A stretch of 64,000 bases of DNA from Stenotrophomonas maltophilia (GTDB taxonomy: Bacteria > Pseudomonadota > Gammaproteobacteria > Xanthomonadales > Xanthomonadaceae): NCBI RefSeq assembly GCF_002138415.1, contig NZ_CP015612.1:536001-600000 (forward strand), read 5' to 3'. Below the pieces are notes generated by a model. That model saw nothing but the letters and a program-made list of their open reading frames with translations, was not told where the DNA came from and did no database searches. This document shows positions 1 to 64,000 of this stretch, in pieces; positions within the stretch are counted from its first letter, which is position 1, and the number at the start of each line of letters is the position of its first letter. The translations under genes were made by a program, and so were the position numbers.

Positions 1-235
1 CGCGCGGGCCGGGCCTCAGGCCTGGCAACAACTTGGCGTCCAGCATAGCTTGTTGCCGTTACAAAACGTTACCTTCGTGATACGTCTGGTGACCATCGCT
101 GACAGCAAAGCGACTGACGCGGGGCAGGTGGGGCGCCGAGCATGGAGTCTCCTCCGCTCCGCGTGCCGTTCCCATGTCGCCCGCCGCCCCCTGCCTGCTG
201 AACCCGTCCCGCCGCTGCCGCTGCGGAGGTGCCCG
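1..235. other. Upstream region of the asparagine synthetase-like gene
   Basis: No gene is supported here: reading frames on both strands are biased-composition shadows. The stretch around 50-90 is AT-richer than its surroundings and could hold the promoter of the downstream gene, but I could not identify a convincing -35/-10 pair. A purine-rich ribosome binding site (GGAGG at about 225) lies just before the chosen start of the next gene. Confidence 0.4.
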
Positions 236-2137
236 ATGAGCGGCGTGGTCGGGGCCTGGCTGCCGCCCGCCGAGGACGAACAGCTGCTGCAGCAGCTGGC
301 GCCGATGCTGCGCGCCCTGCAGCAGCGCGGCCGGGGTCGCATCGGTTACTGGACCGACGCCGAGGCCGGCCTCGCGCTGGGCCACTGCCGGGCGCCGACC
401 GATACCCCGCTGCAGCCGCTGAGCTCGGACTGTGGCCGTTACGTGTTGTGCCTGGACGGTCGCCTGTACAACCGCGCCGACCTGCAGTCGCAGCTGCGTG
501 ATCTGCCGCGCAGCTGCAGCGATGCCCGGTTGCTGCTGCAGGCAATTGTCGAGTGGGGCGTGGAGCGGGCACTGTCCCGTATCGAAGGTGCGTTCGGCTT
601 CAGTGTCTGGGACCGCGAGTCGCGCGCGCTGTGGCTGGCCCGTGATCCGGTCGGTGAGCGTCCGCTGTACTACGGCTGGTTCCAGGGCCAGTTCCTGTTC
701 GCCTCGGAAATGAAGGCGCTGCAGGCCTTCGCCGGCTTCGCGCCAAGCATCGACCAGGACGCGCTGAGCCTGCTGCTGCGCCACGATTATGTGCCGGCAC
801 CGCACACCATCTACCGGGGCATCCACAAGCTGGTGGCTGGCGCAGTGCTGCGCGTCGACCTCAGCGATCACGCGGCGGGTGGCTCCAGCCAGGCGGCGCA
901 GGGCGGTTCGCGCTATTGGTGCGCACGCGACGCGATGCAGAGCGCATTGCAGGAACCGCTGCAGCCGTCGCCGAGCCTTGAGCAGGCGACCGACCAGCTG
1001 GAATCCGTACTGCAGAAGGCCATCGCTTCACGCATGCACTCGCCATTGGCCTGTGGCGCGTTCCTGTCCGGAGGCACCGATTCCTCGCTGGTGACGGCGA
1101 TGACGCAGGCCCAATCGACCTTGCCGATCGAGGCGTGGACGGTCGGTTTCGACGATCCCGGCCATGACGAGAGCGACTGGGCTTCGCAGGTCGCGCGCCA
1201 CCTGGGTGTGCAACATCACCTGCACCGCATGGACGCGCGCCAGGGCCCGGACCTGCTGCAGCGCCTGCCGCAGGTCTGGTGCGAGCCCTTCGCCGACGCC
1301 TCGCAGCTGCCGACGCTGCTGGCCAGTGAACTGCTGGGTGCACGCAAGCCGGTTGCCCTGACTGGCGACGGTGGCGATGAACTGTTCTTCGGCCACCCCA
1401 GCTATGGCCGCGCACTGCGCAATGCACGCCTCTGTGGTGGCTTGCCGGACTGGGTGCGCGACCTGGCGCGGCGCAGCGGCAACCGCATGAACGTCGAGCG
1501 TGGCCGCCTCGGTGGCTGGCGCGCACTGGTGGCCGAGGTGGCTGCCAACGATGTGGAAGGTCATTACCTGCAGCGAGTGACGCGCTGGCGGCAGCCGGCG
1601 CAGGTGGTGCTGGGCGCGCGTGAGCCGGTGACGATCTTCCAGCAGCAGGACACGGCGCTGCCGGCCGAGGCGCGCATCCAGCTGTTGGATTTCCGCATGG
1701 ATCTGGCCGAGGGCATCCTGGCCAAGGTCGATCGTGCGGGCATGGCGGCGGGCGTGGAGACGCGTGCGCCGTTGCTGGACATGGAGGTGGTGCGCCTGGC
1801 CTGGCGGCTGCCGCAGCACCTGAAGTACCACGATGGTGAGCACAAGCGGATCCTCAAGCACCTGCTGGCGCGCTACCTGCCGGAACCGCTGGTCTATCGC
1901 CCCAAGCGCGGTTTCGGCCCGCCGATGGCGCGTTGGCTGGCGGGCCCGCTGCGCGATTGGGCGGAGGCGCTGTTGGACCCGCAGCTGTTGCGCAGCCAGG
2001 GCTGCTTCGATGCAGCACGCGTACGCGGTATCTGGGAGGCGTTCCTGCGTGGCGAGCGCAAGTGGCACACGCACCTGTGGAACGTGCTGATGTTCCAGGC
2101 GTGGCACCAGCATTGGCACGGTGGTCGCGGGCGCTGA
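236..2137 (+). CDS. Asparagine synthetase-like protein lacking the glutaminase Cys
   Basis: 633-residue protein with the two-domain layout of glutamine-hydrolysing asparagine synthetase (AsnB family): an N-terminal class II amidotransferase-like domain (about residues 1-200) and a C-terminal ATP-pyrophosphatase synthetase domain with the PP-loop SGGTDSS near residue 279 and a later GDGGDELF motif. The start at 236 has GGAGG seven bases upstream; an earlier in-frame ATG at 50 lacks such a site and gives a low-complexity leader. The protein begins MSGVVGAW where the family normally begins MCG, so the catalytic cysteine exposed after Met removal is replaced by Ser. The usual RRGPDG motif is also not recognisable. 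The synthetase half looks intact, so an ammonia-dependent synthetase or an amide-forming enzyme on another acid are both possible. It is followed by a repeat block rather than an operon partner. Confidence 0.85.
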   Translation: MSGVVGAWLPPAEDEQLLQQLAPMLRALQQRGRGRIGYWTDAEAGLALGHCRAPTDTPLQPLSSDCGRYVLCLDGRLYNRADLQSQLRDLPRSCSDARLLLQAIVEWGVERALSRIEGAFGFSVWDRESRALWLARDPVGERPLYYGWFQGQFLFASEMKALQAFAGFAPSIDQDALSLLLRHDYVPAPHTIYRGIHKLVAGAVLRVDLSDHAAGGSSQAAQGGSRYWCARDAMQSALQEPLQPSPSLEQATDQLESVLQKAIASRMHSPLACGAFLSGGTDSSLVTAMTQAQSTLPIEAWTVGFDDPGHDESDWASQVARHLGVQHHLHRMDARQGPDLLQRLPQVWCEPFADASQLPTLLASELLGARKPVALTGDGGDELFFGHPSYGRALRNARLCGGLPDWVRDLARRSGNRMNVERGRLGGWRALVAEVAANDVEGHYLQRVTRWRQPAQVVLGAREPVTIFQQQDTALPAEARIQLLDFRMDLAEGILAKVDRAGMAAGVETRAPLLDMEVVRLAWRLPQHLKYHDGEHKRILKHLLARYLPEPLVYRPKRGFGPPMARWLAGPLRDWAEALLDPQLLRSQGCFDAARVRGIWEAFLRGERKWHTHLWNVLMFQAWHQHWHGGRGR

Positions 2138-2178
2138 GCGGTTTCTGCATCGCGTGCGGCGGATTGAATCATCGTGGC

Positions 2179-2790
2179 GCAGGGCGGATGCCCTTGCGTA
2201 CGAATGTCCTCCGGCGCCGGCCGTTGGCCGTCACCTCCCCCTTTACTTCGTACGCAAGGGCCTCCGCCCTGCGTTCGGAGTTCGTCGGCGCCTCATTGAG
2301 AGGTTGCCGCGAGCGCTGCGCCTTACCTGCCGTAAGCTGAGCCTCGTCGGGGTGGGCAGGGGTCTGGGCAAAGTAAAGGAGGAGGTGACGGCCAACGGCC
2401 GGCGCCGGGGGACATTTGCCCAGGCCCCTGCCCACACCGGCGGGGGGCCCTCAGTTCGCGGCGAATCCGGACGAAGACGCGCTTGTGGCGGTTTGTTCTG
2501 CGCGGCGCAGGGCGGAGGCCCTTGCGTACGAATGTCCTCCGGTGCCGGCCGTTGGCCGTCACCTCCCCCTTTACTTCGTACGCAAGGGCATCCGCCCGGC
2601 GTTCGGAGTTCGTCGGCGCCTCGTTGAGAGGCTGCCGCGAGCGCTGCGCCTTACCTGCCGTAAGCCGAGCCTCGTCGGGGCGGGCAGGGGTCTGGGCAAA
2701 GTAAAGGAGGAGGTGACGGCCACAGGCCGGCGCCGGGGGACATTTGCCCAGATCCCTGCCCACCCCGGCGGGGCCCTTCAGCTCGCAGAG
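2179..2790. repeat. Two tandem ~328-bp repeats with internal inverted copies
   Basis: The segment beginning at 2179 recurs with few changes beginning at 2507 (period 328). Each unit also folds back on itself. A 24-base arm at 2181-2204 pairs with 2247-2270. A ~45-base block at 2203-2247 returns in inverted orientation at about 2369-2416. The same layout is seen in unit two (arms 2509-2532 and 2575-2597). Four copies of one ~45-base block in alternating orientation therefore lie between the first gene and the phasin gene. Reading frames here on both strands are by-products of the repeat. Confidence 0.85.
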
Positions 2791-2830
2791 AGTCCAGGCG
2801 AAGAAGTGCTTTGGAATCCGAACGCCAGGC

Positions 2831-2867
2831 AAAAAAAGACCCGGCAGAGGGAGGGATCTGCCGGGTC
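2831..2867 (-). terminator. Rho-independent terminator of the phasin gene
   Basis: On the minus strand an 11-bp GC-rich stem (2838-2848 with 2857-2867) is followed by seven T residues (2831-2837). A second 10-bp hairpin (2871-2880 with 2889-2898) lies between it and the phasin stop codon. Confidence 0.85.
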
Positions 2868-2913
2868 CGGATTGCGTGGGGGGAGGGACCCACGCAATGA
2901 GCGTTGCGTCGCG

Positions 2914-3261
2914 TCAGTGGTTGTTCGCGTCCGCCGTTGATTCGTTGTAGCCCTGCACCAGTTCGGACCAGGCCTTGCTGGCCAGCAGGCCGAGACCGAC
3001 CACGTCCTGTTGGGCCTGGCCCAGCCGCTGCAGGTTGTCCTGCCACAGCTGCGCCCCCTTGTTGAGCATCCCGGCCGCGTCGTCGCTGCGGGTCAGTTCG
3101 CCCAGCCAGCCGCCGGTCGCGGTCAGATTGCGCTCCATCACCTTCAGCTGCACGCCGAACATGCTTTCCGCGTTCTCCAACGCCAACCGGTTCGCACGCG
3201 TTGCCGCGGCGGCGAGCTGGCGGGTGGCATCACTGAAGCGATCGCTGAAGGCGGCGGCCAT
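2914..3261 (-). CDS. Phasin family protein
   Basis: 115-residue, almost wholly helical, Ala/Leu/Gln-rich protein without signal peptide or membrane segment. Composition and length fit the small phasin_2 family, which coats polyhydroxyalkanoate granules or acts as a granule-associated chaperone. Supporting features are the early FSDRFSDATRQLAAAATRAN helix and the central WLGELTRSDDAAGM stretch. It is a single-gene transcript closed by a strong terminator. No PHA synthase lies nearby, so a role in PHA storage rests on family membership only. The start was chosen as the only ATG giving a full-length protein. Confidence 0.7.
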   Translation of the reverse strand: MAAAFSDRFSDATRQLAAAATRANRLALENAESMFGVQLKVMERNLTATGGWLGELTRSDDAAGMLNKGAQLWQDNLQRLGQAQQDVVGLGLLASKAWSELVQGYNESTADANNH

Positions 3262-3332
3262 GGGACATCAGGGAGTGGCTTGATGCAATGCAGCATACGC
3301 CCTTGATGCGGCAATGCAACAAAAATAACAAC

Positions 3333-3347
3333 GGCGCCCAAGGCGCC
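3333..3347. terminator. Possible weak terminator downstream of queD
   Basis: A short 6-bp GC stem with a three-base loop lies 30 bases after the queD stop. On the minus strand an AT-rich tract ending in five Ts follows after a few bases. The stem is short and the T-run is not adjacent, so this is tentative. Confidence 0.3.
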
Positions 3348-3377
3348 TTTGAAACACCTTTCAGATCAATGGGTTGA

Positions 3378-3740
3378 TCAGGCCGCCGGGCCGCGGTAAC
3401 GGCAACCCGACGTGCAGGTTTCGTGCACAGTGATCTCGCTCAGCGCCGGCAGGCTCGGCTTGAGCTCGTTCCAGATCCACACCGCCAGGTTCTCGCTGGT
3501 CGGGTTCTCCAGGCCGGGGATGTCATTGAGGTAGTGATGGTCCAGGCGGTCGTAGATCGGCTGGAAGGCCGCCTTCACGTCGCCGAAGTCCATGATCCAG
3601 CCGGTCTGCGCACCCGGCTCGCCCTCGACCTTCAGTTCCACCCGGAACGAGTGGCCGTGCAGGCGCGCGCACTTGTGCCCCGGCGGCACGTTGGGGAGGC
3701 GGTGCGCCGCCTCGAGCATGAAGACTTTGAAGATTTCCAT
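3378..3740 (-). CDS. queD: 6-carboxy-5,6,7,8-tetrahydropterin synthase QueD
   Basis: 120-residue protein of the 6-pyruvoyl-tetrahydropterin synthase/QueD family, which converts 7,8-dihydroneopterin triphosphate to carboxytetrahydropterin in queuosine (7-deazaguanine) synthesis. Zinc ligands are visible as His13 (AAHRL) and the pair His28/His30 (LHGHS). The catalytic Cys24 lies in [10 protein letters not shown], and the LDHHYLND segment supplies the partner Asp/His. Length matches the bacterial enzyme. The start is the ATG at 3740; the same frame runs on for 2.4 kb upstream only as an antisense shadow of the TonB receptor gene. No other queuosine genes are next to it. It is divergent from the receptor gene. 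Confidence 0.92.
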
Positions 3741-3811
3741 GGCGCGATTGTACGCCGCAGGACGCCGGCCAGCCTGAGCGGATGTTGGGCTTTCGTGAAG
3801 TAAGTCTTTCC

Positions 3812-3859
3812 ATCCGGATGAAGAGATGATAGTTTCTCTTATATCCGTATGAAGAGATG
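3812..3859. promoter_or_regulatory. Tandem operator-like direct repeats before the TonB receptor gene
   Basis: A 17-base sequence ending GAAGAGATG occurs at 3812-3828 and again, with one change, at 3843-3859. The spacing is 31 bases, about three helical turns. The first copy overlaps the palindrome CATCCGGATG (3811-3820). The pair sits in the divergent gap between queD (start 3740) and the receptor gene (start 3933), where a repressor or activator would be expected. I cannot name the regulator. Confidence 0.55.
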
Positions 3860-3932
3860 TTATTGGCCGGGCCCCGGCCAGGCATGGACTACTGCGGAAC
3901 TTCGTCGTCCTTACCACCTCCCCCACATCGTC

Positions 3933-6572
3933 ATGCCCAAGCACACCCTGCTCGTGGCGGCCCTGGCCGTCGCTCTGGCCGCGCCTTTGTCCGCCGCCGC
4001 CGAAACCTCCGCCGACGCCAGTGGCGAAGCCAGCACCCTGGCCGCCGTGCGCGTCACCGGTTCCAACATCAAGCGCACCGATACCGAAGCCTCCAACCCG
4101 GTGCAGGTGATCGGTCGCCAGCAGCTGGAACAGACCGGCAAGGCCACCGTGGCCGACGTGCTGCGTTCGATCTCGGCCAACACCGGCAACGCCAGCAACG
4201 AAACCACCAACAACGGCTGGGCCTCCGGTTCGGCCGGCATCGGCCTGCGTGGCCTGTCGCAGAAGAACACGCTGGTGCTGCTCAACGGCCGTCGCCTGGC
4301 CAACTACGGCTTCCCGGCCGGCGGCCTGTCCGACACCTTCGTCGATCTCAACGCGCTGCCGCTGGTCGCGGTCGAGCGCATCGAAGTGCTCAAGGACGGT
4401 GCCTCTGCGGTGTACGGCTCTGATGCCGTGGCCGGCGTGGTCAACATCATCACCCGGCAGAACTTCGAAGGCGCCGAGATCGGCGGCAGCTTCGGCGGCG
4501 CCGACCAGGGTGGCCTGCACGAGCAGAACCTGAAGTTTGTCGGCGGACTTGGCGATCTCGATACCGACGGCTACAACATCCTCTTCAGCCTGCAGGGCTA
4601 CAACCGCGAACGCCTGGACCAGGACGAGCGCAACCTGACCAAGAGCGGCATCTATACCGACAAGCCCGGTGGCCGCTGGAACGGCTGGTCGGCCAAGGGC
4701 GCGCGCTATCTGGTCAACGGCGTGTCGGTGCCGATGCTCGATGCCAACGGCAACTGCCCGGCCGGTACCACCCGCGTCGCCAGCGCACCGATCGATGGCC
4801 TGGCCGGTGACACCTGCGGTTTCAACCAGGCACCGTTCACCACGCTGATCCCCTCGACCAAGCGTTACCAGGCCTATGCCAACGGCACCTTCCGTCTGAA
4901 CGACAATGTCGAAGCGTTCGGCGAAGTGCTGTATAGCCAGATCAAGAGCACCGCGTGGTTCGGCAGCAGCCCGTTCTTCACCCTGGAGAGTGGCCGCTTC
5001 GCACTGAACGCGGACAGTGGCCTGGCCGAGCCGGTGTCGTCGCTGCTGCCGGCCAACAATCCGTACAACCCGTACGGCCGTGCGATCCCGATCGAATACA
5101 CCCTCTTCGACTTGGGCGGCACGCTCAAGACCAACCGCTCCACCGCCTACCGCGGCGTGTTCGGCCTGCGTGGCACCACCGCGAACTGGGACTGGGAAGT
5201 GGCCGCATTCGGTGCGCGCAGCAGCGAGCGCGAGAGTGTGTCCGGTGGCTTCGCCAACCGTTGGGCGCTGGCCAACGCACTGGCCACCGGCAGCTACAAC
5301 CTGCTGGACCCGGCGGCCACGCCGCAGTCGGTGCGCGACTCGATCAACATCGCCACGCTGCGTCCGGCCGAATCCAAGCTGCAGGGCATCGATGCCAAGA
5401 TCTCCGGCAGCCTGGGCCACACCTGGGCCGGCGAGATCGGCTTCGCTGCCGGTGCCGAGTGGCGCCGCGAGAAGCTCGACTCCAACAATCCGTGGCAGAT
5501 CGACGCCGGCCTGCAGGTGCGCCCGGCCATTGCCGAAGTGCACGGCCAGCGCCAGGTCAGCGCCGCCTACGCCGAAGTGAACGTGCCGCTGGCCTCGACC
5601 CTGGAGCTGTCCGCCGCCGCGCGTGCCGATCACTACGACGACTTCGGCGACGCGTTCTCGCCGAAGATCGGCCTGCGCTGGCAGCCGCTGGATTTCCTGC
5701 TGGTGCGTGCCTCGGCGTCGAAGGGCTTCCGTGCGCCGTCGCTGTCGGAGAACTCCAGCAGCACCAGCATCGCCTACGGCAGCGTGGTCGACCCGCGTGA
5801 TCCGGACGTGCCGGGCTCGCGTCAGAACCCGACCTTCTTCACCGTCGGCAACAACGAACTGAAGCCCGAGCGCACCAAGAGCGTGAACTTCGGCGTGGTG
5901 CTGTCGCCGTGGGCCAACACCAACCTGAGCGTGGACTACTACCGCATCCAGCTGGACAACCTGGTCGGCACCAACAACACCCAGACCCTGGTCAACGACA
6001 ACGTGGCCGGTGCGGTGCAGCGCGATGAGCGCGGCAAGCTGCAGGCGGTCTACAACCGCTACCAGAACCTGAGCGAGCTGAAGACCTCGGGCATCGACGT
6101 CGAGCTGCGCCAGCGCATCCCGACCGCTGCGCTGGGTGACTTCACCGTGTCCTCGGCCTACACCCACGTGCGCGACTACCGTCGCCCGACCGTGGTCGGC
6201 GGCCCACTGGTGGACTACGCCGGCAGCAACCTGGGCGCGACCCTGCCCAAGGACAAGGCCACCACCACGCTGGACTGGAAGTACGGCGACTTCAACGCGG
6301 CGGTGACCTGGTACTACACCAGCAGCTACCGCCAGGAAGCCAGCACCGCTGCCAAGGCCGTGCAGCAGCAGGTCGGCAGCTACAGCCAGTACGACCTGTA
6401 CCTGGCCTACACCGGCATCGACAAGCTGACCGTGTACGCCAAGGTGCAGAACCTGGCCGACAAGACGCCGCCGTACGACGCCTCGTTCCCGGGCATCCGC
6501 GCGCCGTACGACTTCAGCCAGTACGACCTGCGTGGCCGCTACTTCACGCTGGGCTTCGACTACCGCTTCTGA
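3933..6572 (+). CDS. TonB-dependent outer membrane receptor
   Basis: 879-residue outer membrane receptor. The ATG at 3933 gives [20 protein letters not shown], a clear Sec signal peptide; the frame is open 28 codons further upstream but those encode no signal. A TonB-box-like segment (TLAAVRVTG) is followed by a plug domain (about residues 45-190) with the typical LVLLNGRRL and [20 protein letters not shown] motifs. The remainder alternates like a 22-strand barrel and ends in an aromatic residue (LGFDYRF), as expected for BAM recognition. The GSNIKR plug start is common among Xanthomonadaceae receptors of uncertain substrate. A secreted M14 peptidase follows 74 bases later, which suggests peptide-derived ligands, but that is inference. 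Tandem operator-like repeats precede the gene. Confidence 0.93.
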
Positions 6573-6646
6573 TCCACCCGCCGCGGCCGGTCACCTGAAG
6601 GGACCGGCCGCGCGATCGTCTGCCGTTGTGTTCCAGGGGAGTCACC

Positions 6647-9241
6647 GTGTCCTTGCATTGCCGTGCCGTTCTTCCGTTGCTGCTTGCCGCCGCCACCGTA
6701 CTGTCCTCGCCGCAGCCGGTGCAGGCGCAGAGCGCGTACTTCTTCCCGCAGGTCAGCGACGCAGCGGCGTTCGATGCAGCGGTGCCCACGCCGGAGCAGT
6801 TCCTCGGCTACCCGATCGGCAGCCGTTACACCCGGCACGACCAGCTGGTGGCGTACTTCCAGGAACTGGCGAAACGCTCTGACAAGATCAGCGTGCGCGA
6901 GATCGGCCGCAGCTATGAGGGGCGCCCGCTGCTGATCGCCACCGTCACCGCTGCAGGCAACCACGCGCGACTGGAGCAGATCCGCCAGCAGCACGCGACC
7001 TTGGCCGATCCGGCACAGCCGCGCAGCGCGGCCGGCGACAGCCCGGTGGTGGTGTGGCTGGGCTACAGCGTGCATGGTAACGAGACCTCCAGTGCCGAAG
7101 CGGCGATGCTGACGGCGTACTACCTGGTGGCCAACCGAAGCGCCGAAACCCGGCAGTGGCTGCAGCAGGCGGTGGTGCTGTTCGACCCGGCGCAGAACCC
7201 GGATGGCCGTGATCGTGCCGCCAACTGGCACAACGCCTGGGCCTCAGATCCAGCCTCGGCCGACCCGGCCGACAAGGAGCACGTCGAGCCGTTCCCGCAG
7301 GGCCGCACCAACCACTACTTCACCGATCTCAACCGCGACTGGTTGGCCCTGACCCAGCAGGACTCGCGGCCGAAGGTGGAGGTGTTCCACCAGTGGTACC
7401 CGAACGTGCAGATCGATTTCCACGAGATGGGCAAGGACAGCACCTACTACTTCGAACCGTCGCCGACGAGCATGCACAGCCCGCTGATTCCGGCGGCGTC
7501 GTATGAATTCAACAAGACCCTCGCCAAGTACCACGCGCAAGCGCTGGATGCCTTGGGTTCGCTGTACTACACCGGCGAGAATTTCGACAACTTCTCGCCG
7601 GTGTACGGTTCCACCTATCCGGACTTCCATGGCGCTGTCGGCGTGACCGTCGAGCAGGCCAGCTCGCGCGGCCGCGTGCAGGAATCGGTGAATGGCCTGC
7701 TGACCTTCCCGTTCACCATCCGCAACCAGGTCGCTACCGGGCTGGGCACGGTGCGTGGTGCAGTGACCGAGCGCAGCGGCCTGTTCGACCTGCAGAAGCA
7801 GTTCTTCCAGAGCGCACTGAAGCAGGCCGCGCAGCAGCCGGTGAAGAGCTTCGTGTTTGGCGATGCGCATGATCCGGCACTGACTCGCCGCCTGCTGGAA
7901 CTGTTGCTGCTGCATCGCATCGAGGTGCGTGCACTGGATCGTGCCGTCACTGTCGATGGCCAGCGCTTCGATGCCGGCAGTGCCTACGTGGTGCCGGTGC
8001 AGCAGGCGCAGTTCCGCCTGGTGCATTCGATCTTTGCCGAGACACCGCCGATCAAGGGCGATGTGTTCTACGGCAGCACCAGCTACGCGATCGCACCGGC
8101 CTACGGCGTGGCCTTCGCCGGTAGCCGCAGCCGCATCGACGGCGGTGCACGCGTGACCGGGCTGCCGCCAGTGCAGGGCGCGGTGCTCGGCGGCCAGGCT
8201 ACCTTTGCTTATGCCATCGACTGGCGCGACTACAACGCCGGCCGCGCACTGGCCGCGCTACAGCAAAAGGGATTGAACGTACGTGCAGGATTCCAGCCGT
8301 TCACCACCGCGACCGCACAGGGTGAGCTCAGCTTCGCCGCCGGCAGCCTGGTGATTCCTGTTGCCGGGCAGTCGCTGCAGGGTGCGGCGCTGCTTGAGGC
8401 TGTGACGTCCGCCGCGCGCGAGGCAGGTGTGCAGGTGCACGCGCTGTCCAGCGGCCGCAGCCGCGAGGGCATCGACCTCGGCAGTGATGGCGTCAAGGCG
8501 CTGCGCAAGCCAGCGGTGGCACTGGTGATGGGCGAGGGCGTGGCCGCCACCGAGATCGGATCGGCGTGGTTCCTGCTCGACCAGCAGCTGCACCTGCCGG
8601 CCAGCAAGCTGGACCCGCAGCAGCTGGGCAAGGTGCCGCTGGACCGCTACACCACGATTGTGTTGTCCGGCGGTACCTATACGGGCGTCGATGCCATGGC
8701 AGTGGCTGCACTGAAGCGCTGGGTGCAGGCCGGTGGTTCACTGGTGACCTACGGCAGTGCCTCGAAGTGGGCGATCGAACAGAAGCTGGCCGACGGCGAA
8801 AAGCTCGGCAAGGAAGAAGAGACTGCTGACGAAAGCCGCCGCGCGTTCGGCGACCAGCGCGATATCGCCGCGATTGAGCGGGTCAGCGGCAACATCCTCA
8901 GCTCCGACGTGGATATCAGCCATCCACTGGCGTTCGGCGTGCCGCGCCGGCAGCTGGCGATCAACAAGGAGAACACGGTGACGCTGCAGCCGAGCGCGAA
9001 CCCGTTTTCCACGGTTGTGCGCATCGACACGCCGCCGCGGGTGAACGGCTATCTGTCCGAGCGCAACCGCGCGAGGGTGGCCGGCAGTGCGTGGCTGCTG
9101 GTCTCGGCGCAGGGGCAGGGCAACGTGGTGCTGTTTGCCGATGACCCGGCGCATCGCAAGTACTGGCACGGTACGGATCGCCTGCTGATCAACGCGATTT
9201 TCTTCGGGAATCTGGTGAATCCAGCGAAAGCGCGGGGTTGA
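6647..9241 (+). CDS. Secreted M14-family zinc carboxypeptidase
   Basis: 864-residue exported metallopeptidase. I chose the GTG at 6647, preceded by AGGGGAG, which gives a signal peptide ending ...PVQAQS; the frame's first ATG at 6626 lacks a ribosome site. The peptidase_M14 domain occupies roughly residues 35-370. It carries the zinc motif HGNE in GYSVHGNETSSAEA, a further zinc His in QIDFHEMGKD, and a candidate catalytic Glu in VTVEQASS. The C-terminal half (about 400-864) is long and includes a glutamine-amidotransferase-like fold region (YTTIVLSGGTY), as in other large M14 proteins of this group. It probably shares a transcript with the TonB receptor (74-base gap, same strand). The substrate is unknown. 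Confidence 0.88.
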   Translation: MSLHCRAVLPLLLAAATVLSSPQPVQAQSAYFFPQVSDAAAFDAAVPTPEQFLGYPIGSRYTRHDQLVAYFQELAKRSDKISVREIGRSYEGRPLLIATVTAAGNHARLEQIRQQHATLADPAQPRSAAGDSPVVVWLGYSVHGNETSSAEAAMLTAYYLVANRSAETRQWLQQAVVLFDPAQNPDGRDRAANWHNAWASDPASADPADKEHVEPFPQGRTNHYFTDLNRDWLALTQQDSRPKVEVFHQWYPNVQIDFHEMGKDSTYYFEPSPTSMHSPLIPAASYEFNKTLAKYHAQALDALGSLYYTGENFDNFSPVYGSTYPDFHGAVGVTVEQASSRGRVQESVNGLLTFPFTIRNQVATGLGTVRGAVTERSGLFDLQKQFFQSALKQAAQQPVKSFVFGDAHDPALTRRLLELLLLHRIEVRALDRAVTVDGQRFDAGSAYVVPVQQAQFRLVHSIFAETPPIKGDVFYGSTSYAIAPAYGVAFAGSRSRIDGGARVTGLPPVQGAVLGGQATFAYAIDWRDYNAGRALAALQQKGLNVRAGFQPFTTATAQGELSFAAGSLVIPVAGQSLQGAALLEAVTSAAREAGVQVHALSSGRSREGIDLGSDGVKALRKPAVALVMGEGVAATEIGSAWFLLDQQLHLPASKLDPQQLGKVPLDRYTTIVLSGGTYTGVDAMAVAALKRWVQAGGSLVTYGSASKWAIEQKLADGEKLGKEEETADESRRAFGDQRDIAAIERVSGNILSSDVDISHPLAFGVPRRQLAINKENTVTLQPSANPFSTVVRIDTPPRVNGYLSERNRARVAGSAWLLVSAQGQGNVVLFADDPAHRKYWHGTDRLLINAIFFGNLVNPAKARG

Positions 9242-9270
9242 GGCTTTACGCGCCTTGACTGGTGCGTGTG

Positions 9271-9640
9271 GGGGAGGCCGGGCGGGCTGCGCAGGACACG
9301 CTGTAAATACGTCCATGTAAGCTCGATCGGCGCATCCATGCGCCTCACGGTCCTGCGCAGCCCGCCCGGCCTCCCCTCGACAGTTTCCTGCGGGCGCGGA
9401 CGCATCGAACCCCAAGGCGGGAGCAAGGGCAGCAGCAAAGCCAGGAATTGCGGCTTCGGCTTTTGACTTTGAATTTGAATTTGATCTTTCTTCTCCCGGC
9501 TACCCGGCGGGACAAGAAGGCGCAGGTAATGCTTGAAGCGGATGGGCATGGGGGCAGCGCCGAACCGTTGGCGCCATGGATGGCGCCATCGAGCTTACAT
9601 GGACGTATTTACAGCGTGTTCTGCGCTGCCCCCATGCCCA
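9271..9640. repeat. Paired long-hairpin element 1
   Basis: Hairpin A has perfect 27-bp arms (9271-9297 with 9350-9376). Hairpin B has perfect 18-bp arms (9543-9560 with 9623-9640), extendable with one mismatch. The loop of A contains a ~29-base core (TAAATACGTCCATGTAAGCT within it) whose exact reverse complement lies in the loop of B. The arms of A and B are unrelated to each other. The spacer begins TCGACAGTTTCCTGCG, as it does in the other elements. It lies between convergent genes (M14 peptidase and rhlE). The 242-base remainder of the gap holds no gene. Confidence 0.85.
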
Positions 9641-9690
9641 TTCGCCCTCGGTACTGCCACCGCGTGCTTTATCACCCGGTAGCCCGCAAC

Positions 9691-9718
9691 AAAAAAGGAC
9701 GGCGCGTCAGCGCCGTCC
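9691..9718 (-). terminator. Rho-independent terminator of rhlE
   Basis: An 8-bp GC stem (9697-9704 with 9711-9718) is followed on the minus strand by six T residues (9691-9696). It lies 48 bases past the rhlE stop codon. Confidence 0.8.
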
Positions 9719-9765
9719 CTCGATAGCCCCCGCGCAGCGGGAAGCACCCTCGATGTCAGCTGGGA

Positions 9766-11181
9766 TCAGCCAGCGCGACCGCCGCCGTTGCCGCCCTGGC
9801 CACGACCACGACCGCCACCATTGCCGCCACCGCCACGGCGCTGGCCCTGGCCGGCACCCGCACGCTGCTGGCCATTGCCACCGCCCTCGCGACGGCCGCC
9901 TCCGGCCTTCTTCGGGCCGGCATGCGCATGGCGCGGCGCATCGCCGTGCGGACGGCGCGCGTGGCTCTTGCGCGGTGCGCGCTCGCCGGTATCGTGCTCG
10001 GCCTTGCCCGGTGCACTGTTGCCCCAGCGGATCGGCGTCTGCAGCTCGAAGCCCGGCACGTCGCGGATGTCCATGTCGCGGCCCAGCAGGCGAGTGATCG
10101 CACGCAGCAGCTTCACTTCGTCCTGCGCCACCAGCGAGATCGCCTGGCCGGTGGCACCGTTACGGCCGGTACGGCCGATGCGGTGCACGTAGTCCTCGGC
10201 CACCATCGGCAGATCGAAGTTGATCACCTTCGGCAGCTCGTTGATGTCGATGCCGCGCGCGGCGATGTCGGTGGCCACCAGCACGGTCACGCGGCCGGCC
10301 TTGAAGTCACCCAGTGCACGCAGGCGCTGGCCCTGGCTCTTGTTGCCGTGGATCGCCGCGGTCTTGATGCCGGACTTTTCCAGGAACGTGGCCAGCTTGT
10401 CGCTGCCGTGCTTGGTACGTGCGAAGACCAGGGTCTGCTCGCGGCTGTCCTGCGCCAGCAGGTGCAGCAGCAGGTCGCGCTTGCGGCTGCCATCGACCGG
10501 GTGCACGCGGTGGGTGATGGTCTCGGCCACGGTGTTCTTCGGCGTCACCTGGATCTGTTCCGGGTTGCGCATGAACTCCAGCGCCAGCTGGCGGATGTTG
10601 TCCTCGAAGGTGGCCGAGAACAGCAGGGTCTGGCGGTTCTGCTTCGGCAGCTTGGCCAGGATGCGCTTGATCGACGGCAGGAAGCCCATGTCGAGCATGC
10701 GGTCGGCTTCGTCCAGGATCAGCACTTCGATGCCGGACAGGTCGACGCTGCGGCGCTCAAGGTGGTCGATCAGGCGGCCCGGGCAGGCCACCAGCAGGTC
10801 CACGCCACGGCGCAGGATGTCCAGCTGGTTGCCCATGCCGACGCCGCCGTAGATGCAGGCACTGGGGATGCGCAGGTACTTGCTGTAGCCACGCAGGCTG
10901 TCATGCACCTGGGTGGCCAGCTCGCGGGTCGGGGCCAGGATCAGCGCACGCGGCTTGCGCGGACCGGCACGCACTTCCTGCGAGGCGGTGCCCAGGTGCT
11001 GCAGCAGCGGCAGGCCGAACGCAGCGGTCTTGCCGGTACCGGTCTGTGCGCCGGCCAGCAGGTCGCGACCGGCCAGCGCCAGCGGGATTGCCTGCTGCTG
11101 GATCGGGGTCGGGTTTTCGTAGCCCTGCTCGGCGAGCGCACGCAGCAGGAAGGGCGCCAGGCCCAGCGATTCAAAAGACAT
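9766..11181 (-). CDS. rhlE: DEAD-box RNA helicase, RhlE type
   Basis: 471-residue ATP-dependent RNA helicase for RNA remodelling, ribosome assembly and decay. The Q motif (GYENPTPIQQQAIP), Walker A (AQTGTGKT, residues 45-52), DEAD box (LILDEADRM), SAT (LLFSATF) and motif VI (HRIGRTGR) are all intact. The catalytic core ends near residue 375. A ~95-residue tail rich in Arg/Gly/His, ending in repeated GGGNGGGRG, serves as an RNA-binding extension and is typical of RhlE proteins. The gene has its own terminator and no operon partner. It is unusual in being flanked on both sides by paired-hairpin elements (9271-9640 and 11475-12063). The ~240-base GC-rich stretch before the start codon may be a long leader, as in several cold-regulated helicases, but no promoter was proven. 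Confidence 0.93.
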   Translation of the reverse strand: MSFESLGLAPFLLRALAEQGYENPTPIQQQAIPLALAGRDLLAGAQTGTGKTAAFGLPLLQHLGTASQEVRAGPRKPRALILAPTRELATQVHDSLRGYSKYLRIPSACIYGGVGMGNQLDILRRGVDLLVACPGRLIDHLERRSVDLSGIEVLILDEADRMLDMGFLPSIKRILAKLPKQNRQTLLFSATFEDNIRQLALEFMRNPEQIQVTPKNTVAETITHRVHPVDGSRKRDLLLHLLAQDSREQTLVFARTKHGSDKLATFLEKSGIKTAAIHGNKSQGQRLRALGDFKAGRVTVLVATDIAARGIDINELPKVINFDLPMVAEDYVHRIGRTGRNGATGQAISLVAQDEVKLLRAITRLLGRDMDIRDVPGFELQTPIRWGNSAPGKAEHDTGERAPRKSHARRPHGDAPRHAHAGPKKAGGGRREGGGNGQQRAGAGQGQRRGGGGNGGGRGRGQGGNGGGRAG

Positions 11182-11474
11182 TGAGTTTGCTCCAAGTACA
11201 AGAAACGCCTGTCCGAGCGGACAGACGGGGGCAGATCAAACTGATCGGCTGACTCGGAGCGTTCCCGTGAACCGCGCTGCGAGAATTGGGTGCAGCCGGC
11301 ACGAAGCGCAGGCTGGAATGCGTGACGAACGGCGTCGGAGTGGGGGCGGGCGAAGAGGGCGGACCCTGGTCGCCGGCGATCCCGGAGGGAAACGGACGGC
11401 CGCTGCAGACCCTGCAAGTCTAAACGATGTTTGAGACTTCACGCAAAAAGGCCTGTTCAGGTAAGGGGCTCTCT
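11182..11474. other. Non-coding region upstream of rhlE
   Basis: 293 bases without a supported gene. Around 11420-11450, reading on the minus strand, a TTGCGT and a TTTAGA separated by about 16 bases form a tolerable sigma-70-like pair. That would give rhlE a leader of roughly 240 nucleotides. The long minus-strand frame crossing this region is an antisense shadow of fahA joined to repeat sequence. Confidence 0.35.
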
Positions 11475-12063
11475 GCAGGGCTGCGCCCTGCACCCGCAGA
11501 GGCTGAAGCCGAAGCCGAAGCCGAAGCCGAAGCAAGAGCAAAAGCTGGCTTCCTGGGGGTTGGCGGGGTGGGTCCGGTTGCGGGGGACGGCGTGAATACG
11601 TCCATGTAGCCTCGGTCGCGCCATCCATGGCGCTCACGCCCCCGCAACCGGCCCCACCCCGCCTTCGACAGTTGGCCGCGAGCTGTTGGGACAGCGTCCG
11701 CTTTGGTAGGTGTCGACCTTGGTCGACACGGATGAATTCATTCGATATCTGACAGATTTCATCCACGCATGGCGTGGATCTACTGGCCACCGGCCTACTG
11801 TCGAAGGCGGGGTACTGTGGGTTTGCGGGGTGTGAGCGGCATGGGCCCGAGGCATGCCTCGGGCGGGTTGGGCAGGACGCCCAACCCCGGTCTTGCCGTG
11901 TGCGCAGGACTGCGCACACGAGCAAGCCGCGACCAAGCCCCCACGGACGGGTTAACGGCGTCCCCGCAAACCCACAGTGCCCCGCCATCCCACGGAATGC
12001 CCGCTGTTGCTGTTGCTTCGGCTGTTGCCCTGGCTTGAAGCAGGTGCAGGGCGCAGCCCTGCC
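11475..12063. repeat. Bracketed paired-hairpin element 2
   Basis: Both ends carry the same GC-rich sequence in inverted orientation (AGGGCTGCGCCCTGCACC near 11478 and its reverse complement at about 12043-12060). Inside lie, in order: a GAAGCC hexanucleotide run (11504-11533); hairpin A (25-bp arms 11562-11586 with 11639-11663, one mismatch) with the forward TACGTCCATGTAG core; two GTAG palindromes (11706-11729 and, inverted, 11761-11783); and hairpin B (25-bp arms 11806-11830 with 11962-11986, one mismatch). The loop of B holds three nested hairpins and a decayed inverted core. The element sits in the divergent gap between rhlE and fahA. Confidence 0.85.
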
Positions 12064-12107
12064 GAACCCCCCCACTACGGTAGGGTGGGCCGATGCCGCG
12101 CTGCAGC

Positions 12108-12135
12108 TTGGCGTCGCCGCAGATTTGATTACACT
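12108..12135 (+). promoter_or_regulatory. Candidate sigma-70 promoter of fahA-maiA
   Basis: TTGGCG (12108-12113) and TACACT (12130-12135) are separated by 16 bases and lie 37 bases before the fahA start. The match is moderate and read from sequence only. Confidence 0.4.
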
Positions 12136-12171
12136 TGAAACTTGTTTGCCCACGACTCCGGACACCCACCC

Positions 12172-13161
12172 ATGAAGCTTGGTTCTTTGAAGGAAGGCGG
12201 CCGCGACGGCACCCTGATCGTCGTCTCGCGTGACCTGCGCCACGGCGTGCGCGCCACCGGCATTGCCGCCACCCTGCAGCAGGCTCTGGAAGACTGGAGC
12301 CACATTGCGCCGCGCCTGAACGCCCTCTACGAATCGCTCAATGCCGGCGACGCCGACGGTGTGTTCGACCTCGACCCGCAGGCCCTGGCCGCGCCGATGC
12401 CGCGCGCCTATGAATTCGTCGACGGCAGTGCCTACCTGCCGCACGTCGAGCGCGTGCGCCGCGCCCGTGGCGCCGAGGTGCCGGAGAGCTTCTACACCGA
12501 TCCGCTGATGTACCAGGCCACCAGTGCCGGCTTCTACGGCCCGCGCGATGCGGTCAAGGTGGTCAGCGAGGAGTACGGTATCGACCTGGAAGCGGAGATC
12601 GTGGTGATCACCGACGACGTGCCGATGGCGGCCACCCCGGAACAGGCTGCGGGCCACATCCAGCTGGTCGGCCTGGTCAACGATGTGTCGCTGCGCAACC
12701 TGATTCCGGGCGAGCTGGCCAAGGGCTTCGGCTTCCTGCAGTCCAAGCCACGCTCGGCGCTGTCGCCGGTGTTCGTCACCCCTGACGAATTGGGCGTTGC
12801 GTGGCAGGACAGCAAGGTGCACCTGCCGCTGCTGACCCACATCAACGGCAAGTGGTTCGGTGCACCGGAAGCGGGCGTGGACATGCAGTTCAATTTCGCC
12901 CAGTTGGTCGCGCATGCGGCCAAGACCCGTCCGTTGGGCGCCGGCACCATCGTCGGCTCGGGCACCATCGCCAATGAAGACACCAGCAAGGGTGCGTCGT
13001 GCTTCGCCGAGCAGCGCGTGGTCGAAACCCTGCGCGACGGCAAGCCGAGCACGCCGTTCATGTCGTTCGGCGACGTGGTCCGCATCGAGATGCTCGATGC
13101 CGCCGGTAACAGCATCTTCGGTGCGATCGAGCAGCGCATCGAACAGGCCGCCAAGCCCTGA
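12172..13161 (+). CDS. fahA: Fumarylacetoacetate hydrolase family protein
   Basis: 329-residue fumarylacetoacetase-type hydrolase; family members cleave fumarylacetoacetate to fumarate and acetoacetate, the last step of tyrosine/homogentisate breakdown. The FAH fold core lies in about residues 80-325. It includes the metal-binding acidic run DLEAEIVVITDDV, the VGLVNDVSLR strand and the GAGTIVGSGTIANED segment near the C-terminus, all family hallmarks. The ATG at 12172 gives MKLGSLKEGG, the usual N-terminus for this group. maleylacetoacetate isomerase follows after 14 bases, which fixes the pathway. Homogentisate dioxygenase is not in the window. Confidence 0.92.
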   Translation: MKLGSLKEGGRDGTLIVVSRDLRHGVRATGIAATLQQALEDWSHIAPRLNALYESLNAGDADGVFDLDPQALAAPMPRAYEFVDGSAYLPHVERVRRARGAEVPESFYTDPLMYQATSAGFYGPRDAVKVVSEEYGIDLEAEIVVITDDVPMAATPEQAAGHIQLVGLVNDVSLRNLIPGELAKGFGFLQSKPRSALSPVFVTPDELGVAWQDSKVHLPLLTHINGKWFGAPEAGVDMQFNFAQLVAHAAKTRPLGAGTIVGSGTIANEDTSKGASCFAEQRVVETLRDGKPSTPFMSFGDVVRIEMLDAAGNSIFGAIEQRIEQAAKP

Positions 13162-13175
13162 GCATGGAGGCGGCC

Positions 13176-13844
13176 ATGGAGATTCCGGTCGACGACGGCA
13201 TCGTGCTGTACACCTACTGGCGATCCAGCGCCGCCTACCGCGTGCGCATCGGTCTGGAGCTGAAGGGCTTGGCCTGGGAGGCGCGGCCGGTGCATCTGGT
13301 GCGCGACGGCGGCGAACAACACCTGGACGCCTATCGCAGGCTCAATCCGCAGCAGCTGGTGCCGACGTTGCTGCACGAAGGGCATGCGCTGACGCAGTCG
13401 CTGGCGATCGTCGAGTACCTGGACGAGCGCTTCCCGCAGGTGCCGCTGCTGCCGGCCGATGCCGCCGGCCGTGCGCGGGTGCGGGCACTGGCCCAGCTGG
13501 TGGCCTGCGACATCCACCCGATCAACAACCTGCGGGTGATGCAGTACCTGGAGCGCAGTCTGCAGCTGCCGGCCGATGCACGCACGCAGTGGACGCTGCA
13601 CTGGATTGCCGAGGGCTTTGCGGCGATGGAAGCGCTGTTGGCCAACAGCCGTGACACCGGCACCTTCTGCCACGGTGACCGCCCCGGGCTGGCCGACCTC
13701 TGCCTGCTGCCGCAGCTGTACAACGCCCATCGTTTCGGCCTGGACCTTGCGCCGTACCCGACCCTTCGCCGCATCGAGGCCGCCTGTCAGGCGCTGGACG
13801 CCTTCGACCGCGCGCGCCCGGAAAACCAGCCCGACGCAGCCTGA
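13176..13844 (+). CDS. maiA: Maleylacetoacetate isomerase
   Basis: 222-residue zeta-class glutathione S-transferase that isomerises maleylacetoacetate to fumarylacetoacetate, feeding the hydrolase encoded just upstream. The N-terminal thioredoxin-like domain carries RSSAAYRVRIGLELKG, corresponding to the SSCSxRVRIAL signature of the family, with Ser-Ser present and the usual Cys replaced by Ala. QSLAIVEYLDE is the glutathione gamma-glutamyl site. The C-terminal helical domain spans about residues 90-222. Two ATGs are possible: 13176 has GGAGG five bases upstream and is preferred over 13164, which lies two bases after the fahA stop. The pair forms an operon ended by a strong terminator. Confidence 0.9.
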   Translation: MEIPVDDGIVLYTYWRSSAAYRVRIGLELKGLAWEARPVHLVRDGGEQHLDAYRRLNPQQLVPTLLHEGHALTQSLAIVEYLDERFPQVPLLPADAAGRARVRALAQLVACDIHPINNLRVMQYLERSLQLPADARTQWTLHWIAEGFAAMEALLANSRDTGTFCHGDRPGLADLCLLPQLYNAHRFGLDLAPYPTLRRIEAACQALDAFDRARPENQPDAA

Positions 13845-13851
13845 AAGTAGA

Positions 13852-13911
13852 GGGACGGAGGGGATCAAGTCGCAAGTGCATTCACGACTTAATCCCCTCC
13901 GTCCCCTTTTT
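13852..13911 (+). terminator. Terminator of maiA, shared with the end of udgX
   Basis: 21-base arms (13852-13872 with 13885-13905, one G-U position) around a 12-base loop are followed by a run of five Ts. The right arm contains the stop codon and final codons of the oppositely oriented udgX gene, so the terminator is partly coding on the other strand. Confidence 0.9.
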
Positions 13912-15349
13912 GCAGCAGTTGCGCGAGATCATCGCGGAACAGTGCATAGGCCCGTTCGCGGCGCGCGCCATCGCCTTGCCGCAGCACCCACGCCGGGTGC
14001 ACGGTGGCGTAGCCGCGGGTGCCTTCCTCCAGCGTGTGCCAGCGTCCACGGTCGCGCGACAGATTGAAATCACGGCCAAATACCGAGGCTGCCGCGGTTG
14101 CGCCCAGGCAGACGATGAGCTGCGGCCGCACGCGCGCGATCTCGCCCATCAGCCACGGCCGGCAGGCCTGGATGTGGCGGCTTTCCGGCCGCTTGTGCAG
14201 CCTTACCTTGCCGCGCCGCTCATGGTGGAAGTGCTTCACCGCGTTGGTCAGGTACAGCGTGGCGCGATCGATTCCCAGCTCGGCCAATGCGCGGTCCAGC
14301 AACTGGCCGGCAGGGCCGGCGAACGGCTGGCCGCGCAGATCCTCGGTATCGCCAGGCTGCTCGCCGATCACCATCACCTGCGCATCGGCCGGCCCCTGGC
14401 CGAACACCGTCTGTGTGGCGGTCTCCCACAGCGGGCACTGGCGGCAGGCGTTGGCCTGCTGTCGCAGCGTCTGCAGGCTGGCGGCATCGGGGCGCGCTGC
14501 CGCAGCGTCCCCACGCATGGGAATCCTGCGCTGGGGTGCCTGCGCGGGCCGGTCATGCATTTCCTGCACGCGATCGCCCGCATCGCGCACCAGGCGCGGC
14601 AGCAGCTGCGCCTCGGGCAGGTGGCGCCAGTATCTGGCCGGCATCTCCTGCATCATCATCCGGGTGTTGAGCCGGGCCGGATTGAAGATGCTGGCGTAAT
14701 AGGTCTGCCACAGGGCCTCGCGCGCATCCTCGGCCGGGGCGTCCTCGCGGCGTGCGCCGGGGCCGAAGGTCAGCGCCTGTCCATCCCACGCCACGCTGCG
14801 CGAAGGAGTGAGGATCGCCCAGCGCATGCCGGTGAAGCGGCGTGCGAAGAACGGCGCGACCCGGTCGACGATGTGGTGCTGTGGCTCGAACCAGGCGATG
14901 AACGCATCAGGTTGGCCAGGCACCTCGCGGAAGCGCACGAATGCCTTCATCTTGTGCGTGTCACGGCGGACGGCCTGGGCCAATGTCATCGCACGCAGCC
15001 CATCGGCATCGGCGGGATTGGTCAGCACCGCGCGTTCGCCATGGGTGATCCGCCACAGCAGCCGGTACAGCAGTGACAGGCGCTGCGGTTCGCTATGGCA
15101 CAGGCAGGTGTCGGCCAGTTCCAGGAATTCGCGCGGGACGCCGGGAACGCTTGCCTGTGCCGCCACCGGTGCCTGCTGCACCGGCGGCGCATCCAGCAGC
15201 GAAGCCTCGCCGCCTTCGAGCCAGTCCAATTGCTCGGGCCGCACGCCCCGCAGCAGCGCATCACGCGCGCCGTCGCGCCAGGCCTGCAGCGACCACGGCG
15301 GATCCACCCGCTGCGACCAGCGCGGCGCGTCAGGCTGCCGGCGGTGCAT
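13889..15349 (-). CDS. udgX: DUF4130-UdgX fusion: uracil-DNA glycosylase-like repair protein
   Basis: 486-residue two-domain protein. Residues ~60-250 form the DUF4130 domain of putative DNA-repair proteins (TDTHKMKAFVRFRE-like core, here RRDTHKMKAFVRFREV). Residues ~300-486 form a family-4-like uracil-DNA glycosylase of the UdgX type. Visible motifs are GEQPGDTED, the iron-sulphur cysteines (ACRQCPLW, later QACRPW and IVCLG) and HPAWVLR. The insertion KVRLHKRP near residue 384 corresponds to the KRRIH loop whose His links covalently to uracil-containing DNA in characterised UdgX. Its start overlaps the end of the radical-SAM gene by 20 bases, so the two are translationally coupled. In many bacteria DUF4130 and UdgX are fused or adjacent and accompany this radical-SAM protein. 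Confidence 0.9.
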   Translation of the reverse strand: MHRRQPDAPRWSQRVDPPWSLQAWRDGARDALLRGVRPEQLDWLEGGEASLLDAPPVQQAPVAAQASVPGVPREFLELADTCLCHSEPQRLSLLYRLLWRITHGERAVLTNPADADGLRAMTLAQAVRRDTHKMKAFVRFREVPGQPDAFIAWFEPQHHIVDRVAPFFARRFTGMRWAILTPSRSVAWDGQALTFGPGARREDAPAEDAREALWQTYYASIFNPARLNTRMMMQEMPARYWRHLPEAQLLPRLVRDAGDRVQEMHDRPAQAPQRRIPMRGDAAAARPDAASLQTLRQQANACRQCPLWETATQTVFGQGPADAQVMVIGEQPGDTEDLRGQPFAGPAGQLLDRALAELGIDRATLYLTNAVKHFHHERRGKVRLHKRPESRHIQACRPWLMGEIARVRPQLIVCLGATAAASVFGRDFNLSRDRGRWHTLEEGTRGYATVHPAWVLRQGDGARRERAYALFRDDLAQLLQKGDGGD

Positions 15350-16613
15350 CGAACAGTGATCCCTGACGGGGCGGTGGGGCCAATTGGGCGCGCAGCGCCG
15401 CCGGATCGTCCAGCGCCCTGCGCGGGTGGTGGTCGGCCAGCAGCACGAATGGCAGCAGTTTGCTCATCGGCGCCTTCAGGCGTGCCACATCGGCAACCCG
15501 CAGGCGACCGTGGCGGCGCGCCATCAGCACCCGTTTCACGTTGCGCACGCCTAGCCCGGGTACGCGCAGCAGCATTTCCTTTGGCGCGCGGTTGAGATCC
15601 ACGGGGAAGCGTTCGGGGTGGCGGATCGCCCAGGCCATCTTCGGATCGATATCCAGGTCCAGCATGCCGTTCTGGGTGGTATCGGTGATTTCATCCACGC
15701 CGTACCCGTAGAAGCGCAGCAGCCAGTCGGCCTGGTACAGGCGATGCTCGCGCTGCAGCGGGGGCGGTTGCAGTGGCAGCTGCCGGCTGGCGTCCGGAAT
15801 CGGGCTGAACGCGGAGTAGTACACCCGGCGCATGCGGTAGTTGCCGTACAGCGCATCGGCGCTGGCCAGGATCTGTTGGTCGTTGGCCCCGTCCGCGCCG
15901 ACGATCATCTGCGTGCTCTGCCCGGCCGGGGCGAAGCGCGGCGGGCGAGGGCGCGCGCTGCGGGTGGTCGTTGGCGCGACCACGGCCGGCGCCTTGCGCG
16001 CCTCCTTCGCTTCCTCGATGCGCCAGCGCAGCTCGCCCATCGCACCGCGGATGGACTGTACGGTCTTCTCCGGTGCCAGCGCGCTCAGCCCGGCTTCGGT
16101 GGGCAGCTCCACGTTGATCGACAGCCGGTCGGCATAGCGCCCGGCACTGGCCAGCAGTTCCGGCGAAGCCTCGGGAATGGTCTTGAGGTGGATGTAACCC
16201 GCGTAGCGGTGTTCCTCGCGCAGTTGCCGCGCTACTTCCACCATCTGCTCCATGGTGTAGTCGGCATTGCGGATGATGCCGCTGGAAAGGAACAGCCCCT
16301 CGATGTAGTTGCGCTTGTAGAAGTCGAGGGTGAGCGCGACCACCTCGTCCACGCTGAAGCGCGCACGGGCTACGTTGCTGGAGACCCGGTTCACGCAGTA
16401 GGCGCAGTCATAGACGCAGAAGTTGGTCAGCAGGATCTTCAGCAACGAAACGCAGCGGCCATCGGGCGTGTAGCTGTGGCAGATGCCCATGCCCTCGGTG
16501 CTGCCGATGCCGCCACTGGCGCGCGAATCGCGCTTGCCCGAGCCGCTGGAGGCGCAGGAGGCGTCGTATTTGGCGGCATCGGCCAGAATGGCCAGCTTGC
16601 GGAGGGTTTCCAT
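15330..16613 (-). CDS. Putative DNA modification/repair radical SAM protein
   Basis: 427-residue radical-SAM enzyme. The cluster-binding CVYDCAYC (CxxxCxxC) lies near residues 67-74 after an N-terminal extension, and an intact barrel follows. A helix-hairpin-helix DNA-binding motif (RAPKEMLLRVPGLGVRNVKR) lies around residues 335-360. Radical SAM plus C-terminal HhH, placed upstream of UdgX/DUF4130, defines the family annotated as a putative DNA modification/repair protein. Its chemistry is not established. The region around residues 210-235 is a Pro/Arg-rich insertion (TTTRSARPRPPRFAPAG) that looks disordered. The gene is first of a two-gene operon on the minus strand. The C-terminus ends in GSLFDAPPAA. 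Confidence 0.9.
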   Translation of the reverse strand: METLRKLAILADAAKYDASCASSGSGKRDSRASGGIGSTEGMGICHSYTPDGRCVSLLKILLTNFCVYDCAYCVNRVSSNVARARFSVDEVVALTLDFYKRNYIEGLFLSSGIIRNADYTMEQMVEVARQLREEHRYAGYIHLKTIPEASPELLASAGRYADRLSINVELPTEAGLSALAPEKTVQSIRGAMGELRWRIEEAKEARKAPAVVAPTTTRSARPRPPRFAPAGQSTQMIVGADGANDQQILASADALYGNYRMRRVYYSAFSPIPDASRQLPLQPPPLQREHRLYQADWLLRFYGYGVDEITDTTQNGMLDLDIDPKMAWAIRHPERFPVDLNRAPKEMLLRVPGLGVRNVKRVLMARRHGRLRVADVARLKAPMSKLLPFVLLADHHPRRALDDPAALRAQLAPPPRQGSLFDAPPAA

Positions 16614-16676
16614 TGAGGAAACCTACGGATGAGGGATCTCATTGGATGAGACCGCCCCTGAATCCTTCAGGCTTCG

Positions 16677-16698
16677 GCCGGGCATGGCCCGGCGCTAC
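16677..16698 (-). repeat. GTAG-headed short palindrome
   Basis: On the minus strand a GTAG tetranucleotide is followed by a short GC-rich stem-loop, the form of the S. maltophilia GTAG (SMAG) repeats. It lies between the start of the radical-SAM gene and the end of pilU. Confidence 0.7.
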
Positions 16699-16723
16699 CG
16701 GTATCGAAAGAGCAGTGCGGGGA

Positions 16724-17851
16724 TCAGAACCCGTGGGTGATGCTGGGTGCGCCCGCCGAGAAATCCGCGTACGGGTCGTGCTCGCCACTGCTGCCTTCGG
16801 ACAATCGGAACTTCAGGGCCAGGCCATCGCGTGAGTCGGCCGCGCGCAGCGCTTCCTCCTGATCGATGGTGCCGGCCTTGGCCAGCCGGAACAGGCACTG
16901 GTCGAAACTCTCCATGCCTTCTTCCAGTGAGCCTTCCATCGCTGCTTTGATCTCGTGCACCTGGCCGCGGCGCAGCAGGTCACGGATCATCGGCGTGTTG
17001 ATCAGCACCTCGGTGGCCGGCAGGCGACGGCCCTCCTTGTTCTTCACCAGACGCTGGCTGATCACCGCCCGCAGGTTCAGCGCCAGATTCATCAGCACGT
17101 TCTTATGCGCGCTTTCCGGGAAGAAGTTGAGGATGCGCTCGATGGTCTGGTCGGCGTTGTTGGAGTGCAGGGTGGCCAGGCACAGGTGGCCGGTTTCGGC
17201 AAAGGCGATGGCCGCCTCCATCGTTTCCGCATCCAGGATCTCGCCGATCAGGATCACGTCCGGCGCTTCACGCATCGCGTTCTTCAGCGCGTTGTGGAAG
17301 GCATGGGTGTCCAGCCCGACCTCGCGCTGGTTGACGATCGACATCTTGTGCTTGTGCAGGTACTCGATCGGGTCCTCGATGGTGAGGATGTGGCCGGTGG
17401 TGGTGCTGTTGCGGTGGTCGATCATCGACGCCAGCGAGGTGGACTTGCCGGAACCGGTGGACCCCACCACCAGCACCAGCCCGCGCGGGGTCATGATGAC
17501 GTCCTTCAGCACCTGCGGCAGGTTCAGCTCCTCGATGCTCGGGATGCGGCTGCGGATGGCGCGGATGACCATGCCGACTTCGCCCCGCTGCTTGAACACG
17601 TTGACGCGGAAGCGCCCTGCATCAGGCAGGGCGATGGCCATGTTGAGCTCCAGCTCGCGCTCGAACTGCGGCACCTGGCCTTCGTCCATCAGCGAGTAGG
17701 CGATCTTCTTGACCATGCCCGGCGGCAGGCCGGTGTTGCCCAGCGGATAAAGCTTCCCCTCGATCTTGATGTAGACCGGTGCTCCGGTGGTCAGGAACAT
17801 GTCCGAAGCGTTCTTTTCGGTCATCAGCTTCAGGAAGTAGCCGATATCCAT
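16724..17851 (-). CDS. pilU: Type IV pilus retraction ATPase PilU
   Basis: 375-residue PilT/PilU-type hexameric secretion ATPase that powers pilus retraction at the inner membrane. Walker A (GSTGSGKST) lies near residue 133, the Asp box (ILTIEDPIEYLH) follows, and the Walker B region reads ILIGEILDAETMEAA. The N-terminal FLKLMTEKNASDMFLTTGAP is characteristic of PilU rather than PilT. The C-terminal extension beyond ~350 also fits PilU. The start at 17851 gives MDIGYFLKLM; the same frame runs far upstream only as an antisense shadow. pilT, commonly next to pilU, is not beside it here: the upstream neighbour is the divergent DUF4398 gene. PilU normally depends on PilT. Confidence 0.9.
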   Translation of the reverse strand: MDIGYFLKLMTEKNASDMFLTTGAPVYIKIEGKLYPLGNTGLPPGMVKKIAYSLMDEGQVPQFERELELNMAIALPDAGRFRVNVFKQRGEVGMVIRAIRSRIPSIEELNLPQVLKDVIMTPRGLVLVVGSTGSGKSTSLASMIDHRNSTTTGHILTIEDPIEYLHKHKMSIVNQREVGLDTHAFHNALKNAMREAPDVILIGEILDAETMEAAIAFAETGHLCLATLHSNNADQTIERILNFFPESAHKNVLMNLALNLRAVISQRLVKNKEGRRLPATEVLINTPMIRDLLRRGQVHEIKAAMEGSLEEGMESFDQCLFRLAKAGTIDQEEALRAADSRDGLALKFRLSEGSSGEHDPYADFSAGAPSITHGF

Positions 17852-17948
17852 TGCGAATTTTCCCCAACGAAACGGCCGACGCCCGTTGCCAGCACGGTGT
17901 CGGCTTGACGACAATGGCCGTGAACCGACAACCGGTACGGCCTCCCCA

Positions 17949-18338
17949 ATGAAACGACTTAGCTTCGCACGAATGCGCCATGGCCTGTATGTGATGGCGT
18001 TTGCATTCGCACTGTCTGCCCCCGCCTGGGCGCAGGACGGAACACTGGAACTGGCCCAGGCCCGGCAGGCGGTCGACAAGGCCACCCAGGCCGACGCCGA
18101 CCAGTACGCCCCCGACCTGATCGGGCTGGCCCGGCAGGGGCTGGAGCAGGCCCAGCGTGCTGCCGGCGACCGCCGCGAGCGCAAGAATGCCCCGGCGATG
18201 GCCCTGCGCGCCGCCGCCGATGCCGACCTGGCCCGCGTCCGCAGCGAGGAAGCCACCGTATCCGCGCAGCTGCAGCTGCGCCGCAATGAGGTCAACCAGC
18301 TGCAACGCCAGCTGTCGACCGGGGAGGACCGCCGGTGA
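17949..18338 (+). CDS. DUF4398 domain-containing exported protein
   Basis: 129-residue protein with a signal peptide (hydrophobic run GLYVMAFAFALSAPAWAQ) and a helical, charged, coiled-coil-like mature part (LELAQARQAVDKATQADADQ onward) typical of DUF4398. These small periplasmic proteins are usually encoded directly before an OmpA-like protein, as here. The stop codon overlaps the GTG start of the next gene (GTGA). The start at 17949 was chosen because it leads straight into the signal peptide; no strong ribosome binding site precedes it. The function is unknown; an envelope-associated role is inferred from export and neighbour. Confidence 0.8.
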   Translation: MKRLSFARMRHGLYVMAFAFALSAPAWAQDGTLELAQARQAVDKATQADADQYAPDLIGLARQGLEQAQRAAGDRRERKNAPAMALRAAADADLARVRSEEATVSAQLQLRRNEVNQLQRQLSTGEDRR

Positions 18339-19219
18339 AGCCGATGACCGCCGCAACCCTGGCCGCGCTGCTGGCGCTGCCGACCCTGGCCGTGGCCGCC
18401 GACAACCCGATGGTGGCGCAGCTGAGCCAGCGCCTGATGGCCATCCAGGCCAATCCCGACACCGCTGAGCTGGGCGCCTTCGAGCGCATGCAGGCCCAGC
18501 AGGCCATCGCCACCCTGGACAAGGCCAAGCGCCGCGACCAGGAGCTGGCCACCTATCTGGCCGAGCGCCGGGTGGAGATCGCCGAGACTGCCGTGCGCAC
18601 TGCGATGGCCGCGCGCGAGGTCGACCGCCTGGAGCGCACCCGCAGCGACCTGCTGATCGAGGCCAGCCGCCGCGACGCCGCCCGTGCCCGCCAGGAAGCC
18701 GAGCAGCTGCGCATGCAGGCGCAGATGCAGGCCGAGGAGGCGGAGCGTCTGCGCCAGGCCGCCGAGGCCGAGACCCTGGCCCGCCAGGACGCCGAGAACG
18801 CCCTGACCAGTGTGGCCGGCAAGCAGCAGCAGCGCCTCAGCGCCGCCCAGCAGAATGCCGCCAAGCTGGCCCGCGAGGAAGCCGAGCTGGTGTCCGGGCA
18901 GAAGCTGCCGGGCTCGAAGTTCGATGGCCGTGGCGAAGTCTTCACCTTCAGTGGTGACGCATTTGCCACTGGCGCCTCCAGCCTGTCCAGTGGCGCCCGC
19001 AACCAGGCCAAGGCACTGGCCGAGTACCTGAACATCGGCAAGAAGGGTCGCCTGCGGATCGAGGCCTATGACAGCGCCAACGGCGTCGGTCAGAAGCGTG
19101 CCGAGGCTCTGCGTGATGCCCTGGTCGCGGCGGGTGTCGCCAGCAACCGGATCCAGCTCAGCGGCAAGAAGGCGGCGTCCACCCGGGCGCGCTCGGCCGA
19201 GGTCATCATCGCCCCGTAA
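18335..19219 (+). CDS. OmpA-family peptidoglycan-associated protein with coiled coil
   Basis: 294-residue exported protein starting at a GTG that overlaps the previous stop codon; GGGGAGGA lies about seven bases upstream. Order of parts: signal peptide (ALLALPTLAVAADN), a long Ala/Arg/Glu coiled coil (about residues 60-175), and a C-terminal OmpA-like domain (~195-294). In that domain the peptidoglycan-binding signature is recognisable but diverged (LRIEAYDSANG...QKRAEALRDAL in place of GHTDxxG...LSxxRA). The binding Asp appears to be in AYDS. It presumably spans from the periplasm to the cell wall together with the DUF4398 protein, as one operon. A strong terminator follows. Confidence 0.85.
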   Translation: MKPMTAATLAALLALPTLAVAADNPMVAQLSQRLMAIQANPDTAELGAFERMQAQQAIATLDKAKRRDQELATYLAERRVEIAETAVRTAMAAREVDRLERTRSDLLIEASRRDAARARQEAEQLRMQAQMQAEEAERLRQAAEAETLARQDAENALTSVAGKQQQRLSAAQQNAAKLAREEAELVSGQKLPGSKFDGRGEVFTFSGDAFATGASSLSSGARNQAKALAEYLNIGKKGRLRIEAYDSANGVGQKRAEALRDALVAAGVASNRIQLSGKKAASTRARSAEVIIAP

Positions 19220-19261
19220 TTGCTTGATATTGTTTGTTTTTCGTTGCGATGAGCATTCAGC

Positions 19262-19294
19262 CTGAACCCCGCCCCGGCGGGGTTCAGTCTTTTT
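19262..19294 (+). terminator. Rho-independent terminator of the DUF4398-OmpA operon
   Basis: Perfect 11-bp arms (19262-19272 with 19277-19287), a four-base loop and TCTTTTT directly after. Confidence 0.92.
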
Positions 19295-19543
19295 GCCGCA
19301 GGGGTCTTGTACCCCGCCTTGAGCAGGCGTAGGGTCAATCGTCCGGGACGCAATGCCGCGGACCGGACGATGGGAGGGCCGGGCCGATGCAAACAGGGCG
19401 CGAACCGCAGCGAATCGACGTGCGCAGGCCAGTGCCGCAGGTCGTTGCAGGCGTCCAGGTGGCCATCGACCGGCGCTCCTCCATGAACAACGCCCCGTGC
19501 CTTGCGGCCGGGGCGTTCGTGTATCTGTCGAAGGAGGTCCATC
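19295..19543. other. Non-coding gap before the YdcH-like gene
   Basis: No gene is supported in these 249 bases. A 9-bp hairpin (about 19489-19515, arms AACGCCCCG and its complement) lies just upstream of the strong Shine-Dalgarno sequence AAGGAGGT (19531-19538). It could act on translation of the next gene or end an upstream transcript, but no T-run follows it. Confidence 0.4.
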
Positions 19544-19780
19544 ATGTTTGAAGATCAGCCCCAGAGCGAGATCGACGCCCGTCGCGCGCGTGATCCGGAG
19601 TTCAGGGCACTCCATGACCAGCACCGCAAGTTGAACAAGAAGTGCATGGACGCGGAGTTGGGTGTACTCCCGATCGATGATGTCACCCTGGGTCGCATGA
19701 AGCGCGAGAAGCTGCTGGCCAAGCAACGACTTCTGCGAATGTACGAAACACCGCTCCCAACGACGTCCCCCACGCTTTGA
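19544..19780 (+). CDS. YdcH/DUF465 family small protein
   Basis: 78-residue soluble helical protein with the DUF465 (YdcH) pattern: an N-terminal acidic segment, then FRALHDQHRKLNKKC, then a Lys/Leu-rich helix (LGRMKREKLLAKQRLLRMYE). The ATG at 19544 is preceded by one of the best ribosome binding sites in the window (AAGGAGGT). It is a single-gene unit. The function is unknown in the family; proteins of this type are highly charged hairpins. The last ~10 residues (TPLPTTSPTL) look disordered. Confidence 0.82.
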   Translation: MFEDQPQSEIDARRARDPEFRALHDQHRKLNKKCMDAELGVLPIDDVTLGRMKREKLLAKQRLLRMYETPLPTTSPTL

Positions 19781-20080
19781 CGCACTCCGTCACGCCCGGA
19801 ACGGCGTGACCCGGCCATCGATGGCCCCGCCGGGCGCTCCTGCCCCGGCATCGCGGTACCGCCGATGAGGCGGCCGCGCCAAGGCACCACAAGCGGTGGT
19901 GCCTTGGCCTGCAGGCACAACTCACCGATGCGGGCGGTACCGGTCTCCTCGTCGATCCGGGGCCGTCCGCATCTCTTTTTTACGGCGGGCAGGTCACTGC
20001 CGCGGCGACCTGACTTTCATCGCCATCCGTCGGATAATCATCGGTCCGGCCCTGTGTGGCGCGAACCGAAAGTCCTCCGA
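19781..20080. other. Region upstream of cystathionine beta-synthase
   Basis: 300 bases without a supported gene. A 12-bp hairpin at about 19881-19908 (arms CCAAGGCACCAC and complement) has no T-run and may be a structured terminator for the YdcH-like gene. An AT-rich patch at 19973-19982 and around 20030-20040 could hold promoter elements for the next gene; none is clear enough to call. Confidence 0.35.
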
Positions 20081-21451
20081 ATGCCCATCCATTCTTCCGT
20101 CCTCGAACTCATCGGCCAGACCCCGATCGTCAAGGCCCAGCGCCTGGACACCGGCGTCTGCGAGCTCTACCTGAAGCTGGAGAGCGCCAACCCGGGCGGA
20201 TCGATCAAGGATCGCATCGGCCTGTCGATGATCGAGGCGGCGGAGCGGCGCGGCGACCTGAAGCCGGGCGCGACCCTGGTCGAGGGCACAGCCGGCAACA
20301 CCGGCCTCGGTCTGGCCCTGGTGGCCCAGCAGAAGGGCTACAAGCTGATCCTGGTCGTTCCCGACAAGATGAGCCGGGAAAAGATCTTCAACCTGAAGGC
20401 GATGGGCGCTGAAGTGCGTCTGACCCGCTCGGACGTGGCCAAGGGCCATCCCGAGTATTACCAGGATCTGGCCAAGACCATTGCCGAACAGACCCCGGGC
20501 GCCTACTTCATCAACCAGTTCGGCAACCCGGACAACCCGGCCGCGCATGAATTCGGTACCGGCCCGGAGATCCTCGAGCAGATGGGCGGCGACCTCGACG
20601 CCATCGTGTTCGGCTGTGGCAGCTCCGGCACCATGACCGGCCTGTCGCGCGCCTTCGCCAAGCTGTCGCCGAAGACCGAGCTGGTGCTGGCCGACCCGGT
20701 TGGCTCGATCCTGGCCGAGTACATCAACGACGGCAATCTGAACGACAAGTCGGGCAGCTGGCTGGTGGAGGGCATCGGCGAGGACTTCCTGCCGTCGATC
20801 TCCGACTTCAGCCGCGTCAAGAAGGCCTATGCCATCAGCGACGCCGAGAGCTTCCACACCGCACGCGAACTGCTGGGCAAGGAAGGCATCCTGGGTGGTT
20901 CGTCCACCGGCACCCTGCTGGCCGCCGGCCTGAAGTACTGCAAGGAGCAGACCACGCCGAAGAAGGTGCTGGTGCTGGTGCCGGATACCGGCAACAAGTA
21001 CCTGTCGAAGATGTACAACGACTACTGGATGCTGGACAACGGCTTCCTTCAGCGCCCGCAGCACGGCGACCTGCGCGACCTGATCCTGCGCCCCTACGGC
21101 CAGCGGGACACTGTCGTAATCGGCCCGAACGATCTGCTGACCACCGCCTACCAGCGCATGAAGCTGTATGACGTATCGCAGTTGCCGGTGATGGATGGCG
21201 ACCAGCTGGTCGGCATCGTCGATGAAAGCGACGTGCTGCTGCATGTCTATGGTGACGAGGCCCGCTTCCGTGATCCGGTGGCCACGGCCATGGTCAGCAA
21301 GCTGGACCGTCTGGACGTGAAGTCCCCGATCGAGGCCCTGCTGCCGGTGTTCGACCGCGGCCAGGTGGCCATTGTGATGGATGGCGGCACCTTCCTCGGC
21401 CTGATCACCCGTATCGACCTGTTGAACTACCTGCGCCGTCGCGTGCAGTGA
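20081..21451 (+). CDS. Cystathionine beta-synthase
   Basis: 456-residue PLP enzyme condensing serine (or O-acetylserine) and homocysteine to cystathionine, the first step of reverse transsulphuration. The N-terminal fold-type II domain (residues ~1-330) has the PLP lysine in NPGGSIKDRIG, the phosphate loop EGTAGNTG and the later GCGSSGTMTG. Two CBS (Bateman) repeats fill residues ~335-456 (YDVSQLPVMDGDQLVGIV and later VAIVMDGGTFLGLITR). This domain order is that of cystathionine beta-synthase rather than cysteine synthase. The ATG at 20081 starts MPIHSSVLELIGQTPIV, the standard N-terminus. The cystathionine gamma-lyase/synthase gene follows 123 bases later. Confidence 0.9.
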   Translation: MPIHSSVLELIGQTPIVKAQRLDTGVCELYLKLESANPGGSIKDRIGLSMIEAAERRGDLKPGATLVEGTAGNTGLGLALVAQQKGYKLILVVPDKMSREKIFNLKAMGAEVRLTRSDVAKGHPEYYQDLAKTIAEQTPGAYFINQFGNPDNPAAHEFGTGPEILEQMGGDLDAIVFGCGSSGTMTGLSRAFAKLSPKTELVLADPVGSILAEYINDGNLNDKSGSWLVEGIGEDFLPSISDFSRVKKAYAISDAESFHTARELLGKEGILGGSSTGTLLAAGLKYCKEQTTPKKVLVLVPDTGNKYLSKMYNDYWMLDNGFLQRPQHGDLRDLILRPYGQRDTVVIGPNDLLTTAYQRMKLYDVSQLPVMDGDQLVGIVDESDVLLHVYGDEARFRDPVATAMVSKLDRLDVKSPIEALLPVFDRGQVAIVMDGGTFLGLITRIDLLNYLRRRVQ

Positions 21452-21574
21452 GCGGCAGATCGGTACCGATTGCTACTGAATCCCGGTTTATTCGCGTCAA
21501 AGCTTGTTAAGGCGGCGCTGATAGACTCCCGCTCCTTTGACGGCGCCGTACGTCGGCGCCATTCAGGAAACGAC

Positions 21575-22750
21575 ATGTCCAACCCCTCTTCGCCCGACCG
21601 CGCGCTGGCCTTGGCCACGCTGGCCATCCATGGCGGCCAGTCGCCCGACCCCAGCACCGGCGCGGTGATGCCGCCGATCTACGCCACCTCGACCTATGCG
21701 CAGTCCAGCCCGGGCGAGCATCAAGGCTTCGAGTACTCGCGTACCCACAACCCGACCCGCTTCGCCTATGAGCGTTGCGTGGCGTCGCTGGAAGGCGGCA
21801 CCCGCGGCTTCGCTTTCGCCTCGGGCATGGCGGCGAGCTCGACCGTGATCGAGTTGCTGGACGCCGGCAGCCACGTGGTGGCAATGGACGATATCTACGG
21901 CGGCAGCTTCCGCCTGTTCGAGCGCGTGCGTCGCCGCACCGCCGGGCTGGACTTCAGCTTCGTCGACCTGACCGATCTGGCCGCGTTCGAGGCCGCGATC
22001 ACGTCGAAGACGAAGATGGTCTGGATCGAGACCCCGACCAACCCGATGCTGAAGATCGTCGACATCGCCGCGGTCGCCGCCATCGCCAAGCGCCATGGCC
22101 TGATCGTGGTGGTCGACAACACCTTCGCCTCGCCGATGCTGCAGCGTCCGCTGGAGCTGGGCGCGGACCTGGTCCTGCATTCGGCCACCAAGTACCTCAA
22201 CGGCCATTCGGACATGGTCGGTGGCATGGTCGTGGTCGGCGACAACGCCGAGCTGGCCGAGCAGATGGCCTTCCTGCAGAACTCGGTGGGTGGCGTGCAG
22301 GGCCCGTTCGACAGCTTCCTGGCCCTGCGTGGCCTGAAGACCCTGCCGCTGCGTATGAAGGCGCACTGCGCCAACGCGCTGGCGCTGGCCCAGTGGCTGG
22401 AAAAGCACCCGGCGGTGGAGAAGGTGATCTACCCGGGCCTGCCGTCTCACCCGCAGCATGAGCTGGCCGGCAAGCAGATGGCCGGCTACGGCGGCATCGT
22501 CTCGATCGTGCTCAAGGGCGGGTTCGAGGCGGCCAAGCGCTTCTGCGAGAAGACCGAACTGTTCACCCTGGCCGAGTCGCTGGGCGGCGTGGAAAGCCTG
22601 GTCAACCACCCGGCGGTGATGACGCACGCCTCGATTCCGGTCGCGCGGCGGGAACAGCTTGGGATCAGCGATGCGCTGGTAAGGCTGAGCGTGGGCGTTG
22701 AGGAGTTGGGGGATCTGCAGGTGGATCTGGAAAGGGCGCTGGGCGGCTGA
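21575..22750 (+). CDS. metB: Cystathionine gamma-lyase/gamma-synthase; left border of O-antigen locus
   Basis: 391-residue fold-type I PLP enzyme of the Cys/Met metabolism family. Visible are YSRTHNPTR, the SGMAA phosphate contact, DNTFASP and the PLP lysine in HSATKYLNGHSD. Sequence alone does not separate gamma-synthase (methionine synthesis) from gamma-lyase (cysteine synthesis). The neighbouring beta-synthase gene favours the lyase role; the name metB follows usage for the Xanthomonas locus. The ATG at 21575 follows AGGAAA. In Xanthomonas this gene and etfA are the conserved borders of the hypervariable LPS locus, and the same arrangement is present here (etfA at 41361-42302). Confidence 0.9.
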   Translation: MSNPSSPDRALALATLAIHGGQSPDPSTGAVMPPIYATSTYAQSSPGEHQGFEYSRTHNPTRFAYERCVASLEGGTRGFAFASGMAASSTVIELLDAGSHVVAMDDIYGGSFRLFERVRRRTAGLDFSFVDLTDLAAFEAAITSKTKMVWIETPTNPMLKIVDIAAVAAIAKRHGLIVVVDNTFASPMLQRPLELGADLVLHSATKYLNGHSDMVGGMVVVGDNAELAEQMAFLQNSVGGVQGPFDSFLALRGLKTLPLRMKAHCANALALAQWLEKHPAVEKVIYPGLPSHPQHELAGKQMAGYGGIVSIVLKGGFEAAKRFCEKTELFTLAESLGGVESLVNHPAVMTHASIPVARREQLGISDALVRLSVGVEELGDLQVDLERALGG

Positions 22751-22768
22751 CTGCCCAACCCTCTTCCC

Positions 22769-24163
22769 ATGACTCGTCCGGATTCCATTTCGGCTGCTGC
22801 TTCGGTGCGCGCGTTGACGTGGCTGCGCAGCCAGCCGTGGCTGCGTGTTGCCTTTCATCTGCTGCCCATCGGGCTGCGCGAGCGCGCATTGCGGCTGTTC
22901 TCGCGCCGGTTGCAGGCACAGACACGATTTGTGCGCACCGCAGCCTGGCAGAGGCAGCTGCGCTCTGCCGATGAGGTGGTTGTCCGTGTTGCAAGCAGTG
23001 CGGCAGGACAGCCCGGGGTCAACATCCTGGGCTACATCCACGGCCAGTTCGGGTTGGCCGAAGCTGCCCGCAGCTATGCGCGCGCGCTGATTGAACAGGG
23101 TGTGCCGGTTGCGCTTCGCGATATCGATCTTGGCTTACCGAACGCTCGCGACGAGCATGTGCTGGATGCCTATATCGATGATCGGATGCCGCATGCGGTC
23201 AGCATCATCTTCATCAATCCGGATTATCTTGAGCAGGCCTTGGCCAGTATTTCGCTGGCCAGGGGGCAGGGGCGTTACCTGATTGCCTGTTGGTTCTGGG
23301 AGCTCGAACGCCTCCCTGACAGCTGGTTGCCGGCGCTGGAGCTGGTGGACGAGGTACTGGTGGCAACGCGCTTCATCCAGGGTGCAGTGGCGGAAGCAAC
23401 CCGCAAGCCGGTGACGCGTATCCCGATGCCGCTTGGTGTTCTGCACGACAGCGGGCTGCAGCGTGCGGACTTCGGCTTGTCGGAGGATGCATTCATCTTC
23501 CTCACGTCCTTCGATTTCAGCTCGCGGATGGAGCGCAAGAATCCGGAGGCCGTGATCCGCGCATTTCGGGAGGCATTTCCGCCAGAGCGCCGTGATGTGC
23601 GATTGCTGGTCAAGAGCAGCAACGGTCATCGCTTCCCGCATCTGCTCAAGCACCTCCTGGTTCTGGCCGGCAGTGACGAGCGCATCATCATCCGTGACGA
23701 AGTCATTGCACGCGAGCACCTCAATGCGCTGCAGCGATGCTGTGACGCCTATGTGTCGCTTCATCGCGCCGAAGGCTTCGGCCTGGGATTGGCCGAGTGC
23801 ATGGCCATGGGCAAGCCGGTCATCGCCACCGCGTGGTCGGGCAATATGGAGTTCATGGATGCCGATTCGGCCGCGTTGGTCGATTTCACACTTGTTCCGG
23901 TGCGCGACGGCGAGTACCCCGCAGGTAAGGGCCAGCGCTGGGCGGACGCGCATGTTCCTGCGGCCGCGGCGTGGATGCGCCGGTTGGCCGACGACCCGGC
24001 CTTCGCCACGGAGCTGGGGCTGGCAGGACGCGGGCGTGTCGAGGCAGTTCTATCCTCCCACGCCGCCGCCCGCAGCGTCGTTGAACGCCTTCGCCAGATC
24101 CAGGCAGGCGTCCGCACAACGCAGGACATCAATGCAGACAATGAAGTACGAGGCAGGCAATGA
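22769..24163 (+). CDS. Glycosyltransferase family 4 protein
   Basis: 464-residue cytoplasmic GT4 enzyme. The N-terminal ~70 residues are Arg/Leu-rich and may be a membrane-associating tail. The GT-B domains follow, starting NILGYIHGQFGLAEAARS, with the retaining-enzyme EX7E signature in RAEGFGLGLAECMAMGKPVI. It is the first gene of the O-antigen transcript, 18 bases after metB, and its stop overlaps the start of wzm (ATGA). It is likely an early or chain-building transferase for the D-rhamnose polymer; the exact sugar and linkage cannot be read from sequence. Confidence 0.85.
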   Translation: MTRPDSISAAASVRALTWLRSQPWLRVAFHLLPIGLRERALRLFSRRLQAQTRFVRTAAWQRQLRSADEVVVRVASSAAGQPGVNILGYIHGQFGLAEAARSYARALIEQGVPVALRDIDLGLPNARDEHVLDAYIDDRMPHAVSIIFINPDYLEQALASISLARGQGRYLIACWFWELERLPDSWLPALELVDEVLVATRFIQGAVAEATRKPVTRIPMPLGVLHDSGLQRADFGLSEDAFIFLTSFDFSSRMERKNPEAVIRAFREAFPPERRDVRLLVKSSNGHRFPHLLKHLLVLAGSDERIIIRDEVIAREHLNALQRCCDAYVSLHRAEGFGLGLAECMAMGKPVIATAWSGNMEFMDADSAALVDFTLVPVRDGEYPAGKGQRWADAHVPAAAAWMRRLADDPAFATELGLAGRGRVEAVLSSHAAARSVVERLRQIQAGVRTTQDINADNEVRGRQ

Positions 24164-24954
24164 GTGACATGATCCGGTCCATCTGGGCCTACCGGTATTT
24201 CATCCTTTCGTCGATCAAGAATGAACTGCGGGTCCGCTTCATCCGCAGCAAGCTCGGCGCATTGTGGATGATCATCCACCCGCTGATGCAGGTCGTCATC
24301 TTTGCCACCATCCTGTCGGAGGTACTCTCGGCGAAGCTGCCCGGCATCGACAACAAGTACGCCTATGCGTTGTACCTGATGGCGGGGACGCTGTGCTGGA
24401 GCATGTTCTCCGAGACGGTCGGCAAATGCGTGTCGCTGTTCGTGGACAGCGGCAACCTGATGAAGAAGATGGCGTTCCCGCGCATCTGCCTGCCCTTCAT
24501 CGCCGGCGGCACGATGCTGGTCAACAACCTTCTGCTGCTCGTTGCGATCTTCGTGGTGTTCGCCGTGCTCGGCCACTACCCGGGAGCGCAGGCGCTCTGG
24601 CTGCCGATCCTGATCCTGATCACGCTCTTCTTTGCGATGTCGATCGGGTTGCTGTTGGGTGTGCTGAACGTGTTCATGCGTGACATCGGGCAGGTGGTGC
24701 CCGTCGTGCTGCAGGCGCTGTTCTGGCTGACGCCGATCGTCTACAACATCCGCATCCTGCCTGAGCACGTGCAGGGCCTGTTCAAGTTGAATCCGTTGTA
24801 TCCGCTGGTGAGCAGCTACCAGAACGTTCTGCTCTACGACCAACCCCCGGTGTGGGCTGACCTGGCCTGGCTGATTGGCGCCGCATGCGTGCTGGCGCTG
24901 GCATCTTTGATCGTTTTCCGTCGTGCCAGTCCCGAGATGGTGGATGCACTATGA
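24160..24954 (+). CDS. wzm: O-antigen ABC transporter permease Wzm
   Basis: 264-residue inner-membrane permease with six hydrophobic segments and the ABC-2 family pattern: VRFIRSKLGALWMIIHPLMQ (cytoplasmic N-terminal amphipathic part plus first helix), KKMAFPRICLP and FWLTPIVYN before the last helices. Paired with the following Wzt ATPase, it exports the completed undecaprenyl-diphosphate-linked O polysaccharide across the inner membrane. It starts inside the previous stop (ATGA) and ends overlapping the wzt start in the same way, so it is tightly coupled in the operon. Confidence 0.92.
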   Translation: MSDMIRSIWAYRYFILSSIKNELRVRFIRSKLGALWMIIHPLMQVVIFATILSEVLSAKLPGIDNKYAYALYLMAGTLCWSMFSETVGKCVSLFVDSGNLMKKMAFPRICLPFIAGGTMLVNNLLLLVAIFVVFAVLGHYPGAQALWLPILILITLFFAMSIGLLLGVLNVFMRDIGQVVPVVLQALFWLTPIVYNIRILPEHVQGLFKLNPLYPLVSSYQNVLLYDQPPVWADLAWLIGAACVLALASLIVFRRASPEMVDAL

Positions 24955-26192
24955 GTGGTGAGTTGCGTGTTGAAGGCGTAGGCAAGGCCTACCGGGTGTG
25001 GGGCAGCGAATGGCTGCGCGCAGCGAGCTGGTTCGGCCTGCCAACCCGCCCGCGTGAAGAGCATTGGGTTCTCCAGGACGTGTCGTTCTCGATTGCGCCC
25101 GGCGAAGCGGTGGGTGTGATCGGGCAGAATGGCGCCGGCAAGAGCACGTTGCTCAAGCTGATCACCGGTACCGCACAGCCGACCGAGGGGAGGGTCACGC
25201 GTACCGGCCGGGTCGCGGCCATCCTTGAGCTGGGAATGGGCTTCAACCAGGACCTGACGGGCAGGCAGAATGCCTTCCATTCCGCGGGACTGATGGGGTA
25301 CAGCCAGGAGCAGATCGCCGAAGCCATGCCGGGGATCGAGGCGTTCGCGGAGATCGGTGAGTACTTCGACGAGCCAGTGCGGACGTACTCAAGTGGCATG
25401 CAGGTGCGCGTCGCATTCGCGGTCGCAACGGCGTTCACGCCAGACCTGCTGATCGTCGACGAAGCCCTTTCCGTGGGTGACAGCTACTTCCAGCACAAGA
25501 GCTTCGACCGCATGCGGCGCTTCCGCGAGGAAGGCACCTCGATCATGCTGGTTTCCCACAGCCCCGGCGACGTCAAGGCCTTGTGTGACCGGGTGATCCT
25601 GCTCGACAAGGGGCAGGTGCTGAAGGACGGTGCGCCGGACGAGGTGATCGATTTCTACAATGCGCTGATCGCCCGCAAGGAGAACGAGAAGCTCAGCGTT
25701 GAGCAACGACGTGACGAGTCGGGTTGGGTCACGACTCGCAGTGGTAGCGGCCAGGCAGTGGTCAGCAGCCTCAAGCTGGTCGACGCAGCCACGGGCAGCG
25801 AGGTTGCCCTGGCGATGGTGGGACAGCAGCTCAGGCTGGTGCTCGAAGCAGAAGTGCGGGCGCCACTGCCCAGTCTGGTGCTGGGCTTCATGATCCGCGA
25901 CAAGCAGGGGCATGTGGTCTGGGGCAGTAATACCTGGCACACAGAGCAGGTCCAGAGCAACGTATCGGCAGGCGAGCGGCTGCGCTACACGCTGGATTTC
26001 ACCTGCCGCATGGGGCCGGGTTCGTACTCGGTTTCACCAGCCCTGGTCAGCAGTGACACGCACATGATCGACAACTTCGAATGGGTCGACAATCTGCTGG
26101 TCTTCGAAGTCATGAACGCGGATCACCCCATGTTTATCGGCAGCAACTGGCTGGATGCTGAGTTTGCTGTCGAACGTAGCACCGTCATCTGA
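24951..26192 (+). CDS. wzt: O-antigen ABC transporter ATPase Wzt with carbohydrate-binding domain
   Basis: 413-residue ATPase. The nucleotide-binding domain (residues ~1-245) has Walker A GQNGAGKST near residue 58, the signature YSSGMQVRVAFAVA and Walker B LLIVDEALSVGD. Residues ~270-413 form a C-terminal beta-sandwich like the Wzt carbohydrate-binding module (LVLGFMIRDKQGHVVWGSNT, then GPGSYSVSPALVSSDTHMIDNFEWVDN). Long Wzt proteins of this type recognise a modified non-reducing end of the finished chain before export. The next gene encodes a methyltransferase with a coiled coil, which supports that model. The start at 24951 overlaps the wzm stop; the frame's earlier ATG lies inside wzm. Confidence 0.92.
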   Translation: MSGELRVEGVGKAYRVWGSEWLRAASWFGLPTRPREEHWVLQDVSFSIAPGEAVGVIGQNGAGKSTLLKLITGTAQPTEGRVTRTGRVAAILELGMGFNQDLTGRQNAFHSAGLMGYSQEQIAEAMPGIEAFAEIGEYFDEPVRTYSSGMQVRVAFAVATAFTPDLLIVDEALSVGDSYFQHKSFDRMRRFREEGTSIMLVSHSPGDVKALCDRVILLDKGQVLKDGAPDEVIDFYNALIARKENEKLSVEQRRDESGWVTTRSGSGQAVVSSLKLVDAATGSEVALAMVGQQLRLVLEAEVRAPLPSLVLGFMIRDKQGHVVWGSNTWHTEQVQSNVSAGERLRYTLDFTCRMGPGSYSVSPALVSSDTHMIDNFEWVDNLLVFEVMNADHPMFIGSNWLDAEFAVERSTVI

Positions 26193-26207
26193 ATTTTCCG
26201 GGTACCC

Positions 26208-27611
26208 ATGTCCAAGCTCATTTCCTACGCCCAGAATTTTGAAGACATCATCCTGTGGCGTGTACTGGGTCACATTGAAGGTGGCCGCTACATTGATGTC
26301 GGCGCGCAGAGTCCGGATATCGACTCTGTCAGCCTCGCTTTCTACGAGCGTGGCTGGCGTGGCATTCATGTCGAACCCACCCAGCACTACTCGGATCTGC
26401 TGCGAGCGCGGCGTCCGGACGAGCAGGTGTTGCAGGTGGCCGTCACCGATGCTCCCGGCGAGCTCCGCTTCTTCGACGTCGCCGACACCGGTTTGAGCAC
26501 GCTGGATGAGCAGATCGCTCAAGAGCATCGCGATGCTGGCTTCAACGTCAGTGAAGTGCGTGTCCCGGCAGTAACCTTGGACAGTGTGTTCGAAATGGCG
26601 GGCCCTGGTGAGATCCACTGGCTCAAGATTGATGTCGAGGGCGCCGAGCGGGAGGTCATCGCAGGTTGGAACGGGTCGCGTCGGCCCTGGGTACTGGTAA
26701 TCGAGGGTACACGGCCGCAGAGTCCGGAACTGAACCACCATCAGTGGGATCCGATGGTCCTGGCCAAGGGGTACTCCTATGCGTACTTCGACGGGCTGAA
26801 CCGCTTCTATGTAAGCGACGCGCATCCTGAGCTGGCCGCCGCGCTGACGTGCGGGCCGAATGTGTTCGATGATTTCGTCCTGGCGCCACAATCGGCGTTC
26901 TGTGCGGCCGCCAATGCAGTTGCTGCCGAAGCCATGGAGCAGCAGAGAGCATCTGCTGCTGAAGCAGCAGCGCAACAGCGGTCCGCCGCTGCCGAAGTCG
27001 AGGGGCAGCAGCGTGCGCAGTTGGCCGAAGCGTCCCGGAAGATCGAACTGCTGGAGGGAGAGCTGCAGGCAAAGCGTGCTTCAGAAGCCGCCTTCCAGCG
27101 CGAGAAGAACCTGATCGTGGAAGCGGCCGGAGAGTATCGCGAAGAGTTCCAGCGGGCAGTGGCACAGAATCAGGTGTTCGCCGTTGAGATCGGACGTCGC
27201 GATGCTGAAGTCGTGCGCCTGAATGAGATCGTGCACGCGCTTCTGACCAGCACCTCGTGGCGGATCACCCGACCATTGCGCGGGCTGAAGTATCTGGTCA
27301 CGCAGCCGACGATGTTTGCGCGTCGCGTGGTGCTCGCGGCCATGCGTCGTGTTGCCCGGCGCCCCGCAGTCGCGCGTCCGCTGAACGCGCTGTTGAAGCG
27401 TCTGCCGCGGCTGCACGCCAAGCTGATTTCGGTGGCGGTCAACAACCGGATCATCGCCCAGGTGCCGGGAGCCATGCAGCATGCAGGCCTGGTCGGCGGG
27501 GTTGGTTCGTTCGAGGGTCTCACCGAAGTGCAGGCTCTGGAGCAGCTGTCCATGCGCGGACAGGCGTTCTACACGGATATCGCAGCTGGCAATCGCAGGG
27601 AGAGTAGATGA
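26208..27611 (+). CDS. FkbM-family methyltransferase with coiled coil (candidate chain terminator)
   Basis: 467-residue protein. Residues ~1-235 form an FkbM-type SAM methyltransferase: ISYAQNFEDIILWRVL start, GGRYIDVGAQSPDIDSVS SAM loop, and HWLKIDVEGAEREV. Residues ~240-345 are an Ala/Glu/Gln heptad-like coiled coil with near-repeats (EQQRASAAEAAAQQ, RSAAAEVEGQQ). The C-terminal ~110 residues are basic and include TSTSWRITRPLRGLKYLV, a segment often found at the ends of polysaccharide glycosyltransferases. The layout parallels WbdD of E. coli O8/O9a, a methyl-capping chain terminator with a coiled-coil ruler. The gene lies between wzt and a tandem GT4 polymerase candidate and overlaps the latter by ATGA. 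Confidence 0.82.
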   Translation: MSKLISYAQNFEDIILWRVLGHIEGGRYIDVGAQSPDIDSVSLAFYERGWRGIHVEPTQHYSDLLRARRPDEQVLQVAVTDAPGELRFFDVADTGLSTLDEQIAQEHRDAGFNVSEVRVPAVTLDSVFEMAGPGEIHWLKIDVEGAEREVIAGWNGSRRPWVLVIEGTRPQSPELNHHQWDPMVLAKGYSYAYFDGLNRFYVSDAHPELAAALTCGPNVFDDFVLAPQSAFCAAANAVAAEAMEQQRASAAEAAAQQRSAAAEVEGQQRAQLAEASRKIELLEGELQAKRASEAAFQREKNLIVEAAGEYREEFQRAVAQNQVFAVEIGRRDAEVVRLNEIVHALLTSTSWRITRPLRGLKYLVTQPTMFARRVVLAAMRRVARRPAVARPLNALLKRLPRLHAKLISVAVNNRIIAQVPGAMQHAGLVGGVGSFEGLTEVQALEQLSMRGQAFYTDIAAGNRRESR

Positions 27612-30124
27612 TGCGGATTCTTCTGGACCTGCAGGGTGCCCAAGGTGAAAGCCGCCTGCGAGGCATCGGCCGTTACTCGTTGTCATTGGCCCTGTCGGTA
27701 GCACGCAATGCGCGTGGCCATGACGTCCACATTCTGGTCAATGGCGCCTTCCCCGAAGGCATCGATCACATCCGCGAGGCCTTCGCCGGCCTACTGCCGA
27801 GGGCCAGCATCCACGTGCTGCACGTTCCGCTGCCCGTTGCCCAGCGTGAGGGCGAGAACGCGCTGCGTCGGGCTCAGGCCGAAATCGTCCGTGAGGCTGC
27901 AATTGCGACGCTGCAGCCGGATATCGTGCATATCTCCAGCCTGTTTGAGGGCTTTGCCGACAATGCGGTGGGAACCATCAGCCAGCACTGCCGCGTGCCG
28001 ACGATCGTCACGCTGTACGACATGATTCCGTTGATGAATCCGAAGCTGTACCTGGACCCCGATCCGCGCTATCGCGAGTTCTATCACGGCAAGCTGGAAC
28101 AGCTGGCGCGTGCCGACGCACTGGTGGCCATCTCGGAAAGCTCGGCGCAGGAAGCGCACGACGTTGCCGGATTCCCGGCAGAACGCATCTTCAACATGTC
28201 TGCAGCCTGCGATCCGGTGTTCCGTCCGATGGATACCCTGGACTCCCGGCGCATCCTGACCCGAGTTGCGTTTGGGGTGACCGCCGGCTTCGTGCTGTAT
28301 ACCGGTGGCGCGGACCGCCGCAAGAATCTGCCGCGTCTGGTGGAAGCCTACGCCGGACTGGACGCGCAGCTGCGCGCCGGGATGCAGCTTGTGTTCGCCG
28401 GACATATGCCCGGACCGCACGTGGATGAACTGCAGCGGCTGGCGACGTCGCTGGGCTTGGCGGAGAGGGACCTGGTCTTCACCGGGTATGTTTCCGATGA
28501 GCAACTGGTCGCGCTCTACAACGAATGCAGTCTCTTTGCGTTTCCTTCGTGGCACGAGGGCTTCGGCCTGCCCGTGCTGGAGGCGATGGCCTGCGGTGCC
28601 GCAGTCATCGCGTCGGACGCTTCGAGCATCCGTGAGATCGCAACGGAGCCCACCGCGTTGTTTGATCCCATGGATGTCGATTCGCTCCGTGCGCGCATGG
28701 CTCACTTCCTCTCCAGTCCGGAAGAGAACCAGCGCCTGCGTGACTATTCACTGGAGAGGGCGCAGGCGTTCTCGTGGGACAGGGTGGCCTCGGTCTTCGT
28801 CGATGCATGCGAACACGTGGTTGGACTGGGACTGGAGCGCTCCTCGCCCGAGGCAGCGATCAACACCGCGACGACCCGCCTGGGGACGCTCGCCGATGTT
28901 CAGATCACCGACCTGCTGAGTGCTGCGGATGCGCTTGATCGCAGCTGTGCGGCTGAGCCGCAGCTGCTGGTTGATGTGACCGAGCTGGCGGACAAGGATC
29001 TGCGCACGGGCATCCAGCGCGTCACGCGTGCAGTGGTGGCTGAGTGGGCGAAGCTTGCGCCGACGGGCTATCGGCTGCAGTTGGTACGCCTGGATCGCAG
29101 TTCCGGGCAGTACGTCTGCGCCAACATGTATGCGGCAACGCTGTTGGGTGTGCAACAGCAGGCCGATGTGCCGGTGGTCTGCCACGCGGGTGACGTGTTC
29201 CTGGGATTGGACTTGACCGGCTCTGCGCTGAGGCTGGGAAGCGAGTGGTTCCGCTACCTGCGCCGCAGTGGTGTGAAGATCAGCTTCGTGGTCTACGACA
29301 TCCTGCCGGTCAGGCATCCGGAATGGTGGCCGGGCGGCGGTGGTCAGCACCATGAAGCGTGGCTGCGTGAAATCCTTGGCTGCGCCGACCAGCTCATCTG
29401 TATTTCCAGGGCCGTGGCCGATGATGTCCGTGCCTGGATGGAAGAGCAGCAGGTGCAAAGCCCGGCCTCCATTGACTGGTTCCACCTTGGCGCCGATCTG
29501 GATGGCAGCGTGCCGTCCAAGGGGCTTCCCGATGATGCGGGGCAGGTGATCGAGCGGATTGCTGCCGCTCCCAGCTTCCTGATGGTTGGGACGATTGAAC
29601 CCCGAAAAGGTCATGAGATGGTGCTGTCGGCCTTCGAGACGCTCTGGGCGGAAGGGCATGACGTGAATCTGGTCATCGTCGGTCGCAAGGGGTGGTTGGT
29701 TGACGCGTTGTGCAGCCGGTTGGCAGGCCATGCGCGACTCGGTCGCCAGCTGTTCTGGTTCGAGAGCGCCAGTGACGAGTACCTGGACGCCATTTACGCC
29801 AATTCAAGCTGCCTGATGGCTGCCTCGGAAGGTGAGGGGTTCGGGTTGCCGCTGATCGAGGCAGCGCAGCGTGGTCTGTCGATCATCGCCCGCGATATTC
29901 CCGTATTCAGGGAAGTGGCGGGTGGGCATGCACACTTCTTCTCGGGGCACGGCGACGCCCCCATCGCGCAGGCGATCCGAGAATGGTTGCCCCTCCACGC
30001 CCAGGGCGCAGAGACCCGTTCAGACCGCATGCCCTGGCTGACCTGGACGCAGAGCGCCGAGCAGTTGCAGCGGGTGTTGCTGTCAGGCGGCTCTCTGTCT
30101 GAACGATCCCCTCATTGTTCCTGA
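27608..30124 (+). CDS. Tandem two-domain GT4 glycosyltransferase (candidate O-chain polymerase)
   Basis: 838-residue protein made of two complete GT4 units. The first (~1-400) has MRILLDLQGAQ...RGIGRYSLSLALS and the EX7E motif in WHEGFGLPVLEAMACGAAVI. The second (~440-838) has LLVDVTELADKDLRTGIQRV and EGEGFGLPLIEAAQRGLSII. Both catalytic signatures are intact, so two linkages could be made by one polypeptide, as in the similarly sized WbdA of E. coli O9a. It starts at ATGATG overlapping the previous stop and is last in the left transcript. With GDP-D-rhamnose genes just downstream, a D-rhamnan polymerase is the most economical reading (inference). Confidence 0.85.
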   Translation: MMRILLDLQGAQGESRLRGIGRYSLSLALSVARNARGHDVHILVNGAFPEGIDHIREAFAGLLPRASIHVLHVPLPVAQREGENALRRAQAEIVREAAIATLQPDIVHISSLFEGFADNAVGTISQHCRVPTIVTLYDMIPLMNPKLYLDPDPRYREFYHGKLEQLARADALVAISESSAQEAHDVAGFPAERIFNMSAACDPVFRPMDTLDSRRILTRVAFGVTAGFVLYTGGADRRKNLPRLVEAYAGLDAQLRAGMQLVFAGHMPGPHVDELQRLATSLGLAERDLVFTGYVSDEQLVALYNECSLFAFPSWHEGFGLPVLEAMACGAAVIASDASSIREIATEPTALFDPMDVDSLRARMAHFLSSPEENQRLRDYSLERAQAFSWDRVASVFVDACEHVVGLGLERSSPEAAINTATTRLGTLADVQITDLLSAADALDRSCAAEPQLLVDVTELADKDLRTGIQRVTRAVVAEWAKLAPTGYRLQLVRLDRSSGQYVCANMYAATLLGVQQQADVPVVCHAGDVFLGLDLTGSALRLGSEWFRYLRRSGVKISFVVYDILPVRHPEWWPGGGGQHHEAWLREILGCADQLICISRAVADDVRAWMEEQQVQSPASIDWFHLGADLDGSVPSKGLPDDAGQVIERIAAAPSFLMVGTIEPRKGHEMVLSAFETLWAEGHDVNLVIVGRKGWLVDALCSRLAGHARLGRQLFWFESASDEYLDAIYANSSCLMAASEGEGFGLPLIEAAQRGLSIIARDIPVFREVAGGHAHFFSGHGDAPIAQAIREWLPLHAQGAETRSDRMPWLTWTQSAEQLQRVLLSGGSLSERSPHCS

Positions 30125-30212
30125 GCTATGATCCACCGTTGCATGGGCGAGCGGGCACTCAGGAGACAGTTGCCCCCGCGATCTGGCGGACCCCGCCGAA
30201 CCAGACTTTTGA

Positions 30213-32187
<1,975 letters not shown>

Positions 32188-32339
32188 TGCGATGCCTGCG
32201 GTTGTCCGTGGAAACCAACGGTCATTTCCCTGGCCGGCTGTCGTTTCGGACTGTGGCAGGGATCTGTTTCAGGGCAATTGCCCACTGAACCGCCCTGTCT
32301 GTCTTCGCGGGCGGTTTCAAACACAGGTGGTTTAGAAGA

Positions 32340-34589
32340 ATGTACCCGTATCTCATGACGGTGCTCAGCGTAGCAGCGTGCTCCTTCCTCCTGCTTGTCA
32401 GTGGATCGCTATTCGTTCGTATGAACGATGGAGTGCTGGTGGCTGCCGGTCGACAGGGAGCAGTCGTAGCCACCGCCAGTCTCGTTCTTGGCGTAGTCGC
32501 CATGATGCTGCTGGTGATCAACTTTAACCTTTGGTTTCCGGGGAACTGGATCTACTACGGGCTGGTGCCCGTTGGTGCCTATGGTCTGCTCAGGCTGGTC
32601 AGGCTGCGACGGACTGGTGGTACTGATCTACTTCTATGGACGCTGGTACTGGCCGCAGCAGTTGCTGTCATTGCGTTGGGCGTTGGCATCCGGCTGGACG
32701 CCGCGAACTACTGGCTTGTTGAAACCTCAAACCACGACACACTCTTTTACTTCGAAGGTTCTCGCTGGGCTCCGCAGCACCCGATATACGTCTCCCCAGA
32801 TCTAGTTGCTGACACGCTTAACCTCGGTGGATGCCGATCGGGCGCGGTCTACATCGGTAATGATTGTCCCGTCTATCGGGGCGGAAGCTACTCGGTGCTT
32901 GGGATGGCGCTGGCGTATGGTGGAGGCGGTACAGCGAACGAGATGATCATCGCCTCAGCGTTGGGCGCCCTTTTCATCGGTCTGGGGCTGCTCCCGGTTG
33001 CCGCGCTGAGTCGATCCGGTTCCAGCGTCGCGCGATTCCTGTGGCTGCCGGTGCTAGCTGCACTGATTGTAGTGATCTATTTCTCTCCCAGCATGCTGGC
33101 TGCGGCGATCAATAGCAACGTGGCGACTACCATCGGCGCGTCTGCTGCTGCAATGCTGCTGGCCATCGCGGCATCCGCCGATCGATGCTGGTGGCGTAGA
33201 GCATTGGTGCTGGGCCTGGGTGCTTCCCTGGCGGCGCATTGCTATGGCGAAGCCGCCGCAGCAGCGGTAATTTTTGCTGCATTTGGCGTTGCTTCCGGCG
33301 CTGTGTACAACCGCTCTTGGGCAGAGTTCATCAAGGGGGGGCTGCTTTGTGCCGCAGCGTTCTTCCTCGCATCCAACGTCCTGGTCCTGGAGCTCCTGCA
33401 ATCTGCCAGTGACGTCGAAGGAATTGCAAGCGGCGGCACATGGGAGGGGCGTTACCTGCATGCCAATCCGCTGACCTGGTTGGCATCCCCGTTTGCCGGG
33501 ATGGTAGTCAATGGTAATCCTTACGTCAGCCATCGCATGCTCAACATTGGCTGGCTCCTGACCCTGCTTGTCGGGCTGGGATGTGCGAGGATCCTCTCGA
33601 CCCGCGTGGCAATGATTTCATTCCTGTTGGTGTCATCGCTCCTGATCGGATTCGTCGAAATCCGGGATTACGCATATGGTGAGCACAAGGTTGTGCAGAT
33701 GATAGGCCCTGCTGCATGTGTGCTCGCGGCGGTGCTGATTCTCAACTGCCTGCGTATTTTTGGAGAAACCGATCGGAACACGAGAGTACGCGGAGGTGCC
33801 CTTGTTTATGCGGGCGTTGTCTTCCTGCTGTTGCTCTTGGCCATCGTCAATCACGTTCGGCCATCAATGCATGTCGTGGAAGGATGGAAGGGCATGCACG
33901 GCCTTTCGCTCGACTTTGAGCGTGATCTTCCAAAGGGAGCTGCGCAGGAGTGGGTGTTGGATGACGCGGGCACTGAAGGTGTTGAGCGATTCCAGAAGTC
34001 GCACTACGTTTCTTATCTCGCGCATGAACGGAAGTCGCACGCTTACCTGCCGAACCTCGACGCAGAAGGCATGCGTGGAGGTTATGCGAGAATTCCCCTC
34101 GGCGACACTTTGAAGAATGCAAAACTCCCTCGCTGGGTTGTTCAGCTGAAATCATTCACCGGGGTTAAGTCGCCTTTCGAGTATCCGAAAGGCTCAATGA
34201 AGGAGTCCACCGAATACAATGTGATCGATCTTGCCAAGTCCGGCTCTGTTGTGGCCGTATCCGGGGCAGGATGGTTGCCTTGCAGGGTTGAAGGGTGTCC
34301 AGTGACATCGGGGTTTGAAATCGAGGCGATCGTCTCGGCGCCTCCGACCGAACGCTGCCATCTGACGGTGTATGCCGACCATGCACCTGAGTACCCCTCT
34401 GTGGAAACGTCCATCCACAGTGGCGATACGCTATTGAAAGTGGGTAGCCTCTTGCCTAACGGGATGAAAATTCCACTCGTTGCAGGCTGGCAGCGGATCC
34501 GGCTGGATGATCCGCAGGGTACACCTGGTGCTCTATGGATGGTGCACAAGATTTCCAGTACCTGTCATACAGAAGATGCAGGACCCTAG
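32340..34589 (+). CDS. Large polytopic membrane protein, candidate GT-C transferase
   Basis: 749-residue protein that I do not recognise. About 12-14 hydrophobic segments fill residues 1-510. A ~75-residue non-membrane loop after the fourth segment has SNHDTLFYFEGSRW and three cysteines (GGCRSG, GNDCPVY). Residues ~510-749 are soluble. Many helices plus an acidic motif in the first large outer loop and a C-terminal periplasmic domain is the GT-C layout used by enzymes that take sugar from polyprenyl phosphate. The next gene encodes a flippase-like four-helix protein, and the locus also holds a HAD-UbiA protein. A Wzy polymerase is a less likely alternative, because export here uses Wzm/Wzt. 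Base composition is lower in GC than the flanks, suggesting transfer. Confidence 0.6.
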   Translation: MYPYLMTVLSVAACSFLLLVSGSLFVRMNDGVLVAAGRQGAVVATASLVLGVVAMMLLVINFNLWFPGNWIYYGLVPVGAYGLLRLVRLRRTGGTDLLLWTLVLAAAVAVIALGVGIRLDAANYWLVETSNHDTLFYFEGSRWAPQHPIYVSPDLVADTLNLGGCRSGAVYIGNDCPVYRGGSYSVLGMALAYGGGGTANEMIIASALGALFIGLGLLPVAALSRSGSSVARFLWLPVLAALIVVIYFSPSMLAAAINSNVATTIGASAAAMLLAIAASADRCWWRRALVLGLGASLAAHCYGEAAAAAVIFAAFGVASGAVYNRSWAEFIKGGLLCAAAFFLASNVLVLELLQSASDVEGIASGGTWEGRYLHANPLTWLASPFAGMVVNGNPYVSHRMLNIGWLLTLLVGLGCARILSTRVAMISFLLVSSLLIGFVEIRDYAYGEHKVVQMIGPAACVLAAVLILNCLRIFGETDRNTRVRGGALVYAGVVFLLLLLAIVNHVRPSMHVVEGWKGMHGLSLDFERDLPKGAAQEWVLDDAGTEGVERFQKSHYVSYLAHERKSHAYLPNLDAEGMRGGYARIPLGDTLKNAKLPRWVVQLKSFTGVKSPFEYPKGSMKESTEYNVIDLAKSGSVVAVSGAGWLPCRVEGCPVTSGFEIEAIVSAPPTERCHLTVYADHAPEYPSVETSIHSGDTLLKVGSLLPNGMKIPLVAGWQRIRLDDPQGTPGALWMVHKISSTCHTEDAGP

Positions 34590-34637
34590 TCCTACTCAGT
34601 TTCAATTCGCTTGACGCTATTAAAGAGGCAGTTTTCC

Positions 34638-34988
34638 ATGCAACTTCTGCTTGTCTTCGGACTGGTCCTTCTAGGCGCTTGTGGCACGGTTCTGCTCAAA
34701 ATCGGGGCTGAGCGTGTGAGCTATGCCGATGGTCTGCTGCCGATGCTGCTCACCGCCGTCAGGAATGCGCCTCTGGTGTGCGGTTTTATTTTGCAGATGA
34801 TACCGCTGGTGTCTTGGGTGGTGCTGCTCAAGTTCATGCCGCTGACCAAGCTGCAGCCGATGATCGCCCTGACCTATGTGGTGACACCGGTGTTGGCGGT
34901 GTTGTTCCTGGGAGAACATATCGGGCCGTTGCGTATGGCTGGTATCGGCCTGATTGTCCTTGGCGTAATCTTGGTGAGCGCGAGCTGA
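34638..34988 (+). CDS. Four-helix EamA/SMR-like membrane protein (candidate lipid-sugar flippase subunit)
   Basis: 116-residue protein with four hydrophobic segments: MQLLLVFGLVLLGACGTVLL, LVCGFILQMIPLVSWVVLL, a third around IALTYVVTPVLAVLFL and a fourth LRMAGIGLIVLGVILV. The pattern is that of the small multidrug resistance/ArnE-ArnF group, several of which move undecaprenyl-phosphate sugars across the inner membrane. The ATG at 34638 follows AAAGAGG; the upstream TTG at 34611 is rejected because it has no such site. It lies two bases before the following GT4 gene and 48 bases after the polytopic membrane protein, consistent with one transcript and one pathway. Drug efflux is possible but poorly supported by context. 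Confidence 0.75.
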   Translation: MQLLLVFGLVLLGACGTVLLKIGAERVSYADGLLPMLLTAVRNAPLVCGFILQMIPLVSWVVLLKFMPLTKLQPMIALTYVVTPVLAVLFLGEHIGPLRMAGIGLIVLGVILVSAS

Positions 34989-34990
34989 GC

Positions 34991-36127
34991 ATGAAGATCT
35001 TGATCGTTCTGACCTACTATTCCCCCTACATGAGTGGGGTAACCGAATTCGCTCGGATGCTGGCGGAGGACCTTGCACAGCGACATCACGTTACGGTACT
35101 GACCACCCAGCACGATCCGGGGCTGCCGGAGGATGAAATAGTGAGCGGCGTACGCGTGGTGCGTGCCCCGGTCTTCGCTCGCATGCACAAGGGCGTACTG
35201 AGCTGGAAGTTCATCACCTCGTTCCGCCGCCTTGCCCGGCAGCACGATGTGGTCAACCTGCATATGCCGATGCTCGAATCTGGTCTGCTATCGATGCTGG
35301 TGGAGCGCCGCAAGCTGGTGGTGAACTACCAGTGTGACATGGCTGTGGTGGGAGGATTGCTGGACCGGATCGCGGTCAATCTCACCCGTATATCCTGCTG
35401 GTTTGCCACGCGGCGCGCCCGGGACATTGGTGTCCTCACCCATGATTACGCCAGTTCATCGACTTGGTTGTCCGGTACCCGTAGCAAGCAGCACGAGGTA
35501 CTGGCCCCAATGAAGGCGATGCCCTGGCGCGATAGCCAGACGAATACTGATGGTGTGTTCCGGTTCGGCTTCGTTGGACGTTTTGTCGCCGAGAAGGGCC
35601 TGCCTGTGCTGCTTGAGGCATTTGCCGAAGTCCATGCGCGACATGGCGAGCGTGTGCGTCTGGTGCTGGTGGGCGATACCCACAACATCGCCGGTGGCGG
35701 AATCATGGATGCCATCCATGAGAACATTGCGGCGCTCGGAGATGCGGTGGAAGTGCGAGGACGAGTCAGCGAGCAGGAGCTTCAGGCCTTCTACGCGGAC
35801 CTGGATGTTCTCGTCCTGCCCAGTGTCAATCGTTATGAGGCCTTTGGCATGGTGCAACTGGAGGCGATGCTCAGCGGTGCACGGGTAATTGCTTCCAACC
35901 TGCCTGGTGTACGGACAATTGTGCAGAACAGCGGCAATGGTGAAGTGGTGGCTATTGGCGATGCTACTGCCTTGGCGCAGGCAATGGAGCGATTGCTTGC
36001 TACTCGGGAAGGCGTGACCCGGGTCTGTGTCCGGGAACGAGCATTACAGGCCTACCCGCTGCGGCGCTTCTTCGACCTGCAGGAAGCTATGTTGCTGGGC
36101 TACCCGGTGCAGGCTACGTCGGACTGA
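34991..36127 (+). CDS. Glycosyltransferase family 4 protein
   Basis: 378-residue GT-B enzyme starting MKILIVLTYYSPYMSGVTEF, the usual GT4 N-terminal strand and Gly-containing loop. The acceptor domain ends near residue 190. FGFVGRFVAEKGLPVLLEAF opens the nucleotide-sugar domain, and the EX7E signature appears in YEAFGMVQLEAMLSGARVI. No membrane segment. It follows the flippase-like gene by two bases. The donor is unknown; it could build a branch or the linkage region of the O-antigen. Confidence 0.85.
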   Translation: MKILIVLTYYSPYMSGVTEFARMLAEDLAQRHHVTVLTTQHDPGLPEDEIVSGVRVVRAPVFARMHKGVLSWKFITSFRRLARQHDVVNLHMPMLESGLLSMLVERRKLVVNYQCDMAVVGGLLDRIAVNLTRISCWFATRRARDIGVLTHDYASSSTWLSGTRSKQHEVLAPMKAMPWRDSQTNTDGVFRFGFVGRFVAEKGLPVLLEAFAEVHARHGERVRLVLVGDTHNIAGGGIMDAIHENIAALGDAVEVRGRVSEQELQAFYADLDVLVLPSVNRYEAFGMVQLEAMLSGARVIASNLPGVRTIVQNSGNGEVVAIGDATALAQAMERLLATREGVTRVCVRERALQAYPLRRFFDLQEAMLLGYPVQATSD

Positions 36128-36293
36128 GTCCATGGTCGTGCGCTAAGGTCTGATCACATCTACTTGCGGTTGTAACTTGTTCAGGGCACTCTGACTAAGG
36201 GTCGGTGCCCCCGTCGTGTCATCTTCACCGCCCTTCCTTGCGGCAGCCGATGTGCTGCCGTCGATTGCATTTGCGCAACGGCTGGAGGGTAGG

Positions 36294-36999
36294 ATGCCGG
36301 AGATGTCGGAGCAGTACGGCCAAGAATACTATAGTGGCAACGGTCAGGATGGTGATCGTCCTGCCCTCAAGTTATTCACGCGTTTGGCCAAGCGTTATCT
36401 ACCCGCTGGGCGTATTCTGGATTTCGGCTGCGGTCCAGGCTTTTTTCTGGATCATCTACGGCATCATTTCGAAGCAATGGGCATCGAACAGAGCCCATGG
36501 GCCAGTGCCGAGGCGAGGCGCCGCACCGGAGTCGCCGTGCATGCTTCGCTTGACGAGGTGGCCGATGCCAGCATCGACGGCGTTGGTGTCAGTTCATGTA
36601 ATCGAGCACATCGAGGATCCAGCGCTTGAGCCGATACTTGGCCAATGGCATCGGGTTCTGCGCCCGGGTGGTCGCGCCTTGGTGGTCACGCCCGATGCAA
36701 AGGGATTCGCGCATCGTCGCAAGGGCAGCAAATGGATCGCGTTCACTGACCCAACCCACATCAACCTGAAGTCCCATGTGGAATGGGAGGCCTCGTTCAG
36801 TGCGGCCGGATTCATTGTCCAGCACCGTTTTGCCGATGGCCTTTGGGACTTTCCCTACATCCTTCCATGGATGGGCAAGGCCGAAGTCTTTCTGCTCGGC
36901 TGGCCAACCCTGGCGCAATTCTTGCTGGCCCGCCCACTGCTGCCCGCAGGCAGCGGCGAATCGGTCATTCTGGTGCTTGAGCGGCGCGAGATTGCCTGA
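36294..36999 (+). pseudogene. SAM-dependent methyltransferase, interrupted by a +1 frameshift
   Basis: Two overlapping frames together encode one class I methyltransferase. Frame one (from ATG 36294, with GGAGGG upstream) gives MPEMSEQYGQEYYSGN and the SAM loop ILDFGCGPGFFLDHL. Frame two (from about 36587 to 36999) gives VSVHVIEHIEDPALEPILGQ, then RVLRPGGRALVVTPD and the rest of the fold. The join lies at about 36582-36587, where one extra base in GGCGTTGGTGTC separates the frames; removing it gives a normal DGVVSVHVIEHIED motif. The protein would otherwise be about 235 residues. Either the gene is inactivated or the base is a sequencing error in a T/G run. The 3' end is 8 bases from the convergent HAD-UbiA gene. 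Confidence 0.8.
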
Positions 37000-37007
37000 A
37001 CCAGAGT

Positions 37008-38438
37008 TCAGATCGCAGCGAGAACCGACAAGCCTCCAACGAGCACTGTGACCAGGCTGCCAGGATCCTTCACCGCGAACACAACAGGGTCATCGTGCAT
37101 CTGGCCGCGGTGAGCCAGCAGCCACGCGCGGCAGATCCAGTAAAGCAGGATCGGGCAAAGCAGCCAAAGGAATAGCGGGTGACCATAAAGGCTCTGGCTT
37201 TCGGGTGCGTTGATGTACAGGCACAGCACCAGCACTGAGGCCAGACCCGAAGCGGTACCCAGGTTCTGCACCAGGCCAAGGTCCTCGACGTGATAGCCAC
37301 GCCCGCTGGGCTTCTGTTTGCCACTTGCCAGTGTCAGGCGCAGCTCCGTGTACCGCTTCAGCATGGCCAGACTGAGAAAGATGAACATCGAGAACGTCAG
37401 CAACCAGAACGACAGCGTCACATCGATCGCCGCCGCGCCACCAACAATACGAATGGTGTACAGGGCGGCAAGCATCACCACATCGATCATCACGATCTGC
37501 TTGAGTCGCAACGAGTAGGCAAGGGTAAGGCAGAAGTAGATGCAGAGCACCAGCAGGAACGACGGTGCCACCAGTGCGGCCAGTGCGAAGCCGGCAACGG
37601 TAAGCACCGGCGTTGCCAGCAGCCCCGAGCGCAGATCCAGCCGGCCGCAGGCGAATGGGCGCGTGCGCTTACGTGGATGTTGGCGATCTGAATCGAGATC
37701 AAGCAAGTCGTTGAAGAGGTACACGCCCGATGCGCACAAACCGAATGCGAGGAAGGCTAGTGCTGCCTCAAGCAACGCATCGAATTCAAGGAAGCGGTGG
37801 CTGGCGAGCAATGGCACGAAGACCAGCAGGTTCTTCAGCCACTGGTGGATGCGCATTGCCTTGAGCCAGGCACGAAGGCCGCCACTTTCGCGAGGCCAAT
37901 GAGCAGCAAGTTGTGAGCAACCTGCTGCAGCGCGCGCCACGCCCGCGCTTGCATTGACCACCCATGACGAATGGGCGTGCTTCCAGATTGCAAGATCGAC
38001 CCTTGCATTGCCCATGTAGTCAAAGCCGCGCTCGCCGAACTGCTTGACTAGCAGCTCGGCTTTGCGATGCCCCGCTAGGTTTGTCTCGCCATCACTGCAA
38101 AACACATCGTCGAACACGCCCAAGTGGCGAGCGATCGGCTCTACCAGTTCTGCATCGGATGCGGTGCACAGTACGCGCCGACGATCGCCGCTGGCGCGCA
38201 GAAGATCAACTACGCGTCGGTCGTAGGGCAGCAATGCAGGATCGCCCGCACCGTGCACGGCAAGCTGGCGCTTCAGATGGGCCTTGCCGCGCAGCAACCA
38301 GAACGGCAACACGAACAGCATCCAGGGCTGGCGTGCCAGCATCCGCAGGAAGGTTTCATAGAGCAGATCGCTGCGCAGCAGAGTGCCGTCCAGATCAACA
38401 CACAGCGGCCGTGAGTGGCCGACACCGGATGCTGTCAC
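37008..38438 (-). CDS. HAD phosphatase-UbiA prenyltransferase fusion (DPPR synthase-like)
   Basis: 476-residue fusion. Residues ~1-185 are a HAD-type phosphatase: LCVDLDGTLLRSDLLYE motif I, LCTASDAELVEP, and YMGNARVDLAIWKHA as the late acidic motif. Residues ~190-476 are a UbiA-family membrane prenyltransferase with eight or so helices. Its motifs are NDLLDLDSDRQHPRKRTRPF and LAYSLRLKQIVMIDV, which resemble decaprenyl-phosphate phosphoribosyltransferases more than the ubiquinone UbiA. The family reaction moves phosphoribose from PRPP to polyprenyl phosphate; the fused phosphatase could then remove the 5-phosphate. Start is GTG at 38438, three bases after the xanB stop, so it is co-transcribed with xanA-xanB. 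No DprE1/DprE2-like epimerase genes are in the window. Confidence 0.82.
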   Translation of the reverse strand: MTASGVGHSRPLCVDLDGTLLRSDLLYETFLRMLARQPWMLFVLPFWLLRGKAHLKRQLAVHGAGDPALLPYDRRVVDLLRASGDRRRVLCTASDAELVEPIARHLGVFDDVFCSDGETNLAGHRKAELLVKQFGERGFDYMGNARVDLAIWKHAHSSWVVNASAGVARAAAGCSQLAAHWPRESGGLRAWLKAMRIHQWLKNLLVFVPLLASHRFLEFDALLEAALAFLAFGLCASGVYLFNDLLDLDSDRQHPRKRTRPFACGRLDLRSGLLATPVLTVAGFALAALVAPSFLLVLCIYFCLTLAYSLRLKQIVMIDVVMLAALYTIRIVGGAAAIDVTLSFWLLTFSMFIFLSLAMLKRYTELRLTLASGKQKPSGRGYHVEDLGLVQNLGTASGLASVLVLCLYINAPESQSLYGHPLFLWLLCPILLYWICRAWLLAHRGQMHDDPVVFAVKDPGSLVTVLVGGLSVLAAI

Positions 38439-38441
38439 CGA

Positions 38442-39851
38442 TCAGGCTCCCGCGCGGCCATACTGGTCTTCGAAGCGCACGATATCGTCCTCGCCCAGAT
38501 AGCTGCCGGACTGCACTTCAATCAGCTCCAGCGGCAGCTTACCCGGGTTCTTCAGACGATGGGTCACGCCAAGCGGAATATACGTACTCTGGTTCTCCGA
38601 CAGCAGGATCACCTCATCGCCACGCGTCACCTCGGCCGTACCACTGACCACGATCCAGTGCTCGGCACGGTGGTGGTGCATCTGCAGGCTCAGCGTTGCG
38701 CCCGGCTTGACAGTGATGCGCTTGACCTGGAACCGCGCGCCGTTGTCGATCGAGTCGTAGGCGCCCCAGGGGCGGTAGACCTTGCGGTGGGCGGCGGCTT
38801 CACTGCGGCCATCGCGCTTGATCTGGCCGACGATCTCCTTGACGTCCTGCACGCGGTCCTTGTGGCCGACGAACACGGCATCATCGGTTTCAACGACCAC
38901 CACGTCCTGCAGGCCGACCATCGCGATTAGGCGATTGCCGTAGGCATAGCTGTCCTTGCAGTCCAGGGCGATCACATCGCCGTGGCAGGCATTGCCATCG
39001 GCGTCCTTGTCGGACACCTCCCACAGGGCTGACCACGATCCGACGTCGTTCCACTCGGCATCGAGCGGTACCACGGCGGCGTCGGCGGTCTTTTCCATCA
39101 CCGCGTAGTCGATGGAGTCGTTCGGGCTGGCGGCGAAGGCCTCTGCATCCAGGCGGATGAAGTCGTTGTCGCGGGCAGCCTTGTCGAGCGCCTGGCGGCA
39201 CGCGGCCAGGATCGCCGGCTGCAGGGCTTCCAGCTCCTTCAGGTAGCGCGAGGCCTTGAACAGGAACATGCCGCTGTTCCAGAAATACTCGCCGGAAGCG
39301 ACGTACTGTTCGGCGGTGGCCAGATCGGGTTTCTCGACGAAACGGTCGACGGCGCGCACGCCTTCGCCGGCAGCGGCCTTGATATAGCCGTAGCCGGTTT
39401 CCGGTGCGGTCGGCACGATGCCGAAGGTGACCAGCTTACCGGTCTCGGCAGCGATGGCGGCCTGCTTGACCGCTGCGTGGAAGGCCGCTTCGTTGCGGAC
39501 CACGTGGTCGGACGGCAGCACCAGCAGCAGGACATCGTCGCCGTTGGCCAAGGCCTGCAGCGCGGCGATCGCGATGGCCGGGGCGGTGTTGCGGCCCACG
39601 GGCTCGAGGATCAGCGCCTGCGGCAGCACCTTGCACTCGCGCAGCTGCTCGGCGGCCATGAAGCGGTGCTCCTGGTTGGCCACCACGATCGGTGCCGCAC
39701 CGGCTATGGAAGCGACGCGCTTCCAGGTGGCCTGCAGCATCGTGTCATCACCGACCAGCGGCAGGAACTGCTTTGGATAGGCTTCGCGCGACAGCGGCCA
39801 CAGCCGGGTACCGGAGCCACCTGAAAGGATGACGGGAACAATTGGGGTCAT
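38442..39851 (-). CDS. xanB: Mannose-1-phosphate guanylyltransferase/mannose-6-phosphate isomerase
   Basis: 469-residue type II bifunctional enzyme making mannose-6-phosphate and GDP-mannose. The N-terminal pyrophosphorylase domain has [26 protein letters not shown] and FVEKPD. The C-terminal cupin isomerase domain (~350-469) has [11 protein letters not shown] and [21 protein letters not shown] chose ATG 39851, with AAAGGA just upstream, over the in-frame ATG at 39893, which would run into xanA. It is second of three genes on the minus strand (xanA-xanB-HAD/UbiA). It supplies GDP-mannose to Gmd/Rmd and, in xanthomonads, to xanthan-type polymers. Confidence 0.95.
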
Positions 39852-39867
39852 GCGACGTGTGTCCTTT

Positions 39868-41226
39868 TCAATGATTGGCTGGCGTGCCGCCAATCAGGGC
39901 GGTCAGCTCGCGGATTCGGTCCTGCAGCAATCCTTCATCGCCACGGGTCTCGATGTTCAGACGCAGCAGCGGTTCGGTATTGGAGCTGCGCAGGTTGAAG
40001 CGCCATTCGGCAAAGTCGGCGCTGACGCCGTCGGTGCGATCGAGGACCGGCTGCTGAGCCTCGAAATGTTCCAGCACGCGCGCGACCGTGGCCTTGGCAT
40101 CGTCCACGCGGAAGTTGATCTCGCCGCTGCACGGATAAGCCTTCATGCGGTCGGCCACCAGCTCGCCCAGCGACTTGCCGGTGCTGGATACCAGCTGTGC
40201 GATCAACAGCCAGGGGATCATCCCCGAATCGCAGTAGGCGAATTCGCGGAAGTAGTGGTGCGCGCTCATTTCACCACCGTAGATGGCGTCTTCGGCGCGC
40301 ATGCGTTCCTTGATGAACGCATGGCCGGTCTTGCTCATGATCGGCACGCCGCCGGCCTGCTCGACCATTTCCACGGTGTTCCAGGTCAGGCGCGGGTCGT
40401 GGATGATCTTGCCACCCGGCTGGCGGGCCAGCAGGGCGGTGGCCAGCAGGCCGACGAGGTAGTAGCCCTCGATGAAGTTGCCTTCGGCATCGAAGAAGAA
40501 GCAACGGTCGAAGTCGCCATCCCAGGCGATGCCGAAGTCGGCGCCATGGGCGCGCACGGCATCACGCGTGGCCGCGCGGTTTTCCGGCAGCAGCGGATTG
40601 GGGATGCCGTTCGGGAAATTGCCGTCGGCTTCATGCTGGATGCGGATGAACTCGAACGGCAGATGCGGAGCCAGCTGGTCGATGACCAGTCCCGCACCGC
40701 CGTTGCCGGGGTTGGTGACGATCTTCAGCGGCTTCAGGCTGGCGAGGTCGACATAGCCAAGCAGGTGCTGGATATAGGCCGACTTGTCGGCATCCTGGGT
40801 CACGGTTCCAGTGCCGTTGCCCAGCGCGGCATCGGAGGCGGCGAAATCGCGGATATCGAACAGGCCGGTGTCACCGCTGATCGGCTTGGCACCGTCGCGC
40901 ACCAGCTTCATCCCGTTGTAATCCATCGGGTTGTGGCTGGCGGTGACCATGATGCCGCCGGCGGCATGGCGGTGGAACGTCTGGAAATAGACCTCTTCGG
41001 TGCCGCACATGCCGATGTCGATGACATCACGGCCGCTGGCGGTCAGGCCCTCGATGGCAGCCTGCAGCAGCGCAGGGCTGCTCAGGCGGATGTCGTGTCC
41101 AACCACCACCGGTCCCGGGCCCAGCAACGCGGCAGTGCCAGCGCCGATACGGCAGGCAAGGCGTTCATCCAGTTCATCCGGAACGCGACCACGGATGTCA
41201 TAGGCCTTGAAACACGGGAGCGTCAT
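39868..41226 (-). CDS. xanA: Phosphomannomutase/phosphoglucomutase
   Basis: 452-residue alpha-D-phosphohexomutase interconverting hexose 6- and 1-phosphates. The phosphoserine loop is [14 protein letters not shown], the metal loop is [12 protein letters not shown], the sugar-binding loop contains GGEMSAHH, and the phosphate-binding loop is NLRSSNTEP. The bifunctional mannose/glucose enzyme of S. maltophilia is called SpgM, and xanA is the Xanthomonas name. ATG 41226 is preferred over the TTG one codon earlier; AAGGA lies eight bases upstream. It feeds XanB (mannose-1-P) and RmlA (glucose-1-P), linking both rhamnose pathways of this window. Confidence 0.95.
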
Positions 41227-41317
41227 CAATGCAGTCCTTACACAGGTTGACCCCGGATTATAGCGACAGGAGCTGCAAGGACGAGTGATCGATCCCCAAA
41301 CCCGAACAGGGTCATGA

Positions 41318-41347
41318 ATGCCACGTAACCTGTTGATTACGTGGCAT
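41318..41347. other. 11-bp perfect hairpin after etfA
   Basis: Perfect arms ATGCCACGTAA (41318-41328) and complement (41337-41347) lie 14 bases past the etfA stop and upstream of xanA. No T-run follows on either strand, so it may be a processing or weak termination signal at the right border of the LPS locus. Confidence 0.5.
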
Positions 41348-41360
41348 CCCTGCGCTCAGC

Positions 41361-42302
41361 TCAGCCCAGCGCCGTTTCCAGCTCCGGCAGGATTGCAAAC
41401 AGATCCCCCACCAGGCCGATATCGGCAATTTCAAAGATCGGCGCATCACCGTCCTTGTTGATTGCGACAATCGTGCCGGCATCCTTGATGCCGGTCAGGT
41501 GCTGAATCGCGCCGCTGATGCCGACGGCCACGTACAGTTCCGGCGCGATGATCTTGCCGGTCTGGCCAACCTGCAGGTCGCTGGGCACGTAGCCGGCATC
41601 GACCGCAGCGCGCGAAGCACCGACGGCGGCGCCGAGCTTGTCGGCCAGCTGGAAGATCACCTTGAAGTTCTCTTCCGAACCGACGCCACGGCCACCGGAG
41701 ACCACGCGCTTGGCGCTCTGCAGGTCCGGGCGGTCGCTGGCACCGGCAGCCAGGCCGATGAAACGGGTGTGGGTCGGCAGGGCAGCGTCAACGCTGGCCG
41801 CTTCGATGGCGGCGCTGCCGCCCTGACCGGCTTCCGGCCACGACGCGGCACGCACGGTGGCGACCACGATCTGGTCGGCCGGGGCTTCCACGGTGATGAT
41901 CGCGTTGCCGGCGTAGATCGGGCGCTTGAAGGTGTGGCTGCCTTCGACGGTCATCAGGTCGGAGACCTGATTGACGCCGAGCAGGGCCGCCACGCACGGC
42001 ATCAGGTCCTTGCCGAAGGTGGTCGACGGGCCGAACACGTGGGTATAGCCCTTGGCCAGCTGCGCGATCTGCGGTGCCAGTACCTGGGCGATGGCCTGCG
42101 CGTTGGCGGCATTGGCCACGGTCAGGACCTTGGCGACGCCGGCGATCTTTGCGGCTTCAGCGGCGACGGCGGCCGGATCGGCGGCCAGCACCACCACATC
42201 GATGCTGGCACCGCTGATGGCGGCGGCGGCACTGACGGTCTTGGCGGTGGCGGCGTTGAGCTTGCCGTCGTGGTGCTCGGCGATGACGAGAATCTTGCTC
42301 AT
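41361..42302 (-). CDS. etfA: Electron transfer flavoprotein alpha subunit; right border of O-antigen locus
   Basis: 313-residue FAD-binding subunit of ETF, which passes electrons from acyl-CoA and related dehydrogenases to ETF-ubiquinone oxidoreductase. The C-terminal FAD domain is intact: [51 protein letters not shown] and [21 protein letters not shown]. Its start codon overlaps the etfB stop by one base. It marks the conserved border of the LPS locus known in Xanthomonas. Confidence 0.95.
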
Positions 42303-43048
42303 TACAGCAGCCCCTTCTGCTTGAGTGCGGCGACCAGTTCGGCCGCGTCCTTGACCATCACGCCCTTGCTGCGCTTGGACGGCGCGGCGTAGTGGGTGGT
42401 CTTGAAGGTGTCGGCGGCGTCAACACCGAGATCGGCCAGCTGCAGGGTTTCCAGCGGTTTGGCCTTGGCCTTCATGATGTCCGGCAGCTTGATGAAGCGC
42501 GGCTCGTTCAGGCGCAGGTCGGTGGTGACCACCGCCGGCAGGTCCACCTCCAGCGTTTCCAGGCCGGCGTCGACTTCGCGGGTCACCGTGGCCTTGCCGT
42601 CGGCAATCTCCAGCTTGCTGGCAAAGGTGGCCTGCGGGCGGCCCCACAGCGTGGCCAGCATCTGACCGGTCTGGTTGGCGTCGTCGTCAATGGCCTGCTT
42701 GCCGAGGATCACCAGGTCCGGCTGTTCCTTCTCGATCAGCTTGAGCAGGGTGCGCGACGCGGTCAGCGGCTGGATGGCCTGGTCGGTGACGACGTGGATG
42801 GCGCGGTTGGCGCCCATGGCCAGACCGTTGCGCAGGTGCGCCTGGGCATCGGCCGGGGCGATGGTGGCAACCACGACTTCGCTGGCGATGCCCTTGTCGC
42901 GCAGGCGCAGGGCTTCTTCCAGGGCGATTTCATCGAAGGGATTGGGGGACAGCTTGACGCCGTCGGTGACCACGCCGGAACCGTCCGGCTTGACCTGAAT
43001 GCGGACGTTGTAGTCCACCACGCGCTTGTACGCGACGAGGATTTTCAT
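42302..43048 (-). CDS. etfB: Electron transfer flavoprotein beta subunit
   Basis: 248-residue AMP-binding partner of EtfA. Family motifs are visible: MKILVAYKRVVDYNVRIQVK at the start, NPFDEIALEEALRLRD, and the ETF-beta signature region from VDLPAVVTTDLRLNEPRFIK to IMKAKAKPLE. It is the first gene of the etfBA transcript. The 258-base gap before it is a divergent promoter region shared with rmlB. Confidence 0.95.
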   Translation of the reverse strand: MKILVAYKRVVDYNVRIQVKPDGSGVVTDGVKLSPNPFDEIALEEALRLRDKGIASEVVVATIAPADAQAHLRNGLAMGANRAIHVVTDQAIQPLTASRTLLKLIEKEQPDLVILGKQAIDDDANQTGQMLATLWGRPQATFASKLEIADGKATVTREVDAGLETLEVDLPAVVTTDLRLNEPRFIKLPDIMKAKAKPLETLQLADLGVDAADTFKTTHYAAPSKRSKGVMVKDAAELVAALKQKGLL

Positions 43049-43306
43049 CTGGTACGGGGTCCTTCAATAACGGGGAGAACGTCCGGTCCTCGCACAGCAA
43101 CCGGTTCGGGGGTGGGACCCCGATTCTAACTGGCTGGAAGCCACCATGCGAATGCGTATGGTTTTGCTGCGGCGCAGAAAAAAAGAAGGGCGAGGGGGCC
43201 CCGTTTACGTGCGGATGTCAGCCGTGAAGGGGGCGCCATGTATCCTGTCGCGCTGTATCCGGTGCTGTCCGCGCCCGGTGCGATCGGTCGAACAGGAGAA
43301 CAGGTA

Positions 43307-44362
43307 GTGCCCACATGGCTTGTCACCGGCGGCGCCGGATTCATTGGCGGTAACTTCGTTCTCGAGGCCGTCGCGCGCGGCGTCAAGGTCATCAACCTCG
43401 ATGCGCTGACCTACGCCGGCAACCTGAAGACCCTGTCCAGCCTGGACGGCAACCCGGATCATGTGTTCGTGCAGGGGGACATCGGCGACCAGGCGCTGGT
43501 CACCCGCCTGCTGGCCGAGCACCGGCCGGACGCCGTGCTCAACTTTGCCGCCGAGAGCCACGTGGATCGCTCCATCGACGGTCCGGGTGCCTTCATCCAG
43601 ACCAACGTGGTGGGCACCCTGGGCCTGCTGGAATCGGTGCGCGACTACTGGAAGGCGCTGCCGGCCGAGCAGGGCGCGGCCTTCCGCTTCCTGCACGTGT
43701 CCACTGACGAGGTGTACGGCACCCTGGGCGAGACCGGCAAGTTCAGCGAAACCACGCCGTATGCTCCGAATTCCCCGTACTCGGCATCGAAGGCTGCTTC
43801 GGACCACCTGGTCCGCGCCTTCCACCACACCTACGGGCTGCCGGTGCTGACCACCAACTGCTCGAACAATTACGGCCCGTATCACTTCCCCGAGAAGCTG
43901 ATCCCGCTGGTGATCGCCAAGGCGCTGGCCGGCGAGCCGCTGCCGGTGTACGGCGACGGCAAGCAGGTGCGCGACTGGCTGTTCGTGTCAGACCATTGCG
44001 AAGCGATCCGCACCGTGCTGTCCAAGGGCCAGGTCGGCGAGACCTATAACGTCGGCGGCAATTCGGAAAAGCAGAACATCGAAGTGGTGCAGGCCATCTG
44101 CGCACTGCTGGACCAGCGCCGCCCGCGCGCGGACGGCCAGCCGCGCAGCAGCCAGATCACCTACGTCACCGACCGACCCGGCCATGACCGCCGTTATGCG
44201 ATCGATGCCTCGAAGCTGAAGAACGACCTGGGCTGGGAACCGGCCTACACCTTCGAGCAGGGCATCGCCTTCACCGTTGACTGGTACTTGGACAACCAGG
44301 AATGGGTCAACGGCGTGCTCGACGGCAGCTACCGTCTGCAGCGCATCGGCACCGCGGCCTGA
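43307..44362 (+). CDS. rmlB: dTDP-glucose 4,6-dehydratase
   Basis: 351-residue extended SDR enzyme, second step of dTDP-L-rhamnose synthesis. Motifs: [26 protein letters not shown] with the catalytic Thr-Asp-Glu, and the YxxxK pair in [28 protein letters not shown] is the RmlB substrate loop. Start is GTG 43307 after AGGAGAA; the longer in-frame start at 43238 has no such site and its leader lacks homology features. First of four overlapping rml genes. Confidence 0.95.
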
Positions 44363-44376
44363 ACCCAGGAGACACC

Positions 44377-45264
44377 ATGACCCAGCGCAAGGGCATCATC
44401 CTCGCCGGCGGTTCCGGCACCCGTCTGTATCCGATCACCAAGGGCGTCAGCAAGCAGCTGCTGCCGGTGTACGACAAACCGATGATCTATTACCCGCTCA
44501 GCGTGTTGATGCTGGCGGGCATCCGTGAAGTGCTCATCATCAATACGCCGCACGAGCAGGCCCTGTTCCAGCAGCTGCTGGGCGATGGTTCGCAGTGGGG
44601 CATGGACATCCAGTATGCCGTGCAGCCAAGCCCCGATGGCCTGGCCCAGGCCTACCTGATTGGACGTGACTTCGTGGCCGGCAAGCCGAGCTGCCTGGTG
44701 CTGGGTGACAACATCTTCCATGGCCATGGCCTGAGTGCAATGCTGCGGCGAGCCGATGAGCGCGATCAGGGTGCCACTGTATTCGGTTATTGGGTCAATG
44801 ATCCGGAACGCTACGGTGTGGCTGAGTTCGATGCGGCTGGCAAAGTCGTCGGTTTGGTCGAGAAGCCGGAAAAGCCGCGTTCGAATTACGCGGTGACCGG
44901 GCTGTACTTCTACGATGGCAATGCCAGCGACTACGCTGCCGAACTGAAGCCTTCGCTGCGCGGCGAGCTGGAGATCACAGATCTCAATCGGCGTTATCTC
45001 GATGAAGGCAGTCTTCATCTGGAAGCATTGGGGCGCGGCTATGCATGGCTCGACACCGGCACGCATCAGTCGTTGCTGGAGGCCTCCAACTTCATTGAGA
45101 CCATCCAGACCCGGCAGGGCCTACAGGTCTGCTGCCCCGAGGAAATTGCATTCGGCCGTGGCTGGATCACCGTCGAGCAGTTGGAGGCACTGGCCGCGCC
45201 ACTGATCAAGAATGCCTATGGCCAATATCTTCAGAAGCTGGCATTGCGTGGGGTGGTTCCGTGA
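44377..45264 (+). CDS. rmlA: Glucose-1-phosphate thymidylyltransferase
   Basis: 295-residue nucleotidyltransferase forming dTDP-glucose, first step of the pathway. The N-terminal signature [20 protein letters not shown] is complete; [17 protein letters not shown] and [15 protein letters not shown] follow. ATG 44377 is preceded by CAGGAGA. The stop overlaps the GTG start of rmlC. Glucose-1-phosphate can come from XanA. Confidence 0.95.
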
Positions 45265-45818
45265 AAGTCATTGAAACCCGATTGTCGGGTTGCGTCGTGA
45301 TTGAACCGAAAGTGTTCGGCGACGAGCGCGGCTTCTTCTTTGAGGGCTGGAATGCCGCGCGGTTCGGTGATCTGGGTTTGCCGACGCGGTTCGTGCAGAG
45401 CAATGTGTCCTCTTCCAGCAGGGGGGTCCTGCGCGGCCTGCATTACCAATGGCCACGCCCGCAGGGAAAGCTGGTAAGCGTTCTCGAAGGTGAGGTCTAC
45501 GACGTGGCCGTCGACATTCGCCACGGCTCCCCGACCTTCGGGCAATGGGAGGCGGCGGTGCTGAGTGCGCACAACAAGCGTCAATTCTGGATTCCGGAGG
45601 GCTTTGCCCACGGTTTTGCGGTGCTGTCCGAGCGCGCGCTTTTCCACTACCTGTGCACTGATGTGTATGTGCCCGAGGCAGATGCAGGTATTCGCTGGAA
45701 TGACAGCGAGATTTCCGTGAACTGGCCGCTGGGCTCTCCAATGCTGTCGGCCAAGGACGAGAACGCCCCCTACCTGAAGGACATCGCTGAAGACCGCCTA
45801 CCGGTCTACATGCCATGA
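45261..45818 (+). CDS. rmlC: dTDP-4-dehydrorhamnose 3,5-epimerase
   Basis: 185-residue cupin epimerase. The catalytic His61 lies in VLRGLHYQ, Arg in DERGFFFE contacts the nucleotide, and the active-site Tyr is in FHYLCTDVY (about residue 130). The GTG start overlaps the rmlA stop, and the stop overlaps rmlD (ATGA). Length and motifs match the family. Confidence 0.95.
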
Positions 45819-46720
45819 CCATTCTGGTATTCGGCGGCAACGGCCAGGTCGGCCAGGAGCTGCTGCGCGCGCTGGCACCGCTGGGCAAGGTGGTCGCGAC
45901 CACCCGCAGCGGCGTCCTGCCCGATGGCAGCGCCTGCGAAACTGCCGATTTCGGCCAGCCGGACAGCTTGCCAGCCCTGCTTGACCGGCTGCAGCCGTCG
46001 ATCGTGGTCAATGCGGCCGCCTACACTGCCGTCGACCGTGCCGAACAGGAGGTCGACGCCGCCTTTGCGGCCAACGCGCAGGCGCCGGGCGTGATCGCAC
46101 GCTGGTGTGCGGCGCATGGCGTGCCGTTCGTGCACTACTCCACCGATTATGTGTTCGATGGACAGGGCACCGCCCCGTACCGTGAGGACGAACCGACCGC
46201 GCCGCTGGGTGTCTACGGCACCAGCAAGCGTGATGGTGAGGACGCCGTGCGGGCAGCGGCAGGACGCCACCTGATCTTCCGCACGGCATGGGTGTATGCG
46301 TCGCATGGTGCGAATTTCCTGCGCACCATGCTGCGTGTCGGCGCCGAGCGAGAGCAGCTGCGCGTGGTGGCTGACCAGGTGGGTACGCCGACGCCGGCGG
46401 CGCTGATCGCCGATGTCACCGCGCAGGCACTGCAGCACCCGGGGCAGTTGTCGGGCACCTGGCACCTGACCGCCAGTGGCCAGACCAGCTGGCATGGCTT
46501 TGCCGAAGCGATTTTTGCCGAGGCGCTGGCGACGGGCGTGTTGCCGAAGGTGCCCACCGTCGAGGCGATTTCCAGCTCCGAGTACCCGACGCCGGCCAGG
46601 CGCCCGGCCTGGTCGGTGCTGGACAACCGTCGGTTGCAGCAGGATTTCGGCATCGTGCTGCCATCCTGGCAGGACGGGTTGAAGAGGGTAATGTTGGAGT
46701 TGATTCCGGCCAACGGCTGA
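45815..46720 (+). CDS. rmlD: dTDP-4-dehydrorhamnose reductase
   Basis: 301-residue SDR reductase completing dTDP-L-rhamnose. NADPH loop FGGNGQVGQELLR, YSTDYVFDGQG and the YxxxK motif in LGVYGTSKRDGE are visible, as is the DQVGTPTPA substrate segment. It ends the rmlBACD operon. The 169 bases after it up to the convergent helicase gene contain no gene and no clear terminator; an 8-bp hairpin there (46812-46830) has its A-run on the wrong side for this strand. Confidence 0.95.
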   Translation: MTILVFGGNGQVGQELLRALAPLGKVVATTRSGVLPDGSACETADFGQPDSLPALLDRLQPSIVVNAAAYTAVDRAEQEVDAAFAANAQAPGVIARWCAAHGVPFVHYSTDYVFDGQGTAPYREDEPTAPLGVYGTSKRDGEDAVRAAAGRHLIFRTAWVYASHGANFLRTMLRVGAEREQLRVVADQVGTPTPAALIADVTAQALQHPGQLSGTWHLTASGQTSWHGFAEAIFAEALATGVLPKVPTVEAISSSEYPTPARRPAWSVLDNRRLQQDFGIVLPSWQDGLKRVMLELIPANG

Positions 46721-46889
46721 GCCCGTACTGTCCATGCAGGTTCGGCGATAATGGAAGGCAAAAGTCGCCCTTGGCCGGACAGGTCAGGGCTGCTGTCCCT
46801 GGCGATCGGACGCTGGCTCGCCAAGCCAGCAAAAACAGTTGGAGCCATTCAGATTGCGGTCCTTTTTCTCCAGTTGAATAAGTCTGATT

Positions 46890-49800
46890 CTACGTTCCTC
46901 TGCGGGTGTTGGACGGTCGGCCCGGCCTGCGGGTGCGTCTGGCTGGCAGGCCCGGCAACGGCGCCAGCAGCGCCTGCACGTCTTCTTCGCTGAAGCGCGG
47001 CCCGGCGCTGCCACCGCCTTCGAGAATCGATTCGGCCAGCAGGGCCTTGCGCTCCTGCAGCTCGGCAATCCGCTCTTCGATGCTGCCTGCGGCGATCAAC
47101 CGGTAGACGAACACCGGCTGCTGCTGGCCGATGCGATGGGCGCGGTCACTGGCCTGGTTTTCGGCGGCCGGGTTCCACCAGGGATCGAAGTGGATGACGG
47201 TGTCGGCCGCGGTCAGGTTCAACCCCACGCCACCTGCCTTGAGGCTGATCAGGAACACCGGGACTTCACCCTGCATGAAACGCTGCACCGGCGTGGCGCG
47301 GTCCTGGGTATCGCCGGTCAGGGTCACATAGGCCAGTCCCAGATCGTCCAGCGCCTGCGCGATCAGCGCCAGCATGCCGGTGAATTGTGAGAACACCAGG
47401 ATCCGCCGGCCTTCCTCGACCATCGATGGCAGAATGTCGCGCAGCAGTTCCAGCTTGGCCGAACCGGCACTGCGGGCCGGGGCGTCGCCCGGCAGCAGGC
47501 GCGGATCGCAGCAGACCTGGCGCAGCTTCAGCAACGCATCCAGCACCACGATATGGCTGCGCGCCAGCCCGCTGCCGCTGATGGCCTCGCGCACCTGCTT
47601 TTCCATCGCCGCACGCACGGTTTCATAGAGATCGCGCTGGCCGCCTTCCATTTCCACTGCACGGGTAATTAGAGTCTTGGGCGGAAGCTCTGACACGACC
47701 TGGTCCTTGCGCCGGCGCAGGATGAAGGGGCGCAGCCGCTGCGCCAGCAGCTGGGCACGACGGTGGTCGCTGCCGCGCTCGATCGGGTGGCGCCAATGCT
47801 GGTTGAACTGTTTTTCGCTGCCGAGCAGGCCGGGCAGCAGGAAGTCGAACTGCGTCCACAGTTCGCCCAGATGGTTTTCCAGCGGCGTACCGGTCAGGCA
47901 CAGGCGATGGCGGGCCTGCAGCGTGCGCAGGGTGACGGCAGCGCGTGACTTCGGATTCTTCACTTGCTGGGCCTCGTCGAGGATCAGCAGATGGTAGGCA
48001 TGAACCTGCAGCGCCTGCTCGTCTCGCCACAGCAGAGGATAGGTGGTCAGTACAAGGTCGTTCTCGGGAATCGCCTCGAACAGCGCTTCACGTGCCGGTC
48101 CGTGCAGGGTCAGTACGCGCAGGCCCGGGGTGAAGCGTGCCGCTTCGCTCTGCCAGTTGTGCAGCAGCGAGGTCGGCACCACCAGCAGCGCCGGCCGGTC
48201 CAGGCGGCCACTTTCCTTCTCGACCAGCAGATGCGCCAGCGTCTGCAGGGTCTTGCCCAGCCCCATGTCATCGGCCAGCACCCCGCCCAGCCCCTGCTGG
48301 CGCAGGTACTGCAGCCAGGACAGGCCCTCGAGCTGATAGGGACGCAGCGTCGCCACCAGCCCCGCCGGCGGCGGCACTTCACCCAGTGCGGGTGCCTGCA
48401 TCAGCCGCTGCACCAGCGCCTGGGTATCCTTGCGGCCCCGGAACTGCAGGCGTGCGGTGTCCTGCAGTGCCTGAAGGCGGCCACGATCAAGCGCTGACAA
48501 GCGCAGCGGCGCGCCACGCTGGGCGAACAGGTCCGCCAACAGGGCCATGATCGGCTTCAGTCGCGCGGCCCGCAGTGCCAGGCGGGTGTTGTCGCCTGCC
48601 ATCAACAGGATGTTCTCGTCGTCGCCGATGGCGTCCAGCTGGCCACGCATCCAGCGGGGATCGGACTGCAGCACCTGCTGCAGCAGCGGAACCATGGAGA
48701 CCCGGTGGCCGTTCACCTCGACCTCCAGGCCCAGATTGAACCAGCCGGTGTCCCCGGTCTCTGCCTGGATGTCCAGATCGATCTCGTCGACCCGGGTGAT
48801 GCGATGGCGGAAATCGTCGTCCGTCTCCACCTTCCAGCCCAAGGCTTCCAGGCGCGGCACGTCATCCAGCAGGAACCGTGTCCAGTCATGGGTGCGCAGC
48901 TGGAACTGCGGGCCAGCCCCGTCCAATGGCGCCCGCGGGTCCGTGTCGCGATACAGTCCCACCGTGCGCAGCTCGGCCTCGCGCCGTGATTCCTCAGCCA
49001 AGTCACGGGGCAGCAGGGCGAGCTGGCCCTCCGGATCGTGGGCGAACAGGCTCGGATCATCCAGGAACCGCACGTGCTCGTCGTACTCGAAGGCCACGGT
49101 CGCGATATCGGCCCATTGCGACGGGTCGCGGCGGCCGAGCCATGCCGGCCGGAACTCAATCGTATGCAGGCGCAGCACGGGGATCATCGCGCTGACCTGC
49201 AGGGTGGGCAGCGTGTCGCTTGCACCGGGGCGCGGCAGGGCAGGGTCGATCTGTTGCAGCATCTGTGCGACCACCGCTTCTTCGTTGGGTAACAGATTGG
49301 GCAGGCTCAGGAAGGCGTCGGCGTCCTCGGCCCTGACATCCAGCAGCAGCGGACCGACCTCGCCGGTGACCGGGTCCAGATAGCACGCACTCCGGCCCAG
49401 GATCACGCCTCTGGCGCCGCCCTCCACGCTCAACGCAGGTTCCAGCAGCGTCGCGCCCTGCGTCATGCCAACGGTCCAGCCCAGTTCGCCGCGGCGTGGA
49501 GCTCCTGACCGGGCCGGCACGTCGCCGTGCGTACCGCAGGAGACCCAGCCATGGCCGCTGGAGACGATCAACTGCAGGGTGGCCGCGAAGTCGATCCATT
49601 CGTCCTTCGTCGCGGGCTGCCGCTGGGTGCGTAGCTGGATCATCACCGCCAGATCAGTCGGCGTGAGGTATGCCGGAGGATCCAGCAGCAGGTCTGCGGT
49701 GATATCCATCCACTTACCCGTGCTGATCGCACCATCGGTCCCGTACTTGGCGCGCCGGACCAGCACGGCGGGGTGGTGGTTGTAGGTGGACAGTTCGAAG

Positions 49801-50216
49801 ATGACACCGTTCCGGCGTGGCTGGGCCGGCCGGATCCGCGCGCTCTGCCAACGCGAAAGCTCCGCCAGCAGATCAGGACGCGGCGGTTGCGTCAGGTCCT
49901 GTTCGGTCGCGGGGCTCTCGTCGTCCATGGCAAGCGGATCCAGCATGTACGAGACCAGCACCGCCGCCACATGCTTGCAGGTGCGGCCGACGGGGCAGGA
50001 ACAGGCACTTTGCAGGCGGCTGCGCGCGGTGCGCGTGCTGGCCTTCAGATCGATCTCCACGTAGTAGGGATGCCTGGCCGAACCCTGTACCTCGGCCGTC
50101 AGCAGGCCATCGCGAAGTTGCCGGTTGCGCACGCCACCCAGGCACTGCTCGCTTTTCTGCAGTGTCCACTCGTCGATCCAGCGGAACAGGTCTTCGTCTG
50201 TGAAGGTCGGCGTCAT
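46890..50216 (-). CDS. SNF2-family DNA-dependent ATPase with SWIM zinc finger
   Basis: 1108-residue protein. A SWIM zinc finger lies near residues 72-95 (SACSCPVGRTCKHVAAVLV, CxCx(n)CxH). A long SNF2-associated region of ~500 residues follows. The helicase core starts near residue 620 (LRPYQLEGLSWLQYLRQQGL): Walker A ADDMGLGKT, DEAQ box LILDEAQQVKN, RHRLCLTGTPLEN, and the C-terminal lobe with ILVFSQFTGM, LKAGGVGLNLT and DRAHRIGQQQPV. All motifs are intact. Such bacterial SWIM-SNF2 proteins are thought to remodel protein-DNA complexes; no client is known. It is a single gene, divergent from the CoA-transferase genes. No methyltransferase or nuclease partner is adjacent, which argues against a defence island such as DISARM. 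Confidence 0.92.
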   Translation of the reverse strand: MTPTFTDEDLFRWIDEWTLQKSEQCLGGVRNRQLRDGLLTAEVQGSARHPYYVEIDLKASTRTARSRLQSACSCPVGRTCKHVAAVLVSYMLDPLAMDDESPATEQDLTQPPRPDLLAELSRWQSARIRPAQPRRNGVIFELSTYNHHPAVLVRRAKYGTDGAISTGKWMDITADLLLDPPAYLTPTDLAVMIQLRTQRQPATKDEWIDFAATLQLIVSSGHGWVSCGTHGDVPARSGAPRRGELGWTVGMTQGATLLEPALSVEGGARGVILGRSACYLDPVTGEVGPLLLDVRAEDADAFLSLPNLLPNEEAVVAQMLQQIDPALPRPGASDTLPTLQVSAMIPVLRLHTIEFRPAWLGRRDPSQWADIATVAFEYDEHVRFLDDPSLFAHDPEGQLALLPRDLAEESRREAELRTVGLYRDTDPRAPLDGAGPQFQLRTHDWTRFLLDDVPRLEALGWKVETDDDFRHRITRVDEIDLDIQAETGDTGWFNLGLEVEVNGHRVSMVPLLQQVLQSDPRWMRGQLDAIGDDENILLMAGDNTRLALRAARLKPIMALLADLFAQRGAPLRLSALDRGRLQALQDTARLQFRGRKDTQALVQRLMQAPALGEVPPPAGLVATLRPYQLEGLSWLQYLRQQGLGGVLADDMGLGKTLQTLAHLLVEKESGRLDRPALLVVPTSLLHNWQSEAARFTPGLRVLTLHGPAREALFEAIPENDLVLTTYPLLWRDEQALQVHAYHLLILDEAQQVKNPKSRAAVTLRTLQARHRLCLTGTPLENHLGELWTQFDFLLPGLLGSEKQFNQHWRHPIERGSDHRRAQLLAQRLRPFILRRRKDQVVSELPPKTLITRAVEMEGGQRDLYETVRAAMEKQVREAISGSGLARSHIVVLDALLKLRQVCCDPRLLPGDAPARSAGSAKLELLRDILPSMVEEGRRILVFSQFTGMLALIAQALDDLGLAYVTLTGDTQDRATPVQRFMQGEVPVFLISLKAGGVGLNLTAADTVIHFDPWWNPAAENQASDRAHRIGQQQPVFVYRLIAAGSIEERIAELQERKALLAESILEGGGSAGPRFSEEDVQALLAPLPGLPARRTRRPGRPSNTRRGT

Positions 50217-50376
50217 CGTAGATTGAGGGGCGCAGGCGCTGAAGCACCCTTCTGCGTGGAATCACCCATTCTACCCAATGCCCGCCTGGTGCTCCGTCAA
50301 TGCTGCGGCGCATCCAGGCCCTTCGTCGCTGTCCAGCTAGAATGCGGTCATCCTCAACGTGCAGGGTAGTACAGCA

Positions 50377-51108
50377 ATGCAGCAATCGACTTCCACCGGC
50401 AAGCGCGGCAAGCGCTTCGCCAGTGCGGCGGAGGCCCTGCAAGGGGTGGTCGCCGATGGCCAGACGCTGGCCGTGGGCGGCTTCGGCCTGTGTGGCATTC
50501 CCGAGGCCCTGATCGCCGCGCTGCGCGACAGTGGCGCCAAGGGCCTGACCGTGATCTCCAACAATGCCGGCGTCGATGGTTTCGGCCTGGGCCAGCTGCT
50601 GGAAACCCGCCAGATCAAGAAGATGATTTCGTCCTACGTGGGCGAGAACAAGGAGTTCGAGCGCCAGTTCCTGGCCGGTGAGCTGGAGCTGGAATTCAAC
50701 CCGCAGGGCACCCTGGCCGAACGCTTGCGTGCCGGCGGTGCAGGCATTCCGGCGTTCTTCACCGCCACCGGCTACGGCACGGTGGTGGCCGAAGGCAAGG
50801 AAACCCGCGAGTTCGACGGCAAGCACTACGTGATGGAAACCGCGCTGCGCGCCGATGTGGCACTGGTCAAGGCGTGGAAGGCCGACGAAGCGGGCAACCT
50901 GGTGTTCCGCAAGACCGCGCGTAACTTCAACCCGGCCTGCGCGATGGCCGGCAAGGTCTGCATCGTGGAAGTGGAGGAGGTGGTGCCGGTCGGCGCCATC
51001 GATCCGGACCAGGTGCACCTGCCCGGTATCTACGTGCATCGCATCGTGCACAACCCGCATCCAGAAAAGCGTATCGAACAGCGCACCATCCGCGCGGAGG
51101 GCAACTGA
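50377..51108 (+). CDS. scoA: 3-oxoacid CoA-transferase subunit A
   Basis: 243-residue alpha subunit of a family I CoA-transferase. The Gly-rich entry loop [33 protein letters not shown] and [16 protein letters not shown] identify succinyl-CoA:3-ketoacid CoA-transferase (SCOT), which activates acetoacetate. That is a product of the FahA pathway encoded elsewhere in this window. ATG 50377 is chosen over the GTG at 50359, although neither has a strong ribosome site. The partner gene starts two bases after this one ends. A 3-oxoadipate transferase is the main alternative. Confidence 0.9.
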
Positions 51109-51109
51109 C

Positions 51110-51742
51110 ATGGCGTGGACCCGCGATGAGATGGCGGCACGCGCCGCCCGCGAACTGACCGATGGTGCCTACGTGAACCTGGGCATCGGCCTGCCGACCT
51201 TGGTCGCCAACCATATTCCCGAAGGCGTGGATGTGTGGCTGCAGTCGGAGAACGGCCTGCTCGGTATCGGCCCGTTCCCGACCGATGCCGAAGTGGACGC
51301 CGACCTGATCAACGCCGGCAAGCAGACCGTCACCGCACGTGCCGGTGCCAGCTACTTCGGCAGCCACGACAGCTTCGCGATGATCCGCGGCGGCCACGTC
51401 AACCTGGCCATCCTCGGCGCCATGCAGGTCACCCACAAGGGCGACCTGGCCAACTGGATGGTGCCCGGCAAGATGGTCAAGGGCATGGGAGGCGCGATGG
51501 ACCTGGTGGCCGGCGTGCAGCGCGTGGTGGTGCTGATGGAGCACACCGCCAAGAACGGCGAGCACAAGATCCTGCCCGAGTGCTCGCTGCCGCTGACCGG
51601 CGTGGGCGTGGTCGACCGCATCATCACCGACCTGGCCGTGTTCGATGTCACCGACAACGGCCTGCTGCTGGTGGAAGCCGCACCGGGTGTCAGCGACGAC
51701 GAACTGAAGGAAAAAACGGGCGTGGCGTTCCAGCGCGCTTGA
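51110..51742 (+). CDS. scoB: 3-oxoacid CoA-transferase subunit B
   Basis: 210-residue beta subunit carrying the catalytic glutamate in [12 protein letters not shown], which forms the enzyme-CoA thioester. [14 protein letters not shown] and the [15 protein letters not shown] loop are also typical. The ATG lies one base after the scoA stop; a much longer same-frame ORF runs back through scoA but is antisense-like shadow coding. Together the two subunits form the usual heteromer. Confidence 0.92.
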
Positions 51743-51787
51743 AGCCGTGAGGGCGGCCCGGTGCCGCCCTCATCCTGCGGGGTCTCG

Positions 51788-52375
51788 ATGCTGTTTCCCC
51801 ATGATCTCCCCGATGCCGATGTCCAGCACCTGCCGGGCTGGTTGGCTGCCGCCGATGCCGACGGGCTCATGTCCGCGCTGCAGGCCGACGTGGCCTGGGA
51901 GATCCATCGCATCCGCATGTTCGGCAGCTGGGTGGATTCGCCGCGATTGAGCTGCTGGATCGGTGACCCGGATGCCCGTTACCGATACTCCGGTGCCGAA
52001 TTCGTGCCGCATCGATGGCTGCCGTCGTTGCAGGACGCGCGCGACCGTCTGGAAACCGAAGGCTTCGGCCGCTTCAACAGCGTACTGCTGAATCGCTATC
52101 GCGGCGGCGGCGACTACATGGGCTGGCACAGCGATGACGAGCCAGAGCTGGGGCCTGCCCCGGTGATTGCTTCGCTGAGCCTGGGTGCCGCACGCCGCTT
52201 CCTGCTGCGCCGGCGCGATGACCCGACGCGGAAGGCTGAATATCTGCTCGGCCATGGCGATCTGCTGGTGATGGCGGGGCAGACGCAGAGGTTCTACCAG
52301 CACGCGTTGCCGAAGATGGCGCGGGTGCAGGGTGAACGGATCAATCTGACGTTCCGCTGGATTACGCCGCGCTGA
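51788..52375 (+). CDS. alkB: AlkB-like 2-oxoglutarate/Fe(II)-dependent DNA repair dioxygenase
   Basis: 195-residue oxygenase. The iron triad is His114 and Asp116 (MGWHSDDEPE) with His172 (FYQHALPKM); the 2-oxoglutarate arginines are in RINLTFRW near residues 184-190. N-terminal substrate-lid residues (SWVDSPRLSCWIGD and YRYSGAEF) resemble the AlkB2/ALKBH2-like branch rather than E. coli AlkB. It repairs alkylated bases by oxidative demethylation. It lies 45 bases after scoB and is convergent, four bases apart, with the lipoprotein gene. There is no ada gene nearby. Confidence 0.9.
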   Translation: MLFPHDLPDADVQHLPGWLAAADADGLMSALQADVAWEIHRIRMFGSWVDSPRLSCWIGDPDARYRYSGAEFVPHRWLPSLQDARDRLETEGFGRFNSVLLNRYRGGGDYMGWHSDDEPELGPAPVIASLSLGAARRFLLRRRDDPTRKAEYLLGHGDLLVMAGQTQRFYQHALPKMARVQGERINLTFRWITPR

Positions 52376-52379
52376 TCGG

Positions 52380-53021
52380 TCAGCGCGCGACGGTCGGCTG
52401 GTCGGCCTGTCCGCTCAGCAGCGTCCAGCCCACCACATCCTGCGCCAGCTGCTGCAGGCCACGCTCGAACGCGGCGGTCACCGCCGGTACGTCGGTGCTG
52501 CCGACTGGCTGCGCCTGGCGGAAGGTGCGGTCCGCGACCACGCGCTGGTCGGCGACATGGATCAGCTTTGCGTTGACCTCGATCACCACCGTCGGCGTGG
52601 CCTGGCCCTGGTAATCCGATTCGAAGCGGCGCACGTCGGTGGACAGCTTGTAGTCGGCGCGGATGCCGGCGGTGCTGCGGGCCACGCCGCGGATGCGGCC
52701 GGAATCCTCGAAGCCACGCAACAGGGTGTCCTCGATCATGTCGGTGGCCGGCTGCGCCCAGCTGGCCCCCTTGTAGATCTCCATCTGCGACGGTGTCGGC
52801 CGCACATTGATGCGCGGGCTGTCGACCATGCGCGCGGCGCTGGGCTTGGCCAGCACCAGCTGCCAGCTGGCCTGCGGCCACGCCGGGTCCGCCTTGACCT
52901 GCACGGACGGCGAGTACAGCGTCACCGCGGTTTTCTCGCTGCTGCCAAGGATGGAGCAGCCGCCCAGCAGGGTGACCATCGAAGCGGCCAGCAGCAGGCG
53001 CGGAAGGGTGGTCGGGCTCAT
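52380..53021 (-). CDS. ABC-type transport auxiliary lipoprotein
   Basis: 213-residue lipoprotein: signal LPRLLLAASMVTLLGGCS with the lipobox LGGC and Cys near residue 22, followed by the ABC_trans_aux/PqiC-like domain (VTLYSPSVQVKADPAWPQ, MVDSPRINVRPTPSQMEIYK, SWAQPATDMIEDTLLRGFE). Such proteins replace MlaC/MlaA-type partners in some MCE lipid transport systems and may sit on the inner face of the outer membrane. It overlaps mlaD by four bases (ATGA) and ends the four-gene operon. The long frame upstream is not part of it. Confidence 0.88.
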   Translation of the reverse strand: MSPTTLPRLLLAASMVTLLGGCSILGSSEKTAVTLYSPSVQVKADPAWPQASWQLVLAKPSAARMVDSPRINVRPTPSQMEIYKGASWAQPATDMIEDTLLRGFEDSGRIRGVARSTAGIRADYKLSTDVRRFESDYQGQATPTVVIEVNAKLIHVADQRVVADRTFRQAQPVGSTDVPAVTAAFERGLQQLAQDVVGWTLLSGQADQPTVAR

Positions 53022-53944
53022 TTGGGTTCGAACTCCTTCGGTGCGTCGCGGCCCAGCAGGTAGCGCGCGGGGTTGTTCTCGAGGCGGTCGCTGACCCGGC
53101 GCAGGTCGCGGATCAGGCCGCGCAGTTCGGTCAGCGTCGGGCCCAGCTGGCCGAGGCCATCGTTGGCGAAGCTGTTGATCGCGGCGCGGTTCTCGCCAAG
53201 GATCGAATCGGCGTTGCCGGCGGCCGAATCGAGCTTGGCCAGGGTGCCATCGAGCTTGTCGATGATGCCGGGCAGCTGCTGCACCAGGTTCTTGTCCAGG
53301 CGCTCGATGGTGCCGTTGGTGGTCTTCAGCGTGGTGTCCAGGCTGCGCGCGGCATCGCGCGCGCTGAGCAGCAGCGCCTGGGTACCCTGGTCGCGGTCGG
53401 CCAGGCCGCCGCTGATCGTTTCCAGGTTGGCCAGTGTCGCGTTGATCGAGGCCACGTTGCGGTCGCTGAGGATCTGGTCCATGCGCTCGACAATGCGGTT
53501 GGCGACGTCGGTGATGTTCTGCAGGGCCGACGGCGTGGTCGGGATGATCGGCGCCGGGTCCTTGTTGACCGTGGTCAGTGCCGGCGACTGCGGCGTGCCT
53601 CCGCTGAGCTGGATGATCGACGGGCCGGTCAGGCTGGTGATCGCCAGCTTGGCACGGGTATCGGTCTTGACCGGCGTGTTGGAGTTCAGGCGGATGCGCG
53701 CGACGACCTGGCGCGGGTCGTCCGGTACCAGGTTCAGTTCGGTGATCGAGCCCACGGCGATGCCGTTGTACTGCACCGGGCTGCCCACCGACAGGCCGGT
53801 CACCGCTTCGCGGAACACCACGCGGTATTCCTGCCAGGTGCGGTCGGAGGAGTACTTGGCGGCCCACAGGCCGAAGGCCAGCAGGGCAAGGCCGGTGATC
53901 AGGGTGAACGCGCCGATCAGCACGTAGTTGGCTTTGGTTTCCAT
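53018..53944 (-). CDS. mlaD: MCE/MlaD family lipid transport protein
   Basis: 308-residue protein: a single N-terminal membrane anchor (YVLIGAFTLITGLALLAFGLW), the MCE domain (about residues 38-120) with VGSPVQYNGIAVGSITEL and the conserved LTGPSIIQLSGG, then a long helical C-terminus (~150-290) with coiled-coil character (LDTTLKTTNGTIERLDKNLV). MCE proteins form hexameric rings and tunnels for phospholipid movement between membranes. It is longer than E. coli MlaD (about 180 residues) because of the helical tail. It lies between the ATPase and lipoprotein genes. Confidence 0.92.
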   Translation of the reverse strand: METKANYVLIGAFTLITGLALLAFGLWAAKYSSDRTWQEYRVVFREAVTGLSVGSPVQYNGIAVGSITELNLVPDDPRQVVARIRLNSNTPVKTDTRAKLAITSLTGPSIIQLSGGTPQSPALTTVNKDPAPIIPTTPSALQNITDVANRIVERMDQILSDRNVASINATLANLETISGGLADRDQGTQALLLSARDAARSLDTTLKTTNGTIERLDKNLVQQLPGIIDKLDGTLAKLDSAAGNADSILGENRAAINSFANDGLGQLGPTLTELRGLIRDLRRVSDRLENNPARYLLGRDAPKEFEPK

Positions 53945-53947
53945 GGC

Positions 53948-54775
53948 TCAGGCACTCTCGATCTGTTCGCCACGCGCGGCGCGCGCGCGCGGTCCGTGGA
54001 AGTATTCCTGGATCCACGGATGATCCAGTTTCTCGATCTCCGGCAGCGGCGCATTGGCCACTACCTTGCGGTCGGCGATCACTGCCACCCGGTCACAGAT
54101 GGCGTACAGCGTGTCCAGGTCGTGGGTGATCAGGAACACGGTCAGGCCCAGCGCTTCCTGCAGGGTCTTGATCAGGCGGTCGAACGCCGCCGCACCGATC
54201 GGGTCGAGACCGGCGGTCGGTTCGTCCAGGAACAGCAGCGGCGGATCCAGTGCCAGCGCCCGGGCCAGGCCGGCGCGCTTGCGCATGCCACCGGACAGCT
54301 GCGAGGGCAGCTTGTTGATCGCATCGGCGGGCAGGCCGGCCAGCTTCACCTTCAGCAGCGCCAGTTCGTAATGCCAGCGCTCGGGCAGCTCGCGATGGTG
54401 CTCCTTCAGTGGCACCTGCACGTTCTCGCCCACGGTCAGCGATGAGAACAGGGCACCGTCCTGGAACAGCACGCCGGTGTTGCGTTCGATGTGCAGGCGG
54501 CTCTCGGCATCGTCGGCACGCGCGTCGCGGCCGAGCACTTCGATCTGCCCGGCATCGGGCACGCGCAGGCCGAGGATCGAGCGCATCAGCACCGACTTGC
54601 CGGTACCCGAACCACCCACCACGCCCAGGATCTCGCCGCGACGCACGTCCAGGTCCAGGTCTTCGTGCACGGTCTGGCTGCCGAAGCGGTTGACCAGCCC
54701 GCGTACGCGGATGGCCAGGTCGTGGCCCTGGTCGTCGCGCATGTCGATGGGTTCGGGGAGGGAGGATGTGCTCAT
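53948..54775 (-). CDS. mlaF: Lipid transport ABC ATPase (MlaF-like)
   Basis: 275-residue ATPase with Walker A GGSGTGKSVLM, signature LSGGMRKRAGLARAL, Walker B LLFLDEPTAGLDPIG and the switch His in LITHDLDTLY. The MRKR version of the signature is typical of Mla/TtgA-type import ATPases. It is three bases before mlaD and one base after mlaE, so one transcript is certain in practice. Confidence 0.93.
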   Translation of the reverse strand: MSTSSLPEPIDMRDDQGHDLAIRVRGLVNRFGSQTVHEDLDLDVRRGEILGVVGGSGTGKSVLMRSILGLRVPDAGQIEVLGRDARADDAESRLHIERNTGVLFQDGALFSSLTVGENVQVPLKEHHRELPERWHYELALLKVKLAGLPADAINKLPSQLSGGMRKRAGLARALALDPPLLFLDEPTAGLDPIGAAAFDRLIKTLQEALGLTVFLITHDLDTLYAICDRVAVIADRKVVANAPLPEIEKLDHPWIQEYFHGPRARAARGEQIESA

Positions 54776-54776
54776 G

Positions 54777-55898
54777 TCACCAGTCCATGTGCATGAACCA
54801 CAACGCCGCGAAGGCGTCGATGATGATCACCAGCGAGATCGTCTGCACCACGCTGGAGGTGGTGCGTTCGCCGACCGACTGCGCCGTGCCTTCGACCTTC
54901 AGTCCTTCCAGGCAGCCGATCAGGCCGATCACCAGCGCGAACACCGGCGCCTTCGACAGGCCGACCAGCATGTGCCGCACTTCCATCGTCTCGTGCATGC
55001 GTGCGATGTACATCTGCGGCGGAATGTCGAGGTCGAACGCACCGACGGTGATGCCGCCGGCCAGGCCGGCAACCATTGCAATGAAGGTCAGCAGCGGCAG
55101 GGTGACCAGCAGCGCCAGCAGGCGTGGCAGCACCAGCAGATCGATCGGATCCAGGCCCAGGGTGCGCATCGCATCGATTTCCTCGCGCGCCTTCATCGCA
55201 CCGATCTGTGCGGTGAAGGCGCTGGCGGTGCGGCCGGCCAGCACGATCGCGGTCAGCAGTACCGCGAACTCGCGCAGGAACGCGATGTTGACCAGTTCGA
55301 CGACATAGATCTCGGCGCCGAAGTCGCGCAGGATGGTCGAGCCGAGGAAGGCGATCACCGCGCCGACCAGGTAGGACAGCAGCGCCACCAGCGGTACCGC
55401 GTCCAGCCCGACCTGCTCCATCTGGTGCACGGTGGCGGTCAGCCGGAAGCGGCGGGGTTCCTTGACCAGGCGCGCCGCCTTGACCAGGTTCTCGCCGAGG
55501 AAACTGCACAACGCCTTGATGTTGTGACCGGTGGCATGGACGCTGACACCCAGTCGTTCCAGCGCCGCCAGCACGCCGAAGTCGCGCTTGGGCTTGGGCC
55601 GGTCGTCGGCCACTTCCTCGATGGTGCACACCAGCGCCTGGTGATCCGGGCGGAACTTCAGTGCGTCCTCGCCGAGGTCGGCGCGATGGGCCACGCGCAG
55701 CACCTGCAGCACGCCGGCCGAATCCATCTTCTCGATGGCGGTGGCATCGATGCCGGTCAGCGTATCGGGAACGCCGCGCAGGACTTCGGCCGCGGCCAGC
55801 GCGGTCTTCAGGGTCCAGGTGCCGGACAGGTGGATCACGCCCGGGTCATGGGCATCCTGTTCGAGCTGGGGGGCGTGGTTCGGGGTCACTTGGGCCAT
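54777..55898 (-). CDS. mlaE: STAS-MlaE fusion permease
   Basis: 373-residue fusion. Residues ~1-110 resemble a STAS/MlaB domain (GVIHLSGTWTLKTALAAAEVL and IDATAIEKMDSAGVLQVLRV, the latter holding the Ser-containing loop). Residues ~150-373 form the MlaE permease with VGAVIAFLGSTILRDFGAEI, GRTASAFTAQIGAMKAREEIDAM and six or so helices. In E. coli these are separate MlaB and MlaE. ATG 55898 gives MAQVTPNHAP; the frame continues upstream without gene-like sequence. First gene of the operon, divergent from thrE. Confidence 0.92.
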   Translation of the reverse strand: MAQVTPNHAPQLEQDAHDPGVIHLSGTWTLKTALAAAEVLRGVPDTLTGIDATAIEKMDSAGVLQVLRVAHRADLGEDALKFRPDHQALVCTIEEVADDRPKPKRDFGVLAALERLGVSVHATGHNIKALCSFLGENLVKAARLVKEPRRFRLTATVHQMEQVGLDAVPLVALLSYLVGAVIAFLGSTILRDFGAEIYVVELVNIAFLREFAVLLTAIVLAGRTASAFTAQIGAMKAREEIDAMRTLGLDPIDLLVLPRLLALLVTLPLLTFIAMVAGLAGGITVGAFDLDIPPQMYIARMHETMEVRHMLVGLSKAPVFALVIGLIGCLEGLKVEGTAQSVGERTTSSVVQTISLVIIIDAFAALWFMHMDW

Positions 55899-55976
55899 TC
55901 GGGTCGCAGCATAACCGTTCTGTATTGGGCATCGCGTCGAACTCGGATGAATTTCTCCGGTAAGGCCCAGCCTAGG

Positions 55977-55982
55977 TAATAC
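55977..55982 (+). promoter_or_regulatory. thrE: Possible -10 element giving a leaderless thrE transcript
   Basis: TAATAC lies eight bases before the thrE ATG, and no Shine-Dalgarno sequence separates them. If this is the -10 box, transcription would start at or next to the start codon. No clear -35 is visible 17 bases upstream. Confidence 0.35.
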
Positions 55983-55990
55983 TACGGCGC

Positions 55991-57250
55991 ATGTCCGCAG
56001 ACGCTCACACGATCCCCACGCCCCAGGCCACCTACGCGCAGCGCGTGGCCTTCGTTTCCGAGATCGCCGGACGCCTGCACAGCTATGGCACAACGGCTCA
56101 GCGCCTGGAAACAGCGGTGGTGGCACTGGCCCGCCAGCTCGATCTGGATTGTGAACCGTGGTCGAATCCCACCGGTATCATCCTCAGCTTCAGCGACCCG
56201 GCGCAGGCGATTGGCTCCAGTGACATCACCCGCGTGATCCGCCTGGCGCCCGGCGAGAACGACCTGCACAAGCTCAGCGTGGCCGACCATATCGCCGAAG
56301 AAGTGGCCAACGGGCGGATGAGCATCGCCCAAGGCCACACCGCGCTGCGCCAGCTGGACAAGGATCCGGGCCGGCGCGGCAAGCTGCGCACCATCCTTTC
56401 GTTCACCCTCGGCGCGGCCGGTGTGGCCGGCATGTGGAAGCTGCCGTGGCTGGACATTGCCACCGCCGGTGTCATCGGCCTGATGATCGGCCTGCTCGGC
56501 ATGGTCACCGACCGTCGCCCGGCCACCCGCGAAGCCGCCGAGGCACTGGCCGCGCTGCTGGCCGGCCTGGTCGCCACCCTGGTCGCGTCCTTCATCGGCG
56601 CGCTCAACCTCAACACGGTGATCATCGCCTCGCTGGTGGTGCTGCTGCCCGGCATGTCGCTGACCAATGCGGTCAATGAACTGGCCAGCCAGCACTGGGT
56701 GTCGGGTACCGCGCGCTTTGCCGGCGCGCTGACCACCATCATGAAGCTCAGCGTCGGCGCGATGATCGCGGTGACCCTGGCCGACGTGCTCGGGCTCGAT
56801 CCGGTGATCCGCGCCACGCGGCCGCAGGGGCCGTGGGTGGAGTGGGGCTCGCTGCTGACCGCAGCGTTTGCCTTCGCGATGCTGTTCAAGGCCAACCGCC
56901 GCGATTATCCGTGGGTGATCGCCGCCTCGGTGGCCGGCTATGCGATCTCCAAGTTCGGTGGCCACGCCTGGGGCGCGCCGGCCGGCATCTTCCTGTCGGC
57001 GATGCTGCTGACCGCCGGTGGCAATCTGTTCGGCCGCCTCGTTGGCCGCCCGGGTGCGATCATCCGCCTGCCTGGCATCATCATGATGGTGCCAGGCAGC
57101 ACCAGCCTGCGCGGCGTGCTGACCCTGGTCCAGCAGCAGGACGTGGGTGCCGGCCAGAGCGTGTTCCTCACCGTGCTCAACGTGGTGATGGCCCTGGTCG
57201 CCGGCCTGCTGTTCGGCAACCTGCTGATGCCGGCCCGCAAAACCCTGTAG
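55991..57250 (+). CDS. thrE: Threonine/serine exporter ThrE family
   Basis: 419-residue membrane protein with the ThrE layout. A cytoplasmic N-terminal part (~1-130: RLHSYGTTAQRLETAVVALA, WSNPTGIILSFSDP) is followed by about ten helices covering the DUF1212-type and DUF3815-type halves (LVVLLPGMSLTNAVNELASQ, PGIIMMVPGSTSLRGVL). ThrE exports threonine and serine by proton motive force in Corynebacterium. Both halves are fused here, unlike the split ThrE pairs of other bacteria. The stop codon TAG is itself part of a GTAG palindrome. Confidence 0.88.
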   Translation: MSADAHTIPTPQATYAQRVAFVSEIAGRLHSYGTTAQRLETAVVALARQLDLDCEPWSNPTGIILSFSDPAQAIGSSDITRVIRLAPGENDLHKLSVADHIAEEVANGRMSIAQGHTALRQLDKDPGRRGKLRTILSFTLGAAGVAGMWKLPWLDIATAGVIGLMIGLLGMVTDRRPATREAAEALAALLAGLVATLVASFIGALNLNTVIIASLVVLLPGMSLTNAVNELASQHWVSGTARFAGALTTIMKLSVGAMIAVTLADVLGLDPVIRATRPQGPWVEWGSLLTAAFAFAMLFKANRRDYPWVIAASVAGYAISKFGGHAWGAPAGIFLSAMLLTAGGNLFGRLVGRPGAIIRLPGIIMMVPGSTSLRGVLTLVQQQDVGAGQSVFLTVLNVVMALVAGLLFGNLLMPARKTL

Positions 57251-57271
57251 GTGTGGACCGTTGGTCCACAC
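57247..57271 (+). repeat. GTAG-headed palindrome overlapping the thrE stop codon
   Basis: GTAG (57247-57250) followed by a near-perfect stem-loop (57251-57271). The last three bases of the tetranucleotide are the thrE stop codon. Confidence 0.75.
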
Positions 57272-57282
57272 ACCGAAGAATG

Positions 57283-57310
57283 AAAAACGCCGGCTTTCGC
57301 CGGCGTTTTT
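57283..57310. terminator. Bidirectional terminator between thrE and the H-NS-like gene
   Basis: 11-bp arms (57283-57293 with 57300-57310) ending in AAAAA on one side and TTTTT on the other serve both convergent genes. Confidence 0.92.
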
Positions 57311-57330
57311 CATTGCATCCCGATCTGGCT

Positions 57331-57714
57331 TCAGGCCTTCTTGATCAGGAAATCTTCCGGCTTCTTGTTGCCCTTGGCGGTCAGCTCGGCCATCCAGCGC
57401 GGCTGCTTGCCACGGCCGGTCCAGGTTTCCTTCGGGTTGGCCGGGTTGCGGTACTTCGGCGCAACCTTGCCCAGCTTACGGCCAGCGGTCTTTGAAGGAG
57501 CCTTGGCGACCTTGGCCACCTTGCGCGCGCGCGGGGCCGGGGCGTCGCCGAACAGTTCCTCGATGGTGTAACCCTCGGTCTTGGCCAGCTTGCTCAGCTG
57601 TGCCCGGACCTTGGTGATCGGCCGGCGCTTGGCGACGATGGTCTGCTGTTTCTTGGCGGTGCGGATCAGGGCGCCCAGCTCGCGTGCCGACAGGCCGGTC
57701 AGGTCAATGCTCAT
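57331..57714 (-). CDS. H-NS family nucleoid protein (XrvA-like)
   Basis: 127-residue basic protein. The N-terminal ~50 residues are helical (LSARELGALIRTAKKQQTIV), suited to oligomerisation. A Lys/Ala-rich linker follows (ARKVAKVAKAPSKTAGRKLG). The C-terminal DNA-binding motif KYRNPANPKETWTGRGKQPR is the H-NS/BpH3/XrvA signature, with the minor-groove TWTGRGKQP loop intact. H-NS proteins silence AT-rich, horizontally acquired DNA; the AT-richer O-antigen block in this window would be a natural target (inference). The gene stands alone between two strong terminators, with a ~100-base upstream region that is itself AT-rich. Confidence 0.9.
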   Translation of the reverse strand: MSIDLTGLSARELGALIRTAKKQQTIVAKRRPITKVRAQLSKLAKTEGYTIEELFGDAPAPRARKVAKVAKAPSKTAGRKLGKVAPKYRNPANPKETWTGRGKQPRWMAELTAKGNKKPEDFLIKKA

Positions 57715-57900
57715 TTACGGTTACTCCGGAAACTAATAAGTGGACGGGACGAGCCAGTCCCTGGCGTCGCGGGACAGAATAAAGATGAATTAATCGCAGC
57801 ACAAATGCAGACCGGTCATGGCCTGGCAGCACCCCGGCTGCATTGCGTCGATTTTGACCGGATTATGTCCGCTGCAATATTGCTCAAATGGGCGTCAGGC

Positions 57901-57931
57901 AAAAAAAGACCGGGGCATGCCCCGGTCTTTT
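57901..57931. terminator. Terminator of proS (bidirectional form)
   Basis: An 11-12-bp GC stem around 57908-57928 with seven As on its left and TTTT on its right; read on the minus strand it follows the proS stop by six bases and ends in seven Ts. Confidence 0.9.
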
Positions 57932-57936
57932 CCTGA

Positions 57937-59640
57937 TCAACCCTGCAGGCGCTGCAGCAGGGTGGCCTTGTCCAGGCTTTCCGCTTCGCTGGCGCGGCGC
58001 GAGCGGTACTCGTAGGTGCCGGCGGCCAGGCCACGTTCGCTGACCACCACGCGGTGCGGGATGCCGATCAGTTCCATGTCGGCGAACATCGCGCCCGGGC
58101 GCAGGCCGCGGTCGTCGAGCGCCGCGTCCAGGCCGGCATCGCGCAGCTCCTGCAGCAGGTTGGCGGCTGCATCGGCCACAGCGGCATCACCCTTCGGGTT
58201 GATCACGCACACCACCACCTGCCACGGCGCCATCGCGTCCGGCCAGATGATGCCGGCATCGTCATGGTTCTGTTCAATCGCGGCAGCCACCACGCGCGAG
58301 ATGCCGATGCCATAGCAGCCCATCGCCATCACCGCCGCCTTGCCGTTCTCGTCCAGCACGGTGGCATCCAGCGCTTCGGCGTACTTGCGGCCGAGCTGGA
58401 ACACGTGGCCGACTTCGATGCCACGGGCGATCTTCAGTTCGCCACCGTCCAGCGCGCGGTCACCGGCACGCACGTTGCGGATGTCGGCCACTTCCGGTTC
58501 CGGCAGGTCGCGGCCCCAGTTGACGCCGGCCAGGTGGAAACCGGCTTCGTTGGCGCCGACGACGAAGTCGGACATCGCCGCCACTTCGCGATCAGCCACC
58601 ACGCGGATGGCCTTGGCCGGGGCGACCGGGCCGAGGAAGCCCGGCACGCTGCCCAGGTGCTCGGCGATTTCCGCCTCGCTGGCAAAGCGCTGTTCGTCCA
58701 GGCCGGCAACCTTGGCCAGCTTGATCTCGTTGACCTCATGGTCGCCGCGCACCAGCACCAGCACGAACTGCTGTGCCTTGCCTTCGCCCGCGATCAGCGC
58801 CACCGACTTCACCGTGCGCTGCAGGTCGATGCCGAGCAGCGCCGCGACATCCTCGCAGGTTTTCTGGGTAGGGGTGTCGACCTTGCGCATCGCTTCGCCG
58901 GCGGCCGCACGCGGCTCCGGATCGGCGGCAATCGCCGCTTCCATGTTCGCTGCGTAATCCGAACCGGTGGAGAACACCAGCGCGTCTTCGCCGGAATCGG
59001 CGATCACGTGGAATTCCTGCGAGGCATCGCCGCCGATCGCACCGGAGTCGGCCTGCACCATGCGGAAGTCCAGGCCGAGGCGGGTGAAGATGCGGCTGTA
59101 GGCCGACTTCATGTTCTCGTATTCGCGCACCAGGCACTCATCGTGCAGGTGGAACGAATAGGCGTCCTTCATCAGGAACTCGCGCGAACGCATCACGCCG
59201 AAGCGCGGACGGATCTCGTCGCGGAACTTGGTCTGCACCTGGTAGAAGTTCACCGGCAGCTGCTTGTAGCTGGACAGCTCGCTGCGCGCGAAGTCGCAGG
59301 CCGCTTCTTCGGCGGTCGGGCTGTAGCAGAACACCTGGTCCTTGCGGTCCTTGATCTTCAGCAGCTGCGGGCCGAACTTCTGCCAGCGTCCGGTCTGCTC
59401 CCACAGTTCCTTCGGCTGGATGGTCGGGATCTGGAATTCCACGGCGCCGGCGCGGTCCATTTCCTCGCGCACGATGCGTTCAACCTTGCGCAGCACGCGC
59501 AGGCCCAGCGGCGACCAGGTGTACAGGCCCGATGCCAGCTTGCGGATCATGCCCGCGCGCAGCATCAGCCGGTGGCTGGTGAGCTCGGCGTCGCTGGGGG
59601 TTTCCTTGGTGGTGTGCAGGTGGAACTGGGAGAGGCGCAT
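57937..59640 (-). CDS. proS: Prolyl-tRNA synthetase
   Basis: 567-residue class II synthetase of the bacterial type. Motif 1 region ([20 protein letters not shown]), motif 2 ([21 protein letters not shown]) and motif 3 ([15 protein letters not shown]) are present. The INS cis-editing domain lies between motifs 2 and 3 (~residues 225-405; [20 protein letters not shown]), so mischarged Ala-tRNA(Pro) can be cleared. The anticodon-binding domain fills the last ~100 residues. The start at ATG 59640 gives the standard [15 protein letters not shown]. Single gene with strong terminator; a paired-hairpin element lies just upstream. Confidence 0.97.
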
Positions 59641-59703
59641 CGTCGGCTTCGGATAACGGCAGAGACGCCTATTCTGCCAGCCCGGCCGGGGTGGGGGGTA
59701 CTG

Positions 59704-60286
59704 GCAGGGCTGCGCCCTGCACCCGCCTCAAGCAACGTCAACTGCAACGGCAACAGCAAGAACGGGTTTCCTGGGAGATGGCGGGGTGGGTCCGGTTGCG
59801 GGGGGCGCCGTGAATACGTCCATGTAGGCTCGGTCGCCGCTTGCTCGTGTGCGCAGTCCTGCGCACACGGCGGCAAGACCGGGGTTGGGCGTCCTGCCCA
59901 ACCCGCCCGAGGCATGCCTCGGGCCCATGCGGCTCACGCCCCCGCAACCGGACCCACCCCGCCTTTGACAGTTTCCTGCGAGCTGTCGGGACAGCTCGTG
60001 GGGTCAGATCCGTTTTCCGGAGGAAAACGGATCTGACCCCGGATTCAATTCGAGATCCGACAGATTCCATCCACGCATGGCGTGGATCTACTGGCCACCG
60101 GGAATCTGTCGGGGGTGGGGCGGTGTCGGATTGCGGGGTGTCAGCCGCATGGATGCGGCTGCCAAGCCTACATGGACGTACTTGCGGCGTCCCCGCAATC
60201 CGACACCGCCCCGCCATTCCACGGAATGCCCGCATTTGACGTTGCTGTTGCTTGCAGCCTCTGCAGGTGCAGGGCGCAGCCCTGCC
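59704..60286. repeat. Bracketed paired-hairpin element 3
   Basis: Same architecture as the element at 11475-12063. The bracket sequence lies at about 59705-59723 and inverted at 60266-60284. Hairpin A has perfect 25-bp arms (59780-59804 with 59939-59963) and a loop with the forward TACGTCCATGTAGGCT core plus three nested hairpins. A perfect 19-bp palindrome (60000-60018 with 60022-60040) follows, then an inverted GTAG palindrome (60069-60091). Hairpin B has perfect 22-bp arms (60117-60138 with 60191-60212) and the inverted core. Hairpin A has almost the same arms as hairpin A of element 2. No gene is supported in the 653-base gap between proS and the DUF4124 gene. Confidence 0.85.
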
Positions 60287-60293
60287 GACCCCC

Positions 60294-60671
60294 TTAACCC
60301 GCCGGTGGGCAGTAGGCCTTGATGGCCGCCTCGGCCAACCCCTTCTGCGCGCTGCGCTGCTCCTGGGTCAATGGGCTATCGGGCTTGCCATCGCCATCGG
60401 TGTCCTGCATCACCTGGCCGCCACCGTCCAGCAGGGCCAGGTTGGCGCGGGCCGTGCTGCACTGCTCGGGGACCGGCGCGGCCGGGGTCTCGGTGCTGGC
60501 CGCAGCCTGCGGGGTGCGGGCCTGCTCGCGGGTTTCATACTTCTTGCCCGCCGGCGGGGTCTCCGAGTACTGGGTCACGCCATTGGCGTCCTTCCATTTA
60601 TAGACCGGGCCAGCCACGGCGTTGGCACTGGCCAACAGCAGCAGGCATCCAAGGCAGGACAGGGCACGCAT
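60294..60671 (-). CDS. DUF4124 domain-containing exported protein
   Basis: 125-residue protein with a signal peptide (MRALSCLGCLLLLASANAVA) and the DUF4124 motif VYKWKDANGVTQYSETPP directly after the cleavage site. The rest is Ala/Pro/Thr-rich, then DTDGDGKPDSPLTQEQRSAQ, and it ends AIKAYCPPAG. The DxDxDGxxD run could bind calcium. ATG 60671 is preferred over the in-frame ATG at 60713 because it begins the signal peptide. The stop codon is eight bases beyond the end of the hairpin element. Function unknown; such proteins are periplasmic. Confidence 0.82.
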   Translation of the reverse strand: MRALSCLGCLLLLASANAVAGPVYKWKDANGVTQYSETPPAGKKYETREQARTPQAAASTETPAAPVPEQCSTARANLALLDGGGQVMQDTDGDGKPDSPLTQEQRSAQKGLAEAAIKAYCPPAG

Positions 60672-60751
60672 GGCAAACTCCACGGAATGGGCGTAGAACG
60701 CCGATTGCAGCATTGGCGCCGAGCACTGGCAAGTCGATTAAACTGGATTCC

Positions 60752-61528
60752 ATGGACCCGATCACACCGCCGCCGCGTTCGCGCACGATTTATCTGCTGC
60801 CCAACCTGTTCACTACCGCCGGCCTGTTTGCCGGCTTCTACGCGATCATCGCCGCAGCCAACGGGGATTTCGTCAACGCCAGCATCGCCGTGTTCGTGGC
60901 GGCGGTGATGGATGGCCTGGACGGGCGCGTGGCGCGCCTGACCGGTACCAGCAGCGAATTCGGCGTGCAGTACGACTCGCTGGCCGACCTGGTCAGCTTC
61001 GGCATGGCCCCGGCGCTGGTGATGTACCACTGGTCGCTGTCGTGGCTGAAGTTCGATGACCCGCTGCTCGGCCGTGTCGGCTGGGCCGTCGCTTTCCTGT
61101 ATGCCGCGTGTGCCGCGCTGCGCCTGGCCCGCTTCAACACCCAGGTGGCGGTGGTCGACAAACGCTGGTTCGTCGGCCTGGCCAGCCCGGCTGCAGCCGG
61201 CTTGATGATGTCCTTCGTCTGGGCGTTTGCCGATGGCAACCTGGGCTGGGACGGCAACCAGCTGCGCTATGTGGCGCTGGCGGTGACGATCGTTGCGGCG
61301 CTGCTGATGGTCAGCCGCATCCGCTTCTGGAGCTTCAAGGGCGGTGCCGCCAAGGGTACCCGTTCCGACCGCGTGCCGTTCCTGGTGCTGGCACTGGTGC
61401 CGGTGGCGATCGCCATCGCGGTCATCGACCTGCCGCGCGTGCTGTTCGCGGTGGGCATCCTGTACGCCTTGTCCGGCCCGGTGATGTGGGCCGTGCAGCG
61501 CCTGCGCAAGAAGCCTGAGGCCGCGTGA
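60752..61528 (+). CDS. pssA: CDP-diacylglycerol-serine O-phosphatidyltransferase
   Basis: 258-residue integral membrane enzyme making phosphatidylserine, precursor of phosphatidylethanolamine. The CDP-alcohol phosphotransferase motif is complete: DGLDGRVARLTGTSSEFG followed by DSLAD with the metal-binding aspartates. About eight helices; begins with RTIYLLPNLFTTAGLFAGFY, the type II (PssA/Pgs-like) N-terminus. TAAACT lies eight bases upstream of the ATG and no ribosome site is seen, so this transcript may also be leaderless. Its stop overlaps the GTG start of the next gene (GTGA). Confidence 0.93.
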   Translation: MDPITPPPRSRTIYLLPNLFTTAGLFAGFYAIIAAANGDFVNASIAVFVAAVMDGLDGRVARLTGTSSEFGVQYDSLADLVSFGMAPALVMYHWSLSWLKFDDPLLGRVGWAVAFLYAACAALRLARFNTQVAVVDKRWFVGLASPAAAGLMMSFVWAFADGNLGWDGNQLRYVALAVTIVAALLMVSRIRFWSFKGGAAKGTRSDRVPFLVLALVPVAIAIAVIDLPRVLFAVGILYALSGPVMWAVQRLRKKPEAA

Positions 61529-62037
61529 GCCAGGACCTGCCCGTGCTGTGGTCTCCGGCCCAGCAGGCCTGGCTGCAGGCCATGGGCTACACCGTCTATC
61601 ACGACGGCCAGCTGGCCGCCGAGCTGGATGCCGCACTGCAGCTGAGCGTGGCCGAAGCCGAGGCGGCTGCCGTGCCGCCAGCGGAACCGACGCGGGCAGG
61701 CGTTGCACCTCCATCGCGGGAACCCCGCGCCGAATCCGCTCCGGCATCCCGCCAGGAACGCCCGGCGCCACCGCGTCGCGAGACGCCGGTCAGCGCACCG
61801 GATACCGCGCCGGTGGCCAGCCGTCCACTGCCGGGCGGCAATGCCCGGCAGCCGGTGGTGCGCCTGCCGGATCGCCTGCAGATTGCCCTGCTTCGTGCAT
61901 CCGGCTGCAATCCCAATGATCCGGCCACGCAGTCCCTGATGGACAGCTGGCCGCTGGACCAGCTGCGTCAGGACCCGGCCGCCAAGCGCGCGCTGTGGCC
62001 GCAGCTGCGTGCCCTGCGCAAGCGGGGCACGCCATGA
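61525..62037 (+). CDS. Candidate DNA polymerase III psi subunit (HolD-like)
   Basis: 170-residue protein of no obvious family at first sight. The N-terminus (LWSPAQQAWLQAMGYTVYH) and C-terminus (LDQLRQDPAAKRALWPQL) resemble the ends of E. coli HolD (WQLQQLGITQW; LRANPTARAALWQQI). The middle (~55-105) is a Pro/Ala/Arg-rich linker that looks disordered. It lies directly before rimI with an ATGA overlap, and holD-rimI is also the E. coli order. E. coli psi links the clamp loader to chi and SSB. The weak point is the lack of a clear match in the centre. GTG start overlaps the pssA stop. Confidence 0.5.
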   Translation: MSQDLPVLWSPAQQAWLQAMGYTVYHDGQLAAELDAALQLSVAEAEAAAVPPAEPTRAGVAPPSREPRAESAPASRQERPAPPRRETPVSAPDTAPVASRPLPGGNARQPVVRLPDRLQIALLRASGCNPNDPATQSLMDSWPLDQLRQDPAAKRALWPQLRALRKRGTP

Positions 62038-62531
62038 GTGCGGTCAGCCTGCCCGGTCCGGTCAGCCTGCGCGCGCTGCGTGAGAGTGACCTCAACGCGG
62101 TGATGGCGATTGAAGTACGTGGCTATCCGTTCCCGTGGACCCGCGGCATCTTCGTCGACTGCCTGCGTGCGGGCTATCCGGGCCTGGCCATGGAGCGCGA
62201 TGGCCAGTTGATCGGCTATGGCGTACTCAGCATCGCGGCCGACGAAGCCCATGTGCTGAACATCTGCATCGACCCGCTGACGCAGTCGCGTGGGCTCGGA
62301 CGTCAGCTGCTGCGCGCGCTGGTACAGCTGGCCGGTGACCGCGGCGCGCAGCGTGTGTTCCTGGAAGTGCGTCCGTCCAACACGCCGGCGCTGGCGCTGT
62401 ACCACAGCGAAGGCTTCAACGAGATCGGCCGCCGCCCGCGCTACTACCCGGCCGCACAGGGCCGCGAGGATGCGGTGGTGATGGCGATCGAACTGGTCGA
62501 CGGCGACCTGCAGGCGATGCCGCCGCTGTAA
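62034..62531 (+). CDS. rimI: Ribosomal-protein-alanine N-acetyltransferase
   Basis: 165-residue GNAT enzyme acetylating the N-terminal alanine of ribosomal protein S18. The acetyl-CoA loop is SRGLGRQLLRALVQLA (RxxGxGxxL type), the substrate-side segment YPFPWTRGIFVDCLRAGY is RimI-specific, and ALALYHSEGFNEIGRRPRYY is the typical C-terminal GNAT strand. The ATG overlaps the previous stop. It ends the pssA-holD-like-rimI transcript. Confidence 0.93.
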   Translation: MSAVSLPGPVSLRALRESDLNAVMAIEVRGYPFPWTRGIFVDCLRAGYPGLAMERDGQLIGYGVLSIAADEAHVLNICIDPLTQSRGLGRQLLRALVQLAGDRGAQRVFLEVRPSNTPALALYHSEGFNEIGRRPRYYPAAQGREDAVVMAIELVDGDLQAMPPL

Positions 62532-62543
62532 CCGGGAAGGGTT

Positions 62544-62667
62544 GCCGGCCAGCGGCCGGCACTACCGGTAGCCGGCAACCTGGGGTGGCAGGAATGCGCC
62601 GACCAAGGTCGGCTACTACCAAGGCGTGCAATGGCTTGTCCGGTAGGTGCCAACCTTGGTTGGCACG
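62544..62667. repeat. Cluster of three to four GTAG-headed palindromes
   Basis: Copies at 62544-62566 (minus), 62599-62617 (minus) and 62644-62667 (plus) each show GTAG next to a short perfect stem. An outer 10-bp stem (62541-62550 with 62572-62581) wraps the first copy and brings a fourth GTAG (62569-62572). They fill the gap between the convergent rimI and EamA genes. Confidence 0.8.
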
Positions 62668-62673
62668 CTTTTC

Positions 62674-63495
62674 TCACGCCATCCGCAGGGCAAGCACGCC
62701 ACCGACAATCAACGCCGCCGCCAGCCAGCGCGCGCGTGGTATGCGTTCGCGCAACAGGAATACCGAGATCAGCAGCGCGAACAGGATCGACGATTCGCGC
62801 AGCGCCGAGACCATCGCCACCGGCGCCTGGGTCATCGCCCACAAGGCCATCGCATAGGAGGCTGTGGTGCCGACGCCACCGGCCAGGCCCAGTGGCCAAT
62901 GCTGCCGCGCATAGGCCAGCACCGCGCCGCCGCGCGTGTACAACGCCCACAACGGCAGCGGAATGCCCGACAGCAGGAACAGCCACAGCGTGTAGCTGAG
63001 CGCGCTGCCTGACTGCCGCGCGCCCTGCGCATCGACCAGGGTGTAGGTGGCGATCATCGCCGCAGTCAGCAGTGGCAGCCGCAGCTGGCCGCCACGCGCA
63101 CCCAATGCCATGCACAGGATGCCGGTGCTGACCAGCACCACGCCCAGCCACGCCGCCGGTGGCAGCTGCTCGCCCAGCAGTGTGCCCGCCAGCGCAACCA
63201 GGATCGGCGCGCTGCCGCGCATCAGCGGGTAGGCCAGGCTCATGTCGACCTGCTGGTAACAGCGTGCGACCAAGCCGTAGTAGGTCACCTGCAGCAGCAC
63301 CGACGCGCCCAGCCACGGCCAGCTGTGCGCGGCGGGAAATGGCAGGAAGGGCAGGGCAGCGGCCGACAGCAGCGCGGCACTGCCGGTGACCAGCACGGTG
63401 CCGAGGAATTTGTCTGGTCCGCGCTTGACGATCGCATTCCAGCTGGCATGCAGCGCGGCAGCGGCGAGAACCAGCAGGAAGATGGAAAGCGGCAT
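62674..63495 (-). CDS. EamA/DMT-family transporter
   Basis: 273-residue inner membrane protein with about ten hydrophobic segments in two five-helix EamA halves (LHASWNAIVKRGPDKFL first half; LPLLTAAMIATYTLVDAQGA second half; APVAMVSALRESSILFALLI near the end). The family exports metabolites or drugs; the substrate cannot be read. ATG 63495 begins the first helix (MPLSIFLLVLAAAALHASWN). Upstream lies a palindrome region, then valS on the same strand. Confidence 0.88.
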   Translation of the reverse strand: MPLSIFLLVLAAAALHASWNAIVKRGPDKFLGTVLVTGSAALLSAAALPFLPFPAAHSWPWLGASVLLQVTYYGLVARCYQQVDMSLAYPLMRGSAPILVALAGTLLGEQLPPAAWLGVVLVSTGILCMALGARGGQLRLPLLTAAMIATYTLVDAQGARQSGSALSYTLWLFLLSGIPLPLWALYTRGGAVLAYARQHWPLGLAGGVGTTASYAMALWAMTQAPVAMVSALRESSILFALLISVFLLRERIPRARWLAAALIVGGVLALRMA

Positions 63496-63522
63496 CCGGT
63501 GATGATGCCATGCGGGGCAAAT

Positions 63523-63619
63523 GGAAACGCCGGGCATTGCCCGGCGTTTCCGATTCCGCTTCGGTGGGTGCCAACCTTGGTTGGCACATTGCATTGGTGC
63601 GGACCGAGGTCCGCACCCA
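63523..63619. repeat. Palindrome cluster between valS and the EamA gene
   Basis: A perfect stem (about 63523-63551), probably acting at the 3' end of valS though without a T-run, is followed by two short palindromes (GTGCCAACC...GGTTGGCAC near 63568 and TGCGGACC...GGTCCGCA near 63597). The last two resemble GTAG repeats with a degraded head. Confidence 0.6.
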
Positions 63620-63630
63620 CCAGCGCGGCG

Positions 63631-64000
63631 TTACAGCTTCGCGCGCTGCTCGCGCAGGCCGGCCAGCTGGGTGTTCCAGTCGGCCAGTCGCACGCGTTCC
63701 TGCTCGACCACGGCCGGCGGCACCTTGTCGGTGAACTTGGCCAGCTTGGTCTCGCTCTTTTCCTTTTCGGCTTCGACGCGGGCGATTTCCTTGTCCAGGC
63801 GCACGCGCTCGGCATCGAGATCGACCAGGCCTTCCAGCGGCACCAGCAGCTTCAGCTCGCCAACAATCGCGGCGGCGGCAGGCGGTGCACTTTCGCCTTC
63901 AGCCAGCCACTGGATGCTGTCCAGCTTGAGCAGGAACGACAGCGACGCGCTGAAACGTTCGATGCGCACGCGATCCTGCTCCAGCCCGGCCTGCAGGCGC
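63631..64000 (-). CDS. valS: Valyl-tRNA synthetase, C-terminal fragment
   Basis: Only the last ~123 codons are inside the window; the gene runs on past the right edge. The fragment holds the end of the anticodon-binding domain ([20 protein letters not shown]), the beta segment [20 protein letters not shown] and the C-terminal coiled-coil arm ([20 protein letters not shown], then [16 protein letters not shown]), which together are diagnostic of ValS. It ends LREQRAKL. In related genomes holC commonly lies near valS, beyond this window. Confidence 0.93.

Follow-up and report, generated by a model that had tools for sequence, protein, structure and literature searches.

The mycobacterial decaprenylphosphoryl-ribose/arabinose pathway consists of DPPRS Rv3806c, Rv3807c, DprE1/DprE2, Rv3789 and Emb/Aft. 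A three-component pentofuranose pathway has been described for Citrobacter youngae O1 and O2 and shown experimentally for O1 (Kelly 2024, PMC11127046), and the same paper assigns one group of such loci to Stenotrophomonas, with alpha-linked ribofuranose. We analysed a stretch of 64,000 nucleotides from Stenotrophomonas maltophilia (contig NZ_CP015612.1; the window), for which the original prediction had proposed that three genes of the O-antigen locus make polyprenyl-phospho-ribose, flip it and attach it to a D-rhamnan exported by Wzm/Wzt. As this scheme is that of the published C. youngae pathway, the principle is not new. All three ORFs were present in the ORF list (Table 1), and the synthase, a small flippase, a large membrane candidate and an ABC exporter were found together in one O-antigen locus, the combination by which membership in the three-component system was judged. 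Synthesis, the flippase candidate, linkage and ribose rather than arabinose held up in our analysis; the GT-C fold of the large membrane protein, the D-rhamnan acceptor and co-transcription with xanA/xanB stay putative.

Table 1. Genes of the O-antigen locus, with predicted roles and the matches behind them (positions in the window)
Feature	Position	Strand	Remarks
Wzm, ABC exporter permease	24160..24954	+	PF01061 89.7 bits
Wzt, ABC exporter ATPase, C-terminal carbohydrate-binding domain	24885..26192	+	PF14524 Wzt_C 97.9, PF00005 83.2 bits
FkbM methyltransferase, candidate chain terminator	26208..27611	+	PF05050 99.6 bits
Two-domain GT4 glycosyltransferase, candidate backbone polymerase	27608..30124	+	PF00534 in two stretches
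gmd, GDP-mannose 4,6-dehydratase, supplying backbone sugar	30225..31265	+	TIGR01472 479.5 bits (cut-off 415)
SDR reductase, probably Rmd (GDP-D-rhamnose)	31249..32187	+	17-bp overlap with gmd
749-aa polytopic protein, candidate pentofuranosyltransferase on the O-chain	32340..34589	+	motifs, topology, neighbours
Small ArnE/ArnF/EamA-like membrane protein, candidate polyprenyl-phospho-ribose flippase	34638..34988	+	PF00892, ArnF model; listed ORF opens at TTG 34611
GT4 glycosyltransferase, immediately 3' of the flippase gene	34991..36127	+	PF13692 104.7 bits; ORF listed from 34778, Met start at 34991 inferred
HAD-UbiA fusion, predicted PPPRS in its UbiA part and 5'-phosphatase (PRP) in its N-terminal HAD part	37008..38438	-	476 aa
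manC/xanB, mannose-1-phosphate guanylyltransferase	38442..39893	-	PF00483, PF01050
Phosphomannomutase/phosphoglucomutase (xanA)	39868..41229	-	PF02878-PF02880

The C. youngae locus shares with the window a HAD-UbiA fusion whose key residues are equally spaced, a small ArnE-like flippase, a large polytopic protein with a periplasmic loop and a soluble tail, a Wzm/Wzt exporter, manB/manC and gmd/rmd, and in O1, as in the window, no epimerase is recognised (PMC11127046). The two differ in the size of the transferase candidate (749 aa against about 652), in the number of helices before its large loop (four in our hand-made topology against one) and in the position of the synthase, which in the window lies on the opposite strand beside manC (PMC11127046). 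The likeness to the mycobacterial pathway lies in a UbiA-type phosphoribosyltransferase (8j8j) and the proposed use of a lipid-linked pentofuranose outside, whereas the window has a fused HAD-type phosphatase, no DprE1 that we could find, and another flippase and transferase. The locus in the window occupies the same chromosomal place as the metB-etfA LPS loci of Xanthomonas and Stenotrophomonas, which likewise have the exporter towards metB and, towards etfA, a gene of this kind, for a 481-aa 'prenyltransferase'; there, however, an oxidoreductase and an SDR adjoin the prenyltransferase, while the window has neither and carries the 749-aa and ArnE-like genes (PMC2238763).

The identity of the donor synthase is the firmest part of the scheme. 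The HAD-UbiA fusion scored 668.5 bits against NCBIfam NF006088 (PRK08238; curated cut-off 351), passed the Pfam cut-offs of PF01040 (80.4 bits) and PF12710 (32.6 bits) and matched the DPPRS structure 8j8j with an E value of 1.7e-30. We aligned it with proteins from 66 of 80 HAD-UbiA loci, the other 14 having been lost by the ORF caller. The phosphoribosyltransferase-like motifs quoted in the original prediction are present, and N243, D244, D247, D251, R362 and E365 are identical in 67/67 rows; HAD Asp15 is conserved in 64/67, the exceptions being two gaps and one Gln. By spacing alone, the seven residues match N247, D248, D251, D255, R366, E369 and D18 of C. youngae ORF15, where N247, D248, D251 and D255, with R366 and E369, are Mg/PRPP residues and D18 belongs to the HAD part (PMC11127046). 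Family scores, structural relative and key residues agree with the predicted synthesis of polyprenyl-phospho-ribose, and the fusion is very probably a polyprenyl-phosphate phosphoribosyltransferase with a 5'-phosphatase. The UbiA superfamily (PF01040) is wide, and a member of it might instead prenylate another acceptor of quinone, haem or lipid type and have no role in the O-antigen. We consider this highly improbable, as the best characterised relatives are decaprenyl-phosphate phosphoribosyltransferases, the scores on rival models are far lower (haem o synthase at most 37 bits, UbiA 24), the active-site residues agree with the phosphoribosyltransferase type and the gene sits inside O-antigen loci. 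On model scores and residues, we rejected a quinone or haem prenyltransferase identity for the UbiA part.

The small protein scored 37.3 bits against PF00892 (cut-off 28.2), in agreement with the ArnE-like protein predicted, and can be classed as EamA/ArnF/ArnE-like; against the ArnF model it reached 32 bits, under that model's cut-off of 99. We think it quite likely to be the flippase of polyprenyl-phospho-ribose. Across the HAD-UbiA loci, DprE1 was present by tblastn in 69/80, and the flippase type goes with the epimerase: an ArnE-like gene was found in 5/11 loci without DprE1 but in 1/69 with it, and a GtrA-like gene in 0/11 and 42/69, respectively (Fisher about 1e-4 for each, uncorrected for kinship and with some loci incomplete).

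Consistent with the original prediction, tblastn found neither DprE1 nor DprE2 in the window. A genome-wide search for DprE1 gave, as its best match, a partial one of 20.7 bits; this favours ribose over arabinose, and arabinofuranose made via DprE1/DprE2 was rejected on this lack of DprE1 in the genome. A search with PF04030 was dropped as uninformative because Stenotrophomonas DprE1 itself misses that model. A single SDR, ORF13, turns Ribf into Xylf in C. youngae O2 (PMC11127046). In a less likely version of the same pathway, an SDR that is encoded elsewhere or has escaped recognition would convert the ribose into xylo- or arabinofuranose. Several SDRs of the genome score 29-55 bits to the SDR of a sister system (L127), the best at 54.7 bits and 30% identity and the Rmd-like protein of the window at 42.8 bits, and an epimerase could be concealed among such generic enzymes; against the L037 SDR the best score was 27.5 bits. 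The tentative assignment of the L127 or L037 SDR as ORF13 comes from gene order. None of the genomic SDRs is a close relative: the L080 and L127 SDRs are 72% identical (491 bits), whereas the Rmd-like protein compared directly with the L127 SDR gave 29% and 59 bits. An ORF13-like role for the Rmd-like gene is disfavoured by its overlap with gmd, its resemblance to GDP-6-deoxy-mannose reductases and its 28-29% identity to the L080 and L127 SDRs. Since the genome has neither a DprE1 relative nor a close relative of the sister system's SDR, epimerisation appears unlikely, and the sugar probably stays ribose, as ribofuranose.

The 749-residue length, polytopic character, large loop and soluble tail foreseen for the third protein were borne out by hydropathy (12 helices) and by a hand-placed topology (14 helices), in which an 83-residue loop (117-199) and a 245-residue tail lie on the same side of the membrane. 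The GT-C identity found no such backing: nothing in Pfam or NCBIfam exceeded the cut-offs, no solved structure in the PDB matched, and structure predictions reached a pLDDT of 35.4 for the whole protein and 42.0 for the tail. In profile comparison it matched none of 47 further groups of long membrane proteins encoded close to HAD-UbiA genes (best probability 4.4%). The DxxE-Y motif (D31, E34, Y35) described for ORF12 of CAZy family GT136 (PMC11127046) is missing, D-x-x-[DE]-Y occurring nowhere in the 749-aa frame (the closest is D133-T-L-F-Y), and a search by motif for GT136-like proteins in the fetched loci gave none. A sequence orphan with such low-confidence models might have another function, such as that of a polymerase- or ligase-type membrane enzyme, with synthase and flippase acting as proposed and the transferase elsewhere. 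This seems doubtful, as flippase and synthase adjoin the 749-type gene in all loci examined and the window pathway is of the ABC-exporter (Wzm/Wzt) type, which is established to require no Wzy polymerase (PMC11127046). Moreover, the hand-made topology places all of the conserved E128, N131-H132-D133, E304 and E448-H449-K450 outside, the outer-side excess of conserved polar residues being insignificant (Fisher 0.46 and 0.10). The protein is probably the pentofuranose transferase of the system and, having no recognisable family, may represent a new one.

The order 749-type gene, flippase, GT4 and then synthase was kept in 6/6 loci examined with a full-length 749-type gene (the window, L035, L036, L125, L126 and L124), which supports the proposal that the three genes act as one system. 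L124 is a plasmid of Marivivens (Alphaproteobacteria), where UbiA stands alone and is followed by a DUF212 divergent-PAP2 gene (PF02681 115.7 bits), a candidate for a different phosphatase type in place of the HAD domain. Evenly poised, in our judgment, is the wider claim that the 749-aa protein is the first member of a family separate from GT136, whose periplasmic pentofuranosyltransferases would use polyprenyl-phospho-ribofuranose in Gamma- and Alphaproteobacteria, with DUF212 as the Marivivens 5'-phosphatase. Between the window and the group of L036, L125 and L126, which as close kin count as one event, the synthase is 91-93%, the flippase 87-91% and the 749-type protein 28-30% identical. 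The Rmd-like gene (50-51%) has diverged as far as a serotype gene and the backbone GT stands at 34-41%, so exchange of a gene block explains the divergence of the 749-type protein as well as acceptor specificity does. This pairing of a kept synthase and flippase with a divergent transferase candidate recalls glucosylation in Shigella, where gtrA and gtrB are conserved and gtr(type) is serotype-specific (PMC3259042). The Shigella system differs in transferring a hexose from UDP-glucose. Its proteins are unrelated to those of the window system.

Relatives of the 749-aa protein were found in 4/121 related genomes and 4/398 of the same order, one of the latter being a fragment (107 positions, 21.8 bits, in G549) that was set aside. 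Searches at the level of class (1/369) and phylum (1/398) each returned the window genome itself, and plasmids gave 1/72,556 records. No relatives were found among viral contigs or phage records, or around Rhodobacterales-type loci (0/20 and 0/345 genomes, in searches without a positive control), and the 491-aa protein of L080 had none in plasmids. In many of these searches no more than the two or three top candidates of each genome were scored, and distant relatives can thus be missed.

On balance, we favour the reading that the locus serves to add side-chain sugars in the periplasm, in the manner of C. youngae O1. With PRPP as donor, the UbiA part of the fusion would load 5-phosphoribose onto a polyprenyl phosphate, probably undecaprenyl phosphate, and the HAD part would strip off the 5-phosphate; the ArnE-like protein would move the ribose-carrying lipid across the inner membrane to the periplasm, and the 749-aa protein would add the pentofuranose, most likely ribofuranose, to the Wzm/Wzt-exported O-polysaccharide prior to ligation. 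Synthase and exporter identities, catalytic residues and linkage are read from the sequence, while flipping, transfer, sugar and acceptor are what we infer. If right, bacteria would vary their surface sugars by joining a single conserved donor module, made up of phosphoribosyltransferase, phosphatase and flippase, to transferases that are not related to each other and to any of three epimerase complements (none, one SDR, DprE1/DprE2). The orphan membrane family would gain a testable substrate, and a non-homologous phosphatase would be predicted for the 5-phosphate step; if true for Marivivens, DUF212, a family of unknown function, would get a substrate.

As to the proposed D-rhamnan acceptor, gmd and the Rmd-like gene are both present in the locus; the PDB matches of the latter include 4lw8, a 'putative epimerase' (E 2e-87), and 6x3b, a GDP-6-deoxy-D-mannose reductase (E 8.5e-38). 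The HAD-UbiA gene lies on the minus strand, its plus-strand reading containing 9 stops, and is convergent with the plus-strand genes of the locus. The original description did not mention this orientation. A gap of 3 bp separates the gene from manC, which follows the phosphomannomutase gene, and this spacing makes the proposed co-transcription with xanA/xanB plausible; a promoter and terminator scan of the locus gave no promoter-like site. The FkbM protein has a long middle part that, judged by eye, is coiled-coil-like.

The HAD-UbiA fusion protein of the window scored 668.5 bits against NF006088 (cut-off 351) and had as its closest solved structure the decaprenyl-phosphate phosphoribosyltransferase 8j8j (E 1.7e-30), while three models of that enzyme gave 136-176 bits, all below their cut-offs. 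It carries equally spaced counterparts of the key residues altered by Kelly et al. in ORF15, the HAD-UbiA protein of Citrobacter youngae (PMC11127046). Across an alignment of proteins from 66 of the 80 HAD-UbiA loci and the window, the counterparts in the UbiA part were invariant in 67/67 rows and the HAD aspartate in 64/67. This evidence supports the original prediction of a polyprenyl-phosphate phosphoribosyltransferase, and the protein was the sole match within the window genome. A short phage record also carries a gene for a relative of the UbiA half (31.9%, residues 188-417).

The synthase, phosphatase and GT-C transferase (GT136) of Citrobacter were established biochemically by Kelly et al. 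2024, who also place Stenotrophomonas loci with alpha-ribofuranose in the same group (PMC11127046); among the papers listed by our searches, this was the only directly relevant work on such systems in Stenotrophomonas. Given this grouping and literature, we count the window as another example of an already known type of system, whose variant part would, judging by sequence, be the transferase candidate of 749 residues.

The DNA is chromosomal, from a Stenotrophomonas-type genome in one contig of 4,668,743 bases, and the closest named record to the HAD-UbiA gene was a Stenotrophomonas MAG (99%). The O-antigen locus is bounded by metB and etf genes (etf labeled from sequence), the position reported for such loci in xanthomonads and in S. 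maltophilia R551-3 (PMC2238763). The plus strand carries, in order, GT4, Wzm, Wzt with a carbohydrate-binding tail, FkbM methyltransferase, two-domain GT4, gmd, Rmd-like SDR, the 749-residue protein, a small flippase-like protein, GT4 and a frame-split methyltransferase; phosphomannomutase, manC and HAD-UbiA lie on the minus strand. In the FkbM protein, encoded beside Wzt with its Wzt_C domain, the methyltransferase part runs on into a long, coiled-coil-like stretch rich in Glu, Ala and Gln; the protein looks like a chain-terminating molecular ruler for ABC-exported O-chains. The split methyltransferase is one 248-residue ORF in the related locus L035; no counterpart matched in L036, L125, L126 or L124.

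Features of the window and of compared records
Feature	Record	Position	Strand
metB	window	21470-22750	
FkbM methyltransferase	window	26208-27611	+
Rmd-like SDR	window	31249-32187	+
749-residue protein	window	32340-34589	+
Flippase candidate	window	34638-34988	+
SAM methyltransferase, two reading frames	window	36205-36999	+
its N-terminal half	window	36216-36629	+
its C-terminal half	window	36205-36999	+
HAD-UbiA synthase	window	37008-38438	-
etf genes	window	41361-43048	
Synthase, ArnE-like, SDR, long membrane protein	L127	10259-14819	
Aldose-1-epimerase-like protein	L124 (Marivivens plasmid)	11608-12360	
DUF212 gene	L124 (Marivivens plasmid)	19387-19806	
UbiA-half relative	MT837543.1 (phage)	5060-5746	

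Among the genomes searched, full-length relatives of the 749-residue protein occurred in four Stenotrophomonas-type genomes besides that of the window (G001, G056, G057, G561) and on a plasmid of Marivivens sp. JLT3646, and all six loci showed the order 749-type, flippase, GT4, synthase. Between the window and L036, L125 and L126, respectively, identities were 91, 91 and 93% for the synthase and 87, 87 and 91% for the flippase, with gmd at 97% and manC at 95-97%, but only 30, 30 and 28% for the 749-type protein. The two-domain GT (41, 41, 34%), FkbM (46% to L125 and L126) and the Rmd-like protein (50-51%) were also low. Retained donor genes beside a changed 749-type gene resemble the situation in Shigella, where gtrA/gtrB are conserved and gtr(type) is specific (PMC3259042), though exchange of a gene block would give the same pattern. 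The Rmd-like gene, 51% identical to its L036 counterpart, overlaps the adjoining gmd, which is 97% identical, a contrast that could reflect mosaic exchange or an altered product.

For the 749-residue protein, the original prediction of a GT-C enzyme found neither support from a family nor a reliable fold: Pfam gave nothing above cut-off (best DUF420, 14.3 bits vs 30.5), NCBIfam and PDB no match (the latter searched by single sequence and by profile), and its profile reached at best 4.4% probability against 47 further groups of long membrane proteins encoded close to HAD-UbiA genes. These searches related it to no known family, and the AlphaFold2 models were of low confidence (whole protein, 4 sequences, pLDDT 35.4, pTM 0.25; tail, 5 sequences, 42.0 and 0.40). 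Hydropathy gave 12 helices; in a 14-helix topology placed by hand under the guidance of a low-confidence model, loop 117-199 (with N131-H132-D133, Cys165 and Cys176), loops with Tyr302, W368/Y372/W380 and Y444-x-YGEHK450, and tail 505-749 would share one side, the invariant arginines being opposite. Such a distribution would fit a periplasmic lipid-donor transferase, the count being not significant (Fisher 0.46 and 0.10). The protein lacks the D-x-x-E-Y motif of ORF12, the Citrobacter GT136 enzyme, and its topology looks different from that described for ORF12.

The small protein beside it exceeded the EamA cut-off (37.3 vs 28.2 bits) and bore a weak likeness to ArnF (32 bits) and ArnE (18.7 bits), scoring below the cut-offs of both models; flipping is a candidate role, as it is putative for ORF14, whose ArnE relationship Kelly et al. 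describe (PMC11127046).

DprE1-like genes were found by tblastn in 69 of the 80 HAD-UbiA loci and DprE2-like genes in 67 (58 and 42 by clustering), the DprE1 query from locus L040 itself scoring 373.6 bits (model cut-off 500) and its neighbor 176.4 bits to the DprE2 model (cut-off 250). In 25 of the 30 loci taken from the genome of the window and from its relatives, DprE1 directly adjoins HAD-UbiA; the exceptions are the window, three loci with a 749-type gene, and L009. The surroundings of the last (L127), in a Stenotrophomonas-type genome, follow the gene order of a C. youngae O2-like system, with predicted xylofuranose; the SDR there is 72% identical to that of L080, and the long membrane protein is an unrelated one with a weak DUF2142 match. 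Against the window genome, the DprE1 query reached at best 20.7 bits, in line with the earlier suggestion that the sugar may stay ribose, the SDR of L127 no more than 54.7 bits (30% identity) and that of L037 27.5 bits. These low scores point to ribofuranose as our best guess from sequence. ArnE-like flippases occurred in 5/11 loci without DprE1 vs 1/69 with it, and GtrA-like flippases in 0/11 vs 42/69 (both P = 1.1e-4, Fisher), a pattern rather than proof, given the kinship among the loci, the truncation of some at contig ends and the inclusion of L035/L036, which belong to the 749 type.

The Marivivens plasmid also has, in common with the window, pmm, manC, Wzm, Wzt, FkbM, two-domain GT4, gmd and Rmd-like genes. 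Its UbiA protein is stand-alone (284 residues; NF008977 224.7 bits, below the cut-off of 234), and the next, overlapping gene encodes a divergent PAP2 protein of DUF212 (115.7 bits, cut-off 26.5), which we read as a candidate non-homologous replacement of the 5'-phosphatase. Such a replacement would support phosphoribose chemistry. We know of no activity for this protein, and the Marivivens gene offers a substrate lead for DUF212. On the same plasmid, an aldose-1-epimerase-like gene (PF01263, 78.9 bits) separates gmd from the Rmd-like gene.
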